Source: Galbibacter kalidii (GTDB taxonomy: Bacteria > Bacteroidota > Bacteroidia > Flavobacteriales > Flavobacteriaceae). Taken from it: DNA of 64,000 nt. Shown piece by piece: positions 1-64,000 of this stretch (positions are counted from its first letter, which is position 1; the number at the start of each line of letters is the position of its first letter). The translations under genes and the position numbers were made by a program. The stretch is taken from contig NZ_JAPFGA010000001.1 of NCBI RefSeq assembly GCF_026241135.1, forward strand, positions 372,001 through 436,000, given 5' to 3'. Below the pieces are notes generated by a model, which saw only the letters and a program-made list of their open reading frames with translations, did no database searches and was not told where the DNA came from.

Positions 1-1059
1 CATATCGCCATCAGAATCGGTATGGCCTACGATTTTTAACTTCAAGCCGGGGTCTTCCTGCAATATATCGGCTATTTCCTTTAAAATACCGTAGGATCCC
101 GGTGCTATCTGAAACGAATTCACGGCAAATTGTATTCCCGAAGTACTCCACTTTCCATCTTTGTCCAAGGTACTCCGAATGTCTTTTCCTGCTGCTGCTA
201 TGCGAAGGCCGGTAATGTAAAACCCGTCTTCCGGAGCCGGGATCAATTCTGTGGCCTGGAAATAAAAACTGTTTCGGAGTGATTCCGGCTCAAAAGCGCG
301 GGGTAGGTCAAATATTTTTTTCTGATCCATATACAACCTTATGCGTGTTCCGTTAACACTAATACTAACCTTTATTACTTTTCCTGCCATCTTATTCGCA
401 GGATATTCCTTGTTGGTTTCACGGCCGGAATATATAGAGGTACTATAACCTAATTCTTTTTCAAAATGAGCTATCTTAAAATAAAAAAGCGCTTTGGACC
501 GCAATCCCCTTTTAGCGGGATTGGCACTCCCGGAAAACCCGAAAGTCACGGGGGCACGCTTTATACCTGCCGGATAATACAAATGAAATTCTACCGTGAA
601 ATTTTCCGGCAAAGGCCTCCCGGTTTCGGGATAGCTTAATGTTCTGTCCGGTACCCGCAACCATTTGTCTTCCCGCCCCGTAATGAAAACTACCTCTCCT
701 GAGCCGTTGGTATTCCATTTAGCAGGAAAATCTCCTTTACGATCTATGCCAAAGTCGTCATAAAACAATACTTTGTCTCCGGCAATAAAATCGAATTTGT
801 TATTTATGTTTACGCTTTGTGTTGAGTTGCGTTCCTGTATAACAACTGGTGGCTGACGCTTTTTTCCGCCTGCATTTGTACCCGGCTTGAGGATGCTGTC
901 TGTAACGTTTTCCATTTTCTCTTCCTCCTTGTGCTCCAATTTGCGCTTTACTGTCTTTTGTGCTTTTTTCTTTAGTTTTTTTAATAATTGGGCATGGGTA
1001 TCTGGAATAAAGGTTATTGATAAGGATGCAACCAAGATTATATTGAAATAAAATTTCAT
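1..1059 (-). CDS. OmpA-family protein, C-terminus cut by window edge
   Basis: Read by hand because it runs off the window and is missing from the ORF track. The reverse strand is open from an ATG at 1059-1057 to base 1, giving 353 codons. It begins with a signal peptide (MKFYF...DTHAQ), then a lysine/glutamate-rich stretch (about residues 25-55). A middle region starting near DKVLFYDDF resembles a jelly-roll/laminin-G-like domain. The last residues (FQIAPGSYGILKEIADIL, then LKIVGHTDSDG) are the start of an OmpA C-terminal peptidoglycan-binding domain. The family anchors outer-membrane or periplasmic proteins to peptidoglycan. It lies 26 bp downstream of a repeat lipoprotein on the same strand, so co-transcription is likely. 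The ligand of the middle domain is unknown. Confidence 0.85.
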   Translation of the reverse strand, partial: MKFYFNIILVASLSITFIPDTHAQLLKKLKKKAQKTVKRKLEHKEEEKMENVTDSILKPGTNAGGKKRQPPVVIQERNSTQSVNINNKFDFIAGDKVLFYDDFGIDRKGDFPAKWNTNGSGEVVFITGREDKWLRVPDRTLSYPETGRPLPENFTVEFHLYYPAGIKRAPVTFGFSGSANPAKRGLRSKALFYFKIAHFEKELGYSTSIYSGRETNKEYPANKMAGKVIKVSISVNGTRIRLYMDQKKIFDLPRAFEPESLRNSFYFQATELIPAPEDGFYITGLRIAAAGKDIRSTLDKDGKWSTSGIQFAVNSFQIAPGSYGILKEIADILQEDPGLKLKIVGHTDSDGDM

Positions 1060-1085
1060 GGTTTCTAAGTTTTTAATGATTTTAT

Positions 1086-2117
1086 CTATTGTAGCATGAC
1101 AGCCACTGCCTCGGCATAGGCATCCTGTGTACCGTCGGTTAGGGGCTGCGGCACGCCATTTTTCCAAAGCATGGCCACATTTCTGGTGTCGTTGTTTTCA
1201 TAGCCTGCTATATAAACATCTTCGCCTATTACCGTTACTGACTGGGCACTGGCATTCTGTGTTCCATCGGTTAGGGGTTGTGCCGTGCCGTTTATCCAGA
1301 GCATGGCTACATATACAGCACCATTTCTTTCATAGCCTGCCACATAGACATCTTCGCCTACTATCGTTACTGACCTGGCTCCGGCATTCCGTGTTCCATC
1401 GGTCAAGGGCTGTGGCACGCCGTTTTTCCAGAGGGTGGCAACGTATATCGTGCCGTTGTGTTCAATCCCCGCCACATAGACGTCTTCGCCCACAACCGCC
1501 ACTGACTGGGCACTGGCATGATTTGAACCATCAGAAAGGGGTTGCGCCACCCCATTTTTCCACAGTGTGGCTACGTTGGCCGTGCCGTTGTTTTCACTCC
1601 CTGCCACATAAATATCTTCGCCTGCAACTGCTACTGAATGGGCCCCGGCACTGTGCAGTCCATCCGTAAGGGCTTGTGGGATACCATTCTTCCAGAGCAT
1701 GGCCACATTGCTGCTGCCGTTGTTTTCAAAACCAGCCAAATAGATGTCTTCGCCTGCAACCGCCACTGAAATAGCCACAGCATCGTATGTTCCATCGGTA
1801 AGGCTTTGTGCATTGCCATTTTTCCAGATCATGGCCGCATTGCTGGTACCATTGTTTTCATAGCCCGTCACATAGATGTCATCGTCCGCAACGGCCACAG
1901 AAGAGGTTCCGGCATTGTGTGGTCCATTGGTAAGGGCTTGTGGTACGCTATCTTCCCATAGGGTGGCCGCGTAATACGTGCCGTTGTATTCACTACCTGT
2001 CACATAGACCACAGGCTCCGGGTTGGGTTGGGGTGGTTTTGGGGTGTCGTCGTCTTTGCTACAGTGTATCAGCATAACGGCCATAAAAAGAAGGTATAAT
2101 AATTTTATTTTTTTCAT
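1086..2117 (-). CDS. lipoprotein of seven ~44-residue repeats (predicted beta-propeller)
   Basis: A lipoprotein signal ends at Cys19 (MLIHC), followed by an acidic and proline-rich linker. The rest of the 343 residues is seven consecutive units of about 44 residues with the pattern VYVAGYENNGT..VA.LWKNG..QPLTDGT...A.SVAV.GED. Seven equal beta-rich units suggest a seven-bladed propeller, which is inference. I do not recognise a named family or an enzymatic motif. The protein is probably exposed at the cell surface or periplasm and binds something. It is a paralogue of the next gene upstream (2363-3367) and shares order and strand with it. The repeated DNA makes this gene prone to unequal recombination. 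Confidence 0.8.
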   Translation of the reverse strand: MKKIKLLYLLFMAVMLIHCSKDDDTPKPPQPNPEPVVYVTGSEYNGTYYAATLWEDSVPQALTNGPHNAGTSSVAVADDDIYVTGYENNGTSNAAMIWKNGNAQSLTDGTYDAVAISVAVAGEDIYLAGFENNGSSNVAMLWKNGIPQALTDGLHSAGAHSVAVAGEDIYVAGSENNGTANVATLWKNGVAQPLSDGSNHASAQSVAVVGEDVYVAGIEHNGTIYVATLWKNGVPQPLTDGTRNAGARSVTIVGEDVYVAGYERNGAVYVAMLWINGTAQPLTDGTQNASAQSVTVIGEDVYIAGYENNDTRNVAMLWKNGVPQPLTDGTQDAYAEAVAVMLQ

Positions 2118-2362
2118 GATTAAAAAGGTTTTGACTTATAATCTTTAATGGTTTTAAAGTAAAAAGGTTAACATGTTTTTTTACTATGTTCTAAAAAGCT
2201 GTTTAAATAAGCTTTGAAGTCATATCTGCCCATGGCCAAGTCGGGGCAGGCGGGACTTTCTCCTTATATAAGTACCCACAATTTTAACTCAGCTGCTTTT
2301 TAGTCCCGTCTCAGCCGATATCGGAATCAGTTAAAAAGGGCAATAACCCTTTTGTTAGCCAA

Positions 2363-3367
2363 TTAAGGCTTTACAGCCACCGAAAGGGCAAAGGAATTTT
2401 GCGTGCCGTCGGTAAGGGGCTGTGCGACCCCGTTTTTCCAAAGTATGGCCGTGTCTGTCGTACTATTACTTTCATAACCTGCTACGTAAACGTCTTCGCC
2501 CGATACAGTTACAGCGTAGGCAGAGGCAAACTGTGTACCATCGGTAAGGGGCTGTGCATTGCCGTTTTTCCAGAGCATGGCGGTTTGGTTTGTTTCATCA
2601 TATTTTCGCCCAGCTACATAAACGTCTTGCCCGCTTACCGCAATCGAATGAGAAAAGGTTTTTTGCATATCATCGGTAAAAGGTTGTGGTGCGCCGTTTT
2701 TCCAGACCGTAGCCTCATCGTTTCCGTAACGTTCGTAGCCCGCGACGTAAACATCTTCTTCTGCCACGACCACCGAATAGCCAGCCGCATACCGTGTGCC
2801 GTCGGATAGGGGCTGTGCCTCCCCGTTCTTCCATAACATAGCGACCGGTGTCGAGTCAGTGAACACAATACCTGTTACATAAACTTCACTGCCGGAAACC
2901 GCAACCGATTTTGCCGATGAATTTTCGCTGGTAAGGGACTGTTCAACACCGTTTTTCCACAATTTGGCCACGTTGTTTTCATGACCTGATACATAGACGT
3001 CTTCGCCCATAACTGCCACTGAAATGGCTTCGGCATAGTGTGTTCCATCGGTAAGGGGCTGAGTTACCCCGTTTTTCCAGAGCATAGCCACGTTGTTGGT
3101 GCCGTTGTTTTCAGTGCCGGCCACGTAAACGTCTTCACCCACAACTGCTACCGAAGAGGCATAGGCTTCTTGCGTTCCATCAGTAAGGGCTTGTGGTACG
3201 CCATCTTCCCAAAGGGTGGCAACATAGTGCGTGCCGTTGTATTCAGCTCCTGCCACATAGACCACCGGGTCGGGGTCGGGTAGGGGTGTTGAGATGTCGT
3301 CGTTTTTGCTGCAGTACGTCAGCATAATGGCCGTAAAAAAAAGGCTTAAGAACTTTATTGTTTTCAT
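2363..3367 (-). CDS. paralogous seven-repeat lipoprotein
   Basis: It has the same architecture as the 1086-2117 gene: lipobox Cys19 (LTYC), a short SKNDD linker, then seven repeats of the VYVAG..ENNGT...LWKNG..QPLTDGT type. The units are more diverged here. The third is shortened (VYVSGHENNVAKLWKNG) and the fifth carries YERYGNDEATVWKNG, so this may be the older copy or one under weaker constraint. Keeping exactly seven units in both paralogues, despite sequence drift, supports a closed seven-blade propeller. The function is unknown and no catalytic residues are evident. The 245-bp gap to the next gene downstream leaves room for a separate promoter. Confidence 0.8.
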   Translation of the reverse strand: MKTIKFLSLFFTAIMLTYCSKNDDISTPLPDPDPVVYVAGAEYNGTHYVATLWEDGVPQALTDGTQEAYASSVAVVGEDVYVAGTENNGTNNVAMLWKNGVTQPLTDGTHYAEAISVAVMGEDVYVSGHENNVAKLWKNGVEQSLTSENSSAKSVAVSGSEVYVTGIVFTDSTPVAMLWKNGEAQPLSDGTRYAAGYSVVVAEEDVYVAGYERYGNDEATVWKNGAPQPFTDDMQKTFSHSIAVSGQDVYVAGRKYDETNQTAMLWKNGNAQPLTDGTQFASAYAVTVSGEDVYVAGYESNSTTDTAILWKNGVAQPLTDGTQNSFALSVAVKP

Positions 3368-3455
3368 GATTTCTGTAATTTTATGGCTTCTACTTTATTT
3401 AAAAGTTTTGAGGAAACCATTTTATTCCGATCTGGGTGTAAATGGCATTGCATGA

Positions 3456-4130
3456 TTAATCAGGTATATTGTAATACGTTTTAACAGCATCATAATCGGA
3501 ATAATCCAGAACCGACTTTGCCGAGAGGTTTACGTTTCCGGGAATAATAACATAACGTATCCTGTTATAAATAATACCTCCGGCCTGACCTTCGGTCTCC
3601 TGACTGGTAAAATCAGAACCGTATTTTGTTATAGTTATCCAGATACTGGTGGAGTTTCTGTATAAAACACTCCTTTTTATGACCAAGTCCCCAGATGTAT
3701 TATGTGTATCCCAGGGCAGCAAAAATGTAGAGCCGTTATTTGTTCTCCAGTATACCAATGTTACCCCGCCTTCTAACCAGGTATCGCTAAAATTACTGTC
3801 CACCACTTCCATCCTTTTAAACCTGGCGGCATCATGCATGTTCCAGTCGGGGAAAAACCAATCGGAGTACATGACATTGGCATTTCCGTCTTCGCCATCC
3901 TGTCCATCCTGCCCGTCTTGTCCATCTTCTCCGGGAGTACCTTGTTCTCCCTGAGTCCCCTGTTCACCTTGTTCTCCTTGTAATCCCTGTTCACCTTGTA
4001 ATCCCTGTTCACCTTGTGGCCCCTGTTCTCCCTGCGGGCCGGGAGGGCCTATATCGCCATCTTCGGCTGAACAGGCTATTAATCCAATACTTACAATCAA
4101 TACGATAAAATAATTAAATGTAGTTTTCAT
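3456..4130 (-). CDS. collagen-like lipoprotein
   Basis: The protein has 224 residues. A lipoprotein signal ends at Cys20 (SIGLIAC). Residues about 25-84 are some 20 uninterrupted Gly-X-Y triplets (GPPGPQGEQ... to GQDGQDGED), a collagen-like triple-helix segment rich in Glu, Gln and Asp and low in proline. The remaining roughly 140 residues form a globular C-terminal domain rich in Trp and Tyr with no family I can name. By analogy with other bacterial collagen-like surface proteins, it may trimerise into a stalk that displays the C-terminal head. It is the first gene of the minus-strand surface block. The G-X-Y coding DNA contains short tandem repeats that could change stalk length. Confidence 0.82.
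3981..4016. repeat. 18-bp tandem repeat in collagen-like gene
   Basis: Two exact tandem copies of TAATCCCTGTTCACCTTG (3981-3998 and 3999-4016), flanked by degenerate copies (for example CCCTGTTCACCTTG near 3958). Each unit encodes two Gly-X-Y triplets, so gain or loss keeps the reading frame and changes the length of the collagen-like stalk by six residues. Confidence 0.85.
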
Positions 4131-4800
4131 AGTACGTTACTTTTCATTTTGGTTATTAATTAATTCTTTTTGGAAAGTGGTAGAGGGAAAAATGATTACT
4201 TCAAAAGTAAATCAGCAAGGGAATAGGAAATTTCATATATGTAACAAAGGCTTTCATATATGTAACCTTTGCCTTAAAGACTGTATTTTAACCCGTTACG
4301 TATTATGATTTGGAAAAGAAAAGTTCTCGAACGTCCTGAACGGAAGATATTGCTGAATATATTGTTTGCTGAAAAACTATATCCGCTCTGGGCAGGTTGG
4401 CTACCTTTACATGAAGATGTCGTATTGGAATTTCGTGACACAGGAAAGCAGCTTTGAGGCCAATCTTGGTGCATAAACGGGAAATAATTTTTGAAAATTT
4501 TGTGACAAACCTGCCATTAGTTAAATACTAAATATTTGCACAATGTTTGTAATTCCGTTATATAATCTATGAAAAAGGGAACATTTTAGGATTACCGCTA
4601 GATAATCTTTCAAGGTTAAGGAATTTCATACTACTTAAAGTATTATCACTTCGCGCAATTATTTCAGCAATAAAGGCACAACTTGAATACTTGATGCTTT
4701 TTCCTGTCGTAAACACCCCTTTAAATAGTCGTTTTTACACGTGGTAAATACGAAATCAATTATTAAACTTTGTATTGTATTCATATAAAGTTATTTAATC
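4131..4800. other. 670-bp intergenic region between divergent genes
   Basis: This separates the collagen-like gene (minus) from the DinB gene (plus). It contains a pair of direct repeats and a -7-like box facing the minus-strand genes (annotated separately). The track ORF at 4274-4474 has no family features and low-complexity composition, so I do not call it. No RNA gene or other structure was recognised in the remaining sequence. Confidence 0.6.
4202..4266 (-). promoter_or_regulatory. candidate activator site and promoter of the minus-strand surface block
   Basis: TTTCATATATGTAAC occurs twice as an exact 15-bp direct repeat (4231-4245 and 4252-4266), with starts 21 bp apart, about two helical turns. 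On the minus strand a TACTTTTG box (4209-4202) fits the Bacteroidota -7 consensus TAnnTTTG. No convincing -33 TTG lies at the usual distance. A promoter with a good -7, no -33 and paired upstream repeats is what an activator-dependent promoter would look like. The activator is unknown. Confidence 0.45.
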
Positions 4801-5301
4801 ATGAAAAGACAGGAAGTTTTAAATGAAATTAAGATCACCTTTTCTAATTTGAAAAGTGCTATTGCTAAATTTTCAGAAGAAGACTTAAATAGAGTGCCTT
4901 TTGAAGGAAGTTGGACGGCCGGGCAGATCACGCAACACATTATTATATGTGCTAGTGGCATACCTGATGAGAAAACAAAACCGGCCGATCGGCCTTACGA
5001 CGAGAAAATCAAGTCCATACGGGACATGTTTTTGGATATGGAAATAAAATTCAAGACAGCACCAATTTTAGAACCGGAAAACCCGCCTCATTCACGTAAT
5101 GAGTTAACGGACACTCTGAATAAACTTGAAGATCAGCATACAGCATCTGCCCAAAATTTGGATATGGAAGCATTGTGCTTGGATATGGAATTACCCACAT
5201 TCGGGCATCTGACCCGCTATGAATGGATACGATTTATGATGGTGCATACACAACGCCATACAAAGCAAATTGAAAATATTTATAATAAATTGAAGGGATG
5301 A
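4801..5301 (+). CDS. DinB-family protein
   Basis: At 166 residues this is the usual length for DinB/YfiT-type four-helix bundle proteins. The metal-binding histidine triad is visible: His46 (GQITQHI) in the first half and His149 and His153 (HTQRHTKQIENI) near the C-terminus. Characterised relatives are metal-dependent thiol transferases (bacillithiol S-transferases, for example) or have no known activity, so the substrate cannot be named. It starts at an ATG after a long AT-rich leader. It is followed 110 bp later by a MATE exporter on the same strand. A shared detoxification role is possible but is inference. Confidence 0.8.
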   Translation: MKRQEVLNEIKITFSNLKSAIAKFSEEDLNRVPFEGSWTAGQITQHIIICASGIPDEKTKPADRPYDEKIKSIRDMFLDMEIKFKTAPILEPENPPHSRNELTDTLNKLEDQHTASAQNLDMEALCLDMELPTFGHLTRYEWIRFMMVHTQRHTKQIENIYNKLKG

Positions 5302-5411
5302 TAAATTGTTTTTCCTGTCATGTGGAAATGCTGGACATTGAAAAGTGAAGGGAAAAAAAGAATGTGTGTTGAACAATCATATGATTTTAAAAGATTAATT
5401 TTAAACTAATT

Positions 5412-6824
5412 ATGAGTCAAAATAATAATTCCATTACCAAAAAGAGTACTTGGAAGAAATTAAAAGATGCTATCCGAGGTACAAATGCCGACTACACGAA
5501 AATTGATATAAAAGAAGCGATTTTCCTTTTGGCTGTTCCTATGATCTTAGAACTTATCATGGAGTCGACATTTGCCGTAGTAGATATTTACTTTGTTGGG
5601 AAACTGGGGCCTTCGGCTGTTGCTACTGTGGGCTTAACAGAGACATACATGTTTTTACTATATTCCATTGCCATGGGACTTGCTATGGCCGTAACAGCAA
5701 TTATTGCTCGTCGGATTGGAGAAAAAAATCAAGAAGATGCTGCCAAATCTGCCGTACAATCTTTGATTCTTGCGCTGTTGGTTTCATTGCCTTTTTCCAT
5801 TGCGGGCATCTTTTTCTCGAAAGAACTATTGTTGCTAATGGGGGGTGATCCATGGGTGGTTGATGAAGGTTACCGCTATACACAATGGCTACTTGGTGGC
5901 AATATGGTCATTGTTTTTTTGTTTGTCATTAATGCTATTTTTAGGGGAGCTGGTGATGCGGCTATTGCTATGCGGGTATTGTGGATAGCAAACGGTATCA
6001 ATATAGTGTTGGATCCGTTATTGATCTTTGGCTGGGGCTTTATACCGGCTCTGGGTATAGAAGGTGCTGCAATTGCCACCACCATTGGTCGGGGTATAGG
6101 TGTGATGACTCAATTATGGATACTTTTTAAAGGTGGAAAACAAATACGGGTACTGCGCGAACAACTTCAAGTAGATGTTAAAATTATGGTTAATATCATA
6201 AAGACATCATTGGGAGGCATCGGACAAATGATCATAGCTATGACATCCTGGATTTTTTTGATGCGAATCTTAGCTGATATCGGCAGTGAAGCAGTAGCCG
6301 GGTCTACTATTGCCCTGCGGATTATGATGTTTACCTTAATGCCCGCATGGGGACTCTCGAATGCTGCTGCCACATTGGTGGGGCAAAATCTTGGTGCAGG
6401 TAGTCCTGAGAGAGCAGAGCAGTCTGTCTGGAAAATAGGTTGGTACAATATGGTATTTTTAGTATTGGTTTCGGTTGTCTACTTTTTCTTCAACACCCGA
6501 TTAATGCAAATTTTCAGTGATGATCCCAAAGTTATTGCCATTGGCGCTGAATGGATAAAAATCCTTTCCTATTGTTATTTTGTGTACGGCTGGTGGATGG
6601 TCACCGTACAAGCATTTAATGGTGCTGGGGATACCAGAACACCCACAAAAATCAATTTGGTTTTCTTTTGGCTCATACAAATTCCGCTGTCTTACTTGTT
6701 GGCTATCTATTTTGGATGGGAGCATTCAGGTGTGTTTTGGGCTGTATTTGTGTCTGAAACTGCTGTGGGCTTATTTACGCTTTGGCTTTTTACAAGAGGG
6801 AAGTGGAAAACGGTAACGGTGTGA
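5412..6824 (+). CDS. MATE family efflux transporter
   Basis: The protein has 470 residues. After a cytoplasmic N-terminal tail of about 35 residues come some twelve hydrophobic segments arranged as two MatE repeats (first beginning ILELIMESTFAVVDIYFVG, second near GIGQMIIAMTSWIF). Family features include PLLIFGWGFIP at the end of the first half and NAAATLVGQNLGAG at the start of the second. MATE proteins export cationic drugs, metabolites or dyes in exchange for Na+ or H+ across the inner membrane. The coupling ion and substrate cannot be read from this sequence. A long hairpin lies just downstream (6875-6906). Confidence 0.9.
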   Translation: MSQNNNSITKKSTWKKLKDAIRGTNADYTKIDIKEAIFLLAVPMILELIMESTFAVVDIYFVGKLGPSAVATVGLTETYMFLLYSIAMGLAMAVTAIIARRIGEKNQEDAAKSAVQSLILALLVSLPFSIAGIFFSKELLLLMGGDPWVVDEGYRYTQWLLGGNMVIVFLFVINAIFRGAGDAAIAMRVLWIANGINIVLDPLLIFGWGFIPALGIEGAAIATTIGRGIGVMTQLWILFKGGKQIRVLREQLQVDVKIMVNIIKTSLGGIGQMIIAMTSWIFLMRILADIGSEAVAGSTIALRIMMFTLMPAWGLSNAAATLVGQNLGAGSPERAEQSVWKIGWYNMVFLVLVSVVYFFFNTRLMQIFSDDPKVIAIGAEWIKILSYCYFVYGWWMVTVQAFNGAGDTRTPTKINLVFFWLIQIPLSYLLAIYFGWEHSGVFWAVFVSETAVGLFTLWLFTRGKWKTVTV

Positions 6825-6874
6825 TATATTGTTACAGTTATTTTGAGTGTTGCATTATATATTTTTAATGGTTA

Positions 6875-6906
6875 AGCCCTTGAGGGTTCTGAACCCTTCA
6901 AGGGCT
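6875..6906. terminator. long GC-rich hairpin after MATE gene
   Basis: AGCCCTTGAGGGTT pairs with AACCCTTCAAGGGCT across a 3-nt loop, with a single bulge. No T-run follows, so this is either a weak or bidirectional terminator or a dispersed palindromic element. It sits between the MATE gene and the GH78 gene, where a transcription boundary is expected. Confidence 0.5.
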
Positions 6907-7034
6907 GTATGTTAATATTCTACTTTTGGAATAGTGTCTGTAAAAAATTGTAGTTTTATTGTTGGGAGCATCTCAAGATTAAAATACTGAGTTTTATAAC
7001 CCTTTGGTAATAACCAACTTAAACCTTAAACACA

Positions 7035-9809
7035 ATGAAACCAACGCCAAAAACAATAATTCCTTTTTTTATCATAGCGCTATTTTGTGCGCCTGTTTTT
7101 TCTCAAATAAAAATAGATCGATTGTTATGTGAGAACAGGGTCAATCCCATGGGGATAGATAAGATTCAGCCGAAATTTACTTGGATATTGACTTCAGAAG
7201 AAAAAAATAAAACCCAGTCTGCCTATCAAATTCAAGTAAGTAACACTGCGGATGATTTTGATGACGGATTGGTTTGGGATAGTGAGAAGGTAAATTCTGA
7301 TCGATCGGTTCATGTTCAATACACAGGATCGGTGTTAAAATCATTGGAAAAATATTATTGGCGTGTACGGGTTTGGGATGAAAAAGGAAAAGCTTCACAA
7401 TGGAGTCCTCCGGAATTTTGGCAAATGGGGATGTTGAATCAAACCGACTGGAAGGCAGATTGGATTTCTGTCGGATACCAAGAGGATTCTTTACGTCAGA
7501 GTCCGGCTTTGAGAAATGAATTTGAAATCAAAAAGCAGGTAAAAAGCGCTTATGCAGTAATCACTTCACGTGGAATGTATCAGGCTTTCCTCAATGGAGA
7601 AAAAATAGGGAAGGATTACCTCACCCCGGGCTGGACGAGTTATAATAAAAGACTGCAATATCAGATTTATGATATCACTGCTATGATAAAACAAGGAGAA
7701 AATGCTGTTGGTGCATTATTGGGTAGCGGTTGGTATCGAAGTGTGCTTGGATGGGGCGATAATGAAGATATTTATGGAAGCGAGTTAGCTTTACTGATGC
7801 AAATACAAATAGAGTATAGTGATGGTACTAAAGAAATTATAGGAACAGACAAAAATTGGAAATCCACAAAAAGTGCCATTCAAAGCTCAGAGATATACAA
7901 TGGGGAGACGATTGATGCTAGAAAGGCATTGGATAAATGGTCAGAAACTGGTTATAAAGACACTTCATGGACTTCAGTTAAAGTGCAAAACTATGGTTAT
8001 GGGGATTTAATTGCCACTTATAATGAACCGGTAAGAAAGCATGAAGTTATAGTGCCTTTAAATATGATTACAACTCCGGAAGGAGATATAGTCATTGATT
8101 TTGGACAGAACCTTGTTGGTTTTGTTGAAGTGGAAATTGAAGGAAAAGCAGGAGATAGTATAATAATAGACCATGCAGAGGTGTTGGATAAAGCGGGAAA
8201 CTTTTATACAGAAAATTTAAGAGCTGCTGATCAGCAAAATATATACGTGCTAAGTGGTAAGGGAAAAGAACATTTTGAGCCACATTTTACATGGCAGGGC
8301 TTTAGATATATCAGAATAAAAGGAAACTTGAAAAATAAGGTTTCACTTGATAACTTTAAGGCTGTTGCCTTGTATTCAGATATGCGAAAGACTGGTAGTT
8401 TCACTACTTCAAATGAATTATTAAATCAATTACAACATAATATTCAATGGGGACAGCGAGGGAACTTTTTAGATGTGCCTACCGATTGTCCGCAGCGGGA
8501 TGAAAGACTGGGATGGACCGGGGATGCTCAGGTGTTTTTTAAAACAGCGGCATACAATATGCATGTAGATAATTTCTTTTCCAAATGGATGAAAGATGTG
8601 GCTGCCGATCAAAAAGAAGATGGAAATGTACCCTTTGTCATTCCAAATGTTCTTGATGAAAATTCCGCCGGATCCGCTGGTTGGGCAGATGCTGCGACCA
8701 TCATACCATGGGATATGTACCTTGTTTATGGAAATGAAGATATATTGAAAGAACAATACGATAGCATGAAAAGTTGGGTGGATTTTATGAATAGTAAGAG
8801 TACAAATTATTTATGGAACACAGGATTTCACTTCGGAGATTGGTTGTTTTACAGACCAGATGATGATAATGACGGAAGGGCTGCAATTACCGATAAATAT
8901 TTGATAGCGCAATGTTTTTTCGCGCATTCTACCCAGTTGTTAATAAATGCTGCTAAAGTGTTAGGAAAGCAGCAGGACGTTGAAGCATATTCAAATTTGT
9001 TTCAAAATATAAAAGATGCTTTTGTAAAAGAGTATATGACACCCAACGGGAGATTAGTCTCAAGCTCACAAACGGCTTATGTCTTAGCTTTGCATTTTGA
9101 TATGCTACCGGAAAGCTTGAGAGCTCAAGCTGCAGAGCGATTGACAGAAAATATTAAAAGTTATAATTATCATTTAACCACAGGATTTTTAGGAACTCCT
9201 TATCTGGGTTTGGTGCTCTCAAAATTTGGATACCACGATCTTGCGTACACCTTGTTATTGCAGCAAACATATCCTTCGTGGTTGTATCCCGTTACAGCCG
9301 GAGCTACTACCATTTGGGAGCGTTGGGATGGACGTAAGCCTGACGGAAGCTTCCAAACCCCGGGTATGAACTCATTTAATCACTATGCATATGGAGCTAT
9401 CGGCGATTGGATGTATAGGGAGTTGGCCGGAATTAATAATTCAGAAGAGATTGGAGAAACAGGATATAAAAAGATTGTTTTAACTCCTCATTTCAAGAAC
9501 TCATACGTATCCGATGAAGTGAAAAAACAAAACAAGGCTGAAAAACTAAGTGAAGTAAATGCAACTCTGGATACCTATTATGGTACTGTACAATCATACT
9601 GGAAAATCAATGGTGGTCAGGTAAATTATAACATAAGCATACCGGTGAATACTTCTGCTGAAATACATCTTCTAGAAACCCAAATAGGTAGAATAAAAGA
9701 AAGTGGAAAGAAAATATCCAATTCCGATAAAAACATCAGGATAGAAACCAATGGTAATGGAGTTATTTTATATGTAGGCTCCGGTAATTATAGTTTTTCT
9801 ATGAATTAA
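7035..9809 (+). CDS. GH78 alpha-L-rhamnosidase
   Basis: The protein has 924 residues and a signal peptide (about 1-24, ending PVFSQ), so it is exported. N-terminal beta-sandwich domains (IKIDRLLCENRVNPMGI..QPKFTW) and a rhamnosidase accessory domain (SRGMYQAFLNGEKIG) precede the (alpha/alpha)6 catalytic barrel. The hallmark DCPQRDERLGWTGD begins at Asp484; Glu490 is the probable general acid. The Glu of TIWERWDG is the probable general base. The family hydrolyses terminal alpha-L-rhamnose from plant pectic glycans, arabinogalactan proteins or flavonoid glycosides. Length and domain order are normal. It sits upstream of a SusC/SusD pair and may belong to the same PUL, though a 303-bp gap suggests a separate promoter. 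Confidence 0.92.
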   Translation: MKPTPKTIIPFFIIALFCAPVFSQIKIDRLLCENRVNPMGIDKIQPKFTWILTSEEKNKTQSAYQIQVSNTADDFDDGLVWDSEKVNSDRSVHVQYTGSVLKSLEKYYWRVRVWDEKGKASQWSPPEFWQMGMLNQTDWKADWISVGYQEDSLRQSPALRNEFEIKKQVKSAYAVITSRGMYQAFLNGEKIGKDYLTPGWTSYNKRLQYQIYDITAMIKQGENAVGALLGSGWYRSVLGWGDNEDIYGSELALLMQIQIEYSDGTKEIIGTDKNWKSTKSAIQSSEIYNGETIDARKALDKWSETGYKDTSWTSVKVQNYGYGDLIATYNEPVRKHEVIVPLNMITTPEGDIVIDFGQNLVGFVEVEIEGKAGDSIIIDHAEVLDKAGNFYTENLRAADQQNIYVLSGKGKEHFEPHFTWQGFRYIRIKGNLKNKVSLDNFKAVALYSDMRKTGSFTTSNELLNQLQHNIQWGQRGNFLDVPTDCPQRDERLGWTGDAQVFFKTAAYNMHVDNFFSKWMKDVAADQKEDGNVPFVIPNVLDENSAGSAGWADAATIIPWDMYLVYGNEDILKEQYDSMKSWVDFMNSKSTNYLWNTGFHFGDWLFYRPDDDNDGRAAITDKYLIAQCFFAHSTQLLINAAKVLGKQQDVEAYSNLFQNIKDAFVKEYMTPNGRLVSSSQTAYVLALHFDMLPESLRAQAAERLTENIKSYNYHLTTGFLGTPYLGLVLSKFGYHDLAYTLLLQQTYPSWLYPVTAGATTIWERWDGRKPDGSFQTPGMNSFNHYAYGAIGDWMYRELAGINNSEEIGETGYKKIVLTPHFKNSYVSDEVKKQNKAEKLSEVNATLDTYYGTVQSYWKINGGQVNYNISIPVNTSAEIHLLETQIGRIKESGKKISNSDKNIRIETNGNGVILYVGSGNYSFSMN

Positions 9810-10112
9810 CCTACCGTTATAGTATGCGTTGCAGCTGGTGTGAACGTCACGCTTTTGTTGTTTCCTTTTTGTCAAACATTAATAAATCTCCATGTTTATT
9901 TAGAATGTTTGATGTATTTTCTTCTCTTTTTAATGCTTCCATTGATAAACTGCTAATATAGTATCAATATCAGCTAATATTTAAATATTTCCTAGGACTA
10001 ATAATTATAATTTTACAAGTGTTAAACTAACACTAAATAATCTTTACCTAAATGCAATGTGTTTGGATAGAGAGGGGTATAACTAATTAAAAACACAATT
10101 TTAACCAGTAAA
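9810..10112. other. intergenic region upstream of the first SusC gene
   Basis: 303 bp, AT-rich, containing the AGTGTTA/TAACACT palindrome annotated separately. A TGTGTTTG sequence near 10055-10065 is one mismatch from the TAnnTTTG -7 box and could drive the SusC/SusD operon. No small gene was seen. Confidence 0.5.
10018..10034. promoter_or_regulatory. 17-bp perfect palindrome, candidate operator upstream of SusC
   Basis: AGTGTTA-AAC-TAACACT has two perfect 7-bp arms around 3 bp. It lies about 80 bp before the SusC start and upstream of the likely -7 region, where a dimeric regulator would bind. There is no T-run, so it is not a terminator. The cognate regulator is unknown. Confidence 0.4.
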
Positions 10113-13100
10113 ATGTTAATTATGGAACAAATAAATTTATCCATTAGAGCAAATAATGGTATCTGTTTTTTTAGGAAAAAAACGGTATATGCTCTATTCT
10201 TTTTATTTTTTTCTTTTACATCTTTTGCACAACAATTAGTGAAAGGTACTGTAAAAGATGAGCAAGGGATCCCCATTGCGGGAGCTTCGGTATCGGAAAA
10301 AAACACTTCTAATGGTGTTGTCACCGATTTTGATGGAAATTATCAATTAACGACCAGCACAGAGAATCCGATTATCACAGTCTCTTATATAGGCTTTCAA
10401 GTAAGTGAAGTAAGAGTTGCAGGACAAGCGACCATCAATGTGATTTTGAAGGAAGACCTGCAAGAATTGGACGAGGTCGTAGTGATAGGGTATGGAACCC
10501 AGAAAAAAGCAGATGTGACCAGTGCAGTGGCCAGTGTTAAATCAGAAGATTTTGTCCAGGGAAATGTAAAGGATGCAGCACAACTTATTCAGGGAAAAGT
10601 CGCCGGACTCACGGTTTCTGCACCATCAGGAGATCCAACTGCCGGATCGCAAATTAAACTTAGGGGTCTTGCTTCATTAACAGGAGGAACAGCTCCATTA
10701 GTATTGGTTGACGGGGTTCCGGGGAGTCTGGGAACCGTTGCTCCTGAGGATATTGAATCCATAAGTGTATTAAAAGATGGTTCCGCTACAGCAATATACG
10801 GAACCAGAGGAACCAATGGCGTTATCATCATCACAACCAAAAAAGGAAATTTTAATGCACAGCCTACCATAGAGTATAATGGCTATTCATCACTTTCCAC
10901 AATTGCTAACAAACTCGATTTTATGGACGCCTCAGATTTGAGGGAAAAATGGAACGAAGGTTATGAGTTTAACGGAGCCAACCTTCAGGATTACGGGGCT
11001 GATACCGATTGGTTGGACGAGATTACCAGAAACGCATACAGTCAGGTACACAATATGATTTTTAGGGGAGGAAATGAATCGACCAACTTGACCGCTTCAT
11101 TGAATTACAGGGATATAGAAGGAATTTTCTTAAAATCAGACAATAAAAAATATACGGGAAGGGTAAGTGTAAACCATGCCATGTTTGACAATAAATTGAA
11201 AACCAATATTGGGTTTATTGTAAGTGAACAAAAATTTAATGCCTTAGGGGATGGAACAAGTTTTAACTCTTATATCTATAGACAAGCCCTGATCAGAAAT
11301 CCCACGGAACCTGTGTTAGATGAAGAAGGAAGATGGTTTGAAAGAGATGTATACTTCTATGATAATCCGGTGGGCTATATCCAGGAAACTTTAGGGGAGA
11401 ACAAATACAGAAATGTTCGTTTTGATGCCAGTATGAGTTATGATTTTAGCAAAGACTTGACCGTTAAAGGGCTTTATACCCGCAAAGGAAATTCAAATAT
11501 CCGAGGCTTTTACGAAACAACAAATCACGTATCCACGGTAAAATATGGTCAGGGTGGATTTGCCTCTCGCGGAACCGACAATTATATCGGTAATTATTCA
11601 CAAATATCGGCCGATTATAATAAAAGCTTCGGAAATCATAGGGTTACAGCCCTGTTGGGGTACAATTATGAAGATAATACCAACGAAGGCTTTTGGGCGA
11701 CCAACCGCCGTTTTCCTACCGATGGCCTTACTTATAACGATATTGGAAGAGGTCAAGGATTAGAAGAAGGAGAAGCCGGGATGAGTAGTTATAAAAGCTC
11801 GGATAAACTCATGGCTCTTTTTGCCCGCGTCACTTATAATTTTGATGATCGTTATCTGTTAATGGCTAGTTTAAGACGTGAGGGGTCATCCCGTTTTGGT
11901 AAAGATTATAAATGGGGTAGTTTCCCCGGGATCTCTGTTGGATGGCGCATCAATGAGGAATCGTTTATGGAGAGTGCAGAATGGCTGGACAATTTAAAGT
12001 TAAGAGCAGGGTTTGGAGTAACAGGAACTAATGCCGGTCAAAATTATGAGTCTTTAAGTGGACTAAGTTACGGGAATTACTTCTTATATGATGGAGAATG
12101 GATTAGGGAATTGGTACCTACAAGGAATGCAAATCCAAATCTGCGATGGGAGAAAAAAGAGGAGCTTAATTTTGGTTTGGATTTTGGGTTTCTTAACGAT
12201 CGTATAAGTGGTTCTGTAGATTATTACAGCAGGACTACCAAAGACGCCTTGTTTAATTACAGTGTACCAACACCACCGTATTTTTACGGGAATATATTGG
12301 CAAACGTAGCCGAGATTAAAAATTCAGGGCTTGAATTTCTATTGAATGTTACGCCGTTTAAAACGGATAATTTTCAATGGACAGCCAACTTTACTTATTC
12401 TACCAATACCAATGAGGTTGTGTCACTTTCCAATGATGAATTTCAGCTGACTAACGACTTTTTTGATGAAGGCTATACGGGAGAACCCATTCAAATTAGC
12501 ACCCATCGTGTGCAGGAAGGACAACCTATAGGGAATTTTTTCGGATTAAAAAGTGTGGATATTACTGATGATGGGATCTGGCTTATTGAAACCCCGGATG
12601 GTGAGATCATCCCGGCAACAGAATCTACTACTGAGGACAGACAGGTGTTGGGGAATGGACTTCCCAAATCCTATTTCAGTTGGAACAATACCGTACGTTA
12701 TAAGAATTGGGATTTTAATGTGAATTTAAGAGGGGCACTGGATTACCAAATCCTGAACTTCTCCAGAATGTTTTATGAAAACCCAACGGTGAGTTACAAT
12801 ACATTGAACTCTGCATACGATGAGGTTTATGGTAAAGCCGTTCTTAACGATGTTCAAAGACTGGTAAGTTATTATGTTGAAGATGGTGACTTTCTTAAAA
12901 TAGATAATGTTACCATTGGTTACACCTTGCCTAAGTCTGCATTGAAGTTTACCCAAAGTTTTAGGATTTATGCTTCTGGACTCAACTTGGCAACATTTAC
13001 AGGATATAAAGGGATTGACCCTGAAGTGAATAGGGATAGAGACAGAGCTTCCGGAATAGTTCCCGGAAATGACGAAAGGGATAAATACCCTTCAACAAGG

Positions 13101-13133
13101 ACTTTTTCACTTGGAATTAATTTCACACTTTAA
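10113..13133 (+). CDS. SusC/RagA-family TonB-dependent outer-membrane transporter
   Basis: The protein has 1006 residues. The signal peptide runs to about residue 40 (SFTSFAQ) and is longer than usual if MLIMEQ is the true start. A carboxypeptidase-regulatory-like domain follows (about 43-118: VKGTVKDEQGIPIAGASV). Next is the SusC hallmark ELDEVVVIGYGTQKKADVTS (about 120), then the plug (LVDGVPG, SATAIYGTRGTNGVI) and a C-terminal beta-barrel ending in SLGINFTL. SusC proteins form the import channel closed by a SusD lid and move oligosaccharides or peptides into the periplasm. The SusD partner starts 11 bp downstream. The neighbouring protease-like lipoprotein suggests a glycopeptide or protein-derived substrate, which is inference. 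Confidence 0.95.
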   Translation: MLIMEQINLSIRANNGICFFRKKTVYALFFLFFSFTSFAQQLVKGTVKDEQGIPIAGASVSEKNTSNGVVTDFDGNYQLTTSTENPIITVSYIGFQVSEVRVAGQATINVILKEDLQELDEVVVIGYGTQKKADVTSAVASVKSEDFVQGNVKDAAQLIQGKVAGLTVSAPSGDPTAGSQIKLRGLASLTGGTAPLVLVDGVPGSLGTVAPEDIESISVLKDGSATAIYGTRGTNGVIIITTKKGNFNAQPTIEYNGYSSLSTIANKLDFMDASDLREKWNEGYEFNGANLQDYGADTDWLDEITRNAYSQVHNMIFRGGNESTNLTASLNYRDIEGIFLKSDNKKYTGRVSVNHAMFDNKLKTNIGFIVSEQKFNALGDGTSFNSYIYRQALIRNPTEPVLDEEGRWFERDVYFYDNPVGYIQETLGENKYRNVRFDASMSYDFSKDLTVKGLYTRKGNSNIRGFYETTNHVSTVKYGQGGFASRGTDNYIGNYSQISADYNKSFGNHRVTALLGYNYEDNTNEGFWATNRRFPTDGLTYNDIGRGQGLEEGEAGMSSYKSSDKLMALFARVTYNFDDRYLLMASLRREGSSRFGKDYKWGSFPGISVGWRINEESFMESAEWLDNLKLRAGFGVTGTNAGQNYESLSGLSYGNYFLYDGEWIRELVPTRNANPNLRWEKKEELNFGLDFGFLNDRISGSVDYYSRTTKDALFNYSVPTPPYFYGNILANVAEIKNSGLEFLLNVTPFKTDNFQWTANFTYSTNTNEVVSLSNDEFQLTNDFFDEGYTGEPIQISTHRVQEGQPIGNFFGLKSVDITDDGIWLIETPDGEIIPATESTTEDRQVLGNGLPKSYFSWNNTVRYKNWDFNVNLRGALDYQILNFSRMFYENPTVSYNTLNSAYDEVYGKAVLNDVQRLVSYYVEDGDFLKIDNVTIGYTLPKSALKFTQSFRIYASGLNLATFTGYKGIDPEVNRDRDRASGIVPGNDERDKYPSTRTFSLGINFTL

Positions 13134-13144
13134 AATTATTGAAA

Positions 13145-14743
13145 ATGAAGAATATAGTAAATTATATAAATTCTATTAGTATAAGGTTATTGATATTTGG
13201 TACAATGACAAGTATTTTACTAATAGGATGTACCAATCTCGAAGAAGAAGTTTTTTCAGAGGTGACAGAAGAATCTTTTGTGCCGGCTGATTCAGATATT
13301 GTAGCTGTAATGGCTTCAGCTTATACCCCTTTGCGTTATGTTATGGGATGGCAAGGGCTTTTTGATGTGCAGGAAGAGCCGGCAGATATGATTGTGACCC
13401 CCACACGTCCTAATGGTTGGGATGACGGTGGAACCTACAAAAGAATGCATTTTCATGAGTGGGACAATACACAATGGCAGCCCAGAAATACCTGGATTAC
13501 CTGTTTTAATGGTATAAACAGTGTCAATAGGGTAATCTTACAGATAGAATCCGGGGAACTTCCTGTGAGTGAAGAACAATTCGTCGCTATTATAGCTGAA
13601 ATGAGAGCACTTAGAGCTTTGTATTATTCCATATTAGTTGATACGCATGGTAATGTGCCTATTATTTCCAACTATGGCGATGAACTGCCTGTTCAGAGTA
13701 CCCGTAATGAAGTATATGAATTCATAGTTTCTGAACTGACCGATGTAATTCCTACTTTGTCAACTGAAGTCGATCAATCGACTTATGGACGTATGACAAG
13801 ATATGCTGCCTATCATGTATTGGCCAGAATTTACCTGAATGCAGAAGTGTACACAGGTACCCCACAATGGGAGAAATGTATCGAAGCATGTAATGAGGTG
13901 ATTAACAGTGGTCAATATACGTTGTCGGATAGTTATAGCAATATCTTTAGTACAAACAATGATACTAACCCGGAGCTGGTATTTGCCATTCCTTACGATC
14001 AGATATATGCACAGGGTTGGAATGCCCACATGAAAATGTTATTGCCGGACCACAGATATGTTTTTGATATGGAATCACAACCCTGGGGAGGTTCTAGCTG
14101 TAATCCACAGTTTATAGATAGTTACGACCCGAATGATAAGCGTATGGAAGATACATGGCTCATGGGAGATCAGTTAGATGCCAACGACGGGAGTGTGGTG
14201 ATGACATTGGTAAAAGAAATGCCAAGTATCTACGATTGTGAATTTACAGAAGGTTTCAGATGTGGTAAATATGAAATTGAACCGGGGGCAACAGGCTCAT
14301 TGAGTAATGATTTCCCACTGCTGAGATATACAGATATTTTGATGATGAAGGCAGAGAGTTTACTTAGAACCGGACAAAGTGAAGCCGCAGCACAACTCGT
14401 AACAGAAGTCCGAATGCGATCTTTTGACGATCCGGCTGAAGCAACCGTAACCGGTGCTGAATTAGAGGGGGATACTACCGTACAATACGGAACTTTGGCA
14501 GAAGATGGAAGTATAGCCGATGCCGGGAATCAAACTCCTGTTCCGTATGGTCGTTTTCTTGACGAACTGGGTTGGGAGTTTGCTGCCGAAGCCAGACGAA
14601 GAACAGATTTGATCAGGTTTGGAGTGTATCAGACAAAAAACTGGTATAACCATACACCAAAAGGGGATCATACCATTCTCTTTCCTATAGGTTTGGAAGA
14701 AATGAATACCAATTCTAATTTGCAACAGAATCCGGGGTATTAA
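13145..14743 (+). CDS. SusD/RagB-family substrate-binding lipoprotein
   Basis: The track starts at a TTG (13139), but the ATG at 13145 two codons later is the better start (MKNIVNYIN). A lipobox (TSILLIGC) is followed by an acidic NLEEEVFSE segment. The body has SusD traits: EMRALRALYYSILVDTHGNVPI, a TPR-like helix array (RYAAYHVLARIYLNAEVY) and the C-terminal RFLDELGWEFAAEARRR and NPGY motifs. About 532 residues is typical. SusD is the surface lid and ligand-binding partner of SusC, encoded immediately upstream, so the two form one unit. The ligand cannot be deduced from the sequence. Confidence 0.94.
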   Translation: MKNIVNYINSISIRLLIFGTMTSILLIGCTNLEEEVFSEVTEESFVPADSDIVAVMASAYTPLRYVMGWQGLFDVQEEPADMIVTPTRPNGWDDGGTYKRMHFHEWDNTQWQPRNTWITCFNGINSVNRVILQIESGELPVSEEQFVAIIAEMRALRALYYSILVDTHGNVPIISNYGDELPVQSTRNEVYEFIVSELTDVIPTLSTEVDQSTYGRMTRYAAYHVLARIYLNAEVYTGTPQWEKCIEACNEVINSGQYTLSDSYSNIFSTNNDTNPELVFAIPYDQIYAQGWNAHMKMLLPDHRYVFDMESQPWGGSSCNPQFIDSYDPNDKRMEDTWLMGDQLDANDGSVVMTLVKEMPSIYDCEFTEGFRCGKYEIEPGATGSLSNDFPLLRYTDILMMKAESLLRTGQSEAAAQLVTEVRMRSFDDPAEATVTGAELEGDTTVQYGTLAEDGSIADAGNQTPVPYGRFLDELGWEFAAEARRRTDLIRFGVYQTKNWYNHTPKGDHTILFPIGLEEMNTNSNLQQNPGY

Positions 14744-14783
14744 AAAAGGCATTTGCTTAAAAGCTAACTTAAAACAATAAAAA

Positions 14784-16682
14784 ATGTGTGCTAAAAACTT
14801 AAGAAAGCTGGGAATGTACCAAGTGTTAATTTTGATTACCCTGCTTTGTTTCAGCTGTTCAGACGATGATATTGTACCTGTAACCGAATCTACGGATGAA
14901 GAACAGCAACAGACAGAAGAGCAAGAATCTTCATTTGACCCGGAATCTGTCGATACCGAGAAGATATACATCCCCCAAGAATTTGAGAGCATGGACTTGT
15001 TTGACGAATCCAGTACTTGGTTTTATGGTCGTAGTAAACAATCAGAACATTTTATAGTGTTTTGGGGCAGCGGATACGGGGAGAATAACCCGGGATCTAG
15101 TGAGGTATCTGAAACCTTCAGAGTAGATATAGACGATCTTTTGGAAAAAGCAGAGCAATTTTACGATATCAATGTTAACGTGTTAAAGTTTGCCGAAACA
15201 GGTGCTGGAAACTCTAAGTTGGACGATTATAAAATGATGATATTTTTATATTATCAGGAAGAGTGGTTGGCAACAGGATCCGGTTATGACGATACCATAG
15301 GTGCTTTATGGGTAAGCCCCGGTACTTCTCAACCTGTAGGTTCTACAATAGCCCACGAGATTGGGCATAGTTTTCAGTACCAAGTACATGCAGATTTGGG
15401 TGGGAGCAGCGGATTCCGATATGGTTTTGGAGGTAATGGAGGAAATACGTTTTGGGAGCAAACTGCACAATGGCAATCTTTCCAGAGTTATCCAGAGCAA
15501 GCATTTACTTCATACGATTTTTCAGTTTATACGGAAAACTATCATAGACACTTATTGCATGAATTGTATAGATATTCCAGTTACTTTATCCATTATTATT
15601 GGACAGATATCCATGGTATAGATTTTATAGGACGATTGTGGAGGGAAGCTCAAGAACCTGAGGATCCTATAGAGGCTTATATGAGGATCACCGGTATTAC
15701 ATGGGCCGAAGTAAATGAAGAAATCTATGATGCGGCTACCAAATTTGTTACTTGGGACCTGGATGCCCTTAGGGATAATGGTTCAGATTATATTGGATCC
15801 CAGACTTTTTTGAGTACTACTCTGGAAGATGGTAGTTATCAAGTAGCCTATGAAAGATGTCCGGGAACAACAGGTTATAATGTAATTCCATTGAACGTAC
15901 CTTCTACAGGAACAGTAGTGTCCACAGCTTTTACGGGATTGGTAAACGAATCGGGTTTTAATATAGTGGCAAACCCCGGAAGGGCGGGTTGGCACTATGG
16001 CTATGTTGCTTTGTTGGAAGATGGCACCCGGGTTTACGGCGAGATGAATCAAGGAGCTGAAAATACAGTAGATTTTGAAGTGCCTGCAGATTGTAGTAAC
16101 TTATGGTTTGTAGTTACCGGGGCACCAGATACCTACAAACCCCATGCTTGGGATGAAGATGAAACCAATGATGATCAGTGGCCATATAAGGTTAATTTTA
16201 CTAATACGGATTTATTGGGGAATGTGAATGTCGGAGATGGGCCCCCTCAAAACACTACATTTACTTTTGATATTAGTTTTCCATACGATGATGAAGCCTA
16301 TACCGGAACTACAGTGGAGTTAAGTAGTGAAGACCTTAGCCAACTGGCACAGGCTTTTGTAATGCAACCAAGCGAGATATCATCGGCTATGGGCAACGAA
16401 ATAACTTTTTATGCCGAGGAAAGTGACGGTACTTTAAACCCTGAAACAACAGCAAATGGTTATGGACATTGGTTTGATGTAAATGGGGATGTAATTGGAT
16501 GGGGCGCCGATGCCACTCTGTTTTCAGAGTATAACGAGACGGATTTTTCATTTAGTATAGGGCAATATCCTGGACAAACTTCGCATGATACCACATATAC
16601 TATTAAACAAGCTTTGGTTTATGAGTATGAACCTGGGGAAACTGTACAGGCAACATTCGTTTTTAATGTTACCGTAGAGTAG
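14784..16682 (+). CDS. surface lipoprotein with HEIGH zinc-protease-like motif (DUF6055/DUF4859-like)
   Basis: The protein has 632 residues. A lipoprotein signal (LLCFSC) is followed by an acidic/Gln linker. The main domain (about 70-480) begins near SEHFIVFWGSGYGENNPG, which resembles DUF6055, and contains His191-Glu-Ile-Gly-His195 followed by SFQYQ, a classic HExxH zinc metallopeptidase motif. The C-terminal domain (about 485-632, FTFDISFPYDDEAYTG) resembles DUF4859, a probable binding beta-sandwich. Family names are from memory and not searched. The gene lies 40 bp after SusD in the position normally taken by surface glycan-binding proteins or enzymes, so I infer a surface protease or adhesin feeding the SusC/SusD channel. 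An ATG at codon 11 is an alternative start. Confidence 0.75.
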   Translation: MCAKNLRKLGMYQVLILITLLCFSCSDDDIVPVTESTDEEQQQTEEQESSFDPESVDTEKIYIPQEFESMDLFDESSTWFYGRSKQSEHFIVFWGSGYGENNPGSSEVSETFRVDIDDLLEKAEQFYDINVNVLKFAETGAGNSKLDDYKMMIFLYYQEEWLATGSGYDDTIGALWVSPGTSQPVGSTIAHEIGHSFQYQVHADLGGSSGFRYGFGGNGGNTFWEQTAQWQSFQSYPEQAFTSYDFSVYTENYHRHLLHELYRYSSYFIHYYWTDIHGIDFIGRLWREAQEPEDPIEAYMRITGITWAEVNEEIYDAATKFVTWDLDALRDNGSDYIGSQTFLSTTLEDGSYQVAYERCPGTTGYNVIPLNVPSTGTVVSTAFTGLVNESGFNIVANPGRAGWHYGYVALLEDGTRVYGEMNQGAENTVDFEVPADCSNLWFVVTGAPDTYKPHAWDEDETNDDQWPYKVNFTNTDLLGNVNVGDGPPQNTTFTFDISFPYDDEAYTGTTVELSSEDLSQLAQAFVMQPSEISSAMGNEITFYAEESDGTLNPETTANGYGHWFDVNGDVIGWGADATLFSEYNETDFSFSIGQYPGQTSHDTTYTIKQALVYEYEPGETVQATFVFNVTVE

Positions 16683-16749
16683 GAATTCTCCCTCGTTACC
16701 GCACGAGTCCTCGCTGATTTGAGTTAGTTAGTTTGTTTTTACATCAAAA

Positions 16750-16778
16750 GGGGCTGTTTTTAACAGCTCCTTTTTTTT
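16750..16778 (+). terminator. rho-independent terminator of the SusC/SusD/DUF6055 operon
   Basis: GGGGCTGTT-TTT-AACAGCTCC forms a 9-bp stem with one G-T pair and a 3-nt loop, followed directly by eight T. It lies 67 bp after the DUF6055-like gene and marks the end of the first SusC/SusD operon. Confidence 0.9.
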
Positions 16779-17136
16779 AATAACTTAAGTTTTGAAGGCC
16801 TGAGGTTTCATTAGGTCTTTAAGATTTTCAATCCCTGTAGGTGCGAGCGTCACAGCCCACTTGAACGAATCTTTCGTGTAGGGCTCAGCATCCATTTTAA
16901 AGAAAGGGCTAGCCAACGCTTGGGCGAATGTAACAAACCAACCATGTGACAAATAAACTTAGAAACTGTTCATTTATTCACGAACCTTCTATTTTTTTAA
17001 TAGGTGTTCATGAATCTTTAATTTCTTTTGCTCGTCCAAAAGAAATGAACCAAAGAAAAAGACTACCCACAATCCCGACTTCATAGCTCCATAACCCAAT
17101 CACTCAATTAACCAGTTAACCAAATAACTCGTTCCG

Positions 17137-17153
17137 CAAAGTCTCCGACTTTG
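17137..17153. repeat. palindrome CAAAGTC-TCC-GACTTTG downstream of the AraC gene
   Basis: Perfect 7-bp arms around 3 bp, 50 bp beyond the stop of the minus-strand AraC gene. No T-run follows in either direction. It may be a dispersed palindromic element or a weak terminator. Confidence 0.4.
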
Positions 17154-17203
17154 AGTACAACCCCTTTAACCTTCAATTTTAAACTTTCAATCCTCCAATC
17201 TTT

Positions 17204-18049
17204 TTAATAACACTGCGCTCTGTATTGGGACGGAGTAATTCCTTTTAATTCTTTGAATTTGCGATTAAAGTTAGTAATGTTTTGAAACCCGGACATTTCA
17301 GAAATGACAGCAATGGATAAATCAGGGTCGCGATACAGTAATTTGCATGCATTTTCAATCCTGATTTCAATAAGAAACTGAAAAAAAGTTTTGTTCGTAC
17401 GTTTTTTGAAATACCGGCAAAATGCATTTTTACTCATATTGGCTTTTTCAGCAACAACATCCAAAGAAACGGATTCGTTAAAGTGTTCCATTGCATGCTC
17501 AAATACAGCACTCATACGCTTTCCTTCATCATCAGTATATTTTTTACGGTATACAAATGAAGACAAAGGTTGCTTTTTTGCATCGATAATCAGATCCATA
17601 ATTTTCAAAAGCGATCCGATACGCTGAATTTTACTTTGATTTTTCAGTTTATTGAAATGCTTGATGATCTTTTTCTGTTTTGAAAATACCTTAATCCCGT
17701 ATTCGGTTTCTTTAAAAAATGCTTGAGTGTTTTCAAGGTCAGGAATGTTAAAAAAGCCTTTTCCGAAAGAAGTTTTTGTAAAAAACAAAGTGTACATCAC
17801 AGAAGTAGAGGTTACTTGGCTGTCACTCCGGAACACATGAGGGATGTTTTCCCCTATAACGAGGATGTCATTTTTTTGAAATTCATTGATACTATCCCCA
17901 ACAATTAATGAACCCGAACCTTCAACAATATAACTGATCTGAATTTCTTCGTGCTGATGAAGCTGGTCATAAAAGACCACTTCATGGTCTTCCTGATATA
18001 CCAGGGCTTCTTGTTCTGGTTTCGGTATTTTAAAGGGGAGAACTTTCAA
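17204..18049 (-). CDS. AraC-family transcriptional regulator, likely of hydroxyproline catabolism
   Basis: The protein has 281 residues. The N-terminal part (about 20-110: HQHEEIQISYIVEGSGSLIVGD, then ENIPHVFRSD) is a cupin-like effector-sensing domain. The C-terminal 95 residues contain two helix-turn-helix units (SLDVVAEKANMSKNAFCRYFKKRT and SIAVISEMSGFQNITNFNRKFKELKGITPSQYR). The start is a TTG at 18049-18047: there is no in-frame ATG upstream and no Met in the first 40 residues. It is transcribed divergently from the hydroxyproline operon with 136 bp between them, the usual layout for a local regulator. Hydroxyproline or an intermediate as inducer is inference. Confidence 0.88.
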   Translation of the reverse strand: MKVLPFKIPKPEQEALVYQEDHEVVFYDQLHQHEEIQISYIVEGSGSLIVGDSINEFQKNDILVIGENIPHVFRSDSQVTSTSVMYTLFFTKTSFGKGFFNIPDLENTQAFFKETEYGIKVFSKQKKIIKHFNKLKNQSKIQRIGSLLKIMDLIIDAKKQPLSSFVYRKKYTDDEGKRMSAVFEHAMEHFNESVSLDVVAEKANMSKNAFCRYFKKRTNKTFFQFLIEIRIENACKLLYRDPDLSIAVISEMSGFQNITNFNRKFKELKGITPSQYRAQCY

Positions 18050-18159
18050 AATATTAATTTTTGTAAATATTATTAAAAAATTACATGTAAATCAATATAT
18101 GTGGTAATATAGTATAAGTAAAGGCTAATAATTGCTAATTAGAGCTTTTTGATAAAACT

Positions 18160-18167
18160 TATTTTTG
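18160..18167 (+). promoter_or_regulatory. candidate -7 box of the hydroxyproline operon
   Basis: TATTTTTG matches the Bacteroidota -7 consensus TAnnTTTG and lies 18 bp before the ATG of the first operon gene. A possible -33 TTG is at 18132-18134, slightly farther away than ideal. It lies within the AraC/operon divergent spacer. Confidence 0.45.
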
Positions 18168-18185
18168 TTGTAAAATTATATTAAT

Positions 18186-19100
18186 ATGATAGTAAAATGG
18201 GAAGGCATTATGCCAGCGGTGACAACAAAATTCACCGACGATGACCAGTTGGATCTGGTAACTTTTAAAAAGAATATTGATGCACAATTAGACGCTGGGG
18301 TTAGTGGAATTATACTTGGAGGAACTTTAGGTGAAGCCAGTACATTAACAAAAGAGGAAAAAGAAACACTTATAAAAGAAACCTTAAAAATAGTTGATGG
18401 GAGAGTCCCTGTCATTATCAATATTGCAGAACAGAGTACCAAAGAAGCTATTGCTGTAGCTCAAAAAGCAGAAGAAATAGGGGCTAATGGCTTAATGCTT
18501 TTACCACCGATGCGTTATAAAGCTACTGATTATGAAACGGTGATTTATTTTAAAGAGATAGCCAAAAATACTACCTTACCGATAATGATCTACAATAATC
18601 CTGTGGATTATAAAATAGAGGTTACAATGGAGATGTTCGATGAGCTTTTAAAAGTGGACAATATCCAGGCGGTTAAGGAATCTACAAGGGATATAACCAA
18701 TGTTACCCGATTAAAAAATCGTTTTGGCGACCGCTTAAAAATACTTGGGGGTGTAGATACCTTGGCTTTAGAGAGTTTGGCAGCCGGTGCCGATGGTTGG
18801 GTGGCCGGATTGGTCGACGCCTATCCTGCAGAAACTGTCGCTATATATAAATTGGTGAAGGCCGGTAAAATAGAGGAAGCTTTGTCGATTTACAGATGGT
18901 TTATGCCGTTATTGGAGCTGGATATCTCTCCTCAACTAGTGCAAAACATTAAATTGGCAGAGGTGGCTACAGGAATTGGAACTGAAAATGTAAGAGCGCC
19001 TCGTTTGCCACTTCACGGGGCAGAACGGGAAAGAGTGTTGGGGATTATTAATCAGGCCATGAAAACACGCCCTGTTTTGCCGGATTATAAAAAATTATAA
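18186..19100 (+). CDS. DHDPS-family lyase, likely pyrroline-4-hydroxy-2-carboxylate deaminase
   Basis: The protein has 304 residues and is a complete class I aldolase of the DapA superfamily. Tyr136 (IMIYNNP) and Lys164 (IQAVKEST) match the catalytic Tyr and Schiff-base Lys of dihydrodipicolinate synthase. The GTTGE loop of true DapA reads GTLGE here, so lysine biosynthesis is unlikely. Neighbouring genes encode the rest of the trans-4-hydroxyproline pathway. The expected reaction is therefore deamination and dehydration of 1-pyrroline-4-hydroxy-2-carboxylate to 2-oxoglutarate semialdehyde (the step called HypD or LhpC elsewhere). It is the first gene of the operon and has no signal peptide, so it is cytoplasmic. 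Specificity rests mainly on context. Confidence 0.85.
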   Translation: MIVKWEGIMPAVTTKFTDDDQLDLVTFKKNIDAQLDAGVSGIILGGTLGEASTLTKEEKETLIKETLKIVDGRVPVIINIAEQSTKEAIAVAQKAEEIGANGLMLLPPMRYKATDYETVIYFKEIAKNTTLPIMIYNNPVDYKIEVTMEMFDELLKVDNIQAVKESTRDITNVTRLKNRFGDRLKILGGVDTLALESLAAGADGWVAGLVDAYPAETVAIYKLVKAGKIEEALSIYRWFMPLLELDISPQLVQNIKLAEVATGIGTENVRAPRLPLHGAERERVLGIINQAMKTRPVLPDYKKL

Positions 19101-19134
19101 ATGAGTTCAGAATAACTAAAAAAATAAGAAAGCC

Positions 19135-20703
19135 ATGATTACAGGAAAGAATTATATCGGAGAAGGGCTTTCCGCCCTAGGTGCAATAACCTATAAAACG
19201 ATAAATCCGGAAACGAATTCCGAAAATGAAACTACCTTTTATGAAGCCACGAGTGAAGAGGTCAATAAAGCAGTAACTCTTGCCGATAAGGCTTTTGATG
19301 TTTACAAAAAGACCAGTGATGCTGAACGAGCCACTTTTTTAGAGGCAATAGCTCAGGAACTGGAGACTATAAAAGATGACCTTGTCGAGATCTACAAGAA
19401 GGAATCTGGACTTCCAGACGGACGTGCCAATGGAGAGTTGGCCCGGACAACAGGTCAGTTAAGAGCCTTTGCGGCCATGCTCAAGGATGGGTCGTGGGTA
19501 GAGGCGATAATTAATAAATCAGAAGGAAAACCTGATTTGCGTCGTATGCAAATTCCAATTGGACCGATAGTGGTCTTTGGAGCAAGCAATTTCCCTTTTG
19601 CATTCTCTACGGCTGGTGGAGATACTGCAAGTGCATTGGCTGCCGGATGTCCCGTAATTGTAAAATCACATCCCTTACATGCAGGTACCGGAGAGTTAGT
19701 AGCTTCAGCGATTGTTAAAGCTGCCCGGAAAACGAAAATGCCCAATGGAGTATTTTCAAACATGAATAGTAAAGGCATCGAGGTAGGAAAACTTTTGGTA
19801 CAACATCCTTTGGTAAAAGCAGTAGGATTTACCGGAAGTATAAAAGGAGGAACGGCCCTGTGTAAATTAGCCTCGGAAAGGGAAGAACCTATCCCAGTTT
19901 ATGCGGAAATGGGTAGTATTAATCCTGTGGTGATTCTTCCTTCTGCATTAAAAGATAAAGCACAGTATTGGGGAAAGCAATATGCAGGTTCGATTACTGC
20001 CGGAACAGGACAATTTTGCACCAATCCGGGATTGATGTTGGGGATTAAAAGTAAAGCATTGGATCAGTTTGTGGTGGCTTTAGGAGAGGCGACTTCCGAA
20101 ATAGCTCCTGCTTGTATGTTACACCCAAGCATTAAGGCACAATACGATAAAAATAAAGAAGAAGTGCTGTCTCAACCCGGATTTAATCCGGTTACTACGT
20201 TGGATGTAAAGCTTAAGGATAACTATGCCCTGCAACATATAATTGCTGTTGATGCTGAAGTCTTTTTAAAGAACAAAACATACCATAAGGAAGTGTTTGG
20301 GCCATTTTCAATAATTGTGCAATGTGATGATAAAGATCAGCTCACTAAGGTTTTGGAGGCAATGGAAGGGCAGCTGACGGGAACTATATTAAATGAGGAT
20401 CCGAAGGAATTATTTGACTTTTCAGAAACTATTGAAGCTTTGAAAAGCCGTGTGGGACGACTGATTTTTAACGGAGTACCTACAGGAGTCGATGTTAGCG
20501 CGGCAATGACCCATGGAGGACCGTTTCCGGCAAGCTCGGACAGCAAATATACTTCTGTTGGTTTAACTGCGGTAAAACGCTGGGTACGTCCGGTTTCTTA
20601 TCAGGACTGGCCGGATGCTCTGTTGCCGAAAGCACTGCAGAATAGCAATCCTTTACAAATTTTAAGAACAATAAACGGGGAAGTAACCAAAAACGCTTTG
20701 TAA
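19135..20703 (+). CDS. aldehyde dehydrogenase, likely 2-oxoglutarate semialdehyde dehydrogenase
   Basis: The protein has 522 residues. Catalytic Cys295 lies in TAGTGQFCTNPG and general-base Glu258 in VYAEMGSINPV. The cofactor region is recognisable (IVVFGASNFPFAFSTAGGD, then GFTGSIKGG). The divergent AEMGSINPV/GQFCTNPG pattern is typical of NADP-type ketoglutarate-semialdehyde dehydrogenases rather than generic ALDHs. It would oxidise 2-oxoglutarate semialdehyde made by the upstream lyase to 2-oxoglutarate, linking hydroxyproline to the TCA cycle. It starts 34 bp after the lyase and ends 7 bp before the epimerase gene. It is cytoplasmic. Confidence 0.9.
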   Translation: MITGKNYIGEGLSALGAITYKTINPETNSENETTFYEATSEEVNKAVTLADKAFDVYKKTSDAERATFLEAIAQELETIKDDLVEIYKKESGLPDGRANGELARTTGQLRAFAAMLKDGSWVEAIINKSEGKPDLRRMQIPIGPIVVFGASNFPFAFSTAGGDTASALAAGCPVIVKSHPLHAGTGELVASAIVKAARKTKMPNGVFSNMNSKGIEVGKLLVQHPLVKAVGFTGSIKGGTALCKLASEREEPIPVYAEMGSINPVVILPSALKDKAQYWGKQYAGSITAGTGQFCTNPGLMLGIKSKALDQFVVALGEATSEIAPACMLHPSIKAQYDKNKEEVLSQPGFNPVTTLDVKLKDNYALQHIIAVDAEVFLKNKTYHKEVFGPFSIIVQCDDKDQLTKVLEAMEGQLTGTILNEDPKELFDFSETIEALKSRVGRLIFNGVPTGVDVSAAMTHGGPFPASSDSKYTSVGLTAVKRWVRPVSYQDWPDALLPKALQNSNPLQILRTINGEVTKNAL

Positions 20704-20710
20704 TTGAGCA

Positions 20711-21712
20711 ATGGCAAGAAAAACTTTTTTTTGTGTAGATGCACATACCTGTGGCAATCCGGTGAGAGTAGTTACCGGTGGCGGACCTTTATTGCAGGGA
20801 GATACCATGAGCGAGAAACGCCAACATTTTTTAAAAGAATACGACTGGATTCGGAGAGGCCTGATGTTTGAGCCCCGGGGGCATGATATGATGAGTGGTA
20901 GCCTACTTTTCCCCCCGGCGGATGAGCAAAATGACGTAGGAATCTTGTTTATCGAAACCAGCGGGTGTTTGCCTATGTGTGGTCATGGCACTATCGGTAC
21001 GGTTACCGTCATGATCGAGGAAGGTTTAGTAACACCAAAAACACCTGGAAAATTACGTTTGGAAACCCCGGCAGGATTGGTGAATGTCACTTATCAGCAG
21101 GAGGGCAGAAAAGTGACTTCGGTAAAAATCACCAATGTGAAGTCTTATCTGGTATCAGAGGGGATTGAGGTTGAATGTCCTGTTTTGGGAACAATTTCCG
21201 TCGATGTTTCCTACGGAGGAAATTATTATGCCATTGTAGAAGTTCAGGAAAACTTCAAAGGACTCGAACATTATCAGGCAAGTCAATTGATAACTTGGAG
21301 TAGGACATTGCGTAAACAGATTAACGAAGGATATTCTTTTGTACACCCTGAAGATCCTACGATTAACGGATTAAGCCATATTTTATGGACAGGAGCTGTG
21401 CTTGATGAGAACAGCACTGCCAGAAATGCCATTTTTTATGGTGATAAGGCTTTAGATCGCTCCCCATGCGGGACAGGAACTTCTGCCCGGATGGCACAAT
21501 GGTACGCCAAAGGAAAACTTCGTAAAGGGGATCAATTTATAAATGAAAGCATTATAGGGAGCAGATTTATAGGAAGGATAGAGGAAGAGACAGAACTCGC
21601 CGGAAAAAAAGCTATAATCCCCAGTATAGAAGGATGGGCACAGGTTACCGGATATAATACTATTATTATTGATGATGATGATCCGTATGCCCATGGTTTT
21701 CAAGTGTTATAA
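20711..21712 (+). CDS. 4-hydroxyproline 2-epimerase (proline racemase family)
   Basis: The protein has 333 residues, the normal length for the family. Both acid/base cysteines of an epimerase are present: Cys90 in GCLPMCGHGTIG and Cys253 in DRSPCGTGTSA. A Thr at the second position would instead indicate a trans-3-hydroxyproline dehydratase, so this is an epimerase. With the linked genes it should interconvert trans-4-hydroxy-L-proline and cis-4-hydroxy-D-proline, the first catabolic step. There is no signal peptide. It is packed between the semialdehyde dehydrogenase (7 bp) and the FAD oxidoreductase (15 bp). Confidence 0.92.
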   Translation: MARKTFFCVDAHTCGNPVRVVTGGGPLLQGDTMSEKRQHFLKEYDWIRRGLMFEPRGHDMMSGSLLFPPADEQNDVGILFIETSGCLPMCGHGTIGTVTVMIEEGLVTPKTPGKLRLETPAGLVNVTYQQEGRKVTSVKITNVKSYLVSEGIEVECPVLGTISVDVSYGGNYYAIVEVQENFKGLEHYQASQLITWSRTLRKQINEGYSFVHPEDPTINGLSHILWTGAVLDENSTARNAIFYGDKALDRSPCGTGTSARMAQWYAKGKLRKGDQFINESIIGSRFIGRIEEETELAGKKAIIPSIEGWAQVTGYNTIIIDDDDPYAHGFQVL

Positions 21713-21727
21713 TTTAAAATAGAAACG

Positions 21728-22972
21728 TTGGGAAAGATTATTATTATAGGAGGCGGGATTTCTGGATTGTGTTCTGCCTATTACTTAGTTAAAGAGGGTC
21801 ATCAAGTGACTGTGATTGATCGGGGAGGTATTTCAGGAGGGACTTCCTTTATAAATGCGGGTTATATAACCCCCAGTCATTTTATGTCCATTGCGGCACC
21901 CGGAATGATCACCAAGGGCTTAAAGTGGATGTTTGACAGTACCAGTCCTCTTTATATCAAACCGCGTTTAGAAATTGATTTTATCAAATGGGCATGGTTG
22001 TTTAAAAAATCAGCTACTTCAAAACGAGTGGCAGCTTCCGTAGGTATTTTAAAAGAACTCAATTTAAAAAGCAGGGATTTATACGATCAAATGTTTGCCT
22101 CTTCAGATTTTGATTTTCATTATGAACGTAAAGGGTTGCTGATGGTCTACACAAGCCATAAGGGAGAGGAAGAAGAAAGGGCATTGGCAAATAGGGCGGT
22201 GAATGAAGGGTTGGAAGTTAAGTGCTTGAACAAAGAAGACCTAAAAATAACTCAACCGGGATTTTCTGATGATGTCCTGGGTGCTGTTCATTATGAATGT
22301 GACGGACATATTACCCCTGATCAATTCATGGTGAATTTAAAAAAGTGGTTAATAGAAAAAGGGGCTGATTTTCAATTACATCAGGAAGTGGTCGACGTGG
22401 TTGCTTCCGGAAATAAAATTACAGAGGTAAAAACGGATAAAGATAGTTATCTGTGTAGTGATGTGGTCTTAGCGGCCGGAAGTTGGACATTTTCGCTGGC
22501 AAAAAAACTAGGGATTTACATACCTATCCAAGGAGGGAAAGGATATAGCATGGATGTAAAAAGGGAAACCTATATTAGCTTGCCTGCTATTTTAACAGAA
22601 GCCAAAGTGGCTGTAACCCCAATGAATGGTTTTACCCGTTTTGCAGGAACCATGGAATTTTCCGGAAATAACAACTACATAAGAAAAGAGCGGGTGAATG
22701 CCATTGCAGATGCTGTACATAAATATTATAACAATTTGGAAATTAACCGGGAAGAAAGAAACTCTGCATTATCCGGACTTCGTCCCGTGTCTCCGGATGG
22801 TTTACCGTATATCGGAAAAACATCAAAATATAATAATTTAACCATTGCCTCGGGACATGCGATGATGGGATTCAGTCTCGGTCCGATAACGGGCAAATTG
22901 GTACAAGAGCTTATATCAGCTGAAAAACCATCTGTAAACCTAACTCCATTAGACCCCGAACGATTTAAATAG
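21728..22972 (+). CDS. FAD-dependent D-hydroxyproline oxidoreductase (DadA-like)
   Basis: The protein has 414 residues. A dinucleotide-binding Rossmann motif (IIIIGGGISGLCSAYYL) is at the very N-terminus and a DAO-type fold follows, ending with the family motif SGHAMMGFSLGPITGKLV. It should oxidise cis-4-hydroxy-D-proline to 1-pyrroline-4-hydroxy-2-carboxylate, passing electrons to oxygen or the respiratory chain. The start codon is TTG (21728): it sits directly before the GKIIIIGGG strand and no ATG fits. It is the last gene of the hydroxyproline operon and completes the four-enzyme pathway. D-proline or other D-amino acids are possible side substrates. Confidence 0.88.
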   Translation: MGKIIIIGGGISGLCSAYYLVKEGHQVTVIDRGGISGGTSFINAGYITPSHFMSIAAPGMITKGLKWMFDSTSPLYIKPRLEIDFIKWAWLFKKSATSKRVAASVGILKELNLKSRDLYDQMFASSDFDFHYERKGLLMVYTSHKGEEEERALANRAVNEGLEVKCLNKEDLKITQPGFSDDVLGAVHYECDGHITPDQFMVNLKKWLIEKGADFQLHQEVVDVVASGNKITEVKTDKDSYLCSDVVLAAGSWTFSLAKKLGIYIPIQGGKGYSMDVKRETYISLPAILTEAKVAVTPMNGFTRFAGTMEFSGNNNYIRKERVNAIADAVHKYYNNLEINREERNSALSGLRPVSPDGLPYIGKTSKYNNLTIASGHAMMGFSLGPITGKLVQELISAEKPSVNLTPLDPERFK

Positions 22973-22981
22973 TTGATATAA

Positions 22982-23011
22982 ATTTGATTTATCAAATCTG
23001 CTAAACAGATT
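22982..23011. repeat. two adjacent palindromes after the hydroxyproline operon
   Basis: ATTTGAT-TT-ATCAAAT (22982-22997) partly overlaps AATCTG-CTAAA-CAGATT (22995-23011). They start 10 bp after the oxidoreductase stop and lie upstream of the S9 peptidase gene. There is no T-run, so an operator for the peptidase/glycosidase genes or a weak terminator are both possible. Confidence 0.35.
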
Positions 23012-23142
23012 AAAAATCATATTAAAATCACACATTTTTATTTAAAAAACTCTGATACCTGTTAATAAAGTGTAAGTTTCGGCTAATATATATTCACAGA
23101 TACTTAATGATAATTTATAGTTTTATGAATAATTATTTTAAG

Positions 23143-25389
23143 ATGAAAAGTTTGCTTAAAATAGGTGTGTTTTTTACACTTTTTATATCTGGCTATTGTT
23201 CCATAGCTCAGGGAACTGTGACAGAATATAAGAAATCTGTAGCTGTCGACACCTTGTTTAAAAATAAAATTTACAATTCGCCGAAATATTTTAAATGGCA
23301 GGGTGATAGTTTGTGTTGGTATAAGAACAATACTGAAAAAGAAAGCGAGTATATGTTGATCTCAACGAGAGAAGGTACACAACAAAAAGCATTTGATCAC
23401 GAAAGATTAGCAGCATCCCTAAGTGAATTTTTAGAAAAAAAAGTAGAAGTTAATTCCATTGACATTAAAGAACTTAGGTTTAAGGATGGTGCTTTAACTT
23501 TTCATACCGATAGTTTGGAAATGGAATGTGATCTTGGGGATTATCAACTTAAAGTTATAAAACCACTCGAGAAGAAGAAAAGGAATAATAGAGGCTATTG
23601 GGGAAGTCGTTTTGACGAAACAAAAAAAGATACTGTTGCTTCACCTGATAGTTTGTATGTAGCCTTTATCAAAGATTACAACCTTTATGTGGCAAATACC
23701 AAAACCGATAAAGAGTTCCAGTTAAGTTATGATGGATCAAAAGGGAATTTTTATTCGGCATTTGTGAAATGGTCTCCGGACAGTAAAAAAATAATGGCCT
23801 ATAAAGTACGACCGGGGGAGAATCATAAAATCTATTTTGTACGATCGAGTCCTGACGATCAGTTACAGCCTGAGCTGGAATCACGGGATTATTTAAAACC
23901 TGGAGATCAATTACCTTTCAGAAGTCCACAATTGTTTGATGTAGAGTTAAAAAAACACATTGCTGTTGCCACCGATTTATTTGATCAACAATATCGAATT
24001 TCCAATTTTAAGTGGAAAAAGAATAGCAGTGCTTTTACTTTTGAATACAATAAGAGAGGACATCAGGTATACCGTATTTTATCAGTAGATGCCAGTACGG
24101 GCAGAGTTCGTATTGTTGTAAATGAAACCAGTTCAACTTTTATAGACTACAGCAGTAAAAAATTCAGATATGATACTAAAGATGATAAAGAAATAATCTG
24201 GGCTTCCGAACGTGATGGTTGGAATCATTTGTACTTATACGACGGGGAAACCGGAAAAGTGAAACAGCAAATCACCAAAGGCAATTGGCCGGTGAGAAAG
24301 GTGCTGGAAGTTGATGAAGAGAATAGTCATATATATTTTACAGCCAGCGGACTGGACAAAAAACAGGATCCTTATCTGTTACATTACTGTCGGATAGACT
24401 TTGACGGAAAGAATTTTGTAAGGTTTACCAAAGAAAATGGGAATCATAAGGTTACTTTTTCAGAAAATCATAAATACTATATTGATCAATATTCTAGGGT
24501 GGATGCGCCACCGATAACAGTCTTGAAAAATGCCGAAAACCAAAAAACTGTTATGACGCTTCAAGAAGCAGACATTGGTAGTTTGTTGACAACCGGTTGG
24601 AAAATGCCGGAAGTGTTTAACGCTAAGGGAAGGGATGGTGAAACCGATATCTGGGGGATCATAATACGCCCGACTACATTCGATCCAAAAAAGGACTATC
24701 CGATTATTGAGTATATCTATGCCGGACCTCATAGTTCATTTGTACCCAAGAGCTTTCAAAGTAACTATAGTGGAATGACCAGCCTTGCAGAGTTAGGGTT
24801 CATTGTTGTCCAGATCGATGGTATGGGAACATCGAATCGTTCGAAGGCATTCCACAATATATGTTGGAAAAATTTAAAGGATGCCGGTTTCCCGGATAGG
24901 AAATTATGGATAAAGGCGGCGGCCAAAAAATATCCCTATATGAATATTGATAAAGTTGGAATTCATGGAACATCCGCTGGGGGACAGAACGCAGGTGCAG
25001 CCGTGGTCTTTAATTCTGATTTTTATAAAGTGGCAGTTGCTTCTTGTGGATGTCATGATAACCGTATGGATAAAATCTGGTGGAATGAACAATGGATGGG
25101 ATATCCGGTTGGACCTCATTATGCAGCTTGCTCTAACACTGAGAATGCTGAAAAAATGAATGGTGAACTCTTGTTGATGGTAGGTGAAGTAGATGATAAT
25201 GTGGATCCTGCATCGACAATGCAATTTGCTGATGCTTTGATGAAGGCTAATAAAAATTTTGATTTGGTCGTCCTACCCGGAATGTCACATACATCCGGAG
25301 GTGAATTTGGAGATCGAAAACGCAAAGACTTTTTTGTGAAAAAGCTTCTAGAAGTCAATCCACCATTATGGAATAAAATTTATGAATAA
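23143..25389 (+). CDS. exported S9-family serine peptidase (DPP-like)
   Basis: The track starts at 23107, but the ATG at 23143 directly precedes a signal peptide (MKSLLKIGVFF...SIAQG), so I use it (748 residues). The N-terminal half is a DPP4-type beta-propeller (VKWSPDSKKIM, ISNFKWKKNSSAFTFEY, WASERDGWNHLYLYD). The C-terminal alpha/beta-hydrolase carries the triad Ser611 (HGTSAGG), Asp685 (GEVDDNVDP) and His716 (MSHTSGG). The DPP4 double-Glu signature DWVYEEE is not present, so the cleavage register may differ from dipeptidyl release. Prolyl or hydroxyprolyl peptide cleavage in the periplasm is inferred from the neighbouring hydroxyproline genes. It overlaps the GH127 gene by 8 bp. Confidence 0.88.
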   Translation: MKSLLKIGVFFTLFISGYCSIAQGTVTEYKKSVAVDTLFKNKIYNSPKYFKWQGDSLCWYKNNTEKESEYMLISTREGTQQKAFDHERLAASLSEFLEKKVEVNSIDIKELRFKDGALTFHTDSLEMECDLGDYQLKVIKPLEKKKRNNRGYWGSRFDETKKDTVASPDSLYVAFIKDYNLYVANTKTDKEFQLSYDGSKGNFYSAFVKWSPDSKKIMAYKVRPGENHKIYFVRSSPDDQLQPELESRDYLKPGDQLPFRSPQLFDVELKKHIAVATDLFDQQYRISNFKWKKNSSAFTFEYNKRGHQVYRILSVDASTGRVRIVVNETSSTFIDYSSKKFRYDTKDDKEIIWASERDGWNHLYLYDGETGKVKQQITKGNWPVRKVLEVDEENSHIYFTASGLDKKQDPYLLHYCRIDFDGKNFVRFTKENGNHKVTFSENHKYYIDQYSRVDAPPITVLKNAENQKTVMTLQEADIGSLLTTGWKMPEVFNAKGRDGETDIWGIIIRPTTFDPKKDYPIIEYIYAGPHSSFVPKSFQSNYSGMTSLAELGFIVVQIDGMGTSNRSKAFHNICWKNLKDAGFPDRKLWIKAAAKKYPYMNIDKVGIHGTSAGGQNAGAAVVFNSDFYKVAVASCGCHDNRMDKIWWNEQWMGYPVGPHYAACSNTENAEKMNGELLLMVGEVDDNVDPASTMQFADALMKANKNFDLVVLPGMSHTSGGEFGDRKRKDFFVKKLLEVNPPLWNKIYE

Positions 25390-28300
25390 GAAAACTTTTA
25401 AACAGATGAAAAAATCAAATATGAGGGTGTATAAGTTATTCATTTGCATGTTTCTGTCTGTTACCGTTTGGGCAGGGGGTATAATGACGGTTCAGGCACA
25501 AGAAGGTGATCAGATATTGGACGGAATTGGAGAAACGGGGTTGATTGCACGCTATATGTTCGATGGAAATACTAAGGATTGGTCCCGAAACAACCTCCAC
25601 GCTATATTTCACGGGAAAAAGGCTACGTTTGTCAAAGACGTGCAGTTTGGTAAGGTACTTTCACTGCCCGGTGATAGTGAAACTTATGTCACCATCCCCG
25701 GTGGAGCGCTTGAAGGAGTGGAATCACTTAGCGTGGCGGGATGGATATACTTGCGTTCCAAGCAGCTCGGTCAGCGGTTTTTCGACTTTGGAAAGGATGC
25801 TAAAACGCATTTCTTTGCCGCACCGACCGGAACCAAATCCCAAGCAGGTTATCAGGCACTTATTGCAGCGGATTCTAATGGCGATCGTGGATCGGTTTCA
25901 TCAGCTGTAAATACTGAACAGTGGGTACATCTTGTTGTTGTCATTAATATTCCGGAGCAATCGTTAAGCACATATGTTAATGGTGAGCTAGTGGCCGAAA
26001 CTGAGGATATCGAACTGGACCTCAACGAAGTGTTTGGTGGTGGGCCGACGAAATCGAACCTTTTTTATATCGGAAAATCGATGTTGGTTGAAGATCCTTA
26101 CCTCAATGCCAAGCTACATGATTTCCGGATTTATCGCATTCCTTTAAGTACAAAACAAATTGACAGGATTTATCATAATAACAGGGGAGATGAAGAAGAT
26201 GAAGCGGAGATGGATGAAGTCGAAGACGATCTTCCACAGTTTGACTCAAGCAATCCTCAACTTTATACCGAATTCCTGAAAAATGTTCCTGATGTTGAAG
26301 TAGAAACAATAGTAGGTCATCTGCCGAGATTACCTCGCTATGTGAAGGGATATTATCGCAGGGGAATCGATGGGCCGAAAGTACGAGTACTTTGGCCTGC
26401 ACCAACAGATAACAGTGCAGTGCTCAAACCGGGTCGTTATACAGTGACCGGACAAATTGCGGGGACTGATTTTCAACCGAAGGCTACTGTGATGGTGAAT
26501 GCGTCCGAAGAACCGGTTACGCCCAATCGCAAACTGGAAGCCTTCAAACTGGATCAGGTTTCGTTAAGACCAGATTCTAATGGTTACAACACAAAATTCA
26601 TTGAGAACCGGGACAAGTTCATAAAAACCTTGGCCACAACTGATCCCGATTCTTTCCTCTACATGTTCCGCAATACTTTTGGACAGGAGCAGCCAGAAGG
26701 AGCACAGCCTTTAGGTGTTTGGGACAGTCAGGAGACTAAATTACGGGGACATGCGACAGGTCATTACATGACGGCAATAGCACAGGCATATGCCAGTACT
26801 GGTTATGATAAGTCACTCCGGGCTAATTTCAAGGACAAGATGGACTATATGGTTAATACCCTCTATGAATTATCACAGATGACTGGACGACCACGGGAAG
26901 CAGGAGGCGAATATGTATCTGATCCGACTAAGGTGCCACCCGGTTCCGCTAAATCAGGTTATGATTCTGATTTGAGTGAAGAGGGAATCCGTACTGATTA
27001 CTGGAAATGGGGCGAAGGATTCATCAGTGCATATCCGCCCGATCAGTTCATCATGTTAGAAAATGGAGCCTCGTATGGAGGGCAGAAGAGCCAGGTTTGG
27101 GCACCTTATTATACACTGCATAAGATTTTGGCTGGGTTGATGGATATTTACGAGATCAGCGACAATGAAAAGGCATTGGAGATCGCCAAGGGAATGAGCG
27201 ATTGGGTGTATGCACGTCTGAGTAAGTTGCCGACCAAAACCCTGATTAGCATGTGGAACAGCTACATAGCAGGTGAGTATGGGGGTATGAATGAAGCTAT
27301 GGCGCGTTTATATCGACTTACAAATGAGGCCCACTACTTGGAAATTGCGCAACTGTTTGATAATATCGAAGTTTTCTTCGGTGATGCAGCGCACACGCAT
27401 GGACTAGCGAAAAATGTGGATACATTCCGTGGTAAGCATGCTAACCAGCACGTACCACAGATCATGGGAGCACTCGAAACGTATCGAGGCTCTAACGATT
27501 CGGAATATTACCGGGTAGCCGATAACTTCTGGAACAAGGCGACACAAGATTATATGTACAGTATCGGAGGAGTAGCTGGGGCGCGTAATCCTACTAATGC
27601 AGAATGCTTTATCGGTCAGCCGGCAACACTCTATGAAAATGGTTTTGCATCCGGCGGACAGAATGAAACCTGTGCGACGTATAATATGCTCAAACTGACC
27701 AGAAACCTGTTCCTTTACGATCAACGGGCAGAGTTGATGGATTACTATGAGCGCGGACTATACAATCACATCTTGGCCTCTGTGGCCGAGGATAGTCCCG
27801 CCAACACCTATCATGTGCCGTTAAGGCCCGGTTCGATCAAACGTTTTGGAAACCCACATATGCGTGGCTTTACTTGCTGTAATGGAACAGCCATTGAGAG
27901 TAGTACGAAGCTGCAAAACTCCATTTATTTTAAAAGTACGGACAATAGCGCGCTTTATGTGAATCTTTATGTGCCCTCAACTTTGGAGTGGTCAGAAAGG
28001 GATATAACTATTGAACAGACAACCGCTTTTCCAAAAGAGGACAATACACGTTTGACCATTAAGGGAGGCGGGGAGTTTGATCTTAACGTTCGTGTGCCGC
28101 ACTGGGCAACCAAAGGGTTCATTGTGAAGATTAACGGAGAAGTTAAGGAGGTAGAAGCCCAACCGGGTAGTTATTTGACACTGAACAGAAAGTGGAAAGA
28201 TGGCGATATCGTAGAATTACGAATGCCATTCCAATTCCATCTGGATCCGGTAATGGATCAGCAAAACATCGCAAGTCTGTTCTACGGCCCGGTCTTGTTG

Positions 28301-28483
28301 GTAGCTCAGGAGCCTGAACCACGAAAGGACTGGCGTGAAGTAACGTTGGACGCTGAGGATATCAGCAAGTCGATAAAGGGCGACCCTAAGAAGATGAAGT
28401 TTACGATTGATGACGTGATTTTCAAACCTTTTTATGAAACTTATGATCGTCATTCGGTCTATCTGGATATTGTACTGGAATAG
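25382..28483 (+). CDS. GH127 beta-L-arabinofuranosidase with N-terminal LamG domain
   Basis: The protein has 1033 residues with a signal peptide ending near TVQAQ; MKKSN at codon 9 is an alternative start. Residues about 50-250 form a LamG/concanavalin-like domain (SLSVAGWIYLRSKQ, AKLHDFRIYRIPLS). An acidic linker and an Ig-like segment (about 300-380) follow, then a DUF1680/GH127 (alpha/alpha)6 barrel (HATGHYMTAIAQAY). The zinc-thiolate site is intact: Glu762 and Cys764 (NETCATYN) plus Cys832-Cys833 (FTCCNGT); the first Cys of the pair is the expected nucleophile. Characterised GH127 enzymes release beta-L-arabinofuranose from hydroxyproline-linked arabinosides of plant extensins, which fits the adjacent hydroxyproline operon. 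By eye the gene is clearly more GC-rich than its neighbours. Confidence 0.92.
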   Translation: MNKKTFKQMKKSNMRVYKLFICMFLSVTVWAGGIMTVQAQEGDQILDGIGETGLIARYMFDGNTKDWSRNNLHAIFHGKKATFVKDVQFGKVLSLPGDSETYVTIPGGALEGVESLSVAGWIYLRSKQLGQRFFDFGKDAKTHFFAAPTGTKSQAGYQALIAADSNGDRGSVSSAVNTEQWVHLVVVINIPEQSLSTYVNGELVAETEDIELDLNEVFGGGPTKSNLFYIGKSMLVEDPYLNAKLHDFRIYRIPLSTKQIDRIYHNNRGDEEDEAEMDEVEDDLPQFDSSNPQLYTEFLKNVPDVEVETIVGHLPRLPRYVKGYYRRGIDGPKVRVLWPAPTDNSAVLKPGRYTVTGQIAGTDFQPKATVMVNASEEPVTPNRKLEAFKLDQVSLRPDSNGYNTKFIENRDKFIKTLATTDPDSFLYMFRNTFGQEQPEGAQPLGVWDSQETKLRGHATGHYMTAIAQAYASTGYDKSLRANFKDKMDYMVNTLYELSQMTGRPREAGGEYVSDPTKVPPGSAKSGYDSDLSEEGIRTDYWKWGEGFISAYPPDQFIMLENGASYGGQKSQVWAPYYTLHKILAGLMDIYEISDNEKALEIAKGMSDWVYARLSKLPTKTLISMWNSYIAGEYGGMNEAMARLYRLTNEAHYLEIAQLFDNIEVFFGDAAHTHGLAKNVDTFRGKHANQHVPQIMGALETYRGSNDSEYYRVADNFWNKATQDYMYSIGGVAGARNPTNAECFIGQPATLYENGFASGGQNETCATYNMLKLTRNLFLYDQRAELMDYYERGLYNHILASVAEDSPANTYHVPLRPGSIKRFGNPHMRGFTCCNGTAIESSTKLQNSIYFKSTDNSALYVNLYVPSTLEWSERDITIEQTTAFPKEDNTRLTIKGGGEFDLNVRVPHWATKGFIVKINGEVKEVEAQPGSYLTLNRKWKDGDIVELRMPFQFHLDPVMDQQNIASLFYGPVLLVAQEPEPRKDWREVTLDAEDISKSIKGDPKKMKFTIDDVIFKPFYETYDRHSVYLDIVLE

Positions 28484-28532
28484 CCTTGATTATTGTACTT
28501 GACTGACTATCAAAAAATATATAAAAGAACAA

Positions 28533-30227
28533 ATGAAGAAAAAAGCATATACCTCTATTCTGGTCATGATGATTGCAATAACAGGATTTGCAAACGATAT
28601 GATCGATGTGGTCAATACATATCAGGCCGATAAGCGAACCTTGAAAGCTACCTATACGGTAGATGAATCTGAGGAATATTACAAAAGGTTTACTGCTTTT
28701 TTTAAACAATGGCGAAATTATATAAAAGACATTGACTTTAAAAACTTATCACTGCAAGAAAAAGCGGATTATATATTGCTTGAAAACCTGATTGAAAAAG
28801 AAGATTATCATTTGCAACTAAGTTACAAGGCTTATAAAGAGGTGGCTCATGTTACTGATTTTGCTGATAAATTATATGTGTTTGTTCAAGAACGCAGGCA
28901 TGGCAAACGGCCTGAATCAGCAAGTTTGGCCAAAACCTTCACGAAAGCTTCCGATACGATTGATAAAAAAATGGTAGCCTTAAAAGAAGCTGCTTTTGAG
29001 GATTGGATACAGGCCGATAAAGCCGCCGGAGTTGTAAAATCATTGCATAAAGCATTGAAAGAAGCTTATGATTTTTATTTCAGTTACGATCCGGAGTTTA
29101 CCTGGTGGATGGAACAGCCTTTCAAAGAGCTTTCAGAAAAACTTACAGCATATGGATCTTTTTTAAAAGAGAATTATGATGAAGGCAGTATTAAAGATGA
29201 TGGAAGCGGTATTATAGGAAAGCCGGTGGGGCGTGATGCAATATTAAAAGAACTGGCTTTTGAGATGATTCCTTATACTCCAGAAGAACTTATTGCCACG
29301 GCTGAGAAACAATTTGACTGGTGCAAGGCGGAAATGATAAAAGCATCAGAGGAGATGGGTTATGGCAATGACTGGAAAGCTGCCTTAGAGCATGTAAAAG
29401 AGACCTATGTACCGGTTGGGGAACAACCACAGGCTATTAAGGATCTGTTTGACCAATCAGTAGATTTTATTGAAGAAAGGGATATCATTACTATTCCGGA
29501 TCTGGCCAAAGAAACCTGGCGTATGATCATGATGACCCCAAAGCGACAGAAAATAAATCCTTTTTTTACCGGAGGTTGGGAAATCAGTATTTCATATCCC
29601 ACAATGGAAATGTCACAAGAAGACAAGCTCATGAGCATGCGTGGTAACAATCCTAATTTTTCCAGGGCAACGGTACAACACGAATTATTACCGGGCCATA
29701 ATTTGGAATTCTTTATGAATGCACGTCACAAATCCTATCGAAGACCCTTCGGAACCCCGTTTTGGATGGAAGGGTGGGCTTTGTATTGGGAGATTATCTT
29801 ATGGGATAAACAATTCCCCCAAACCCCTGAACAAAAAATGGGAATGCTTTTTTGGCGGATTCACCGTTGTGCTCGGATAATCTTCTCATTAAAATATCAG
29901 TTAGGGGAAATGACCCCGCAAGAGTGTATCGACATACTGGTCAATGAAGTTGGACATGAATATGCCAATGCCGAAGCGGAAGTAAGACGTTCTTTTGCTA
30001 CTACCTATACACCACCATTATATCAACTTGCTTATATGGTCGGCGGATTACAGTTTTATGCCTTACGCAAAGAATTATTGGAAAAAGGGTGGACAGAAAA
30101 ACAGTTTCACGATCGTGTGATGAAAGAAAACATGATGCCCGTCGAAATCCTTCGGGCTGTCTTGGAAGAGTTACCACTAAAAAAGAACTATTCCACAGAG
30201 TGGAAATTCTCAACAGACTTTAAATAG
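28533..30227 (+). CDS. DUF885-family putative zinc peptidase
   Basis: The protein has 564 residues with a short signal-like N-terminus (MKKKAYTSILVMMIAITGFA). The DUF885 signature is present: His383-Glu384-LLPG-His389 (QHELLPGHN), then FWMEGWALYWE about 35 residues later, giving the third zinc ligand, as in M32/gluzincin-like carboxypeptidases. The family is predicted to contain metal-dependent peptidases, but its natural substrates are poorly known. It lies 49 bp after GH127 and 17 bp before GH51, so it belongs to the same transcription unit. Cleavage of deglycosylated hydroxyproline-rich peptides is inference from context. Confidence 0.85.
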   Translation: MKKKAYTSILVMMIAITGFANDMIDVVNTYQADKRTLKATYTVDESEEYYKRFTAFFKQWRNYIKDIDFKNLSLQEKADYILLENLIEKEDYHLQLSYKAYKEVAHVTDFADKLYVFVQERRHGKRPESASLAKTFTKASDTIDKKMVALKEAAFEDWIQADKAAGVVKSLHKALKEAYDFYFSYDPEFTWWMEQPFKELSEKLTAYGSFLKENYDEGSIKDDGSGIIGKPVGRDAILKELAFEMIPYTPEELIATAEKQFDWCKAEMIKASEEMGYGNDWKAALEHVKETYVPVGEQPQAIKDLFDQSVDFIEERDIITIPDLAKETWRMIMMTPKRQKINPFFTGGWEISISYPTMEMSQEDKLMSMRGNNPNFSRATVQHELLPGHNLEFFMNARHKSYRRPFGTPFWMEGWALYWEIILWDKQFPQTPEQKMGMLFWRIHRCARIIFSLKYQLGEMTPQECIDILVNEVGHEYANAEAEVRRSFATTYTPPLYQLAYMVGGLQFYALRKELLEKGWTEKQFHDRVMKENMMPVEILRAVLEELPLKKNYSTEWKFSTDFK

Positions 30228-30244
30228 AAATCAGTAATCCAAAC

Positions 30245-32593
30245 TTGATGACCCTTAGATTAAAGTATATCGCCTCTACAATATTGTTTTGCATTTCCCT
30301 GATTATAGGAGGGTGTAAACAAGCAAATGATATGAAATTACTGTCAGCTTCAAAAGATAATACCTCATTTGAGGATAACTGGGAAACAGAATACTGGAGT
30401 GATCAGGAAAATTATTCTGATACCCTTTCTGCATCATACGATACCCGTGTTCTGATGATAACATCAGATTCCCTGACAGTTAATAGATGGTACAAGAAAA
30501 TAGATATAAAACCCTATGCGGAATATAAAATTTACGGTTTTATAAAAACGGAAAGGGTAAAAGGTGAACATGATAAATCAGGGGCTGGGTTTCGTATAGG
30601 GAAATTCCCAATTGAAAACGATACGATTTTCACAGGTGATAATGATTGGACCTATGTTGAAATACAGTTTAATGCTGAAGGGGATGACAGCGTCATGCTG
30701 GAATGCTTGCTTGGTAAGGGAGGATCGGCAAAAGGGAAAGTGTATTTCGATAATATGAAGATCGAAGAAATCTCCGTTCCGGAATTAAATCCGAAGGCAG
30801 TTATTGATGTTACGGTAAAAAAGGAACCAATTTCCCCTTATATGTACGGCCAGTTTATCGAACATATGGGGAAATCTATTTATGGCGGGCTTTGGGCAGA
30901 GCTGCTTGAAGATAGGAAGTTCTATTATACACCAGGGAGCAAAAAATCGGCATGGAAGACTAATTTGGACACTTTGAAAGTGAAAAAAGACAGTACTATG
31001 GAATATGCCAGAGCACCTATTCCGGTTTTTCCTCTTCATAAAAATGTCTTGGAATTAACACAAGATTCTATTTCAGTAGTTGATAAACAATATGAAGGAA
31101 GACTCGTTTTTAAAGCTGATCCCGGGGTAAAACAGATCAATATTGCCCTTATTACAAAAGAGGGCTTAAATGAAAAAAGCTTCAAAGTTGAGGGAAACAG
31201 ATATATAAAGCAAGCCTTTTCATTAACTCCATTAGGAGCTGATAAAGATGCTAAACTGCGTATCACTTTCCAAGGAAAAGGGACTGTTACGGTTGCGGCT
31301 GTTTCCCTGATGCCTTCAGATCATATAAAAGGTTTTAGAAAAGATGTTATTGCATTGATGAAAAGCTTAAATGCCCCTGTTTACAGATGGCCAGGCGGTA
31401 ATTTTGTTTCAGGATACAATTGGAAAGATGGTATTGGGGATCCGGATACAAGACCTACCCAATATGAACGGGCTTGGAAAGGGCTAGAGTATAACGATGT
31501 GGGAATTCACGAGTTTATGGAGTTGTGTGAACTACTGGATGCAGAGGCCAATATCGCTGTAAATACAGGATTGGGAACAGCGAAGTTAGCAGCAGAAGAG
31601 GTAGAATATGTTAACGGAGGGGTAAAAACAAAAATGGGGAAATGGAGAGTGGAGAACGGTCACCCTGCTCCATATAATGTAAAACTTTGGGCAGTAGGAA
31701 ATGAAATGTTCGGGGATTGGCAATTGGGGCATATGCCTATTAAAGAGTATGTGAAAAAACATAATAGAGTGTCCGAAGCCATGCGGGAAGTTGACCAGGA
31801 TATCAGTTTGATTGCCGTAGGTTTTCCGGGAGAATGGAATCAAATGATGTATGAGCATTGCTCGAATCAGATGACTTATATCAGTGAGCATTTTTACCGT
31901 CAGGATTGGCATGCAGGAGGACTATTGACACATGTAAGGCAAATACCGGATGCCATTCGGGAAATTGCAAATGAACATAGGAAATGGAGGGATAGCATAC
32001 CTGAACTAAAGCAAAAAGATATAAAAATAGCCCTCGATGAATGGAATTATTGGTATGGCCCTCATGAATATGGTCTGTTGGGAACCCGTTATTTTTTAAG
32101 GGATGCATTGGGCATTGCAGCAGGAATCAATGAGTTTTCCAGGCAGTCGGATATTTATTATATGGCTAATTATGCCCAAACCGTAAATGTGATCGGAGCC
32201 ATTAAAACCACCCCGACAGCGTCTTGGCTGGAAGGAACTGGATTGGTACTTGAATTGTATAATCAGGAGTTTGGTGAAATACCGGTATCAATAACAGGAA
32301 GTTTTGAACCCTTGGATGTAGCGGCAACATTATCAGATGATGGAAAGTACCTGACATTATCAGTTGTTAATGCAACTCATCGGGATTATCCTCTAAAAAT
32401 TGAATTCAAAAACAAGTTAGTAAACGAAGAAGGGGTTCGATATACGATTACGGGAGAGCATGACATGGTATTTAACGATGAGGAGAATTTAAAAAGAATT
32501 GCCCTTACCCAAACTGAATTTTCAATAAAGAACGGACATATCACTATCCCTTGGGAGAGTGCGAATATTTATAAAATAAGAATTGAAGAATAA
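30245..32593 (+). CDS. GH51 alpha-L-arabinofuranosidase lipoprotein
   Basis: The protein has 782 residues. A lipoprotein signal ends at Cys24 (SLIIGGC). The N-terminal region (about 35-175) looks like a carbohydrate-binding jelly roll (FEDNWETEYWSD to GSAKGKVYFDNMKIEEI). The catalytic (beta/alpha)8 barrel follows (PISPYMYGQFIEHMGKSIYGGLW), with acid/base Glu487 (AVGNEMFG), nucleophile Glu599 (ALDEWNYW) and a C-terminal beta-domain. It would remove alpha-L-arabinofuranose from arabinan, arabinogalactan or the outer alpha-linked residue of extensin tetra-arabinosides. That complements the beta-specific GH127 two genes upstream. It is likely anchored in the periplasm or outer membrane. Confidence 0.92.
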   Translation: MMTLRLKYIASTILFCISLIIGGCKQANDMKLLSASKDNTSFEDNWETEYWSDQENYSDTLSASYDTRVLMITSDSLTVNRWYKKIDIKPYAEYKIYGFIKTERVKGEHDKSGAGFRIGKFPIENDTIFTGDNDWTYVEIQFNAEGDDSVMLECLLGKGGSAKGKVYFDNMKIEEISVPELNPKAVIDVTVKKEPISPYMYGQFIEHMGKSIYGGLWAELLEDRKFYYTPGSKKSAWKTNLDTLKVKKDSTMEYARAPIPVFPLHKNVLELTQDSISVVDKQYEGRLVFKADPGVKQINIALITKEGLNEKSFKVEGNRYIKQAFSLTPLGADKDAKLRITFQGKGTVTVAAVSLMPSDHIKGFRKDVIALMKSLNAPVYRWPGGNFVSGYNWKDGIGDPDTRPTQYERAWKGLEYNDVGIHEFMELCELLDAEANIAVNTGLGTAKLAAEEVEYVNGGVKTKMGKWRVENGHPAPYNVKLWAVGNEMFGDWQLGHMPIKEYVKKHNRVSEAMREVDQDISLIAVGFPGEWNQMMYEHCSNQMTYISEHFYRQDWHAGGLLTHVRQIPDAIREIANEHRKWRDSIPELKQKDIKIALDEWNYWYGPHEYGLLGTRYFLRDALGIAAGINEFSRQSDIYYMANYAQTVNVIGAIKTTPTASWLEGTGLVLELYNQEFGEIPVSITGSFEPLDVAATLSDDGKYLTLSVVNATHRDYPLKIEFKNKLVNEEGVRYTITGEHDMVFNDEENLKRIALTQTEFSIKNGHITIPWESANIYKIRIEE

Positions 32594-32631
32594 GCCCTCC
32601 TTCAGTGGGATTGAATAAAATTAAACTCGAA

Positions 32632-35331
32632 ATGATAAAGCGACACAACCTAAAATATGTATTACTGATTTTATTTCTCGGAATAGGAATAAACCATGTT
32701 TTGGCTCAGGATTATTGGGAAAATGTTAAAAACAGACCATCTACCTTAGGATTAGAGAGCGGTTTTATAGAGGTTGGCACTTCCCAATTTAAATTAAAAC
32801 TGGTAAAAGCTTCCCAAACTGTGGCAGGATTATATCCTAAAAATAATGATGAATTTGATTTTACACCCGGAGAACGCTTGGCGATTAGGGATAAGGATAG
32901 TCTTTATCACTTAGGGGATATCAACCTGTCTTTAAGGCATAAAGGAGAAGAATGGGAAAAATATTCTTCTGCATATAAGAGGGAAGCAATTAAATCATTA
33001 GCTGTTGAGGGAAATGTTTTAACAGGAGCAGATTTGTCAAATACATTTCCGGAAGATATTCCGGTAAATATTAAACGCTATTATGAAGCAGACGAAGGAG
33101 ATTTGATTATACGATTTGTGATATCAAATTTGAATGCGTCTCCGGTAGAAATTGGGGCACTTGGAATCCCGATGATCTTTAATAATATTCTGGAAGGGAA
33201 GTCCTTGGACGAGACACATGCCGATAATGTGTTTTTCGATCCGTATATTGGGATGGATGCCGGTTATTTGGAAGTGAAAAGATTAAGTGGAAAAGCCCCG
33301 ACTCTTTTAGTGTTACCGGAGAAGAACATGCCGTTTGAGGCCTATCGCCCTTTGCTTGATGACCCTACAAGAAGAAGTATTGTTTTTGAAGGCTTCCACG
33401 AATGGATGGCTTTGAGCAAAGCCTTTGCCGAATCAGAATGGAAAGGTGTTGAACAATGGAATACCCCAAGTTCAATAGTTTTAAAATCCGGGGAGAAAAA
33501 AGAATTTGCCATCAGAATAAGCCTTACTGATGGAATAAAAAATATACAAAAAACCCTTGTTGAAAAAAATATGCCAATTGCGGTTGGGATTCCCGGATAT
33601 GTTTTACCCAAAGATGTGGAGGGGAAGTTGTTTTTGAAAAGCCCGAAAGAAGTAGATAAAATCGATATCGACCCCAAAGGAGCCTTGAAAATTGAAAACG
33701 TAGGCACTGAAAATGGATATGTAGAGTATTTGGTAAGTGGTGAGAAATGGGGGAGAGCAAGGCTTATTGTTACCTATAAAGACGATAGAAGTCAAACCAT
33801 AAATTATAAGGTGATAAATTCAGAAAAAGATGTAGTCGAAGCCTTTGGAAAATTCTTGACCACTGAGCAATGGCTGGACGACCCCAGGGATCCGTTTCAC
33901 AGAAATCCTTCAGTAATTTCATACGATTACCAAACTAAGCAAAAAGTAACTCAGGATAGTCGAGCATGGATTGCCGGTTTAAGTGATGAGGGCGGAGCCG
34001 GAAGTTGGCTGGCAGCTATGATGAAGCAGTTGATTCAACCTGACAAACAGGAATTGGAGAAACTATCGGATTTTGTGAATCAGACCTTATGGGGTAGGAT
34101 TCAATATTCAGAAGGAAAAAATAAATATGGGGTCAGAAAAAGTGTGTTTTATTATGAACCCGACAGCATGCCTAAAGGAACCTATAGCGATACGATTAAT
34201 TATAAAACATGGGCGGCATGGGATAAGAAACATGCCGGAGATCCCGGAAGATCATACAATTATCCGCATGTTGCAGCGGCTCATTGGGTGATGTACCACT
34301 TGTCGAGATATCATGAAGGGTTGGTCGATGAAAAATCATGGAATTGGTATTTAAACAATGCGTATCATACCGCGATCGCAATGACAGAACTAGCCCCTTA
34401 TTATGCCCAATACGGACAAATGGAAGGAACGGTGTTCCTACTTATATTAAAGGACTTAAGGCTTGAAGGGATGCATGAAAAAGCAACAGCCCTTGAAGAA
34501 AAAATGAAAGAACGTGCCGATCACTGGCGGTCTTTGAACTATCCATTTGGAAGCGAAATGCCTTGGGACTCTACCGGTCAGGAAGAGGTATTTATGTGGT
34601 CTGATTATTTTGGGTATGATGAAAAAGCAAACGTGACCCTTGACGCAATCTTGGCATATATGCCTACCATACCTCATTGGGCCTATAACGGGAATGCTAG
34701 AAGGTATTGGGACTTTCTCTACGGAGGAAAACTCTCTAGGGTAGAAAGACAAATCCACCATTATGGTTCAGCGCTCAATGCCATTCCTGTATTAAAAGCC
34801 TATAGAAATACGCCGGAAGACTTTCACCTGCTAAAAGTAGGTTATGGAGGCTTGTTGGGGGGTATTTCCAACATTACACAAGACGGTTTTGGTCCGGCTG
34901 CTTTCCATTCGTTCCCTTCAACATTGGAAATTGATTACCTCTCTGGCGATTATGGTTCTGGTTTTTTTGGGTATGCGGTTAATTCAGCTACTTATTTAAC
35001 CGAGACAGAGGAGTTTGGTTGGCAGTGTTTTGGAGGGAATATGGAAGAGAAGAAGGGAGAAATAATAGTGGATATCACAACAGCTGCTAAAAACAAAGTG
35101 TTCATCGCATCGGAAAAATTGTGGTTGACTTTAGATGCGGGAACCTTCAATAAAATGATATTCAATAAAAAGAAAAAAAGCGTTACGGTTTATTTAAATC
35201 CAAAGGATGAATTCACTCCAAATGCTTTTTTAAGATGTGATAAAGAAATAAATTTACCATTTACCAAAGAAAGAGGAGCCTATCGCATTCCCCTTTCAGA
35301 TAAAATGAAGAAAGTGGAGATTCAATGGTAA
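32632..35331 (+). CDS. large exported protein, DUF5695-like, putative glycosidase
   Basis: The track begins at a GTG (32605), but the ATG at 32632 gives a clean signal peptide (MIKRHNLKYVLLILF...VLAQ), leaving 899 residues. The N-terminal half is beta-rich (LGLESGFIEVGTSQFKLKL). The C-terminal half is Trp/Tyr-rich and helical, with runs such as YPHVAAAHWVMYHLSRYHEG, NNAYHTAIAMTELAPYYAQYG and YFGYDEKANVTLDAILAYMP, which look like an (alpha/alpha)6 glycosidase barrel. I associate it from memory with DUF5695, found in Bacteroidota PULs; the activity is unknown to me. Its position between GH51 and aminopeptidase P suggests it acts on a glycan part of the same glycoprotein substrate. Confidence 0.65.
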   Translation: MIKRHNLKYVLLILFLGIGINHVLAQDYWENVKNRPSTLGLESGFIEVGTSQFKLKLVKASQTVAGLYPKNNDEFDFTPGERLAIRDKDSLYHLGDINLSLRHKGEEWEKYSSAYKREAIKSLAVEGNVLTGADLSNTFPEDIPVNIKRYYEADEGDLIIRFVISNLNASPVEIGALGIPMIFNNILEGKSLDETHADNVFFDPYIGMDAGYLEVKRLSGKAPTLLVLPEKNMPFEAYRPLLDDPTRRSIVFEGFHEWMALSKAFAESEWKGVEQWNTPSSIVLKSGEKKEFAIRISLTDGIKNIQKTLVEKNMPIAVGIPGYVLPKDVEGKLFLKSPKEVDKIDIDPKGALKIENVGTENGYVEYLVSGEKWGRARLIVTYKDDRSQTINYKVINSEKDVVEAFGKFLTTEQWLDDPRDPFHRNPSVISYDYQTKQKVTQDSRAWIAGLSDEGGAGSWLAAMMKQLIQPDKQELEKLSDFVNQTLWGRIQYSEGKNKYGVRKSVFYYEPDSMPKGTYSDTINYKTWAAWDKKHAGDPGRSYNYPHVAAAHWVMYHLSRYHEGLVDEKSWNWYLNNAYHTAIAMTELAPYYAQYGQMEGTVFLLILKDLRLEGMHEKATALEEKMKERADHWRSLNYPFGSEMPWDSTGQEEVFMWSDYFGYDEKANVTLDAILAYMPTIPHWAYNGNARRYWDFLYGGKLSRVERQIHHYGSALNAIPVLKAYRNTPEDFHLLKVGYGGLLGGISNITQDGFGPAAFHSFPSTLEIDYLSGDYGSGFFGYAVNSATYLTETEEFGWQCFGGNMEEKKGEIIVDITTAAKNKVFIASEKLWLTLDAGTFNKMIFNKKKKSVTVYLNPKDEFTPNAFLRCDKEINLPFTKERGAYRIPLSDKMKKVEIQW

Positions 35332-35405
35332 TATCAGTGTTGAATATTAACATAGATACTGATAGATACTGTAGGTAAATGACATTGAAGCTAAATACTT
35401 TATTC

Positions 35406-35464
35406 CTTAGCGTCTTTGCGTCTCTACGTGAGTTATGTTTCTGTTTTCTCGCAAAGTCGCTAAG
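35406..35464. repeat. imperfect inverted repeat CTTAGCG/CGCTAAG element
   Basis: CTTAGCGTCTTTGCG (35406-35420) and CGCAAAGTCGCTAAG (35450-35464) are inverted copies with one mismatch, each extended by a further degenerate GCGTC or CCGCAAAG motif. No coding sequence overlaps it. It resembles short dispersed palindromic elements seen between genes in Bacteroidota genomes. It lies in the 260-bp spacer between the DUF5695-like gene and aminopeptidase P. Confidence 0.6.
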
Positions 35465-35591
35465 CCGCAAAGAAATAGTTTTTTGTTTACTTAGAATTCA
35501 ACGGGTTTTAATGTTAAACAATTGATAATGATATAAATGTAAATATTATTTATCTGCATAACTCAATAACTTTTAAATCAAAATAATTTTA

Positions 35592-36983
35592 ATGTTTCCA
35601 ACAGCAACGTATATTACCAGACGGCAAAAATTAAAATCAGAAGTTAAAAACGGAATTTTATTGTTTCCCGGAAATGGGGAGAGCAGTATGAACTATAAAG
35701 ACAACTGGTATCCTTTTCGACAGGATAGCAGTTTTTTATATTATACAGGAGTTAATAATATTCCGAATATTTATTTTTTAATTGATATTGAAAACGATAA
35801 GGAAATCCTCTTTGGAGATGATCCCACGCCTGAGGAAATGGTATGGACAGGAGCTGTTACGCCGCTTTCCATTTTAGCTGAAAAATCTGGGATAGCGGAG
35901 GTGAAGTCGATGAAAGAACTACCGGCTTATATCAAACAGCAACAACAAAAAGGAAATCCCATTCATTTTCTACCACCATACCGCTCAGAAACTACTAATG
36001 AGCTGAGTAATTTATTGAATATCCCGGTAGGAGTGATTGAAAAAAATAAATCGGATGCTTTTATAAAAGCGGTGGTGAAACAACGCGTTATAAAAACTTC
36101 CGAAGAGATTAAAGAACTGAACAAGGCGGTCAATATTACAGCTGCTATGCATACACACGCCATTAAGAATACCCGTCCGGGGAAAACGGAAAAAGAAATT
36201 GCCGGAGAATTGCAGGCGATAGCTATTGGCGGTGGTGGAAACATTTCTTTCCCCATTATTCTTACCAAAAACGGGCAATACTTGCACAACCACGCTACAC
36301 AGGCGGTTATCGAGGAAGGAGATATCGTTTTGTGTGATTGTGGAGCCGAAACCGCTATGAATTACGCCGGGGATATGACGCGAACCTTTCCTGCCGGTAA
36401 GAGATTTTCTTCCTTACAAAAAGATGTGTATAATATTGTTTTGAATGCACATAATTCAGCTATAGCGGCATTAAAACCGGGAATTCTTTTTAGGGATATC
36501 CATTTATTGGCCTGTACAAAACTTACTGAAGGACTAAAAGCAATGGGACTCATGAAAGGGGATGTACAGGAAGCCGTTGCCGTAGGTGCACATACATTGT
36601 TTTTTCAATGTGGATTGGGGCATATGATGGGAATGGATGTTCACGATATGGAAAATCTGGGAGAAAGTTATGTGGGTTATACAGATGATTTGAAGAAAAG
36701 TACTGCATTTGGATTGAAATCCCTAAGGTTGGGAAAAGCATTGGAGGCTGGAAATGTACTTACTGTGGAACCGGGGATTTATTTCAATCCTTTTTTGATC
36801 GATTCGTGGAAGACACAAAAGAAATATACCGATTTTGTAAACTACGACGAAGTTGAAAAATTTAAAGATTTTGGAGGTATTCGTGTAGAAGAAGACCTTT
36901 TGATCACAGCATCTGGAAGTGAGTTGCTTGGAGAACCTTTGGTCAAAACCCCGGAAGACATAGAAGAACTCAAAAACGTATAA
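35592..36983 (+). CDS. Xaa-Pro aminopeptidase (aminopeptidase P, M24B)
   Basis: The protein has 463 residues and no signal peptide, so it is cytoplasmic. The N-terminal creatinase-like domain (about 1-165) precedes the pita-bread catalytic domain. All five metal ligands are visible: Asp249 (LCDCGAE), Asp261 (YAGDMTR), His344 (GLGHMMG), Glu393 (LTVEPGIY) and Glu433 (IRVEEDLL). The enzyme removes an N-terminal residue that precedes proline, using two Mn2+-type ions. Next to DPP4 and a hydroxyproline pathway, a role in finishing Pro/Hyp-rich peptides is likely. DPP4 starts 12 bp downstream, so the two genes are probably co-transcribed. Confidence 0.93.
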   Translation: MFPTATYITRRQKLKSEVKNGILLFPGNGESSMNYKDNWYPFRQDSSFLYYTGVNNIPNIYFLIDIENDKEILFGDDPTPEEMVWTGAVTPLSILAEKSGIAEVKSMKELPAYIKQQQQKGNPIHFLPPYRSETTNELSNLLNIPVGVIEKNKSDAFIKAVVKQRVIKTSEEIKELNKAVNITAAMHTHAIKNTRPGKTEKEIAGELQAIAIGGGGNISFPIILTKNGQYLHNHATQAVIEEGDIVLCDCGAETAMNYAGDMTRTFPAGKRFSSLQKDVYNIVLNAHNSAIAALKPGILFRDIHLLACTKLTEGLKAMGLMKGDVQEAVAVGAHTLFFQCGLGHMMGMDVHDMENLGESYVGYTDDLKKSTAFGLKSLRLGKALEAGNVLTVEPGIYFNPFLIDSWKTQKKYTDFVNYDEVEKFKDFGGIRVEEDLLITASGSELLGEPLVKTPEDIEELKNV

Positions 36984-36995
36984 ACAATAGTAAAA

Positions 36996-39245
36996 ATGAA
37001 GAGGAATTATATACTGTTTCTGCTCGCTCTTTTTGTAAAAACAGCTGTGTTATTGGCACAACAAACCGATTCATTGCTGACCATAGACCGGATTTATAAC
37101 TCTTCAGAATTTCAGGGAGAACGTCAACGCCCTGTTTTTTGGATTGAAAACGGGGATGCCTATGTTACGATCGAACGTTCTCAAAATGGAGAAGATCAAC
37201 TGATAAAACACATTAGCAGGAACAATAAAAAAAGCCTCTACCTCCCGGCAGAAAAAATAAGACCGAAAGGAAAGGGTATATCCTTGAGAATAGAAAACTT
37301 TACCCTCTCACCAGATGGCACAAAAGTATTGATATTCACCAATTCCAGCCGTGTCTGGCGCTCGAATACCAAAGGGGATTATTGGGTATACGATTTTGAT
37401 ACCGGTAAACTACAACAAATAGGGAAAGACTTTTCGGCCTCCTCATTAATGTTTGCAAAGTTTTCAGAGGACAATGCTTTTGTAGCTTATGTCCATGACT
37501 TTAATATCTATAAAGAAGATTTTACAACAGGGGAAGTAACGCAACTGACCCAAGATGGAGACGGCGATATTATCAACGGGACTTTTGACTGGGTGTATGA
37601 AGAGGAATTTGGAATGCGCGATGGTTTTAGCTGGAGCCCGGATGCAAAAAAAATCGCTTTTTGGCAGTTGGATGCTTCAGAGATTGGAACTTTTTATATG
37701 ATCAACAATACCGATTCAGTTTATTCCAAACCGATTCCACTTCAATACCCTAAAACGGGTTACAACCCGTCTTCAGCCAAAGTAGGGCTTGTAAATGTTA
37801 ATTCGAAAGAAATTAGCTGGATTCCGGTTCCCGGAGATGTAGTACAGCATTATCTACCGGCCATGCAATGGGTAGATGGAGATTTGTTACTTATTCAGCA
37901 ATTGAACCGCAAACAAAATAAACTTTGCGTTTATACCTATCGACCTTCGTCTGGAAATCTGGAAAAAATATATATGGAAACAGAAGATACATGGGTAGAT
38001 TTACGATATCCGGATATCTCGTCCAACCAATGGGGACATAACGATTTTTTGCTAACAGACAACAACTCTGCATTGTTGCGAATGACCGAAAATGATGGAT
38101 GGCGGCATATATATAAAATAGATGTCAATAACGGTAAACAAACCCTACTGACCCCCGGCGAGTTTGATGTTGCAGCATATTATGCTGTTAGTAAAAAGGA
38201 AATTTACTTTAGTGCCTCTCCGGATAATCCTGCACAACGTTATTTGTACAGTTCCCCGCTAAATGGAAAAGGAAAAATAAAGCGATTGACCCCGGAGCCG
38301 TTCAGTGGAGTGAACACCTACAATATTTCCCCCAATGGAAAATACGCCCTTCATCATCATACCGATGCTGAAACTCCTCGTACAACAGAACTTATCAGTT
38401 TACCACATCATAAAACAATAAGTACATTAGTAGATAATGGTGCATTAAAAAATAAATTAAAGACCCTGCAACTCCCAACAGTAGAATTTTTTCAGGTGGA
38501 AACATCAGAAGGGGTAGAAGTGGAAGGTAGGATCACAAAACCTTCAGGTTTTGATCCTTCAAAAAAATACCCGGTTATTTTTCATGTCTATGGAGAACCT
38601 TGGGGGCAAATGGCAACCGATACATGGATTGGCTTGTATGATATTTTTCTGGCACAAAAAGGATTTGTTATCATCAATATGGATAATCGGGGAACACCTT
38701 CATTAAAAGGGAGTGATTGGCGTAAAAGTATTTATCGAAAAGTAGGTGTATTGAACACCAATGACCAGGCGCTTGCAGCAAAAGAAGTGCTTCAATGGGA
38801 TTTTATCGACGATGGCAGCGTTTCTGTATGGGGTTGGAGTGGAGGAGGTTCCATGACATTGAATCTAATGTTCAGATATCCCGAAATATATAAGACTGGA
38901 GTGGCTGTTGCCGCTGTTGCCAATCAACTTTTTTATGACAATATTTATCAGGAGCGCTATATGGGATTGCCACAGGAAAACAGGGAAGACTTTATAGAGG
39001 GGTCTCCTGCTACTTATGCAAAAAATCTAAAAGGCAATTTATTAATTGTTCATGGAACAGGCGATGACAATGTGCATTACCAAAATATGGAATATTTAAT
39101 AAACGAACTTATCCGTCACAACAAGCAATTCCAAATGATGTCTTACCCGAACCGTTCCCATCGAATTTATGAAGGAAAGAATACACAGCGGCATTTATAT
39201 ACGCTTATTACCAATTATTTGTTGGAGAATAATAGTATGGATTAA
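36996..39245 (+). CDS. dipeptidyl peptidase IV (S9B)
   Basis: The protein has 749 residues with a signal peptide ending near VLLAQ. A DPP4 eight-blade propeller domain contains the diagnostic double-Glu loop DWVYEEEFGMRDGFSWSPD, which holds the substrate N-terminus and enforces dipeptide release. The hydrolase domain has the triad Ser615 (GWSGGG), Asp691 (GTGDDNVHY) and His722 (NRSHRIY). It cleaves Xaa-Pro dipeptides in the periplasm, and hydroxyproline peptides are plausible substrates in this locus. It forms a pair with aminopeptidase P and is the last gene before the second SusC/SusD locus. Confidence 0.95.
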   Translation: MKRNYILFLLALFVKTAVLLAQQTDSLLTIDRIYNSSEFQGERQRPVFWIENGDAYVTIERSQNGEDQLIKHISRNNKKSLYLPAEKIRPKGKGISLRIENFTLSPDGTKVLIFTNSSRVWRSNTKGDYWVYDFDTGKLQQIGKDFSASSLMFAKFSEDNAFVAYVHDFNIYKEDFTTGEVTQLTQDGDGDIINGTFDWVYEEEFGMRDGFSWSPDAKKIAFWQLDASEIGTFYMINNTDSVYSKPIPLQYPKTGYNPSSAKVGLVNVNSKEISWIPVPGDVVQHYLPAMQWVDGDLLLIQQLNRKQNKLCVYTYRPSSGNLEKIYMETEDTWVDLRYPDISSNQWGHNDFLLTDNNSALLRMTENDGWRHIYKIDVNNGKQTLLTPGEFDVAAYYAVSKKEIYFSASPDNPAQRYLYSSPLNGKGKIKRLTPEPFSGVNTYNISPNGKYALHHHTDAETPRTTELISLPHHKTISTLVDNGALKNKLKTLQLPTVEFFQVETSEGVEVEGRITKPSGFDPSKKYPVIFHVYGEPWGQMATDTWIGLYDIFLAQKGFVIINMDNRGTPSLKGSDWRKSIYRKVGVLNTNDQALAAKEVLQWDFIDDGSVSVWGWSGGGSMTLNLMFRYPEIYKTGVAVAAVANQLFYDNIYQERYMGLPQENREDFIEGSPATYAKNLKGNLLIVHGTGDDNVHYQNMEYLINELIRHNKQFQMMSYPNRSHRIYEGKNTQRHLYTLITNYLLENNSMD

Positions 39246-39635
39246 TTGAATTTAGTACAGATAATCATTTTAACCTCTTTGCATGTTTTTAGTTTCGGAA
39301 GATTAAAACTTCTTTCGAAATGCCTTATTTATAGGTGTTTTAACTCTGTACCATTTTGAAATCACCGAATAGGTAAAACCTCCCTAAGATTCAAAAAGGA
39401 CATTTTTTTAGCGAATTAGGAAAAGTCAAGATAATAATCCCTAGAGAGTAGAGCCTGATATTAAGCCAATTGATTTTTATTAAAAAATCTTTTATAACCC
39501 CATTTTTATCAATTTAGCCCTTATAAATTCACAAATTATGAATAAAACGTCTATGTTTTTGACGATTTTGTACATCCCGTTAGGTTTATTTTAACATTAC
39601 TTTGATGCTTATCAATAAACCAATTACAAATCAAT
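39246..39635. other. 390-bp region upstream of the second SusC
   Basis: Very AT-rich. It contains a half copy (about 39390-39440) of the inverted-repeat element found complete at 50324-50508. The last 60 bp (TTAACATTACTTTGATG near 39592-39606) could hold the SusC promoter, but the -7 match is imperfect. No small gene was seen. Confidence 0.5.
39390..39433 (+). repeat. half copy of the 185-bp inverted-repeat element
   Basis: TTCAAAAAGGACATTTTTTTAGCGAATTAGGAAAAGTCAAGAT aligns with the right end of the 50324-50508 element (TTCAAAAGAGCAATTTTTTAACCAATTGGAAAAAGTCAAGAT), with roughly four of five bases the same. The left arm is missing here. Confidence 0.55.
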
Positions 39636-42600
39636 ATGAAAAATTTATTACCAATTGTGACCATCCTTTTTATGGCATATACATCAGTGTCCTGGTCGCA
39701 GACAAGAGAAATTTCAGGTAAGGTCATAGACGATTATAATGAACCTATGCCTGGAGCAACTATAATGTTGAAAGGTACTCAAAAAGGGACGACATCGGAT
39801 TTTGACGGGAATTTCGAAATTACCACTACACAAACTGATGCTATCTTGGTTGTCTCCTATATCGGGTATGAAACCAAAGAAATAAAGGTAGGCAGCGAGG
39901 ATGATTATACCATTCAGTTGTCCCCCGCCGCATCTAGTTTGGATGAAGTGGTGGTTATAGGTTATGGAACTGTAAAAAAGAGTGATTTAACAGGTTCTGT
40001 TGCATCAATGAACGCAGAGCAATTGGAAAAAACAAACAAGGTTGATGCTGTTTCTGCACTGCAAGGGCAGGCTCCCGGAGTGGTGATTCAACGTACTGAT
40101 AACAAACCGGGCTCGGGAGGCTTCAATATTCGTATCCGTGGCGCTAGTACTATTAATTCGAATGAGACAGCCAATCAGGGAGGTTTTAATCCTGGGCAAA
40201 ATCCACTTTTTATTGTGGACGGGATCTTTGTAGATGATATCTCCTTTCTGAATCCTTCTGATATTAATAGAATGGATATCCTGAAGGATGCTTCGGCTAC
40301 GGCTATATATGGATCAAGAGGAAGTAATGGGGTTGTGATCATAGAAACCAAGCGAGGTGAAAAAGGAGAAATGAAGGTTCGTTACAACAGTTATATAGGC
40401 CTTAAAGAAGCTTATCATTTACCATCGATCTACGATGGTCCTGGTTATGTGGAGTTTATAAAAGATGTTGTTGTAGGTAATGAATTTGCCCAGCTTACGG
40501 GAGATCTTAGTTACAGGAGAGACGATGTAATATTGTCCGATTATTTTGATACGGAAGAAATGCAAAATATTGCTGACGGAGTGAATACAGATTGGGTAGA
40601 CCTTGTATTGCAATCAGGGCTTCAGACCAATCATACCATTGACCTGAGTGGAGGAAATGAAAAAACTACCTATGCGTTTGGTCTAGGCTATACCAAGGAC
40701 GAAGGAACCATTGAAGGCGAAGATTTTCAAAGATACAACATAAGGGGAAGCTTAAAAAGCGACCTTACCAAATGGCTGAACGTGAGTTTTAACAACTACA
40801 TCACTCACGCCGTACAAAACACTGGAAGTTGGGAAGCCTTTAGAAGTGCATACCGATTAAAACCTATAGGTCGGCCTTATAATGATGATGGATCCTTGCG
40901 ATTTTTTCCGACACAAAAGGAGACCCAAATTACCAATCCGCTCTTTGATCCAAAGAATATAACTAAAGAGACCAAGTATTTGCAATATGTCGGAGATATC
41001 GCCTTAGAAATCCGTCCTTTGAACGGATTAAGTATAACTTCGAAATTTTCCCCTAATATTAAATATACGAGATATGGGGAATACCGAGGACTTTATTCAA
41101 AGAGCGTAAGTGGAAACCCGTCAAACAGAAGAGCTCAGGTAAACAATTTTAACTACTTCTCGTATTCCTGGGATAATATCTTCAATTATAAATATAACAA
41201 GGGAGTACATGCGATTGATGCTACAGCAGTAATTTCAAGATTTATGGAACGTTCTGAGGGGTACTATTCACAAGTCAGAAATTTTACTACGGATGAATAC
41301 CTATTCTACAACATAGATGCCGGACTTGATATCAGGGACCTATCCAGTGATTTCTCCAAACAGACCCTTGAGTCTTACACGGGAAGGATAAACTATAGCC
41401 TGAATGATAAATACCTGTTTACCCTTACAGGAAGGTACGATGGCTCTTCCATACTTTCAGATAAGAATAAATGGGCCTTTTTTCCATCAGCAGCTTTTGC
41501 TTGGAAGGTAATAGATGAAAAGTTCATGCAATCTCAACAACTGTTTTCTAATGCCAAGATCAGGCTTAGTTATGGTCAGACAGGTAACAATGGTCAGGGA
41601 GGAGGATTAATTCCGCTAGCTTCACAATCATTATTGGGTTCCAGCGCTACTAATTTAGGAGATGCTTCGGTATCGACCGCTTATATTACTGGCCTGGCTA
41701 ATGAAGACCTTACTTGGGAAAGAACTACCGAGACCAATTTAGGGTTTGACTTCGGATTGTTCAATAACAGAATTTACGGATCGGTGGACCTCTACAATAG
41801 AAAAAATACCGATATTATATTTTTCACACCGCTATCAACAGTTACTGGTTTTTCAGGAACATTCGACAATGTTGGAGAGTCAAGTAACAAAGGGATTGAG
41901 ATCGCATTGAACACCGTGAATATTGATACTGAGGATTTTACCTGGACCACCAATTTTAATTTCGCGTCCAACAAGAATACGCTTGACAAACTCTATGGAG
42001 GTGACGAGATCATTTTCAATGTACAAGGCACCAGCTTTATCCATAAGGTAGGAGAAGCCATCGGATCGATCTATGACTACGAAGCGGATGGTATCTGGCA
42101 GCTCGATGAAGTGGATGAGGCTGCAGTATACGGGCAACGTCCCGGTCAGGTGAGGGTGAAAGACCTTAATAATGATGGTATGATTACTCCTGATGAAGAC
42201 AGAAAGATCATAGGTAATGTTACACCTAAATGGACCGGGGGTATTACCAGTACTATGAATTATAAGAATTTTGACTTTTCTTTCTTTATTCATATCAGTC
42301 AGGGGAATAAGGTCTTGAGTAATTTCCATAACGGTTTTTCTTTTCCATGGGATACTGAGCCTACAAGAACTTTTAATGGATATGATGTGGATTACTGGAC
42401 ACCGGAAAACCCCACTAACAAATGGTACCAACCAGGGAACGGAGGTATATATCAACATGCCATAAAATATCGCGATGTGTCTTTTACAAAGGTGGGATAC
42501 ATCACCTTAGGATACAGGCTTCCTTCTACCATATTAGATAAGCTAAAGTTAGACAACCTAAGACTTTATGCCACAGTACAGAACCCTTTCATATTTACGG

Positions 42601-42698
42601 ATTATGATGGATGGGATCCTGAAAATGCAGGAAGAAACCACTGGGGTGCGGCATTTATGTCACGTACCATTATGACAGGTGTTAATTTAAGTTTCTAA
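39636..42698 (+). CDS. SusC/RagA-family TonB-dependent transporter of the second PUL
   Basis: The protein has 1020 residues. A signal peptide (1-22, SWSQ) is followed by a carboxypeptidase-regulatory domain (about 26-98: ISGKVIDDYNEPMPGATIML). The SusC signature SLDEVVVIGYGTVKKSDLTGS (about 103), a plug with LFIVDGIFVDD and SATAIYGSRGSNGVV, and a barrel ending in GVNLSF complete it. It imports the glycan or headgroup oligosaccharide of this locus across the outer membrane with energy from TonB. The SusD partner starts 27 bp downstream. It is the first gene of the predicted GIPC or AGP/GPI-anchor utilisation locus. Confidence 0.95.
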   Translation: MKNLLPIVTILFMAYTSVSWSQTREISGKVIDDYNEPMPGATIMLKGTQKGTTSDFDGNFEITTTQTDAILVVSYIGYETKEIKVGSEDDYTIQLSPAASSLDEVVVIGYGTVKKSDLTGSVASMNAEQLEKTNKVDAVSALQGQAPGVVIQRTDNKPGSGGFNIRIRGASTINSNETANQGGFNPGQNPLFIVDGIFVDDISFLNPSDINRMDILKDASATAIYGSRGSNGVVIIETKRGEKGEMKVRYNSYIGLKEAYHLPSIYDGPGYVEFIKDVVVGNEFAQLTGDLSYRRDDVILSDYFDTEEMQNIADGVNTDWVDLVLQSGLQTNHTIDLSGGNEKTTYAFGLGYTKDEGTIEGEDFQRYNIRGSLKSDLTKWLNVSFNNYITHAVQNTGSWEAFRSAYRLKPIGRPYNDDGSLRFFPTQKETQITNPLFDPKNITKETKYLQYVGDIALEIRPLNGLSITSKFSPNIKYTRYGEYRGLYSKSVSGNPSNRRAQVNNFNYFSYSWDNIFNYKYNKGVHAIDATAVISRFMERSEGYYSQVRNFTTDEYLFYNIDAGLDIRDLSSDFSKQTLESYTGRINYSLNDKYLFTLTGRYDGSSILSDKNKWAFFPSAAFAWKVIDEKFMQSQQLFSNAKIRLSYGQTGNNGQGGGLIPLASQSLLGSSATNLGDASVSTAYITGLANEDLTWERTTETNLGFDFGLFNNRIYGSVDLYNRKNTDIIFFTPLSTVTGFSGTFDNVGESSNKGIEIALNTVNIDTEDFTWTTNFNFASNKNTLDKLYGGDEIIFNVQGTSFIHKVGEAIGSIYDYEADGIWQLDEVDEAAVYGQRPGQVRVKDLNNDGMITPDEDRKIIGNVTPKWTGGITSTMNYKNFDFSFFIHISQGNKVLSNFHNGFSFPWDTEPTRTFNGYDVDYWTPENPTNKWYQPGNGGIYQHAIKYRDVSFTKVGYITLGYRLPSTILDKLKLDNLRLYATVQNPFIFTDYDGWDPENAGRNHWGAAFMSRTIMTGVNLSF

Positions 42699-42724
42699 TA
42701 AAAAAAACAATAAAAAATAAACAG

Positions 42725-44356
42725 ATGAAATATTATAAATTAATTATAGTACTGCTTACGGTGGGTATTTTCGCCGGTTGTGAGTCGTACCTTGAGGAAG
42801 AGAACAACTCATCGTTAAGTATCGAGACTGTCGAGTCAGACCCTGAGATTTTTAACCAGTTGGTGGCTTCAATCTATGAAAGGGCCAGGGAAACCACAAC
42901 AAAATACACAGGCGACATGTATTACGTCCTCGAAGATCTGGGAACCGATGTAGTAACAAGGGGGACAACAATTTCTGGAGCTGATGAGATCAATGATTAT
43001 GTGAACCTGAACTCAACAAACTGGGCTGTTGGTGTGTATTGGGGCAATCAGTATAGTGTGATCGCTGCAGCCAATGTAATTATAGACAACGCAGAAGAAA
43101 TGGAGGCTGTCCCTACGGATACTAAAACGAGGGGAATAGGGGAAGCCAAATTTTTCAGGGCTTTGTCATACTTCAATCTGGCGGAGAATTACGGTGGAGT
43201 GCCTTTGGTGCTCAACCAGGTCAGGTCTGCTGAGACGCAATATTTTCGTGCAAGCGAAGAAGAAGTCTATACACAAATAGTGCAGGATCTTCAAGAAGCC
43301 CTTACTGCAGTAGATGAAATCCCGGGGACATATGGAAGAGTATCCAAAGATGCTGTAAGACATCTCTTATCAAAAGTATTGCTTACCAGAGGGTACAAAT
43401 CTTTCGGTTCCGCAACTGATTACACTGAGGTTGCCGCTTTGGCAGAAACGGTTATCAGTAACCACGCCCTGGTTCCCTCTTTTGAAGAATTGGTGGATAT
43501 AGACAATCAAAGAAACCCAGAAGTAATATTTGCTTATTTGTTTGGAAGTAATTCGGTTAGCAGAGGTTGGGGGAATTCAAAACATATGATGTATAAGTTC
43601 AGATATTTTGATTATCCAGGAATGGTCAGGGGCGATAAATATCAAAAAGGCCTGGGGCCGGCGCCTACACCTTTTTACTACTCCCTTTTTGATGAGAATG
43701 ATGAAAGGGCGGAAGCTACATTCCGTAGGGTGATTTATGCTGACGAGGATTACGTAGCCAATGTAGGTGGTTCGGAAGTAAATGTAAGTGCTGGCGATAC
43801 TGCCATATATTTCCCGAAAACAGCATGGACCCAAGCCGAAATCGATGCGGTACCCTATGCGGTTATAAATCCTGAAACGTATTTTGAAAATGACGGTGTT
43901 ACTACGGTTCATTACCCAATGTTTAAAAAGTTTGATGACCCCGGGATTCCATTTACACAACCTGATCAATCTTCACAGGGAGAAAGGGATATGGTTATCA
44001 TGAGAGCAGGGGAAGCCTATTTAATTGCCGCAGAGGCCTATTTACAGTCAGGTAATACAACTGATGCCGCTGCTCGCCTTACTGCCTTAAGGTCCAGAGC
44101 GGGATTAACCACTACGGTGGCTCCCGGTGATGTTGACCTTGACTTTATCCTTGACGAAAGAGCCAGGGAGTTAACAGGAGAAGTAAACAGGTGGATGGAC
44201 TTGAAAAGAACAGGAAAACTCATAGAGCGTACCTTACAAAATAATCCGCATGCTGCTTTAAATAATGCGCTTAGTTCAAAACACCTTTTAAGGCCAATCC
44301 CTCAAACTGAAATAGATAATACTGGAGGAAGTATTGAACAAAATCCGGATTATTAA
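42725..44356 (+). CDS. SusD/RagB-family lipoprotein of the second PUL
   Basis: The protein has 543 residues. A lipobox (GIFAGC) is followed by ESYLEEENNSS. SusD traits include GEAKFFRALSYFNLAENYGGVPLVLNQV, a helical TPR-like region, and the C-terminal LDERARELTGEVNRWMDLKRTGKLIERT block ending IEQNPDY. It forms the lid of the SusC channel and captures substrate on the surface. A hairpin with a T-rich tail after it (44413-44442) may lower transcription into the enzyme genes. The ligand is unknown. Confidence 0.94.
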   Translation: MKYYKLIIVLLTVGIFAGCESYLEEENNSSLSIETVESDPEIFNQLVASIYERARETTTKYTGDMYYVLEDLGTDVVTRGTTISGADEINDYVNLNSTNWAVGVYWGNQYSVIAAANVIIDNAEEMEAVPTDTKTRGIGEAKFFRALSYFNLAENYGGVPLVLNQVRSAETQYFRASEEEVYTQIVQDLQEALTAVDEIPGTYGRVSKDAVRHLLSKVLLTRGYKSFGSATDYTEVAALAETVISNHALVPSFEELVDIDNQRNPEVIFAYLFGSNSVSRGWGNSKHMMYKFRYFDYPGMVRGDKYQKGLGPAPTPFYYSLFDENDERAEATFRRVIYADEDYVANVGGSEVNVSAGDTAIYFPKTAWTQAEIDAVPYAVINPETYFENDGVTTVHYPMFKKFDDPGIPFTQPDQSSQGERDMVIMRAGEAYLIAAEAYLQSGNTTDAAARLTALRSRAGLTTTVAPGDVDLDFILDERARELTGEVNRWMDLKRTGKLIERTLQNNPHAALNNALSSKHLLRPIPQTEIDNTGGSIEQNPDY

Positions 44357-44412
44357 CATAAACGAACATTTAATTAGTAGTTAGTAGTTAGTTTAATTTA
44401 ATGTAGATATGG

Positions 44413-44442
44413 GCAGGCAGGTTTTGCCTGCTTATATTTTTT
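44413..44442 (+). terminator. terminator or attenuator after SusD
   Basis: GCAGGCA-GGTTT-TGCCTGC forms a 7-bp stem followed by TTATATTTTTT. It sits between SusD and the GH92 gene, a place where partial termination would make SusC/SusD more abundant than the enzymes. Confidence 0.7.
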
Positions 44443-44473
44443 GCATTGACCTAATAAAAATTATAGAAAACCG

Positions 44474-46849
44474 GTGCAGAATAAGCCTTTGAGATCATTT
44501 CTGACAATAGCTTTAGATAGAAAATTAAAGAAGATAAAAAGAACTCGTATAAACGATCTGGTACGGATAAGTGTTATTCTTTTTTTTATAGTATCGTGTA
44601 AAGACAAACAAGAGGCTTTTACGCAAAAAGAACGATATGTAGATAAAGTTTATCCACTGCTCGATACTGAAAATTCAAGGTGGTTTTTCTTTACATCGGC
44701 AAGCCGGCCATTTGGGATGGTAAATTTAAGTCCGGATACGGAAATTAACGGTGCCTGGGGAAGCGGTTATAGATATAAAACAGATACCATCAAAGGTTTT
44801 AGCCATATTCACGCCTGGCAAATGTCCGGGCTTTCAGTAATGCCGGTAACAATTTCTGATAATAATGAAATCTTTACAGATTTCTATTCAAAATTCAGTC
44901 ATAAAAATGAATTGATAAGCCCGGGGTATCATTCAGTAGAACTGGATAGATATCGAATAAAGGCGGCATTAACAAGTACAAAACGGGTTGGATTCCATAA
45001 ATATGTGTTTTCAGAGAATAAAAAGGGCGGGATCCTTTTTAATTTAAACACCGTTTTAGGCCCTTGTGAAAATATGGAGGGAACGCTAGAAAAAACAGGA
45101 ATCAGTACCTTGTCAGGTAAACTTGTAGCAGCTCCAACACATAGGCGCCCAAAACCATTAACCATCTATTTTAATGCTCAGTTAAACGTCCCCATAGTCT
45201 CTGTTGAGCACGATTCTGATACAGGAAATTATTTAGTGGGCTTAGATAGCATAAACGATGCTGTTTTAATGAAAGTAGGTATTTCATATACTTCGATAAA
45301 AAATGCAGTAAATAACATGCAAAAAGAATTACCGCACTGGAATTTTAATCAGGTGGTCGAAGATTCCAAAATTGAATGGGATGGGTTATTGAGCAGAATT
45401 AAAGTTGAAGGAGGGACAGAAAAGGATCAAAAACGGTTTTACACAGATCTTTGGCATGCTTTACAAGGCAGAAGAATTATTAATGATGCAAATGGAGCAT
45501 ATCCTGATAATACAGGAAAGCAATTCAGAGTTGGTCAATTGCCATTAAATTCAGATGGAACACCCAAATTCAATCATTATAATTCAGATTCATTTTGGGG
45601 GGCACAATGGACTATAAACACCTTATGGGGACTTGTTTATCCTGAGATCATGAATGAATTCACCCTTTCATTAATGCAATATTATCAAGATGGGGGGATG
45701 ATTCCTCGTGGCCCTTCTGCGGGGAATTACACTTTTGTGATGACTGGGGCTTCGACGACCCCATTTATGGTAAGTGCCATTCAAAAAGGAATTGTAAAAA
45801 ATGATTTGGAAGCCATTTATAAAGCCCTTAAAAAAAACCACATACCGGGAGGTATTATGGGAAAGGCGGGATATGAACACAATACGGATATTGGCGGAGG
45901 CTTAAAGTATTACTTGGAAAACGGATATGTTCCTTACCCGCTTCCTGAAGGCGGTGGTTTTGGAGGCCACCAGGATGGTAGTAGCCAAACCATGGAATAT
46001 GCGTACCAGGATTGGACTTTAGCACAGTTGGCAAAGAAATTAAAACATATCCAGGACTATCATTATTTTATGAAAAGGGCTGAAAATTATAAAAATGTAT
46101 TTAACGAAGAAGTTGGTTGGATGGCTCCTAAGGATATTGACGGGAAGTGGAAATTAGATTTCGATCCGTATCAATATGAAAACGGATTTGTAGAGTCCAA
46201 TGCTGCACAGTCAACTTGGTTTGTACCTCACGATATAAAAGGCTTGGCATCCTTAATGGGAGGAGATAAAAAAGCAGCGGAAAAACTGAATAATCAATTT
46301 ATAGCCGCTCAGAAATCAGGATTTACATCGGGAAATTCCCATGAAGCTGAACTCCATCCTGAATACAGTAGGATTCCTATCAATTATGGAAATCAACCAT
46401 CAATACAAACAGCATTTATATTCAATAAATTAGACAGGCCTGATTTAACGCAATATTGGTCAAGAAAGGTTGTTGATAGTGTTTTTTCAGACCTGAACAG
46501 TTCAAGTGGGTACAACGGTGATGAGGATCAAGGTTTAATGGGAAGTTTGGCAGTATTGATGAAGATAGGATTGTTTCAAATGAACGGTGGTACAGAAGAG
46601 AATCCGGAATATCAAATAGGAAGCCCAATCTTTGATAAGATAACTATTGAACTTAATAAAGATTACTACCCTGGGGAAGTATTTGAAATAAAAAGCATAA
46701 ATAACAATTCAGATAATATCTATGTAGATGATATTAAACTAAACAATATTCCAATTAAAGGGCAAAAAATTATGCATCAGGATATTGTAGAAGGAGGCAC
46801 TTTAACTTTGGAAATGACATCGTCTCCTTCTAAAAGGGGAAAGGAATAG
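44474..46849 (+). CDS. divergent GH92-family glycosidase lipoprotein
   Basis: About 791 residues. No in-frame ATG precedes the lipobox (VILFFIVSC), so the start must be GTG (44474) or another weak codon such as an internal TTG/CTG. It is related to calcium-dependent GH92 alpha-mannosidases: SRPFGMVNLSPDTEINGAWGSGYRY, TIKGFSHIHAWQMSG, GFVESNAAQSTWFVPHDI and YGNQPSIQTAF follow the GH92 order. Several usually invariant patches are changed: GGHGHTFPGA is missing, SHTHLSGTG reads SHIHAWQMSG, and GNEPSHH reads GNQPSIQ. The Glu of the VEGNAWQ-type acid motif is kept as VESNAAQ. An exo-alpha-glycosidase with altered specificity, perhaps on alpha-mannose linked to glucuronic acid or glucosamine, is inference. 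Confidence 0.78.
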   Translation: MQNKPLRSFLTIALDRKLKKIKRTRINDLVRISVILFFIVSCKDKQEAFTQKERYVDKVYPLLDTENSRWFFFTSASRPFGMVNLSPDTEINGAWGSGYRYKTDTIKGFSHIHAWQMSGLSVMPVTISDNNEIFTDFYSKFSHKNELISPGYHSVELDRYRIKAALTSTKRVGFHKYVFSENKKGGILFNLNTVLGPCENMEGTLEKTGISTLSGKLVAAPTHRRPKPLTIYFNAQLNVPIVSVEHDSDTGNYLVGLDSINDAVLMKVGISYTSIKNAVNNMQKELPHWNFNQVVEDSKIEWDGLLSRIKVEGGTEKDQKRFYTDLWHALQGRRIINDANGAYPDNTGKQFRVGQLPLNSDGTPKFNHYNSDSFWGAQWTINTLWGLVYPEIMNEFTLSLMQYYQDGGMIPRGPSAGNYTFVMTGASTTPFMVSAIQKGIVKNDLEAIYKALKKNHIPGGIMGKAGYEHNTDIGGGLKYYLENGYVPYPLPEGGGFGGHQDGSSQTMEYAYQDWTLAQLAKKLKHIQDYHYFMKRAENYKNVFNEEVGWMAPKDIDGKWKLDFDPYQYENGFVESNAAQSTWFVPHDIKGLASLMGGDKKAAEKLNNQFIAAQKSGFTSGNSHEAELHPEYSRIPINYGNQPSIQTAFIFNKLDRPDLTQYWSRKVVDSVFSDLNSSSGYNGDEDQGLMGSLAVLMKIGLFQMNGGTEENPEYQIGSPIFDKITIELNKDYYPGEVFEIKSINNNSDNIYVDDIKLNNIPIKGQKIMHQDIVEGGTLTLEMTSSPSKRGKE

Positions 46850-46916
46850 GTGTCTGCACCATATAAGCCTGTATTAAAAACAGTGATAATGTTATTAAAA
46901 TAAAAAATTAATAAAT

Positions 46917-49145
46917 ATGAAAGGTCTTGGACTTATATTGTTAGTGATTGGCCTGTTTCTTTTAAATGGATGTGAAAAAAAAGTAGCTCCTAAAGAGATT
47001 GTCGGTCAGAACCGGGCGTTGATTGAGCGAATAGTTCCCGATCATGCATCTCAGTTTATAGTTGAAACAATAGATTCTGATAGTACGGATAGCTTTGAAA
47101 TTGAATCCAGAGATGATAAAATCGTTCTTCGGGGAAATAATGGGGTGTCTATAGCTTCAGCCTTGTATTATTATCTGAGCGAATATGCCCATTGTCAGAT
47201 TACCTGGAACGGAACCAATCTTGATCTTCCGGAAAAATTACCATCAGTACCAGGACTCGTGCATAAAGATACTCCTTATGAGTATCGGTATTATCTTAAC
47301 TATTGTACTTTCAATTATAGCATGAGTTGGTGGGATTGGCTCCGTTGGGAAAAGGAAATAGACTGGATGGCCCTGCACGGTATAAACATGCCACTGGCGA
47401 TTACCGGAGAAGAGTATGTTTGGGATCAAGTGTACCGGTCATATGGATTTACAGATGAAGACCTAGATCCGTTCTTTAGCGGCCCTGCTTATTTTTCCTG
47501 GTTCTGGATGGGGAATCTAGATGGTTGGGGTGGTCCATTACCTATGAGTTGGAAAGAAAGTCATCGCGATTTACAACAAAAAATATTGAAACGACAACGT
47601 GAATTAGGGATGAAACCGGTATTGCCCGCATTTACAGGTCATGTTCCAACCTCTTTCAAAAAGTATTTCCCAAATGCCAAACTCAAAAGGACGGACTGGG
47701 GGAACGATTTTGACGACACCTACATTCTCGATGCTGATGACCCTTTGTTTGCCGAAATTGGCAAGAAATTTCTGGAAGTACAAACCGAAGTTTACGGAAC
47801 GGATCATCTGTACTCTGCTGACACCTTTAATGAAAATGAACCACCATCTGATGATCCTCAATATTTATCGGGGTTAAGCAGTAAAGTATATGAAGGAATG
47901 AAAGCAGCAGATCCTGAAGCCGTTTGGGTAATGCAGGGTTGGTTATTTTACAGTCATCGTGATTTTTGGAAAGGTCCTCAAATAAAAGGGCTTTTAGATG
48001 CTGTTCCTGACAACAGGATGATCATTCTAGATCTCGCTACCGAAATTGAACCGGTGTGGAAGCGAACAGATGCCTTTTATGGGAAACAGTGGATATGGAA
48101 CATGCTTCATAATTTTGGCGGTAACATTAGCCTTTTTGGCCGTATAAAGACTGTGGCAACCCAGCCTGCAACTGCACTAAACGATTCCGATTCTGGCGAG
48201 ATGAAAGGAATCGGTCTTACTATGGAGGCCATAGAGCAAACCCCCGTACTCTATGAATTAATGACAGATAATACTTGGCGCAATACACCGATTGAATTGG
48301 ATCAATGGCTCAAAAAATATATCAGGAACCGTTATGGAAAAACGAATGCCGAACTGGAAGAAGCTTGGAATATTTTGGTAAATACGGTATACAATGGACA
48401 AACCATTCGGGATGGAGCCGAATCAATTATTGTGGCACGCCCCACCTTTGAAGGGTATCGTCGTTGGGCCCGTACAAAACTCAATTATGCAGCTGAAGAT
48501 TTACTTCCGGCTTGGGATCTTTTGATCAAAATGATTCCTGAATGTAAAACCTCAGATGGGTTTAGGTATGATCTGGTCGATCTGACCCGCCAAGTATTGG
48601 CAAATTATGCCTTGCCACTACAGCAACAAATAGCTAAAGCTTATCAAGAGAATGATAAAACAGCTTTTGAAAAATACAGTTCTGAATTCCTCGAATTGAT
48701 TGATGATATGGACCGTCTCTTGGCAACCCGAAAAGATTTCTTGTTGGGGACTTGGCTAGATGATGCTCGTAGTTGGGGACAGACTCCGGAAGAGAAAGAT
48801 TTATACGAGCAGAATGCGCGTGATCTTATTACCCTTTGGGGAGATGCTAATAACCGCTTGCACGAATACAGCAACCGTCAATGGAGCGGACTTTTGAAGG
48901 GGTTTTATAAACCGCGTTGGGAACAATTTTTTGCTGATGTGAAAAGTGAATGGGGGGAATTCGATCAGGAAAAATTCGACGATAAGATCAAAAACTGGGA
49001 ATGGAAATGGGTAACCGGGCATGAAGAATACCCTATTGAACCGAAAGGTAGTGCTACGGAGATAGCCAATGAAATTCACAAAAAATACCGCGGACGGATT
49101 GAACCTATCACCGAACTTTTACCACAAATAAAATACAACTACTAA
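46917..49145 (+). CDS. GH89 alpha-N-acetylglucosaminidase lipoprotein (NAGLU-like)
   Basis: The protein has 742 residues with a lipoprotein signal (GLFLLNGC). The N-terminal domain (about 25-105) is followed by the NAGLU catalytic barrel. Signature blocks are YYLNYCTFNYSMSWWDW, EIDWMALHGINMPLA, the YFSWFWMGNLDGWGGPLP aromatic pocket and SADTFNENEPPSDDP, with Glu306 as the probable general acid. A helical C-terminal domain follows. It removes terminal alpha-linked GlcNAc; NAGLU-type enzymes do not act on unacetylated glucosamine. The HGSNAT-like acetyltransferase gene begins 1 bp after its stop, suggesting coupled action. It is probably periplasmic or outer-membrane anchored. Confidence 0.93.
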   Translation: MKGLGLILLVIGLFLLNGCEKKVAPKEIVGQNRALIERIVPDHASQFIVETIDSDSTDSFEIESRDDKIVLRGNNGVSIASALYYYLSEYAHCQITWNGTNLDLPEKLPSVPGLVHKDTPYEYRYYLNYCTFNYSMSWWDWLRWEKEIDWMALHGINMPLAITGEEYVWDQVYRSYGFTDEDLDPFFSGPAYFSWFWMGNLDGWGGPLPMSWKESHRDLQQKILKRQRELGMKPVLPAFTGHVPTSFKKYFPNAKLKRTDWGNDFDDTYILDADDPLFAEIGKKFLEVQTEVYGTDHLYSADTFNENEPPSDDPQYLSGLSSKVYEGMKAADPEAVWVMQGWLFYSHRDFWKGPQIKGLLDAVPDNRMIILDLATEIEPVWKRTDAFYGKQWIWNMLHNFGGNISLFGRIKTVATQPATALNDSDSGEMKGIGLTMEAIEQTPVLYELMTDNTWRNTPIELDQWLKKYIRNRYGKTNAELEEAWNILVNTVYNGQTIRDGAESIIVARPTFEGYRRWARTKLNYAAEDLLPAWDLLIKMIPECKTSDGFRYDLVDLTRQVLANYALPLQQQIAKAYQENDKTAFEKYSSEFLELIDDMDRLLATRKDFLLGTWLDDARSWGQTPEEKDLYEQNARDLITLWGDANNRLHEYSNRQWSGLLKGFYKPRWEQFFADVKSEWGEFDQEKFDDKIKNWEWKWVTGHEEYPIEPKGSATEIANEIHKKYRGRIEPITELLPQIKYNY

Positions 49146-49146
49146 T

Positions 49147-50289
49147 ATGAAAAAAGCATTTCAGCTAAAATCCGATCGTTTTCTCTCTCTTGATGTATTC
49201 AGGGGGCTGACCATAGCCTTGATGATCGTGGTAAATACCCCGGGGACAGGAGCCAAAATGTATCCTTATCTGGTACATGCTCAATGGTTCGGTTTTACTT
49301 TGGCTGATTTGGTTTTTCCGTCATTTCTGTTTGCTATGGGGAACGCCATGAGCTTTTCTATGGAAAAAATGAAGCAAGCTTCCGTTGGGGCGTTTTGGAA
49401 AAAAATAATTAAAAGAACGCTTATTATCTTTTTATTGGGCTATCTGATGTATTGGTTTCCTTTCTTTGAAATAAATGCCCGGGGGGATTGGATGTTGAAA
49501 CCCATAGCTGAAACCCGTATTATGGGAGTGTTGCAACGTATCGCACTTTGCTACTTTTTTTCCGCCATTATTTTTTATTACTTATCTAAAAAAGCGACCG
49601 TGATCATCTCCGGTATTGTGTTGTTGTCTTATTGGGCCATTCTATATATATTTGGCAATCCGGGAGCTGAATTGGATATAGCCGGCAATGCTGGTGCTAA
49701 ATTAGACATGGCTGTTCTAGGGTTAGGACATATATACAAAGGAGATGTTATCCCTTTTGATCCAGAAGGTATTTTAAGTACCTTACCTTCGATTGTAAAT
49801 GTTATAGGGGGGTACTTGGTGGGAGTTTTTATCCGGAAGAAGGGAAAATCCTTTGAAGGCATATCTAAATTGTTAATGGCAGGATTTATTTTGGCCTGTC
49901 TGGCGCTTTTCTGGGACCTGACCTTCCCGATATCCAAAAAATTATGGACGAGCTCTTTTGTGTTGTTTACCATAGGTCTCGATTTATCAATTATGGCTAT
50001 ACTCATCTATGCTATTGAGTTTCGAAAAATAAAAAAAGGAGTGAGGTTTTTTGATGTTTTCGGTAAGAACCCACTTTTTATATATCTTTTTTCAGAGTTG
50101 TTTTTTATTACTTTGAGATTGATTCCTACCCCTTCCGGACATGATGTTTTTGAGTGGGTAAGCGAGCGGATTTTTCAGCTAGTTATTCCCGGTCCCTTAG
50201 GTTCTTTAACTACGGCACTAGTTTTTACATTGCTGTGTTGGAGCCTTGGATGGTGGCTCGATAAAAAAAGGATTTATATTAAAATCTAA
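49147..50289 (+). CDS. HGSNAT-like membrane acyltransferase (DUF5009/DUF1624 type)
   Basis: The protein has 380 residues with about ten hydrophobic segments. The family start motif is clear (RFLSLDVFRGLTIALMIVVNTPG, then HAQWFGFTLADLVFPSFLFAMG). Relatives include human HGSNAT, which carries acetyl from acetyl-CoA across the lysosomal membrane onto terminal alpha-glucosamine, and bacterial NagX/YeiB proteins. Translational coupling to GH89 (1-bp gap) mirrors the human lysosomal pair HGSNAT and NAGLU. The inferred job is transmembrane N-acetylation of periplasmic glucosamine-ended oligosaccharides so that GH89 can cleave them. Bacterial members are not well characterised, so the acceptor is uncertain. 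Confidence 0.82.
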   Translation: MKKAFQLKSDRFLSLDVFRGLTIALMIVVNTPGTGAKMYPYLVHAQWFGFTLADLVFPSFLFAMGNAMSFSMEKMKQASVGAFWKKIIKRTLIIFLLGYLMYWFPFFEINARGDWMLKPIAETRIMGVLQRIALCYFFSAIIFYYLSKKATVIISGIVLLSYWAILYIFGNPGAELDIAGNAGAKLDMAVLGLGHIYKGDVIPFDPEGILSTLPSIVNVIGGYLVGVFIRKKGKSFEGISKLLMAGFILACLALFWDLTFPISKKLWTSSFVLFTIGLDLSIMAILIYAIEFRKIKKGVRFFDVFGKNPLFIYLFSELFFITLRLIPTPSGHDVFEWVSERIFQLVIPGPLGSLTTALVFTLLCWSLGWWLDKKRIYIKI

Positions 50290-50323
50290 CAGGAGTATTG
50301 ATGCGGTAACGCTGTGATGCCTT

Positions 50324-50508
50324 GAACTCATCTTGACTTTTTTGATTGAAGTGAAAATTATCTATTTTGAGCCTGATTGAAGGCTTTTTTGAGTTGCATC
50401 CGCCTCAGGCGGACGGAAGGAAAACCTGCTAGCCAGCAGGCAGAAAAGGCAAAAAGCAGGTTCAAAAGAGCAATTTTTTAACCAATTGGAAAAAGTCAAG
50501 ATGAGTTC
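50324..50508. mobile_element. 185-bp MITE-like inverted-repeat element
   Basis: The ends are perfect 19-bp inverted repeats: GAACTCATCTTGACTTTTT (50324-50342) and its complement at 50490-50508. Inside are further palindromes (TCCGCCT-C-AGGCGGA near 50399 and CCTGCT-AGCC-AGCAGG near 50425) and imperfect pairing of GAGCCTG...AAGGCTTTTTT with AAAAAGGC...GCAGGTTC. The whole sequence could fold into one long hairpin. A half copy lies at 39390-39433. No transposase or target-site duplication was seen. The GH115 start codon is 30 bp after it, so it may also act as a 5' leader structure or terminator. Confidence 0.65.
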
Positions 50509-50538
50509 CTTTTTAAAATTAACCAAAACTATCAAATT

Positions 50539-53529
50539 ATGATAAAACAAACACTAACCGTCATTTTTGTACAGCTATTTTTGTTGCAGCTGCAAGTGCA
50601 TGCCCAATCTGTAGAAAGTCAATCTTTTCAACTAGTAGGCAAAAATCAGCGTTGTCCGATTTTGATAAGTAAAAACGATGCAAAGGTAGTACAGATTGCA
50701 GCTGAACTTTTTGTGGGAGACATCCATACCATCACAGGACAAAACCCCGACATTAAATATAAGGCCCCGAAGAAAGCTAATCAGATTGTGCTAGCCGGAA
50801 CTCTAGGTAAAAATCCATGGATTGACCAACTCGTTATAGATGGAAAGGCTGATGTCACTTCCATTAAAGGTAAATGGGAAAGCTGGTCCGTTCAGCTTAT
50901 TGAAAACCCTTTGAAAGGAGTAGAAAAAGCCCTGGTTATTATTGGAAGTGATCGTAGAGGGACTGCTTACGGAATTCTGGAGTTATCCCGAATGATGGGA
51001 GTCTCGCCATGGGAATGGTGGGCCGATGTACATCCTGATAAAAAAACTCAAATCACCCTTGATATTGAAAACAAAACCTATGGATCCCCGTCTGTAAAAT
51101 ATCGTGGCTTGTTTTTAAATGATGAAGACTGGGGGCTTCAACCATGGGCTGCAAAGGTTTATGAACCTGAAACCGGGGATATAGGTCCGAAGACGTATGC
51201 AAAGATATTTGAACTGCTCCTGCGTTTAAGAGCCAATACTATTTGGCCTGCGATGCATTCATCCACCAAACCCTTTTATTCTTATCCGAAAAATAAACAG
51301 GTGGCAGACGATTATGCCATTGTGATAGGAACCTCTCATCCCGAACCCATGTTGATAAACGTTAATACGGAATGGGACCAGGAAACGATGGGGGAATATC
51401 GATACGATACCAATTCAGAAACGATAAAAAAAATGTTTATCAAGCGGGTAAATGAAACAGGGCGTTATGAAAATATTTATACTACCGGAATGCGTGGTAA
51501 ACACGATTCTCCTATGATTGTAGGTGATCATGATATCAATTTTCAGGTAAAATTACTGGAACAGGTAATAACAGACCAAAGAGAAATCCTAAAACAGGCT
51601 GATAATAACAAAAGCCTGGAATCCATTCCTCAGGTATTTATTCCTTACAAGGAAGTTTTGAATTACTACCAACACGGTATGGAGTTACCGGAAGATATCA
51701 CCCTAATGTGGACAGATGATAATTATGGATATATTAGAAGGCTTAGTGATCCGGGAGAACAAAAGCGAAGTGGAGGAGCTGGAGTTTATTATCATACTTC
51801 ATATTGGGGCAGGCCACACGATTATTTGTGGTTAAACTCTACCAATCCTGTCTTATTATGGGAAGAAATGTCAAAGGCATATCAGTTTAATGCCAGGAAT
51901 ATCTGGATCCTGAATTGTGGAGATATCAAACCCCATGAGTATAATATAGAACTGTTTATGGACATGGGATGGAATATGAAGGACTTTGGAAAAAGTGTTG
52001 ATGTACGTAAACACATGAAAAATTGGTATGAAAGACTATTTGGAAAAAACAATGCATCACAGTTAACAGAACTATTTTATGAATATTACCGACTGGCTTT
52101 TATAAGAAGGCCTGAGTTTATGGCGTGGAGCCAAGTAGAACCCGTTACAAAAGTCCGACCTAGCGAAATGTCCCAAATACATTATGGCGATGAGGTCGGA
52201 AAAAGAATTATGACCTATAATAACCTGATAAAAAAGGTAGATTCAATTTCCCCTAAAGTTCCATCCAACAGGAATAGTGCTTTTTATGAGTTGGTTACCT
52301 ACCCGGTAAAAAGTGCAGCATATATGAACCTGAAGTGGTTGCACGCGAATAAAAATTGGTTTACCGCTCAGCAGGGAAGAGCAAGTGCGTTATATCATGG
52401 GAAACATGCTGTTATGGCCTATAACGAGATAGCACAACTTACAGAATATTTCAATAACAGTCTAGAAAACGGAAAATGGCGTCATATCATGAATCGTTCT
52501 CCCCGGAATCTGCCGGTCTTTAAAGAACCCGTTATCGCTACCCCATCAATAAAGGAGGAACCGGTAATAGGGATAGCTCTTAAGGGCTATGAAATGGAAC
52601 TTAATCACAGAGTCAATAATAGTCATGCAAACGTTTTACCGGTATTTAATGCCTATACCCAACCTCAATATTATCTCGATATTTTTTTGAAAGGAAAAGG
52701 GGAAAAATATTGGGAGGTAACACCTAAAACCGATTGGATCAAACTGTCAAAATCTTATGGAAAATTGGATACCGATCATCCCGAAGAAAGAATATATGTT
52801 GATCTTGATTGGAATAAAGTACCTCAGGGGACAGGTATAAAGGAACCTCCATTAGGTCATGATCATCAGCTGATTCCCCCGGGATATAAGGTGGATGGTG
52901 CGATCGATATTTCAACAAAAGATACTGCGATAACGCTGGGAGTTTTGGCTTATAACCCTAAATTTGAAGACTTACTCAAATTTGAAGGCTTTGTCGAAGA
53001 TCAGGGGTATGTTAGTATAGATGCCGAAAACTTTACGGATCATAAACAGACTAAGGAAACATCATGGAAGATTATAGAAGGGCTTGGGTATACTGGTAGT
53101 GTTGTTAAGACCATGCCTGAGAAGGCAAATTCAATTGAAGAGACAAGTGAAATTATAACAAACAGCCCGGTACTGGAATATGATTTTTATACCTTTAATC
53201 ATGGAGCAGCTGAAACGTTTGTCCAAATTGTCCCGACCCATGCTGTATATCCTGGGAAAAAGGTAAGGTTGGCCGTAGGAATTGATGATGCCATGCCCGT
53301 AATTTTAGATTATCAAACCCACGGAAGAAGTGAGGAGTGGAAGCAAAACGTACTTAAAAATGCAGCTGTTAAATCAGTCACCGACATAATTGAAAAACCC
53401 GGGAAACATAAGCTGAAAATCTGGATGGTCGACCCCGGAGTAATGGTCGATAGAATACTAATAGATTTAGGTGGGTGGAAAGAAAGCTACGCTTTCCCGG
53501 AACAAACCATGATAAAACATGAGAAATAG
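50539..53529 (+). CDS. GH115 alpha-glucuronidase
   Basis: The protein has 996 residues with a signal peptide (about 1-22, QVHAQ). Domain order is normal for GH115: an N-terminal alpha/beta domain (to about 180), then the TIM-barrel region starting YRGLFLNDEDWGLQPWA and including MHSSTKPFYSYPKNK, GTSHPEPM, YTTGMRGKHD, LMWTDDNYGYIRRL and YHTSYWGRPHDYLWLN. A helical region and a C-terminal beta-sandwich (SIDAENFTDHK) follow. The family removes alpha-1,2-linked (4-O-methyl) glucuronic acid, usually from xylan. No xylanase, GH10/GH11 or xylose gene is near, so another alpha-1,2-glucuronoside is likely; inositol as aglycone is my inference. It overlaps the phosphoesterase gene by 11 bp. Confidence 0.92.
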   Translation: MIKQTLTVIFVQLFLLQLQVHAQSVESQSFQLVGKNQRCPILISKNDAKVVQIAAELFVGDIHTITGQNPDIKYKAPKKANQIVLAGTLGKNPWIDQLVIDGKADVTSIKGKWESWSVQLIENPLKGVEKALVIIGSDRRGTAYGILELSRMMGVSPWEWWADVHPDKKTQITLDIENKTYGSPSVKYRGLFLNDEDWGLQPWAAKVYEPETGDIGPKTYAKIFELLLRLRANTIWPAMHSSTKPFYSYPKNKQVADDYAIVIGTSHPEPMLINVNTEWDQETMGEYRYDTNSETIKKMFIKRVNETGRYENIYTTGMRGKHDSPMIVGDHDINFQVKLLEQVITDQREILKQADNNKSLESIPQVFIPYKEVLNYYQHGMELPEDITLMWTDDNYGYIRRLSDPGEQKRSGGAGVYYHTSYWGRPHDYLWLNSTNPVLLWEEMSKAYQFNARNIWILNCGDIKPHEYNIELFMDMGWNMKDFGKSVDVRKHMKNWYERLFGKNNASQLTELFYEYYRLAFIRRPEFMAWSQVEPVTKVRPSEMSQIHYGDEVGKRIMTYNNLIKKVDSISPKVPSNRNSAFYELVTYPVKSAAYMNLKWLHANKNWFTAQQGRASALYHGKHAVMAYNEIAQLTEYFNNSLENGKWRHIMNRSPRNLPVFKEPVIATPSIKEEPVIGIALKGYEMELNHRVNNSHANVLPVFNAYTQPQYYLDIFLKGKGEKYWEVTPKTDWIKLSKSYGKLDTDHPEERIYVDLDWNKVPQGTGIKEPPLGHDHQLIPPGYKVDGAIDISTKDTAITLGVLAYNPKFEDLLKFEGFVEDQGYVSIDAENFTDHKQTKETSWKIIEGLGYTGSVVKTMPEKANSIEETSEIITNSPVLEYDFYTFNHGAAETFVQIVPTHAVYPGKKVRLAVGIDDAMPVILDYQTHGRSEEWKQNVLKNAAVKSVTDIIEKPGKHKLKIWMVDPGVMVDRILIDLGGWKESYAFPEQTMIKHEK

Positions 53530-55339
53530 AGGGGTGTTAAAAGGGATTCTATTAGCATGCAGTTTACTTGTTCTCTCATGTGAGAACAAAAAAACTGTTC
53601 CTCATAAAAAAGTAAAAATAGCCTTTTTGGCCGATGTCCATCTACAAGATATTTATGCTAGCTTTTCTGATAATGAATATAAAGGTGTAATAAATCCGGT
53701 TACGGGAAAATATAACACCATACGGACCATGGGGACGCAACTACGCTCCACCAGACTCTTTAACGAAAATTACTTTGCGCTTTTAGCGGCTTTGGACGAT
53801 GCAGTAAGGAGAGAAGTGGATCTAGTAGTATTTCCTGGGGATTTCAGTGATGATGGGCAACCTGTAAATCTCAGAGCGCTTAGAAAGATACTACAGAAAT
53901 ACAGTCAAGATTATGGGACGAAATTCTTTCTCACTACAGGAAATCATGATCCGGTGAAGCCATTTGGAGAACCCGGAGGAAAAAAGGATTTCCTGGGTGA
54001 AGGAGGCATTGAACAATCGGTTTACAGTCAAGCGGGAATGTACACTCCCGAAAAAGGGGATCATCCCCCTGTAATTACCAAAGACATAAGAAAAGCGGGG
54101 TATGTTGAAATATTGAACGAACTCAAACCGTTTGGATTTACCCCCAATAATAGTTATTTATACTGGGAAACTCCTTTTACAGACTATGATTATGATAATT
54201 ATACCATTGAAGCTGCAATAAAAGCATCTGAATTAGAGCAAAGGAAGATGACTTTCCCCGGTACAGATATATGTATTCCCAATCTGAGTTATCTGGTGGA
54301 GCCAGTTGAAGGGGTTTGGTTAATGGCCATAGATGCTAATGTGTACATCCCTGAGAAAAGTGAGTTCGATAAAGATGAAACCGTTTATTTTGGCGGATCG
54401 GGTATCGGGTACAACAATGTGTTGCCCCATAAAAAGTATTTGATTAATTGGGTAAAGCGTGTAAGTGAGGCTGCCAAGGCAAATCATAAAAAACTTATCG
54501 CATTCAGTCATTACCCGATGGTAGATTATAATGATGGCAGTACCCCGCAATTGAAATCGTTGTTCGGAGAAGAAAATATGCAATTGTATAGGGTTCCTGA
54601 TTCTTTAGTGGCAGAAACTTTTTCTAATGCCGGGATCAGTATCCATTTTGCCGGACATATGCATCTTAATGATACAGGGGTTTTTACATCGTCGCAGGGG
54701 AATACTTTATTCAATATTCAGGTGCCTTCGTTGGCAGCCTACTTGCCGGGATATAAATTGTTGACTCTTCATTCAAAGAATGAATATGAAATAGAGACCG
54801 TACAATTGGATTCGGTTCCTTCTTTTAATGAGCTTTTTCCCTTGTACAAACAAGAGTATACATGGTTGGAAAAAAATGAGGATAAAGACATCTGGGATAA
54901 GGAGCTGTTAAAGGCGAAAGATTATAAGGCTTTTACGGAAGGACACTTAAAGGAGTTGGTCCGTTTGCGCTTCCTCCCCCGGGAGTGGCCCGAATCTTTA
55001 TTGGGGGTACTTTTAAAAAGTTCGGGAAAAGAGTTGTTGCTGCTCAATAACCAACGGTCAATATCCTCGGGTACGCATCTTGAATCGTATGAAAGCTGGA
55101 CGGGATTTGAAATGATTTATGATTTTTACAGACTACAATATGGCGATGAACTATCTGTTCCTGAGATAGGAAATGATAGAATAGAGGAATACCTGAAAGT
55201 TTGTAAAAATCTGGAACAGAGCGAAAATAAAAGCCTCAGACTTTGGGCCGAAATTTTTCAGAAAGTTTTACATGGAGAGCCTGCCGGTCATTTCAAAATA
55301 GATATACTACAATCAAAACTTGAAAAAATAAACGATTAA
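53519..55339 (+). CDS. calcineurin-like metallophosphoesterase lipoprotein
   Basis: The protein has 606 residues with a lipoprotein signal (LLACSLLVLSC). The complete set of metallophosphoesterase metal motifs is present: FLADVHLQD (about 35), VVFPGDFSDDG (about 100), TTGNHDP (about 141), SHYPMVD and HFAGHMHLND (about 376). Characterised relatives hydrolyse phosphomonoesters or phosphodiesters, including sphingomyelin- and nucleotide-type substrates. Its start overlaps the GH115 stop by 11 bp, a sign of translational coupling. In this locus it could split inositol-phosphoceramide, a GPI phosphodiester, or inositol phosphate. That role is inference; the fold assignment is firm. The C-terminal 200 residues have no family I can name. 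Confidence 0.88.
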   Translation: MRNRGVLKGILLACSLLVLSCENKKTVPHKKVKIAFLADVHLQDIYASFSDNEYKGVINPVTGKYNTIRTMGTQLRSTRLFNENYFALLAALDDAVRREVDLVVFPGDFSDDGQPVNLRALRKILQKYSQDYGTKFFLTTGNHDPVKPFGEPGGKKDFLGEGGIEQSVYSQAGMYTPEKGDHPPVITKDIRKAGYVEILNELKPFGFTPNNSYLYWETPFTDYDYDNYTIEAAIKASELEQRKMTFPGTDICIPNLSYLVEPVEGVWLMAIDANVYIPEKSEFDKDETVYFGGSGIGYNNVLPHKKYLINWVKRVSEAAKANHKKLIAFSHYPMVDYNDGSTPQLKSLFGEENMQLYRVPDSLVAETFSNAGISIHFAGHMHLNDTGVFTSSQGNTLFNIQVPSLAAYLPGYKLLTLHSKNEYEIETVQLDSVPSFNELFPLYKQEYTWLEKNEDKDIWDKELLKAKDYKAFTEGHLKELVRLRFLPREWPESLLGVLLKSSGKELLLLNNQRSISSGTHLESYESWTGFEMIYDFYRLQYGDELSVPEIGNDRIEEYLKVCKNLEQSENKSLRLWAEIFQKVLHGEPAGHFKIDILQSKLEKIND

Positions 55340-55376
55340 TTTTTGGTCCGAAAACGGTAAGTAACCATCTCGAAGC

Positions 55377-58300
55377 ATGAGTAATCCCAAGTATACATAT
55401 TTAATAGTGATGGTCTTTTTTATGATCAAGCTTGCGAGTGCCCAAAATATAGCATTTGAGCACTACAATGATTATGATGGGCTTTCTCATAATTCTGTCA
55501 GGTATATTGTTCAGGATGAAAACGGATTTTTGTGGTTGGGAACTTTTGCCGGTTTAAACAGGTTCGATGGTTACGAGTTTAATATATATTCCAGCAATGC
55601 AAAGCAACCTCATAAACTGGCAAATGATGAAGTAACCGCATTGGCCCTAGATAACCAAGCCAGTGTTTTATGGATTGGTACACGAAATGGTTTGATACGA
55701 TTTGAACTAAAAACACACACCTTTACTTCCTTTTTACCGGAAAAGGATAATATTTATAGCCTACCCGATCATGAAATTCGCTCTTTGTACTTAGATAATT
55801 TTAATCGCATATGGGTTGGTACCAAAAATGAAGGGGTATATCACATGGATAAAAAATCCGGGAGGTTTACTAAGGTTGACATAACTGGAACTAGTTATGT
55901 AAGATCAATTGTAGGGGATAGCACCGGAGCTATTTGGATAGGATCATATCTGGAAAGTGGAATAACAAAAGTAGATTTAAATAACAATGGAACAATAAAG
56001 AGTACAAAGCAATATACGCTTAATATACCCGATTCTGATGAAAAAAACCCATATGTGAATTTTATTTACGAAGATCATAAGTCGGATATATTTATAGGAA
56101 CCCGTCAGGGACTGTATAAACTGGACAAGGAGAGTGATAAATTTGAAAATTTATACATTAAAAATGAAAGCCGAAGGGAAAAACTAGGCCCCTATTTTTT
56201 ATCAGTAGCAAGATCTCCCGAGGGGCAATATTGGGTTGGAACTTTGGGAGGATTGTTAGTGTGTGATAGTCTGGAAGAGATTGAAAAGGGAAATTATCAG
56301 TGGCATTTTCCGGTACTTTCCAATAATTTGTCGCTCGTCGATAATTTGGTGTATGCCTTGTATTTTGACAAGTCCGGAGTTCTTTGGATAGGAACGGAAG
56401 ATGGCTTGGATAAATACAATCCCTACGACAACCAATTCAGACTCAATAAGGATATTTCCAGATCTCTTGATAATCAGGTGCCCTGGATCCGGGGTTTCTC
56501 CAAAACCATAGATGATAAGGTAGTGGTGGCTACGCGTTACAACGGACTTTTTATTCAGGAGGGAGAAAATTTTTCACCGTTTTTTAATCAACAACGTTAT
56601 GATATTGCCAGTATATATTCAAATGACGGGATTAATTTTTATTGCGGGCTTTGGAATGGCAGACTCCTTATATACAATGACCAAACTAAAAGGTCTCAAG
56701 TTGTAGACATAGGGTTTAATAACAGACCGGTGCTTGCATTTGAAAGCATAGACGACCATACTCTTATCGTAGGCTCTTTTGGCGAAGGAGCAGTTTATTT
56801 TGACAAAAATACTCGTGAAAGCACCCCTCTTGCAGGAAATGTGCTGAAAGGAGTTGAGGTCAATCAAATCGCTGTCGATGTTTTTAAAAATGTCTGGTTT
56901 GCTACGGAGAATGGAGTACTTAGACTGAATACTAAAACCAATGTGTTAAAAACTTATGCATCGAGTAAAAATTCAGGAATCCCAAATGAACATGTAAGCG
57001 GTATTTTAATAGACCAAAAGCAGAATATATGGGCAACAACTCGAAAGGGACTGGCAATTTACAATGAGGAAATTGATGATTTTAATGCGGTTGATGGATT
57101 AGGTGAACTGGAAGGAAGTTGGATAACCGATATTGTAAATGTAGATGATAACCTTTGGTTAAATCTTAATAATAACGGTTTGGCCAGATTTAATCCTGAA
57201 AGGGGGGAATTGGATGTTTACAGGGTGAAAAGTGGTAACAGGCTGGATGTCTTCAGCTCGAGCGGGTTTTTTAAGTTCAATGATTCAAGGATCTATGTAG
57301 CCGGGAAAAAGGGAGTGATTTATTTTTCACCAGATCGGATCAAGACCAATAAATGGACACCTTCCCCTGTAATTACCGAATTTAAGGTGCAAAGTAAAGA
57401 AGTGCTACCCGGAGATATTATAAATGGACAGACTATTCTTAACAAAGACATTAATTACAGCAAAGAAGCTACGTTAACCTATGACGACCGTAATTTTTCG
57501 ATTGAATTCTCTTCCCCGTCCTTTACGGATGCAAAACTCAATAAGTTTGAATACATGCTGGAAGGTTTTGACGACAAGTGGACACAAACTAACAGTAATT
57601 CAAGAACGGTGCAATACACGAATTTGCCATTTGGAGAATATCTCTTTAAGATAAAAGCGGCAAACAGCAGTGGTGTATGGAGTAATGAAGAGGTATATAG
57701 AATTGAGGTATTGCCCCCGTTTTGGTTAACATACAAAATGATTTTTTTAATTCTGTTTGTGACCTCTGTCATTTTCTATTTCGTACGTCGTGAAATAAAA
57801 AACAGGTTAAAGTTAAAAAGGGAACTGCTTGTTGAAAAAGTAGAACGGGAACGCGATGAAAAACTGAATAAAGAAAAGATCCGCTTTTTTACGAATCTTT
57901 CTCATGAATTACGTACCCCACTTACGTTAATTCTCGGATCTGCCAAGCAACTTTTGATAGAGAATCAGGATCAATATAGTGAACAACAAACAAAAAAATT
58001 CGGACTGATCCATCAAAATGCAAACCGATTATTGTTACTCGTAAATCAAATACTTGATTTTAGGAAAGCCGAAAAAGGAAAATTGGAATTAAAAGTGTCT
58101 AAAACTGATATACGCAAGCATACTTTAAAAACTTTTAATTCTTTTAATGAACTAGCAGAAGATAAAGGTGTGCAATTGCATTTTAATTGTGAACACGAAA
58201 AAATAACCGGTTGGTTAGATCGGGATAAATATGACAAAATTCTTTATAATCTATTATCCAATGCGGTAAAATTCACCCCCAAATATGGAAATGTGGATGT

Positions 58301-59408
58301 ATTTCTGGGATGCTCAAATTCACAGAATGATCGACTCATTGTTGAAGTGGGGGACGACGGGATTGGTATCCCGGAACATAGTCAGAAAAAAATATTTTCC
58401 AGGTTTTATCAAGCATCAAATAGTAAAGAAAACAATACCGGATCTGGCATAGGGTTAGCTATGGTCAAGTCGCTTGTAAAGCTACACAAAGGTAATATTG
58501 TTGTAAACAGCGAACCGAAAAAAGGTAGTGTTTTCACTATAGAAATTCCCATAGATCGGGCTATGTTCGATAAAAAAGAAATTGTTGAGGTTTCAGGAGA
58601 CTTTTATGAAACGGAAGACAGCTATAAGCCAAAACCTTCAAAAGCCCGGGGTTCCATAACGATAAAAGATAAGATTCTGTTGGTTGAAGACAACACCGAC
58701 CTCAGGAATTACCTGGTTAACTTCTTGTCTGATTATTATAAAGTGTACCAAGCAGAAAATGGAGAGAAAGGACTACAATTATGTAAACAGATTAAGCCGG
58801 TGCTGTGTGTTACCGATGTTATGATGCCCGAAATGAATGGTTATAAATTCTGCGAAACCCTGAAAAAAAGTGAAGCTATAAGCCATATACCGGTTATTTT
58901 GCTTACTGCCCTATCGGAGAGTGATGATAAAATGAAAGGATATGATGCCGGGGCGGATGCCTATTTGTCAAAACCATTAGACCCATACCTATTAAAGACC
59001 CGCATCGAGAATATTATAAAAACGCGATCGGAATTAAAAGCTAAATTTTCCCATGAAATAGAAGGGGAAGTTTATGATCTGGCCCATTCTCCGGTAGATG
59101 CAGAATTAATCAGAAAACTTTCTGGGTTTATCGAGAAAAATATGAATAACCCTGAGCTTTCAACGGCTTTGATTTGTAAGGAAACAGGAATGAGTTCTTC
59201 AAAACTGTATAGAAAACTCAAAGAACTGACCGATTTGGCTCCAAATGAATATATCCGGACGATACGTTTAAAAAAATCGGCCCAACTGTTGAAAACGAGA
59301 AAATACAATGTTTCGGAAGTGACCTTTATGGTAGGATTTAATGATCCTTTATACTTTAGTAGGTGCTTTAAGAAACAATTCGGGTTTCCTCCGAGTAATT
59401 TATTGTGA
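55377..59408 (+). CDS. hybrid two-component system sensor/regulator (HTCS)
   Basis: The protein has 1343 residues and combines sensor, kinase, receiver and DNA-binding output. Signal peptide 1-22; periplasmic Reg_prop propeller repeats about 25-690 (GLSHNSVRYIVQDENGFLWLGT and many WIGT/WVGT units); Y_Y_Y domain about 700-780; one membrane helix about 783-805. HisKA has His843 (NLSHELRTPL), followed by HATPase (VGDDGIGIP, GSGIGLAMVKSL). The receiver has Asp1147 (VTDVMMPEMNG), and a C-terminal AraC HTH ends the protein. HTCS proteins bind an imported oligosaccharide in the periplasm and activate their PUL. It lies inside the second locus and most likely controls the SusC/SusD and enzyme genes here. 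Confidence 0.95.
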   Translation: MSNPKYTYLIVMVFFMIKLASAQNIAFEHYNDYDGLSHNSVRYIVQDENGFLWLGTFAGLNRFDGYEFNIYSSNAKQPHKLANDEVTALALDNQASVLWIGTRNGLIRFELKTHTFTSFLPEKDNIYSLPDHEIRSLYLDNFNRIWVGTKNEGVYHMDKKSGRFTKVDITGTSYVRSIVGDSTGAIWIGSYLESGITKVDLNNNGTIKSTKQYTLNIPDSDEKNPYVNFIYEDHKSDIFIGTRQGLYKLDKESDKFENLYIKNESRREKLGPYFLSVARSPEGQYWVGTLGGLLVCDSLEEIEKGNYQWHFPVLSNNLSLVDNLVYALYFDKSGVLWIGTEDGLDKYNPYDNQFRLNKDISRSLDNQVPWIRGFSKTIDDKVVVATRYNGLFIQEGENFSPFFNQQRYDIASIYSNDGINFYCGLWNGRLLIYNDQTKRSQVVDIGFNNRPVLAFESIDDHTLIVGSFGEGAVYFDKNTRESTPLAGNVLKGVEVNQIAVDVFKNVWFATENGVLRLNTKTNVLKTYASSKNSGIPNEHVSGILIDQKQNIWATTRKGLAIYNEEIDDFNAVDGLGELEGSWITDIVNVDDNLWLNLNNNGLARFNPERGELDVYRVKSGNRLDVFSSSGFFKFNDSRIYVAGKKGVIYFSPDRIKTNKWTPSPVITEFKVQSKEVLPGDIINGQTILNKDINYSKEATLTYDDRNFSIEFSSPSFTDAKLNKFEYMLEGFDDKWTQTNSNSRTVQYTNLPFGEYLFKIKAANSSGVWSNEEVYRIEVLPPFWLTYKMIFLILFVTSVIFYFVRREIKNRLKLKRELLVEKVERERDEKLNKEKIRFFTNLSHELRTPLTLILGSAKQLLIENQDQYSEQQTKKFGLIHQNANRLLLLVNQILDFRKAEKGKLELKVSKTDIRKHTLKTFNSFNELAEDKGVQLHFNCEHEKITGWLDRDKYDKILYNLLSNAVKFTPKYGNVDVFLGCSNSQNDRLIVEVGDDGIGIPEHSQKKIFSRFYQASNSKENNTGSGIGLAMVKSLVKLHKGNIVVNSEPKKGSVFTIEIPIDRAMFDKKEIVEVSGDFYETEDSYKPKPSKARGSITIKDKILLVEDNTDLRNYLVNFLSDYYKVYQAENGEKGLQLCKQIKPVLCVTDVMMPEMNGYKFCETLKKSEAISHIPVILLTALSESDDKMKGYDAGADAYLSKPLDPYLLKTRIENIIKTRSELKAKFSHEIEGEVYDLAHSPVDAELIRKLSGFIEKNMNNPELSTALICKETGMSSSKLYRKLKELTDLAPNEYIRTIRLKKSAQLLKTRKYNVSEVTFMVGFNDPLYFSRCFKKQFGFPPSNLL

Positions 59409-59600
59409 TAATTGTTTGAAAATTATTACTTTAATGGATGCGTAAAGTTTGTCCATGTATTTGAAAAAAGAGTCCATTGACTTTCTGCTTTCTAACACTA
59501 TTTTGGTTCATTGTTAACCCATTTCTGAAAGGAGACCAAAGCATGCAAGGAAAATTGAAGCAAAATTAATTTGATTGCGTATAATCAACTGTATGAAATT

Positions 59601-60476
59601 ATGAAAACACCAAAAGCAAATCAAAAAGGCCCCCTGAACAATATTGATGATTGGGAAGATGATCTTTTAATGCGGTATCCGGAATCAGGAGATAAGGCTA
59701 AAACAAAAGAGGAGTTCAGGAATTATGTCGATTCGGAACGAGTGGATACCGTTAAAGAATTTTACCGCTTAAATCATAAATACCAAACCTACAATTTTGT
59801 AGTTTCAAAAGAACAGGAATTTTTGAGACTAAATAAGCGGGAAATGTCCTTATGGGAGGCTGTAGATTTTCTTAATACCCTGATAGATGATAGCGATCCG
59901 GATATTGAACTGGACCAATTGCAGCACTTACTTCAAACTTCTGAAGCCATACGGGCAGACGGACACCCGGATTGGTTTGTGCTAACTGGTTTTTTACATG
60001 ATATTGGAAAGGTGTTATGCCTTTTCGGAGAACCACAATGGGCTGTGGTTGGAGATACTTTTCCGGTGGGTTGTGCATTTTCCGATAAGGTCGTGTACTC
60101 CGAATTCTTCAATGAAAACCCGGATACGCTGAACGATAAGTATAACAGTAAATATGGAGTATATTCAAAAAATTGCGGCCTGGATAATGTTAAAATGAGC
60201 TGGGGACACGATGAGTATCTCTACCAGATCATGAAGGATTATTTGCCCGAACCAGCGCTTTATATCATAAGATACCATTCCTTTTATGCCCAACACAAGG
60301 AAAATGCCTATGAGCATTTGATGAATAAAAAAGACGTGGAAATGTTTGAATGGGTAAAAAAATTCAATCCGTATGATTTGTATTCAAAAGCACCTGTTCC
60401 TCCTAATGTAGAGGAATTAAGACCTTATTATGAAGGTTTGGTGTCCAAATATTTACCGAATACAATTCGTTTTTAA
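59601..60476 (+). CDS. myo-inositol oxygenase (MIOX)
   Basis: The track starts upstream at 59571, but the ATG at 59601 gives MKTPKANQKG and 291 residues, close to the roughly 285 of animal MIOX. The HD-domain di-iron site is fully recognisable: HPDWFVLTGFLHDIGKV, SWGHDEYLYQIM, IIRYHSFYAQH and FNPYDLYSKA, supplying the expected His and Asp ligands. VGDTFPVGCAF matches the substrate loop. The enzyme uses O2 to ring-open myo-inositol to D-glucuronate in the cytoplasm. MIOX is well known from eukaryotes and less common in bacteria. Here it lies 35 bp before an SSS symporter, which probably imports inositol. The glucuronate would merge with that released by GH115. Confidence 0.94.
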   Translation: MKTPKANQKGPLNNIDDWEDDLLMRYPESGDKAKTKEEFRNYVDSERVDTVKEFYRLNHKYQTYNFVVSKEQEFLRLNKREMSLWEAVDFLNTLIDDSDPDIELDQLQHLLQTSEAIRADGHPDWFVLTGFLHDIGKVLCLFGEPQWAVVGDTFPVGCAFSDKVVYSEFFNENPDTLNDKYNSKYGVYSKNCGLDNVKMSWGHDEYLYQIMKDYLPEPALYIIRYHSFYAQHKENAYEHLMNKKDVEMFEWVKKFNPYDLYSKAPVPPNVEELRPYYEGLVSKYLPNTIRF

Positions 60477-60511
60477 AATTTTTCATTTCTACTTAAATAC
60501 ATTCTTATTAT

Positions 60512-62080
60512 ATGCTTTCTAGCTATTTTGGGTTTATAGGGTTTACCCTATTGGTAATTGTGTATACCGCTTATAAACTCCGAAAGGACGATTTTTCCTC
60601 AACCAAAGGCTATTTTTTGGCCGGTAAAAGTTTAACGGCCCCTGTTATAGCAGGCTCCATGATATTGACAAATATTTCCACGGAACATCTTATCGGGATG
60701 AACGGTACTGCATACAAAAACGGTATCCTGGTGATTGCATGGGAGGTTACCTCTGCCGTGGCTCTGGTAATTGCGGCCATTTATTTTATCCCGCGTTTTA
60801 TTAACATGGGATTGATCACCATCCCCGAATTTTTGGAAAAGAGATTTGATAGTTTTACAAGGTCGGTTGTGGCTTTTTTACTGATGTTGTCCTTTGTAGT
60901 CACCTTGTTGCCAATTGTTCTTTACTCGGGAGCTATTAATATTGAAAGTGTCTTCGATATTTCGGAGGTGTTAGGGGTGAGTAAAAGTGAAGGTTTGCTC
61001 TACACTGTTCTTACTATCGGTGTTATCGGATCTCTTTATGCTATTTTCGGTGGACTGAAGGCTGTGGCCTATTCTGATACTCTTAATAGTGTCGGCCTCT
61101 TATTGGGAGGCTTATTGATCCCGGGGATTGCCTTATACCAGATTGGCAAGGGAAACCTTTTCAGTGGAATCCAACAGGTGTATGAAGTTGCCCCAGAAAA
61201 ATTTGATATTGTGGGGAGTTCTGACTCCATACTGCCGTTCTCAACTCTTTTTACGGGACTCATGATTAATCAGTTGTATTTCTGGGGAATGAACCAGGCC
61301 ATTATACAGCGGGCATTTGGAGCCAAAAACCTGGTAGAAGCCCAAAAAGGACTGATCTATACGGGAGTGCTAAAACTTTTTGTTCCTTTGATTATTGTGC
61401 TGCCGGGTCTGATCGCTTTTTATTATTTTGGAGAGGAATACTACAATACACCCGATCTGATCTATCCGCTCCTGGTTAAAAAGCTGTTACCGGCATATCT
61501 TTACGGATTTTTTGCAGCAGTTATTCTGGGGGCTGTTCTAAGTACCTTTAACAGTGTCCTGAATTCTGCCAGTACCATTTTTTGCTTGGATATCTATAAA
61601 AAAATCATCAATAAAGATGTTTCCGAGACCAAACTTGTTAAATACGGTAAACTGAGTGCGGTTGTCCTGGCAGTAGTGGCCATTTCGGTAGCTCCTATGG
61701 TGGCTTATGCCCCTGATGGGCTGTATTTTCTTTTACAGGAATTGAACGGGATTTTCTTTATCCCTATTTCATCGATCATCATTGCGGGGATTTTCGTAAA
61801 GCAGATCAATGCTACTGGGGCAAAGGCTGGTCTGTTTTGTGGATTGATATTCTATATACTAACGACCTTTATTCTAAAGCTGGACATTCACTTTGTTCAT
61901 CTGTGGGGTATAGAGTTTGTCCTTAATTTTATAATTATGTTGGCGGTATCAAGATTTAGACCTACAGCAGATTATATTTTTAAACAGGCGGATGTTAAAT
62001 TAAAACCGTGGCCGTACCTGAATATTGCGGGAACTATATTGGTGGGCTTGACTATCCTGATCTACGTGTTGCTGTCCTGA
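60512..62080 (+). CDS. SSS-family sodium/solute symporter, candidate inositol importer
   Basis: The protein has 522 residues with about 14 hydrophobic segments. Family hallmarks include GYFLAGKSLTAPVIAGSMILTNIS near the N-terminus and the YAIFGGLKAVAYSDTLN motif typical of SLC5-like carriers. NQAIIQRAFGAKNLVEAQKG and AVLSTFNSVLNSASTIF follow later. These proteins use the Na+ gradient to bring sugars, inositol, uronates or vitamins into the cytoplasm. Its place between inositol oxygenase (35 bp upstream) and a GH43 (30 bp downstream) suggests transport of inositol, glucuronate or a neutral sugar. The exact solute cannot be read from sequence. Confidence 0.9.
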   Translation: MLSSYFGFIGFTLLVIVYTAYKLRKDDFSSTKGYFLAGKSLTAPVIAGSMILTNISTEHLIGMNGTAYKNGILVIAWEVTSAVALVIAAIYFIPRFINMGLITIPEFLEKRFDSFTRSVVAFLLMLSFVVTLLPIVLYSGAINIESVFDISEVLGVSKSEGLLYTVLTIGVIGSLYAIFGGLKAVAYSDTLNSVGLLLGGLLIPGIALYQIGKGNLFSGIQQVYEVAPEKFDIVGSSDSILPFSTLFTGLMINQLYFWGMNQAIIQRAFGAKNLVEAQKGLIYTGVLKLFVPLIIVLPGLIAFYYFGEEYYNTPDLIYPLLVKKLLPAYLYGFFAAVILGAVLSTFNSVLNSASTIFCLDIYKKIINKDVSETKLVKYGKLSAVVLAVVAISVAPMVAYAPDGLYFLLQELNGIFFIPISSIIIAGIFVKQINATGAKAGLFCGLIFYILTTFILKLDIHFVHLWGIEFVLNFIIMLAVSRFRPTADYIFKQADVKLKPWPYLNIAGTILVGLTILIYVLLS

Positions 62081-62110
62081 CCACCTTTTTAAACATTTAA
62101 AACAAAACAT

Positions 62111-63151
62111 ATGAAAAAGCAAATAACTTCCATTTTTAAATTATTTATAGGGATATTCGTACTACTACTGTGTTTTCTATCCTGTAAGGACAATAAAAAG
62201 AAAGAAGATGTTCAAGAACAAGCAGCGGAGAGACAGGAACAACAAGAAATTATAACTAGCCCTATTCATGAAGGTTATTATGCCGATCCTTCCGTAGTTA
62301 AAGAAGGAGACACCTATTACATTTATGCTACGATAGATCCTTGGGGAGGGGAAAAACTAGCTGTGCTGGAAACCTCTGATTTTAAGAATTTCAAGACGCA
62401 TAAACTCAATTGGCCCACAAAAGAAGCTTGTACCAGTCCCACTTCCAAAGAAGCTATGGTTTGGGCTCCCGACGTGATCAAGGCTAAAAATGGTAAATAT
62501 TACATGTATATTTCTGTGGGGAGTGAAATATGGGTTGGTGAAAGCGAAAAACCACTTGGTCCGTGGAAGAATGCTAAAGAAGACAAAAGCCCACTCATTA
62601 AAAGTACCTTATACCCCAATTATCATATGATCGACGCACAATGTTTTATTGATGATGACGGACAGGCCTATCTTTATTGGGGCTCGGGCTGGGACTGGGT
62701 AAATGGACGCTGTTTTGCCGTAAAATTAAAAGAGGATATGGTTGGTTTCGACGGGGAGATTAAAAATGTAACCCCACCAAACTATTTTGAAGCTCCTTTT
62801 ATGGTCAAAAAAGATGAAAAATATTATATGATGTATTCCGATGGAAAAGCCATCGATTCCACCTACAAAATAAGATATTCCATTGGCGACAACCCATTCG
62901 GACCTTTTAAGGAGGAAGTCAATAGTCCAATTGCTGTGACTGATGCCGAAAAAGGAATTTATGGCCCGGGCCATCATTCTGTTTTTAAGGAAAAAGGGCA
63001 ACACTATATTTTGTACCACCAAATTTTTCCGCAAGACAAAGATTATGTGTTGAGACAGCTTCGTCTGGACAGTCTGAATTTTAGTGGAAATGGGGAGATT
63101 GAGAAAATTAATTTTAAGGGTATAAGACCAATAAATAAAAGAAATCCCTGA
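62111..63151 (+). CDS. GH43-family glycosidase lipoprotein
   Basis: The protein has 346 residues. A lipobox (VLLLCFLSC) is followed by a charged KDNKKKEDVQEQ linker. A single five-bladed propeller domain spans the rest. The catalytic base is Asp59 (YYADPSVV); the MIDAQCFIDDDG Asp is the probable pKa-tuning residue; the acid is Glu227 (FEAPFMV). Residues such as WAPDVIKAKNGKYYMY and GPGHHSVF are typical of the family. GH43 enzymes act on arabinofuranosides, xylosides or beta-1,3-galactan. The subfamily cannot be assigned by eye. In this locus it could trim arabinose or galactose decorations from the headgroup or arabinogalactan. It is the last gene of the second PUL. Confidence 0.88.
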   Translation: MKKQITSIFKLFIGIFVLLLCFLSCKDNKKKEDVQEQAAERQEQQEIITSPIHEGYYADPSVVKEGDTYYIYATIDPWGGEKLAVLETSDFKNFKTHKLNWPTKEACTSPTSKEAMVWAPDVIKAKNGKYYMYISVGSEIWVGESEKPLGPWKNAKEDKSPLIKSTLYPNYHMIDAQCFIDDDGQAYLYWGSGWDWVNGRCFAVKLKEDMVGFDGEIKNVTPPNYFEAPFMVKKDEKYYMMYSDGKAIDSTYKIRYSIGDNPFGPFKEEVNSPIAVTDAEKGIYGPGHHSVFKEKGQHYILYHQIFPQDKDYVLRQLRLDSLNFSGNGEIEKINFKGIRPINKRNP

Positions 63152-63281
63152 AACATTTATACGGTACGGAACGCCTTGGTGTCTGTATACCCTACACCAT
63201 TAGATGTGTTAAACATCAGCAAGTTTCGGGTTTTATGATTGCACTACAGTCGCGACATTTGCAATATAAAATTCAGAAATC

Positions 63282-64000
63282 ATGAACGAGCAACAAAAAC
63301 TAGATTACAACCGTATTGCAGAGGCAATAGAATTCATTAGAAACAACTTCAAAGAACAACCCAATCTTGACGAAGTGGCTTCAAAAGTGCATCTAAGCCC
63401 TTTTCATTTTCAACGTTTGTTCAGTGAATGGGCTGGTACGACACCCAAGAAATTTTTACAGTACATCAGTCTGGGGCATGCCAAAAAGTTGCTTAAAGGA
63501 CAGCAAGCCACACTTTTTGATACGGCTCATGAAACAGGGCTTTCAGGTACAGGGAGACTCCACGATTTGTTTGTCAACATTGAAGGCATGACACCCGCCG
63601 AATATAAAAATGGCGGCACAAAGCTTTCCATAAACTACAGCTTTGCTGAGAGTCCGTTTGGAAACCTGATGGTGGCCTCGACTTCCAAAGGAATATGTCA
63701 CATGGCTTTTATTGATGATGAAACCAAGGCGTTAATTGAATTGAAAGCAAAATTCCTCAATGCAAACTTTCAGCAAAAATTAGATCTGATTCAGCAAAAC
63801 GCACTCTTCATTTTCCAAAATGATTGGAGCAAGCTTGCGGAGATCAAATTACACCTTAAAGGCACGGATTTTCAATTAAAGGTTTGGGAAACGCTTTTAA
63901 AAGTACCTATGGGGAAACTATCCACCTATGGTGATATCGCTAGACAAATAGGCAATTCTAATGCTTCACGGGCTGTTGGTACTGCTATTGGAAACAACCC
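63282..64000 (+). CDS. Ada-like bifunctional AraC regulator / O6-methylguanine-DNA methyltransferase, truncated by window
   Basis: Not in the ORF track because it runs off the right edge; I translated it from ATG 63282. Residues about 8-105 are an AraC helix-turn-helix domain (IRNNFKEQPNLDEVASKVHLSPFHFQRLFSEW, then GMTPAEYKNG). From about 118 a methyltransferase domain begins (SINYSFAESPFGNLMVAS), with the DNA-binding segment GTDFQLKVWETLLKVPMGKLSTYGDIARQIGNSNASRAVGTA. The active-site PCHRV should lie just beyond the window. The N-terminal zinc Ada domain of E. coli is absent, as in many Bacteroidota homologues. It repairs alkylated DNA and regulates the response; it is unrelated to the neighbouring PUL. 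Confidence 0.9.
   Translation, partial: MNEQQKLDYNRIAEAIEFIRNNFKEQPNLDEVASKVHLSPFHFQRLFSEWAGTTPKKFLQYISLGHAKKLLKGQQATLFDTAHETGLSGTGRLHDLFVNIEGMTPAEYKNGGTKLSINYSFAESPFGNLMVASTSKGICHMAFIDDETKALIELKAKFLNANFQQKLDLIQQNALFIFQNDWSKLAEIKLHLKGTDFQLKVWETLLKVPMGKLSTYGDIARQIGNSNASRAVGTAIGNN

Follow-up and report, generated by a model that had tools for sequence, protein, structure and literature searches.

In the human lysosome, the transmembrane acetyltransferase HGSNAT (TMEM76) acetylates terminal alpha-GlcN, after which the GH89 enzyme NAGLU hydrolyses alpha-GlcNAc lying beside GlcA. In 2022, fitness data from five bacteria, among them Echinicola vietnamensis of the Bacteroidota, led to the assignment of a bacterial counterpart of HGSNAT, NagX, as a transmembrane glucosamine acetyltransferase (PMC9007349). 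NagX (Shewanella SO_3504) is also a short HGSNAT-domain protein that has the His residue and is proposed to acetylate glucosamine in the periplasm with acetyl-CoA from the cytoplasm (PMC9007349). It serves free glucosamine, and its gene is often found in chitin operons. In Bacteroides thetaiotaomicron, the characterised relatives of the enzymes described below are Bt3590, a GH89 that cleaves GlcNAc-alpha1,4-GlcA (PMC8225759), and BtGH115A, a GH115 that is inactive on xylan; in the literature searched, neither is reported as part of a pathway for plant glycosylinositol phosphorylceramides (GIPCs). Microbial attack on plant GIPC is likewise described for a phospholipase C of Botrytis cinerea, which releases inositol-phosphate glycans (PMC11496612). 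However, that enzyme is fungal and makes a single cleavage, and it is not known to belong to a catabolic pathway from glycan to inositol.

Here we analyse a GH89-acyltransferase gene pair of Galbibacter kalidii. It resembles the human pair in its two folds, its catalytic residues and the order of action proposed for it, but it is bacterial, its genes are 1 bp apart, and the locus around it is of an inositol/alpha-glucuronate type and lacks heparan enzymes. Unlike NagX, the acyltransferase is paired with a GH89. We propose that the locus probably serves the glycan head of plant GIPCs.

Results

The pair was identified in a 64,000-nucleotide stretch of DNA, the whole of which is referred to as the window. 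Its genes and their neighbors are as follows.

39636..42698, + strand: SusC-like TonB-dependent transporter (Pfam Plug, CarboxypepD_reg)
42725..44356, + strand: SusD-like glycan-binding lipoprotein (Pfam SusD_RagB; lipobox)
44474..46849, + strand: GH92 alpha-mannosidase with a lipoprotein signal and a predicted role in Man removal (Pfam GH92, E 1e-131; TIGR01180; lipobox)
46917..49145, + strand: GH89 alpha-N-acetylglucosaminidase, lipoprotein, 742 aa (Pfam NAGLU; human NAGLU 4xwh; catalytic residues; lipobox)
49147..50289, + strand: HGSNAT/NagX-like transmembrane acyltransferase, 380 aa (HGSNAT_cat; NagX model; human HGSNAT match; fold)
50539..53529, + strand: GH115 alpha-glucuronidase with a signal peptide, predicted to split GlcA off inositol (Pfam GH115, E 1e-130)
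53519..55339, + strand: calcineurin-like metallophosphoesterase with a lipoprotein-like N-terminus, predicted to act on inositol phosphate (Pfam Metallophos)
55377..59408, + strand: hybrid two-component regulator (HTCS) of the locus (recognised in the translation by its sensor repeats, its histidine kinase and receiver parts and an AraC-type end)
59571..60476, + strand: myo-inositol oxygenase (MIOX), without a visible signal peptide (Pfam MIOX, E 1e-109)
60512..62080, + strand: sodium:solute symporter, a predicted importer of inositol or of a sugar set free by the locus (Pfam SSF; NCBIfam NF007790 over cut-off)
62111..63151, + strand: GH43 glycosidase, with outer arabinose as its predicted target (Pfam GH43)

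The SusC/SusD pair, the CAZymes and the regulator are all on one strand, and by its gene content this is a Bacteroidota polysaccharide-utilisation-type locus. Homologues of the HTCS were found in related loci, as were homologues of the metallophosphoesterase (L044-L047, L084 and the G002/G018 loci). A scan for consensus promoters was uninformative, with 67 matches versus 59 expected by chance. The adjacent 17-39 kb region of the window resembles one for hydroxyproline-rich glycoprotein utilisation.

All three GH89 domain models (NAGLU_N, PF12971; NAGLU, PF05089; NAGLU_C, PF12972) match above cut-off across the full length of the GH89 protein, with an E value of 1.7e-148 for the TIM barrel. Among solved structures human NAGLU (4xwh, E 1e-175) is nearest, followed by CpGH89 (2e-138). 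Counted along the alignment, E306 (codon 47832-47834) and E437 (codon 48225-48227) correspond to human E316 and E446, and both catalytic Glu residues are invariant in the 87 related GH89 sequences aligned. By these sequence comparisons the protein is a genuine full three-domain member of GH89. We also considered whether a NAGLU-type active-site loop would prove GlcA specificity. This argument was dropped because the window protein retains a Trp that aligns, counted by hand, with Trp685 of CpGH89, the residue linked to mucin-type GlcNAc-a1,4-Gal specificity (PMC8225759); the loop is thus non-discriminating.

The acyltransferase matches Pfam HGSNAT_cat (PF07786) at 31.2 bits (cut-off 22) and human HGSNAT with an E value of 2e-20. 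Its structure model (mean pLDDT 81) also matches human HGSNAT (Foldseek E 1e-13, TM 0.77 by query length), although it is without the N-terminal luminal domain of the human protein. The original prediction had called the protein HGSNAT-like and pointed to the catalytic His and Asn, and both residues are in place: Asn30 (codon 49234-49236) and His44 (codon 49276-49278) align with human Asn286 and His297, and a DxxR motif is present as D16xxR19. The roles of the acetyl-transfer His, the acetyl-CoA-contacting Asn and the DxxR motif in HGSNAT have been described (PMC11357348, PMC12423673). His44 is invariant in 56 of 56 acyltransferase sequences, and in the type-b acyltransferases a His replaces the acetyl-CoA-contacting Asn (33 of 33). 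The protein thus belongs to the HGSNAT (PF07786)/TmAT superfamily as a predicted N-acetyltransferase.

It had also been suggested that the pair would give a function to a bacterial DUF5009-type protein. That label is one step off, since the DUF5009 (PF16401) score of 24.5 bits falls marginally below the gathering cut-off of 25, and HGSNAT_cat/NagX-like is the better name. In addition, the claim to a first function for a bacterial HGSNAT homologue is partly pre-empted by NagX (PMC9007349), for which NCBIfam already holds a glucosamine N-acetyltransferase model. The window protein matches this equivalog (NF046061) with an E value of 8.5e-47, but its 160 bits lie below the cut-off of 480; a type-b relative, L071, scores 351 bits. 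The other HGSNAT-domain genes examined in the same genome (L039 and L040) have unrelated neighbors.

The two genes are indeed separated by 1 bp on the + strand, with GH89 upstream. The original prediction also called for a survey of GH89 neighborhoods, in which an HGSNAT-like acyltransferase gene was found within 10 kb in 55 of 80 GH89 loci; in 41 of these 55 the two genes are immediate same-strand neighbors. The loci are related, so that the counts are not independent. On the acyltransferase tree, linkage to GH89 requires six gains or losses, with at least five of these changes forced by well-supported branches. Tight coupling at this frequency is not due to chance. The best reading of the pair, supported by its recurrence, is a lysosome-like order in which terminal alpha-glucosamine would be acetylated and the GlcNAc then removed.

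The MIOX of the window matches mouse MIOX over its full length (E 1e-84), with identity at the positions that we take to be metal ligands. MIOX genes are present in 22 of the 55 pair-bearing loci, versus 2 of 25 GH89 loci without the acyltransferase and none of 40 acyltransferase loci away from GH89. Across 396 genomes, MIOX and GH89 tend to be present together (p=1.6e-7); of 32 MIOX genes, 8 are within 30 kb of a GH89 gene. Pairs without MIOX also exist, for example in Bacteroidaceae (L121/L122). Relatives' loci add beta-galactosidases, UxuA and PI-phospholipase C (PI-PLC, PF16670), the last encoded between the acyltransferase and GH115 in five of them; a PF16670 search found none in the G. 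kalidii genome. A separate relative, L038, brings together UxuA, acyltransferase, SSF, MIOX, GH89, HTCS, GH115 and GH28 genes in a different order. Apart from the window and L038, GH115 is found in only 5 of 55 pair-bearing loci, while 29 of 55 have GH115 or GH28. The named families nearest to the GH28 proteins act on galacturonides, and GH28 would have to serve as the alpha-glucuronidase in many loci without GH115. The idea that GH28 and GH115 are mutually exclusive substitutes for one glucuronidase step was rejected, as both are present in L046, L047, L084 and L038. Many hosts of the related loci belong to plant or soil genera.

The head of a GIPC is (Ara,Gal,Man)-GlcN/GlcNAc-alpha1,4-GlcA-alpha1,2-inositol-1-P-ceramide, and headgroups such as Ara-Gal-Man-GlcN/GlcNAc-GlcA-inositol-P-ceramide occur in both free-amine and acetylated forms. 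Taken together with the genes added in relatives, the predicted enzymes of the locus, with GH43, GH92, GH89 plus acyltransferase, GH115 and MIOX, would fit this head bond by bond, although in the G. kalidii genome itself no enzyme is assigned to the cleavage of the lipid phosphate. The occurrence of both forms would explain the need for an acyltransferase. The activity of Bt3590 on GlcNAc-alpha1,4-GlcA (PMC8225759) and a further report (PMC9113257) also favor this target, which we consider the probable one. Against it stand the scarcity of GH115 among the pair-bearing loci, the lack of a PF16670 match in the G. kalidii genome, the His in place of Asn in type-b acyltransferases, the CpGH89-like Trp of the window GH89 and the pairs without MIOX. 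From the gene content, catalytic residues, fold, pairing and MIOX linkage we infer the following substrate, order of steps and compartments. GH43 and GH92 would trim the outer sugars, and the membrane acyltransferase would N-acetylate the terminal alpha-GlcN with cytoplasmic acetyl-CoA. GH89, which needs GlcNAc, would then remove the acetylated residue, and GH115 would next split GlcA from inositol. The phosphoesterase, joined in relatives by PI-PLC, would break the inositol phosphate, the symporter would take up inositol or sugar, and MIOX would convert inositol to GlcA, which, like the GlcA set free by GH115, would enter uronate catabolism (UxuA).

GPI anchors, such as those of plant arabinogalactan proteins, carry the main rival target, the glycan (Gal)Man3-GlcN-inositol-P-lipid. 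Here GH92 would take the mannoses, the acyltransferase would acetylate an always-free GlcN, GH89 would cut GlcNAc-inositol, PI-PLC would free inositol phosphate and MIOX would use the inositol. GH92 in 33 of the 55 pair-bearing loci, GH35 in 13 loci, PI-PLC in five, inositol use and the adjoining hydroxyproline-rich glycoprotein-like region agree with this scheme. However, GPI glycans are not known to contain alpha-glucuronate, whereas GH115 is present in the window, in L038 and in the loci with PI-PLC, the GH115 or GH28 genes recur as described above, and UxuA is within the L038 operon. GIPCs are also a far more abundant membrane component. We regard both a GPI target and its scheme as unlikely.

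It is also unlikely that the acyltransferase acts like NagX on free periplasmic glucosamine before uptake, uncoupled from the GH89 step. The NagX fitness data (PMC9007349) and the match to the NagX model point in this direction, as do 8 of the 40 relatives away from GH89, which are near a GH20 or NagB-PIG-L gene. In this locus, however, an acetylase specific for GlcN would be idle because GH89 releases GlcNAc rather than GlcN. The recurrent pairing on the acyltransferase tree and the bit score far under the equivalog cut-off also argue against this role.

Plant arabinogalactan, or a similar GlcA-bearing cell-wall glycan with MIOX as a mere neighbor, is a very unlikely target. To our knowledge arabinogalactan contains no alpha-GlcNAc and thus offers GH89 none, and the linkage to MIOX, PI-PLC and the symporter is recurrent. 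GH43, GH35 and GH2 do recur among related loci, and the solved structure nearest to the window GH115 is BtGH115A (5by3), reported to act on arabinogalactan (PMC9063842). That assignment is doubtful since the GlcA of arabinogalactan is beta-linked (PMC9063842).

The heparan or heparin-like target of the original prediction, taken literally from the lysosome, is highly improbable. For each of the two proteins the nearest solved structure is that of the human lysosomal enzyme, and Bt3590 acts on heparosan oligosaccharides (PMC8225759). However, the locus is without a heparinase-type lyase, GH88 or sulfatase, and MIOX, PI-PLC and GH92 would be superfluous. GH88-family genes of this genome are outside the locus only, and a search of the genome with Hepar_II_III_C (PF07940) gave a single, marginal match of 26 bits. 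Heparan was rejected as the target, while the predicted order of acetylation across the inner membrane followed by GH89 cleavage was retained. Phosphatidylinositol mannosides, which lack glucosamine, and mycothiol, whose use requires no SusCD, GH92 or GH115, were also dropped as inositol-glycan targets.

Discussion

GIPCs are the predominant outer-leaflet lipid of the plant plasma membrane. On balance, the locus may well be the first described bacterial pathway for their headgroups: a conserved, repeatedly assembled locus of plant and soil Bacteroidota that would acetylate and then cleave the GlcN forms as in the lysosome, attack GlcA-inositol with an alpha-glucuronidase and use MIOX instead of the Iol pathway for inositol. 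In the open-access literature searched we found neither a report of bacterial recycling of GIPC heads nor an account of a bacterial locus for their utilisation, and the named locus makes such recycling testable. MIOX would add a route for inositol in the Bacteroidota, where only 3% of species were found to have Iol clusters (PMC9430895). The HGSNAT-then-NAGLU logic of the lysosome would recur in bacteria, which offer short models of HGSNAT. If true, the GIPC reading would provide a substrate for GH89, GH115 and acyltransferase genes whose present annotation points to mucin, xylan or heparan. It could also account for the BtGH115A clade, whose inactivity on xylan is puzzling.

The GH89-acyltransferase pair

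The coupling of the GH89 (NAGLU family) gene to its membrane acyltransferase neighbour was borne out: both open reading frames are real, lie on the plus strand and are separated by 1 bp.

46917-49145, + strand, GH89 with NAGLU domains
49147-50289, + strand, membrane acyltransferase, HGSNAT_cat

Pfam identified all three NAGLU domains in the GH89 protein, whose closest solved structure was human NAGLU (E 1e-175; CpGH89, 2e-138). Its E306 and E437 correspond to human E316 and E446, and neither residue varies across 87 related sequences. The membrane protein scored above the HGSNAT_cat cut-off but slightly under that of DUF5009, and thus the label "DUF5009-type" was only partly upheld. It matched human HGSNAT at E 2e-20 and the NagX model at E 8.5e-47, yet fell under the equivalog cut-off. 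DUF5009 proteins have been judged HGSNAT orthologues of unproven function (PMC12423673), and NagX is a putative transmembrane glucosamine acetyltransferase, with fitness data from five bacteria including one member of the Bacteroidota (PMC9007349). In a PDB fold search, the first match of the AlphaFold model (mean pLDDT 81) was human HGSNAT (E 1e-13, TM 0.77). Alignment with human HGSNAT placed N30 and H44 on N286 and H297, so that both conserved residues are present; the structure paper (PMC11357348), which uses a shorter numbering, calls them N258 and H269. The loop bearing H44 is a low-confidence region of the model.

Two types of acyltransferase, a (as in the window) and b, occur in GH89 loci, with about 32% identity between them. 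The catalytic His was invariant in all 56 (23 type a and 33 type b). Type a retained the Asn in 23 of 23 cases; all 33 type b proteins (loci L050-L088) have His at this position, close to the invariant catalytic His; the human HGSNAT residue here is an acetyl-CoA-contacting Asn.

The locus around the pair

Pfam scans placed the pair at the centre of a polysaccharide utilisation locus with the gene order SusC, SusD, GH92, GH89, acyltransferase, GH115, metallophosphoesterase, HTCS (hybrid two-component regulator, assigned by reading its translation), myo-inositol oxygenase (MIOX), sodium symporter and GH43. The MIOX matched mouse inositol oxygenase (E 1e-84), with identical residues at what we take to be the metal-ligand positions, and the uronate-pathway enzyme UxuA is encoded about 17 kb past MIOX (L023, the window's own genome). 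These surroundings alter the meaning of the pair. There is good support for the pair and its lysosome-like logic, but not for the heparan-type target of the original prediction: the locus contains no lyase, GH88 or sulfatase, and the rest of the genome gave only a marginal match to a heparinase II/III domain.

Elsewhere in the window, genes at 18186-39245 fit the use of hydroxyproline-rich plant glycoproteins, encoding DHDPS-family, aldehyde dehydrogenase, proline racemase-family (hydroxyproline epimerase-like) and D-amino acid oxidase-type proteins, two DPPIV peptidases, an Xaa-Pro aminopeptidase-type M24 protein, GH127 and an arabinofuranosidase. A DUF5695 protein of 908 aa (32605-35331; score 1307 bits) and one combining DUF6055 and DUF4859 (14784-16682) also lie amid plant-glycan genes.

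GH89 loci in relatives

We compared 80 GH89 loci in named genomes, taken from a GH89 alignment; many were from plant or soil genera (Mucilaginibacter, Pedobacter including isolates Leaf170 and Leaf194, Flavobacterium and Chitinophaga). An HGSNAT-like gene lay within 10 kb in 55, and 41 were immediate same-strand neighbours, mostly with gaps of a few bases.

Genes in GH89 loci with (of 55) and without (of 25) the acyltransferase
MIOX: 22; 2
GH28: 27; 0
GH92: 33; 1
Metallophosphoesterase: 16; 1
Sodium:solute symporter (SSF): 17; 0
PI-PLC: 5; 0
GH115: 5; 1

In the five GH115 loci with the pair (Flavobacterium, Wenyingzhuangia), a PI-PLC (PF16670, E 4e-127) that weakly matches solved phosphoinositide phospholipases C lies between the acyltransferase and GH115. 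GH35 and GH2 beta-galactosidases, GH43, GH51-type arabinofuranosidases and alpha-galactosidases also recurred. The GH28-family protein of L060, L058, L046 and other pair-bearing loci is nearest to rhamnogalacturonidase models, under their cut-offs.

Locus L038, from another genome in the host's family, has a rearranged set: UxuA, acyltransferase, SSF, MIOX, GH89 (only 38% identical), HTCS, GH115 and GH28. Two further genomes of the family, G002 and G018, have 19-27 kb between GH89 and the MIOX and acyltransferase genes; the intervening genes retrieved from G002 form a single co-directional run including GH92, SusCD, HTCS and a phosphoesterase homologous to that of the window, and the parts retrieved from G018 show the same picture. 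Loci L121 and L122 (genomes G364 and G653; family f46, probably Bacteroidaceae) have the pair without MIOX, L121 retaining GH92, GH28, SusC and a phosphoesterase. Acyltransferase-less GH89 loci (L103, L105, L110, L114, L116, L117, L119, L120, L128), where GH89 is sometimes tandem, frequently have an endonuclease/exonuclease/phosphatase-family neighbour weakly matching PGAP2IP, possibly another phosphoinositol-glycan context.

A candidate target

The best-described plant glycosylinositol phosphorylceramide (GIPC) is GlcNAc(a1-4)GlcA(a1-2)inositol-1-P-ceramide, and deacetylation is thought to be the source of its GlcN form (PMC9113257). We lean towards GIPC as the best single explanation of the target, a reading that fits in that every recurring gene would have its own bond to cut. 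GH43/GH51 would remove Ara, GH35/GH2 Gal, GH92 Man, the acyltransferase together with GH89 GlcN/GlcNAc, and GH115 GlcA; PI-PLC or the phosphoesterase would act on Ins-P-Cer and MIOX on Ins. A mixed GlcN/GlcNAc supply would give the acyltransferase a reason to exist, and it probably serves the GH89 step. The bacterial GH89 Bt3590 can cut GlcNAc-a1,4-GlcA (PMC8225759). The nearest relative of the window GH115 was BtGH115A, which is inactive on xylan and whose arabinogalactan assignment is questioned because arabinogalactan GlcA is beta-linked (PMC9063842); GlcA-inositol would be an alternative substrate. A search of open-access literature yielded no paper joining GIPC (full name) with "polysaccharide utilization", and none combining GIPC and sphingolipid with glycoside hydrolase and gut microbiota; such a negative is weak evidence of absence.

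The main rival to GIPC is that GPI glycans are the target.

Distribution of the acyltransferase family

Among 40 control acyltransferase loci picked for lying away from GH89, none had MIOX, GH28, GH115 or PI-PLC nearby and one had GH92; eight were near a GH20 or NagB-PIG-L gene, as would suit a family acting on amino sugars. Fusions of glucosamine-6-phosphate isomerase and PIG-L (GlcNAc-PI de-N-acetylase-type) also occur near GH89 or HGSNAT-like genes (L029:7010-8935, L059:15488-17404, L165, L167-L169, L172).

A wider survey of 396 Bacteroidia genomes contained 28 GH89, 32 genuine MIOX and 135 acyltransferases of this profile. MIOX co-occurred with GH89 in 10 of 19 GH89 genomes (p=1.6e-7) and lay within 30 kb of it in 8 of 32 cases; by our rough estimate, chance alone would bring two genes that close together about 1% of the time, given a 5-Mb genome. 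Twelve of the 28 GH89 genes were within 10 kb of an acyltransferase. A tree of 108 acyltransferases requires six changes in linkage to GH89, at least five of these being forced by well-supported branches; the changes may be gains or losses, but their scatter favours repeated recruitment. Since only 12 of the 135 acyltransferases were near GH89, the family is general, with the GH89-linked members representing a special use.
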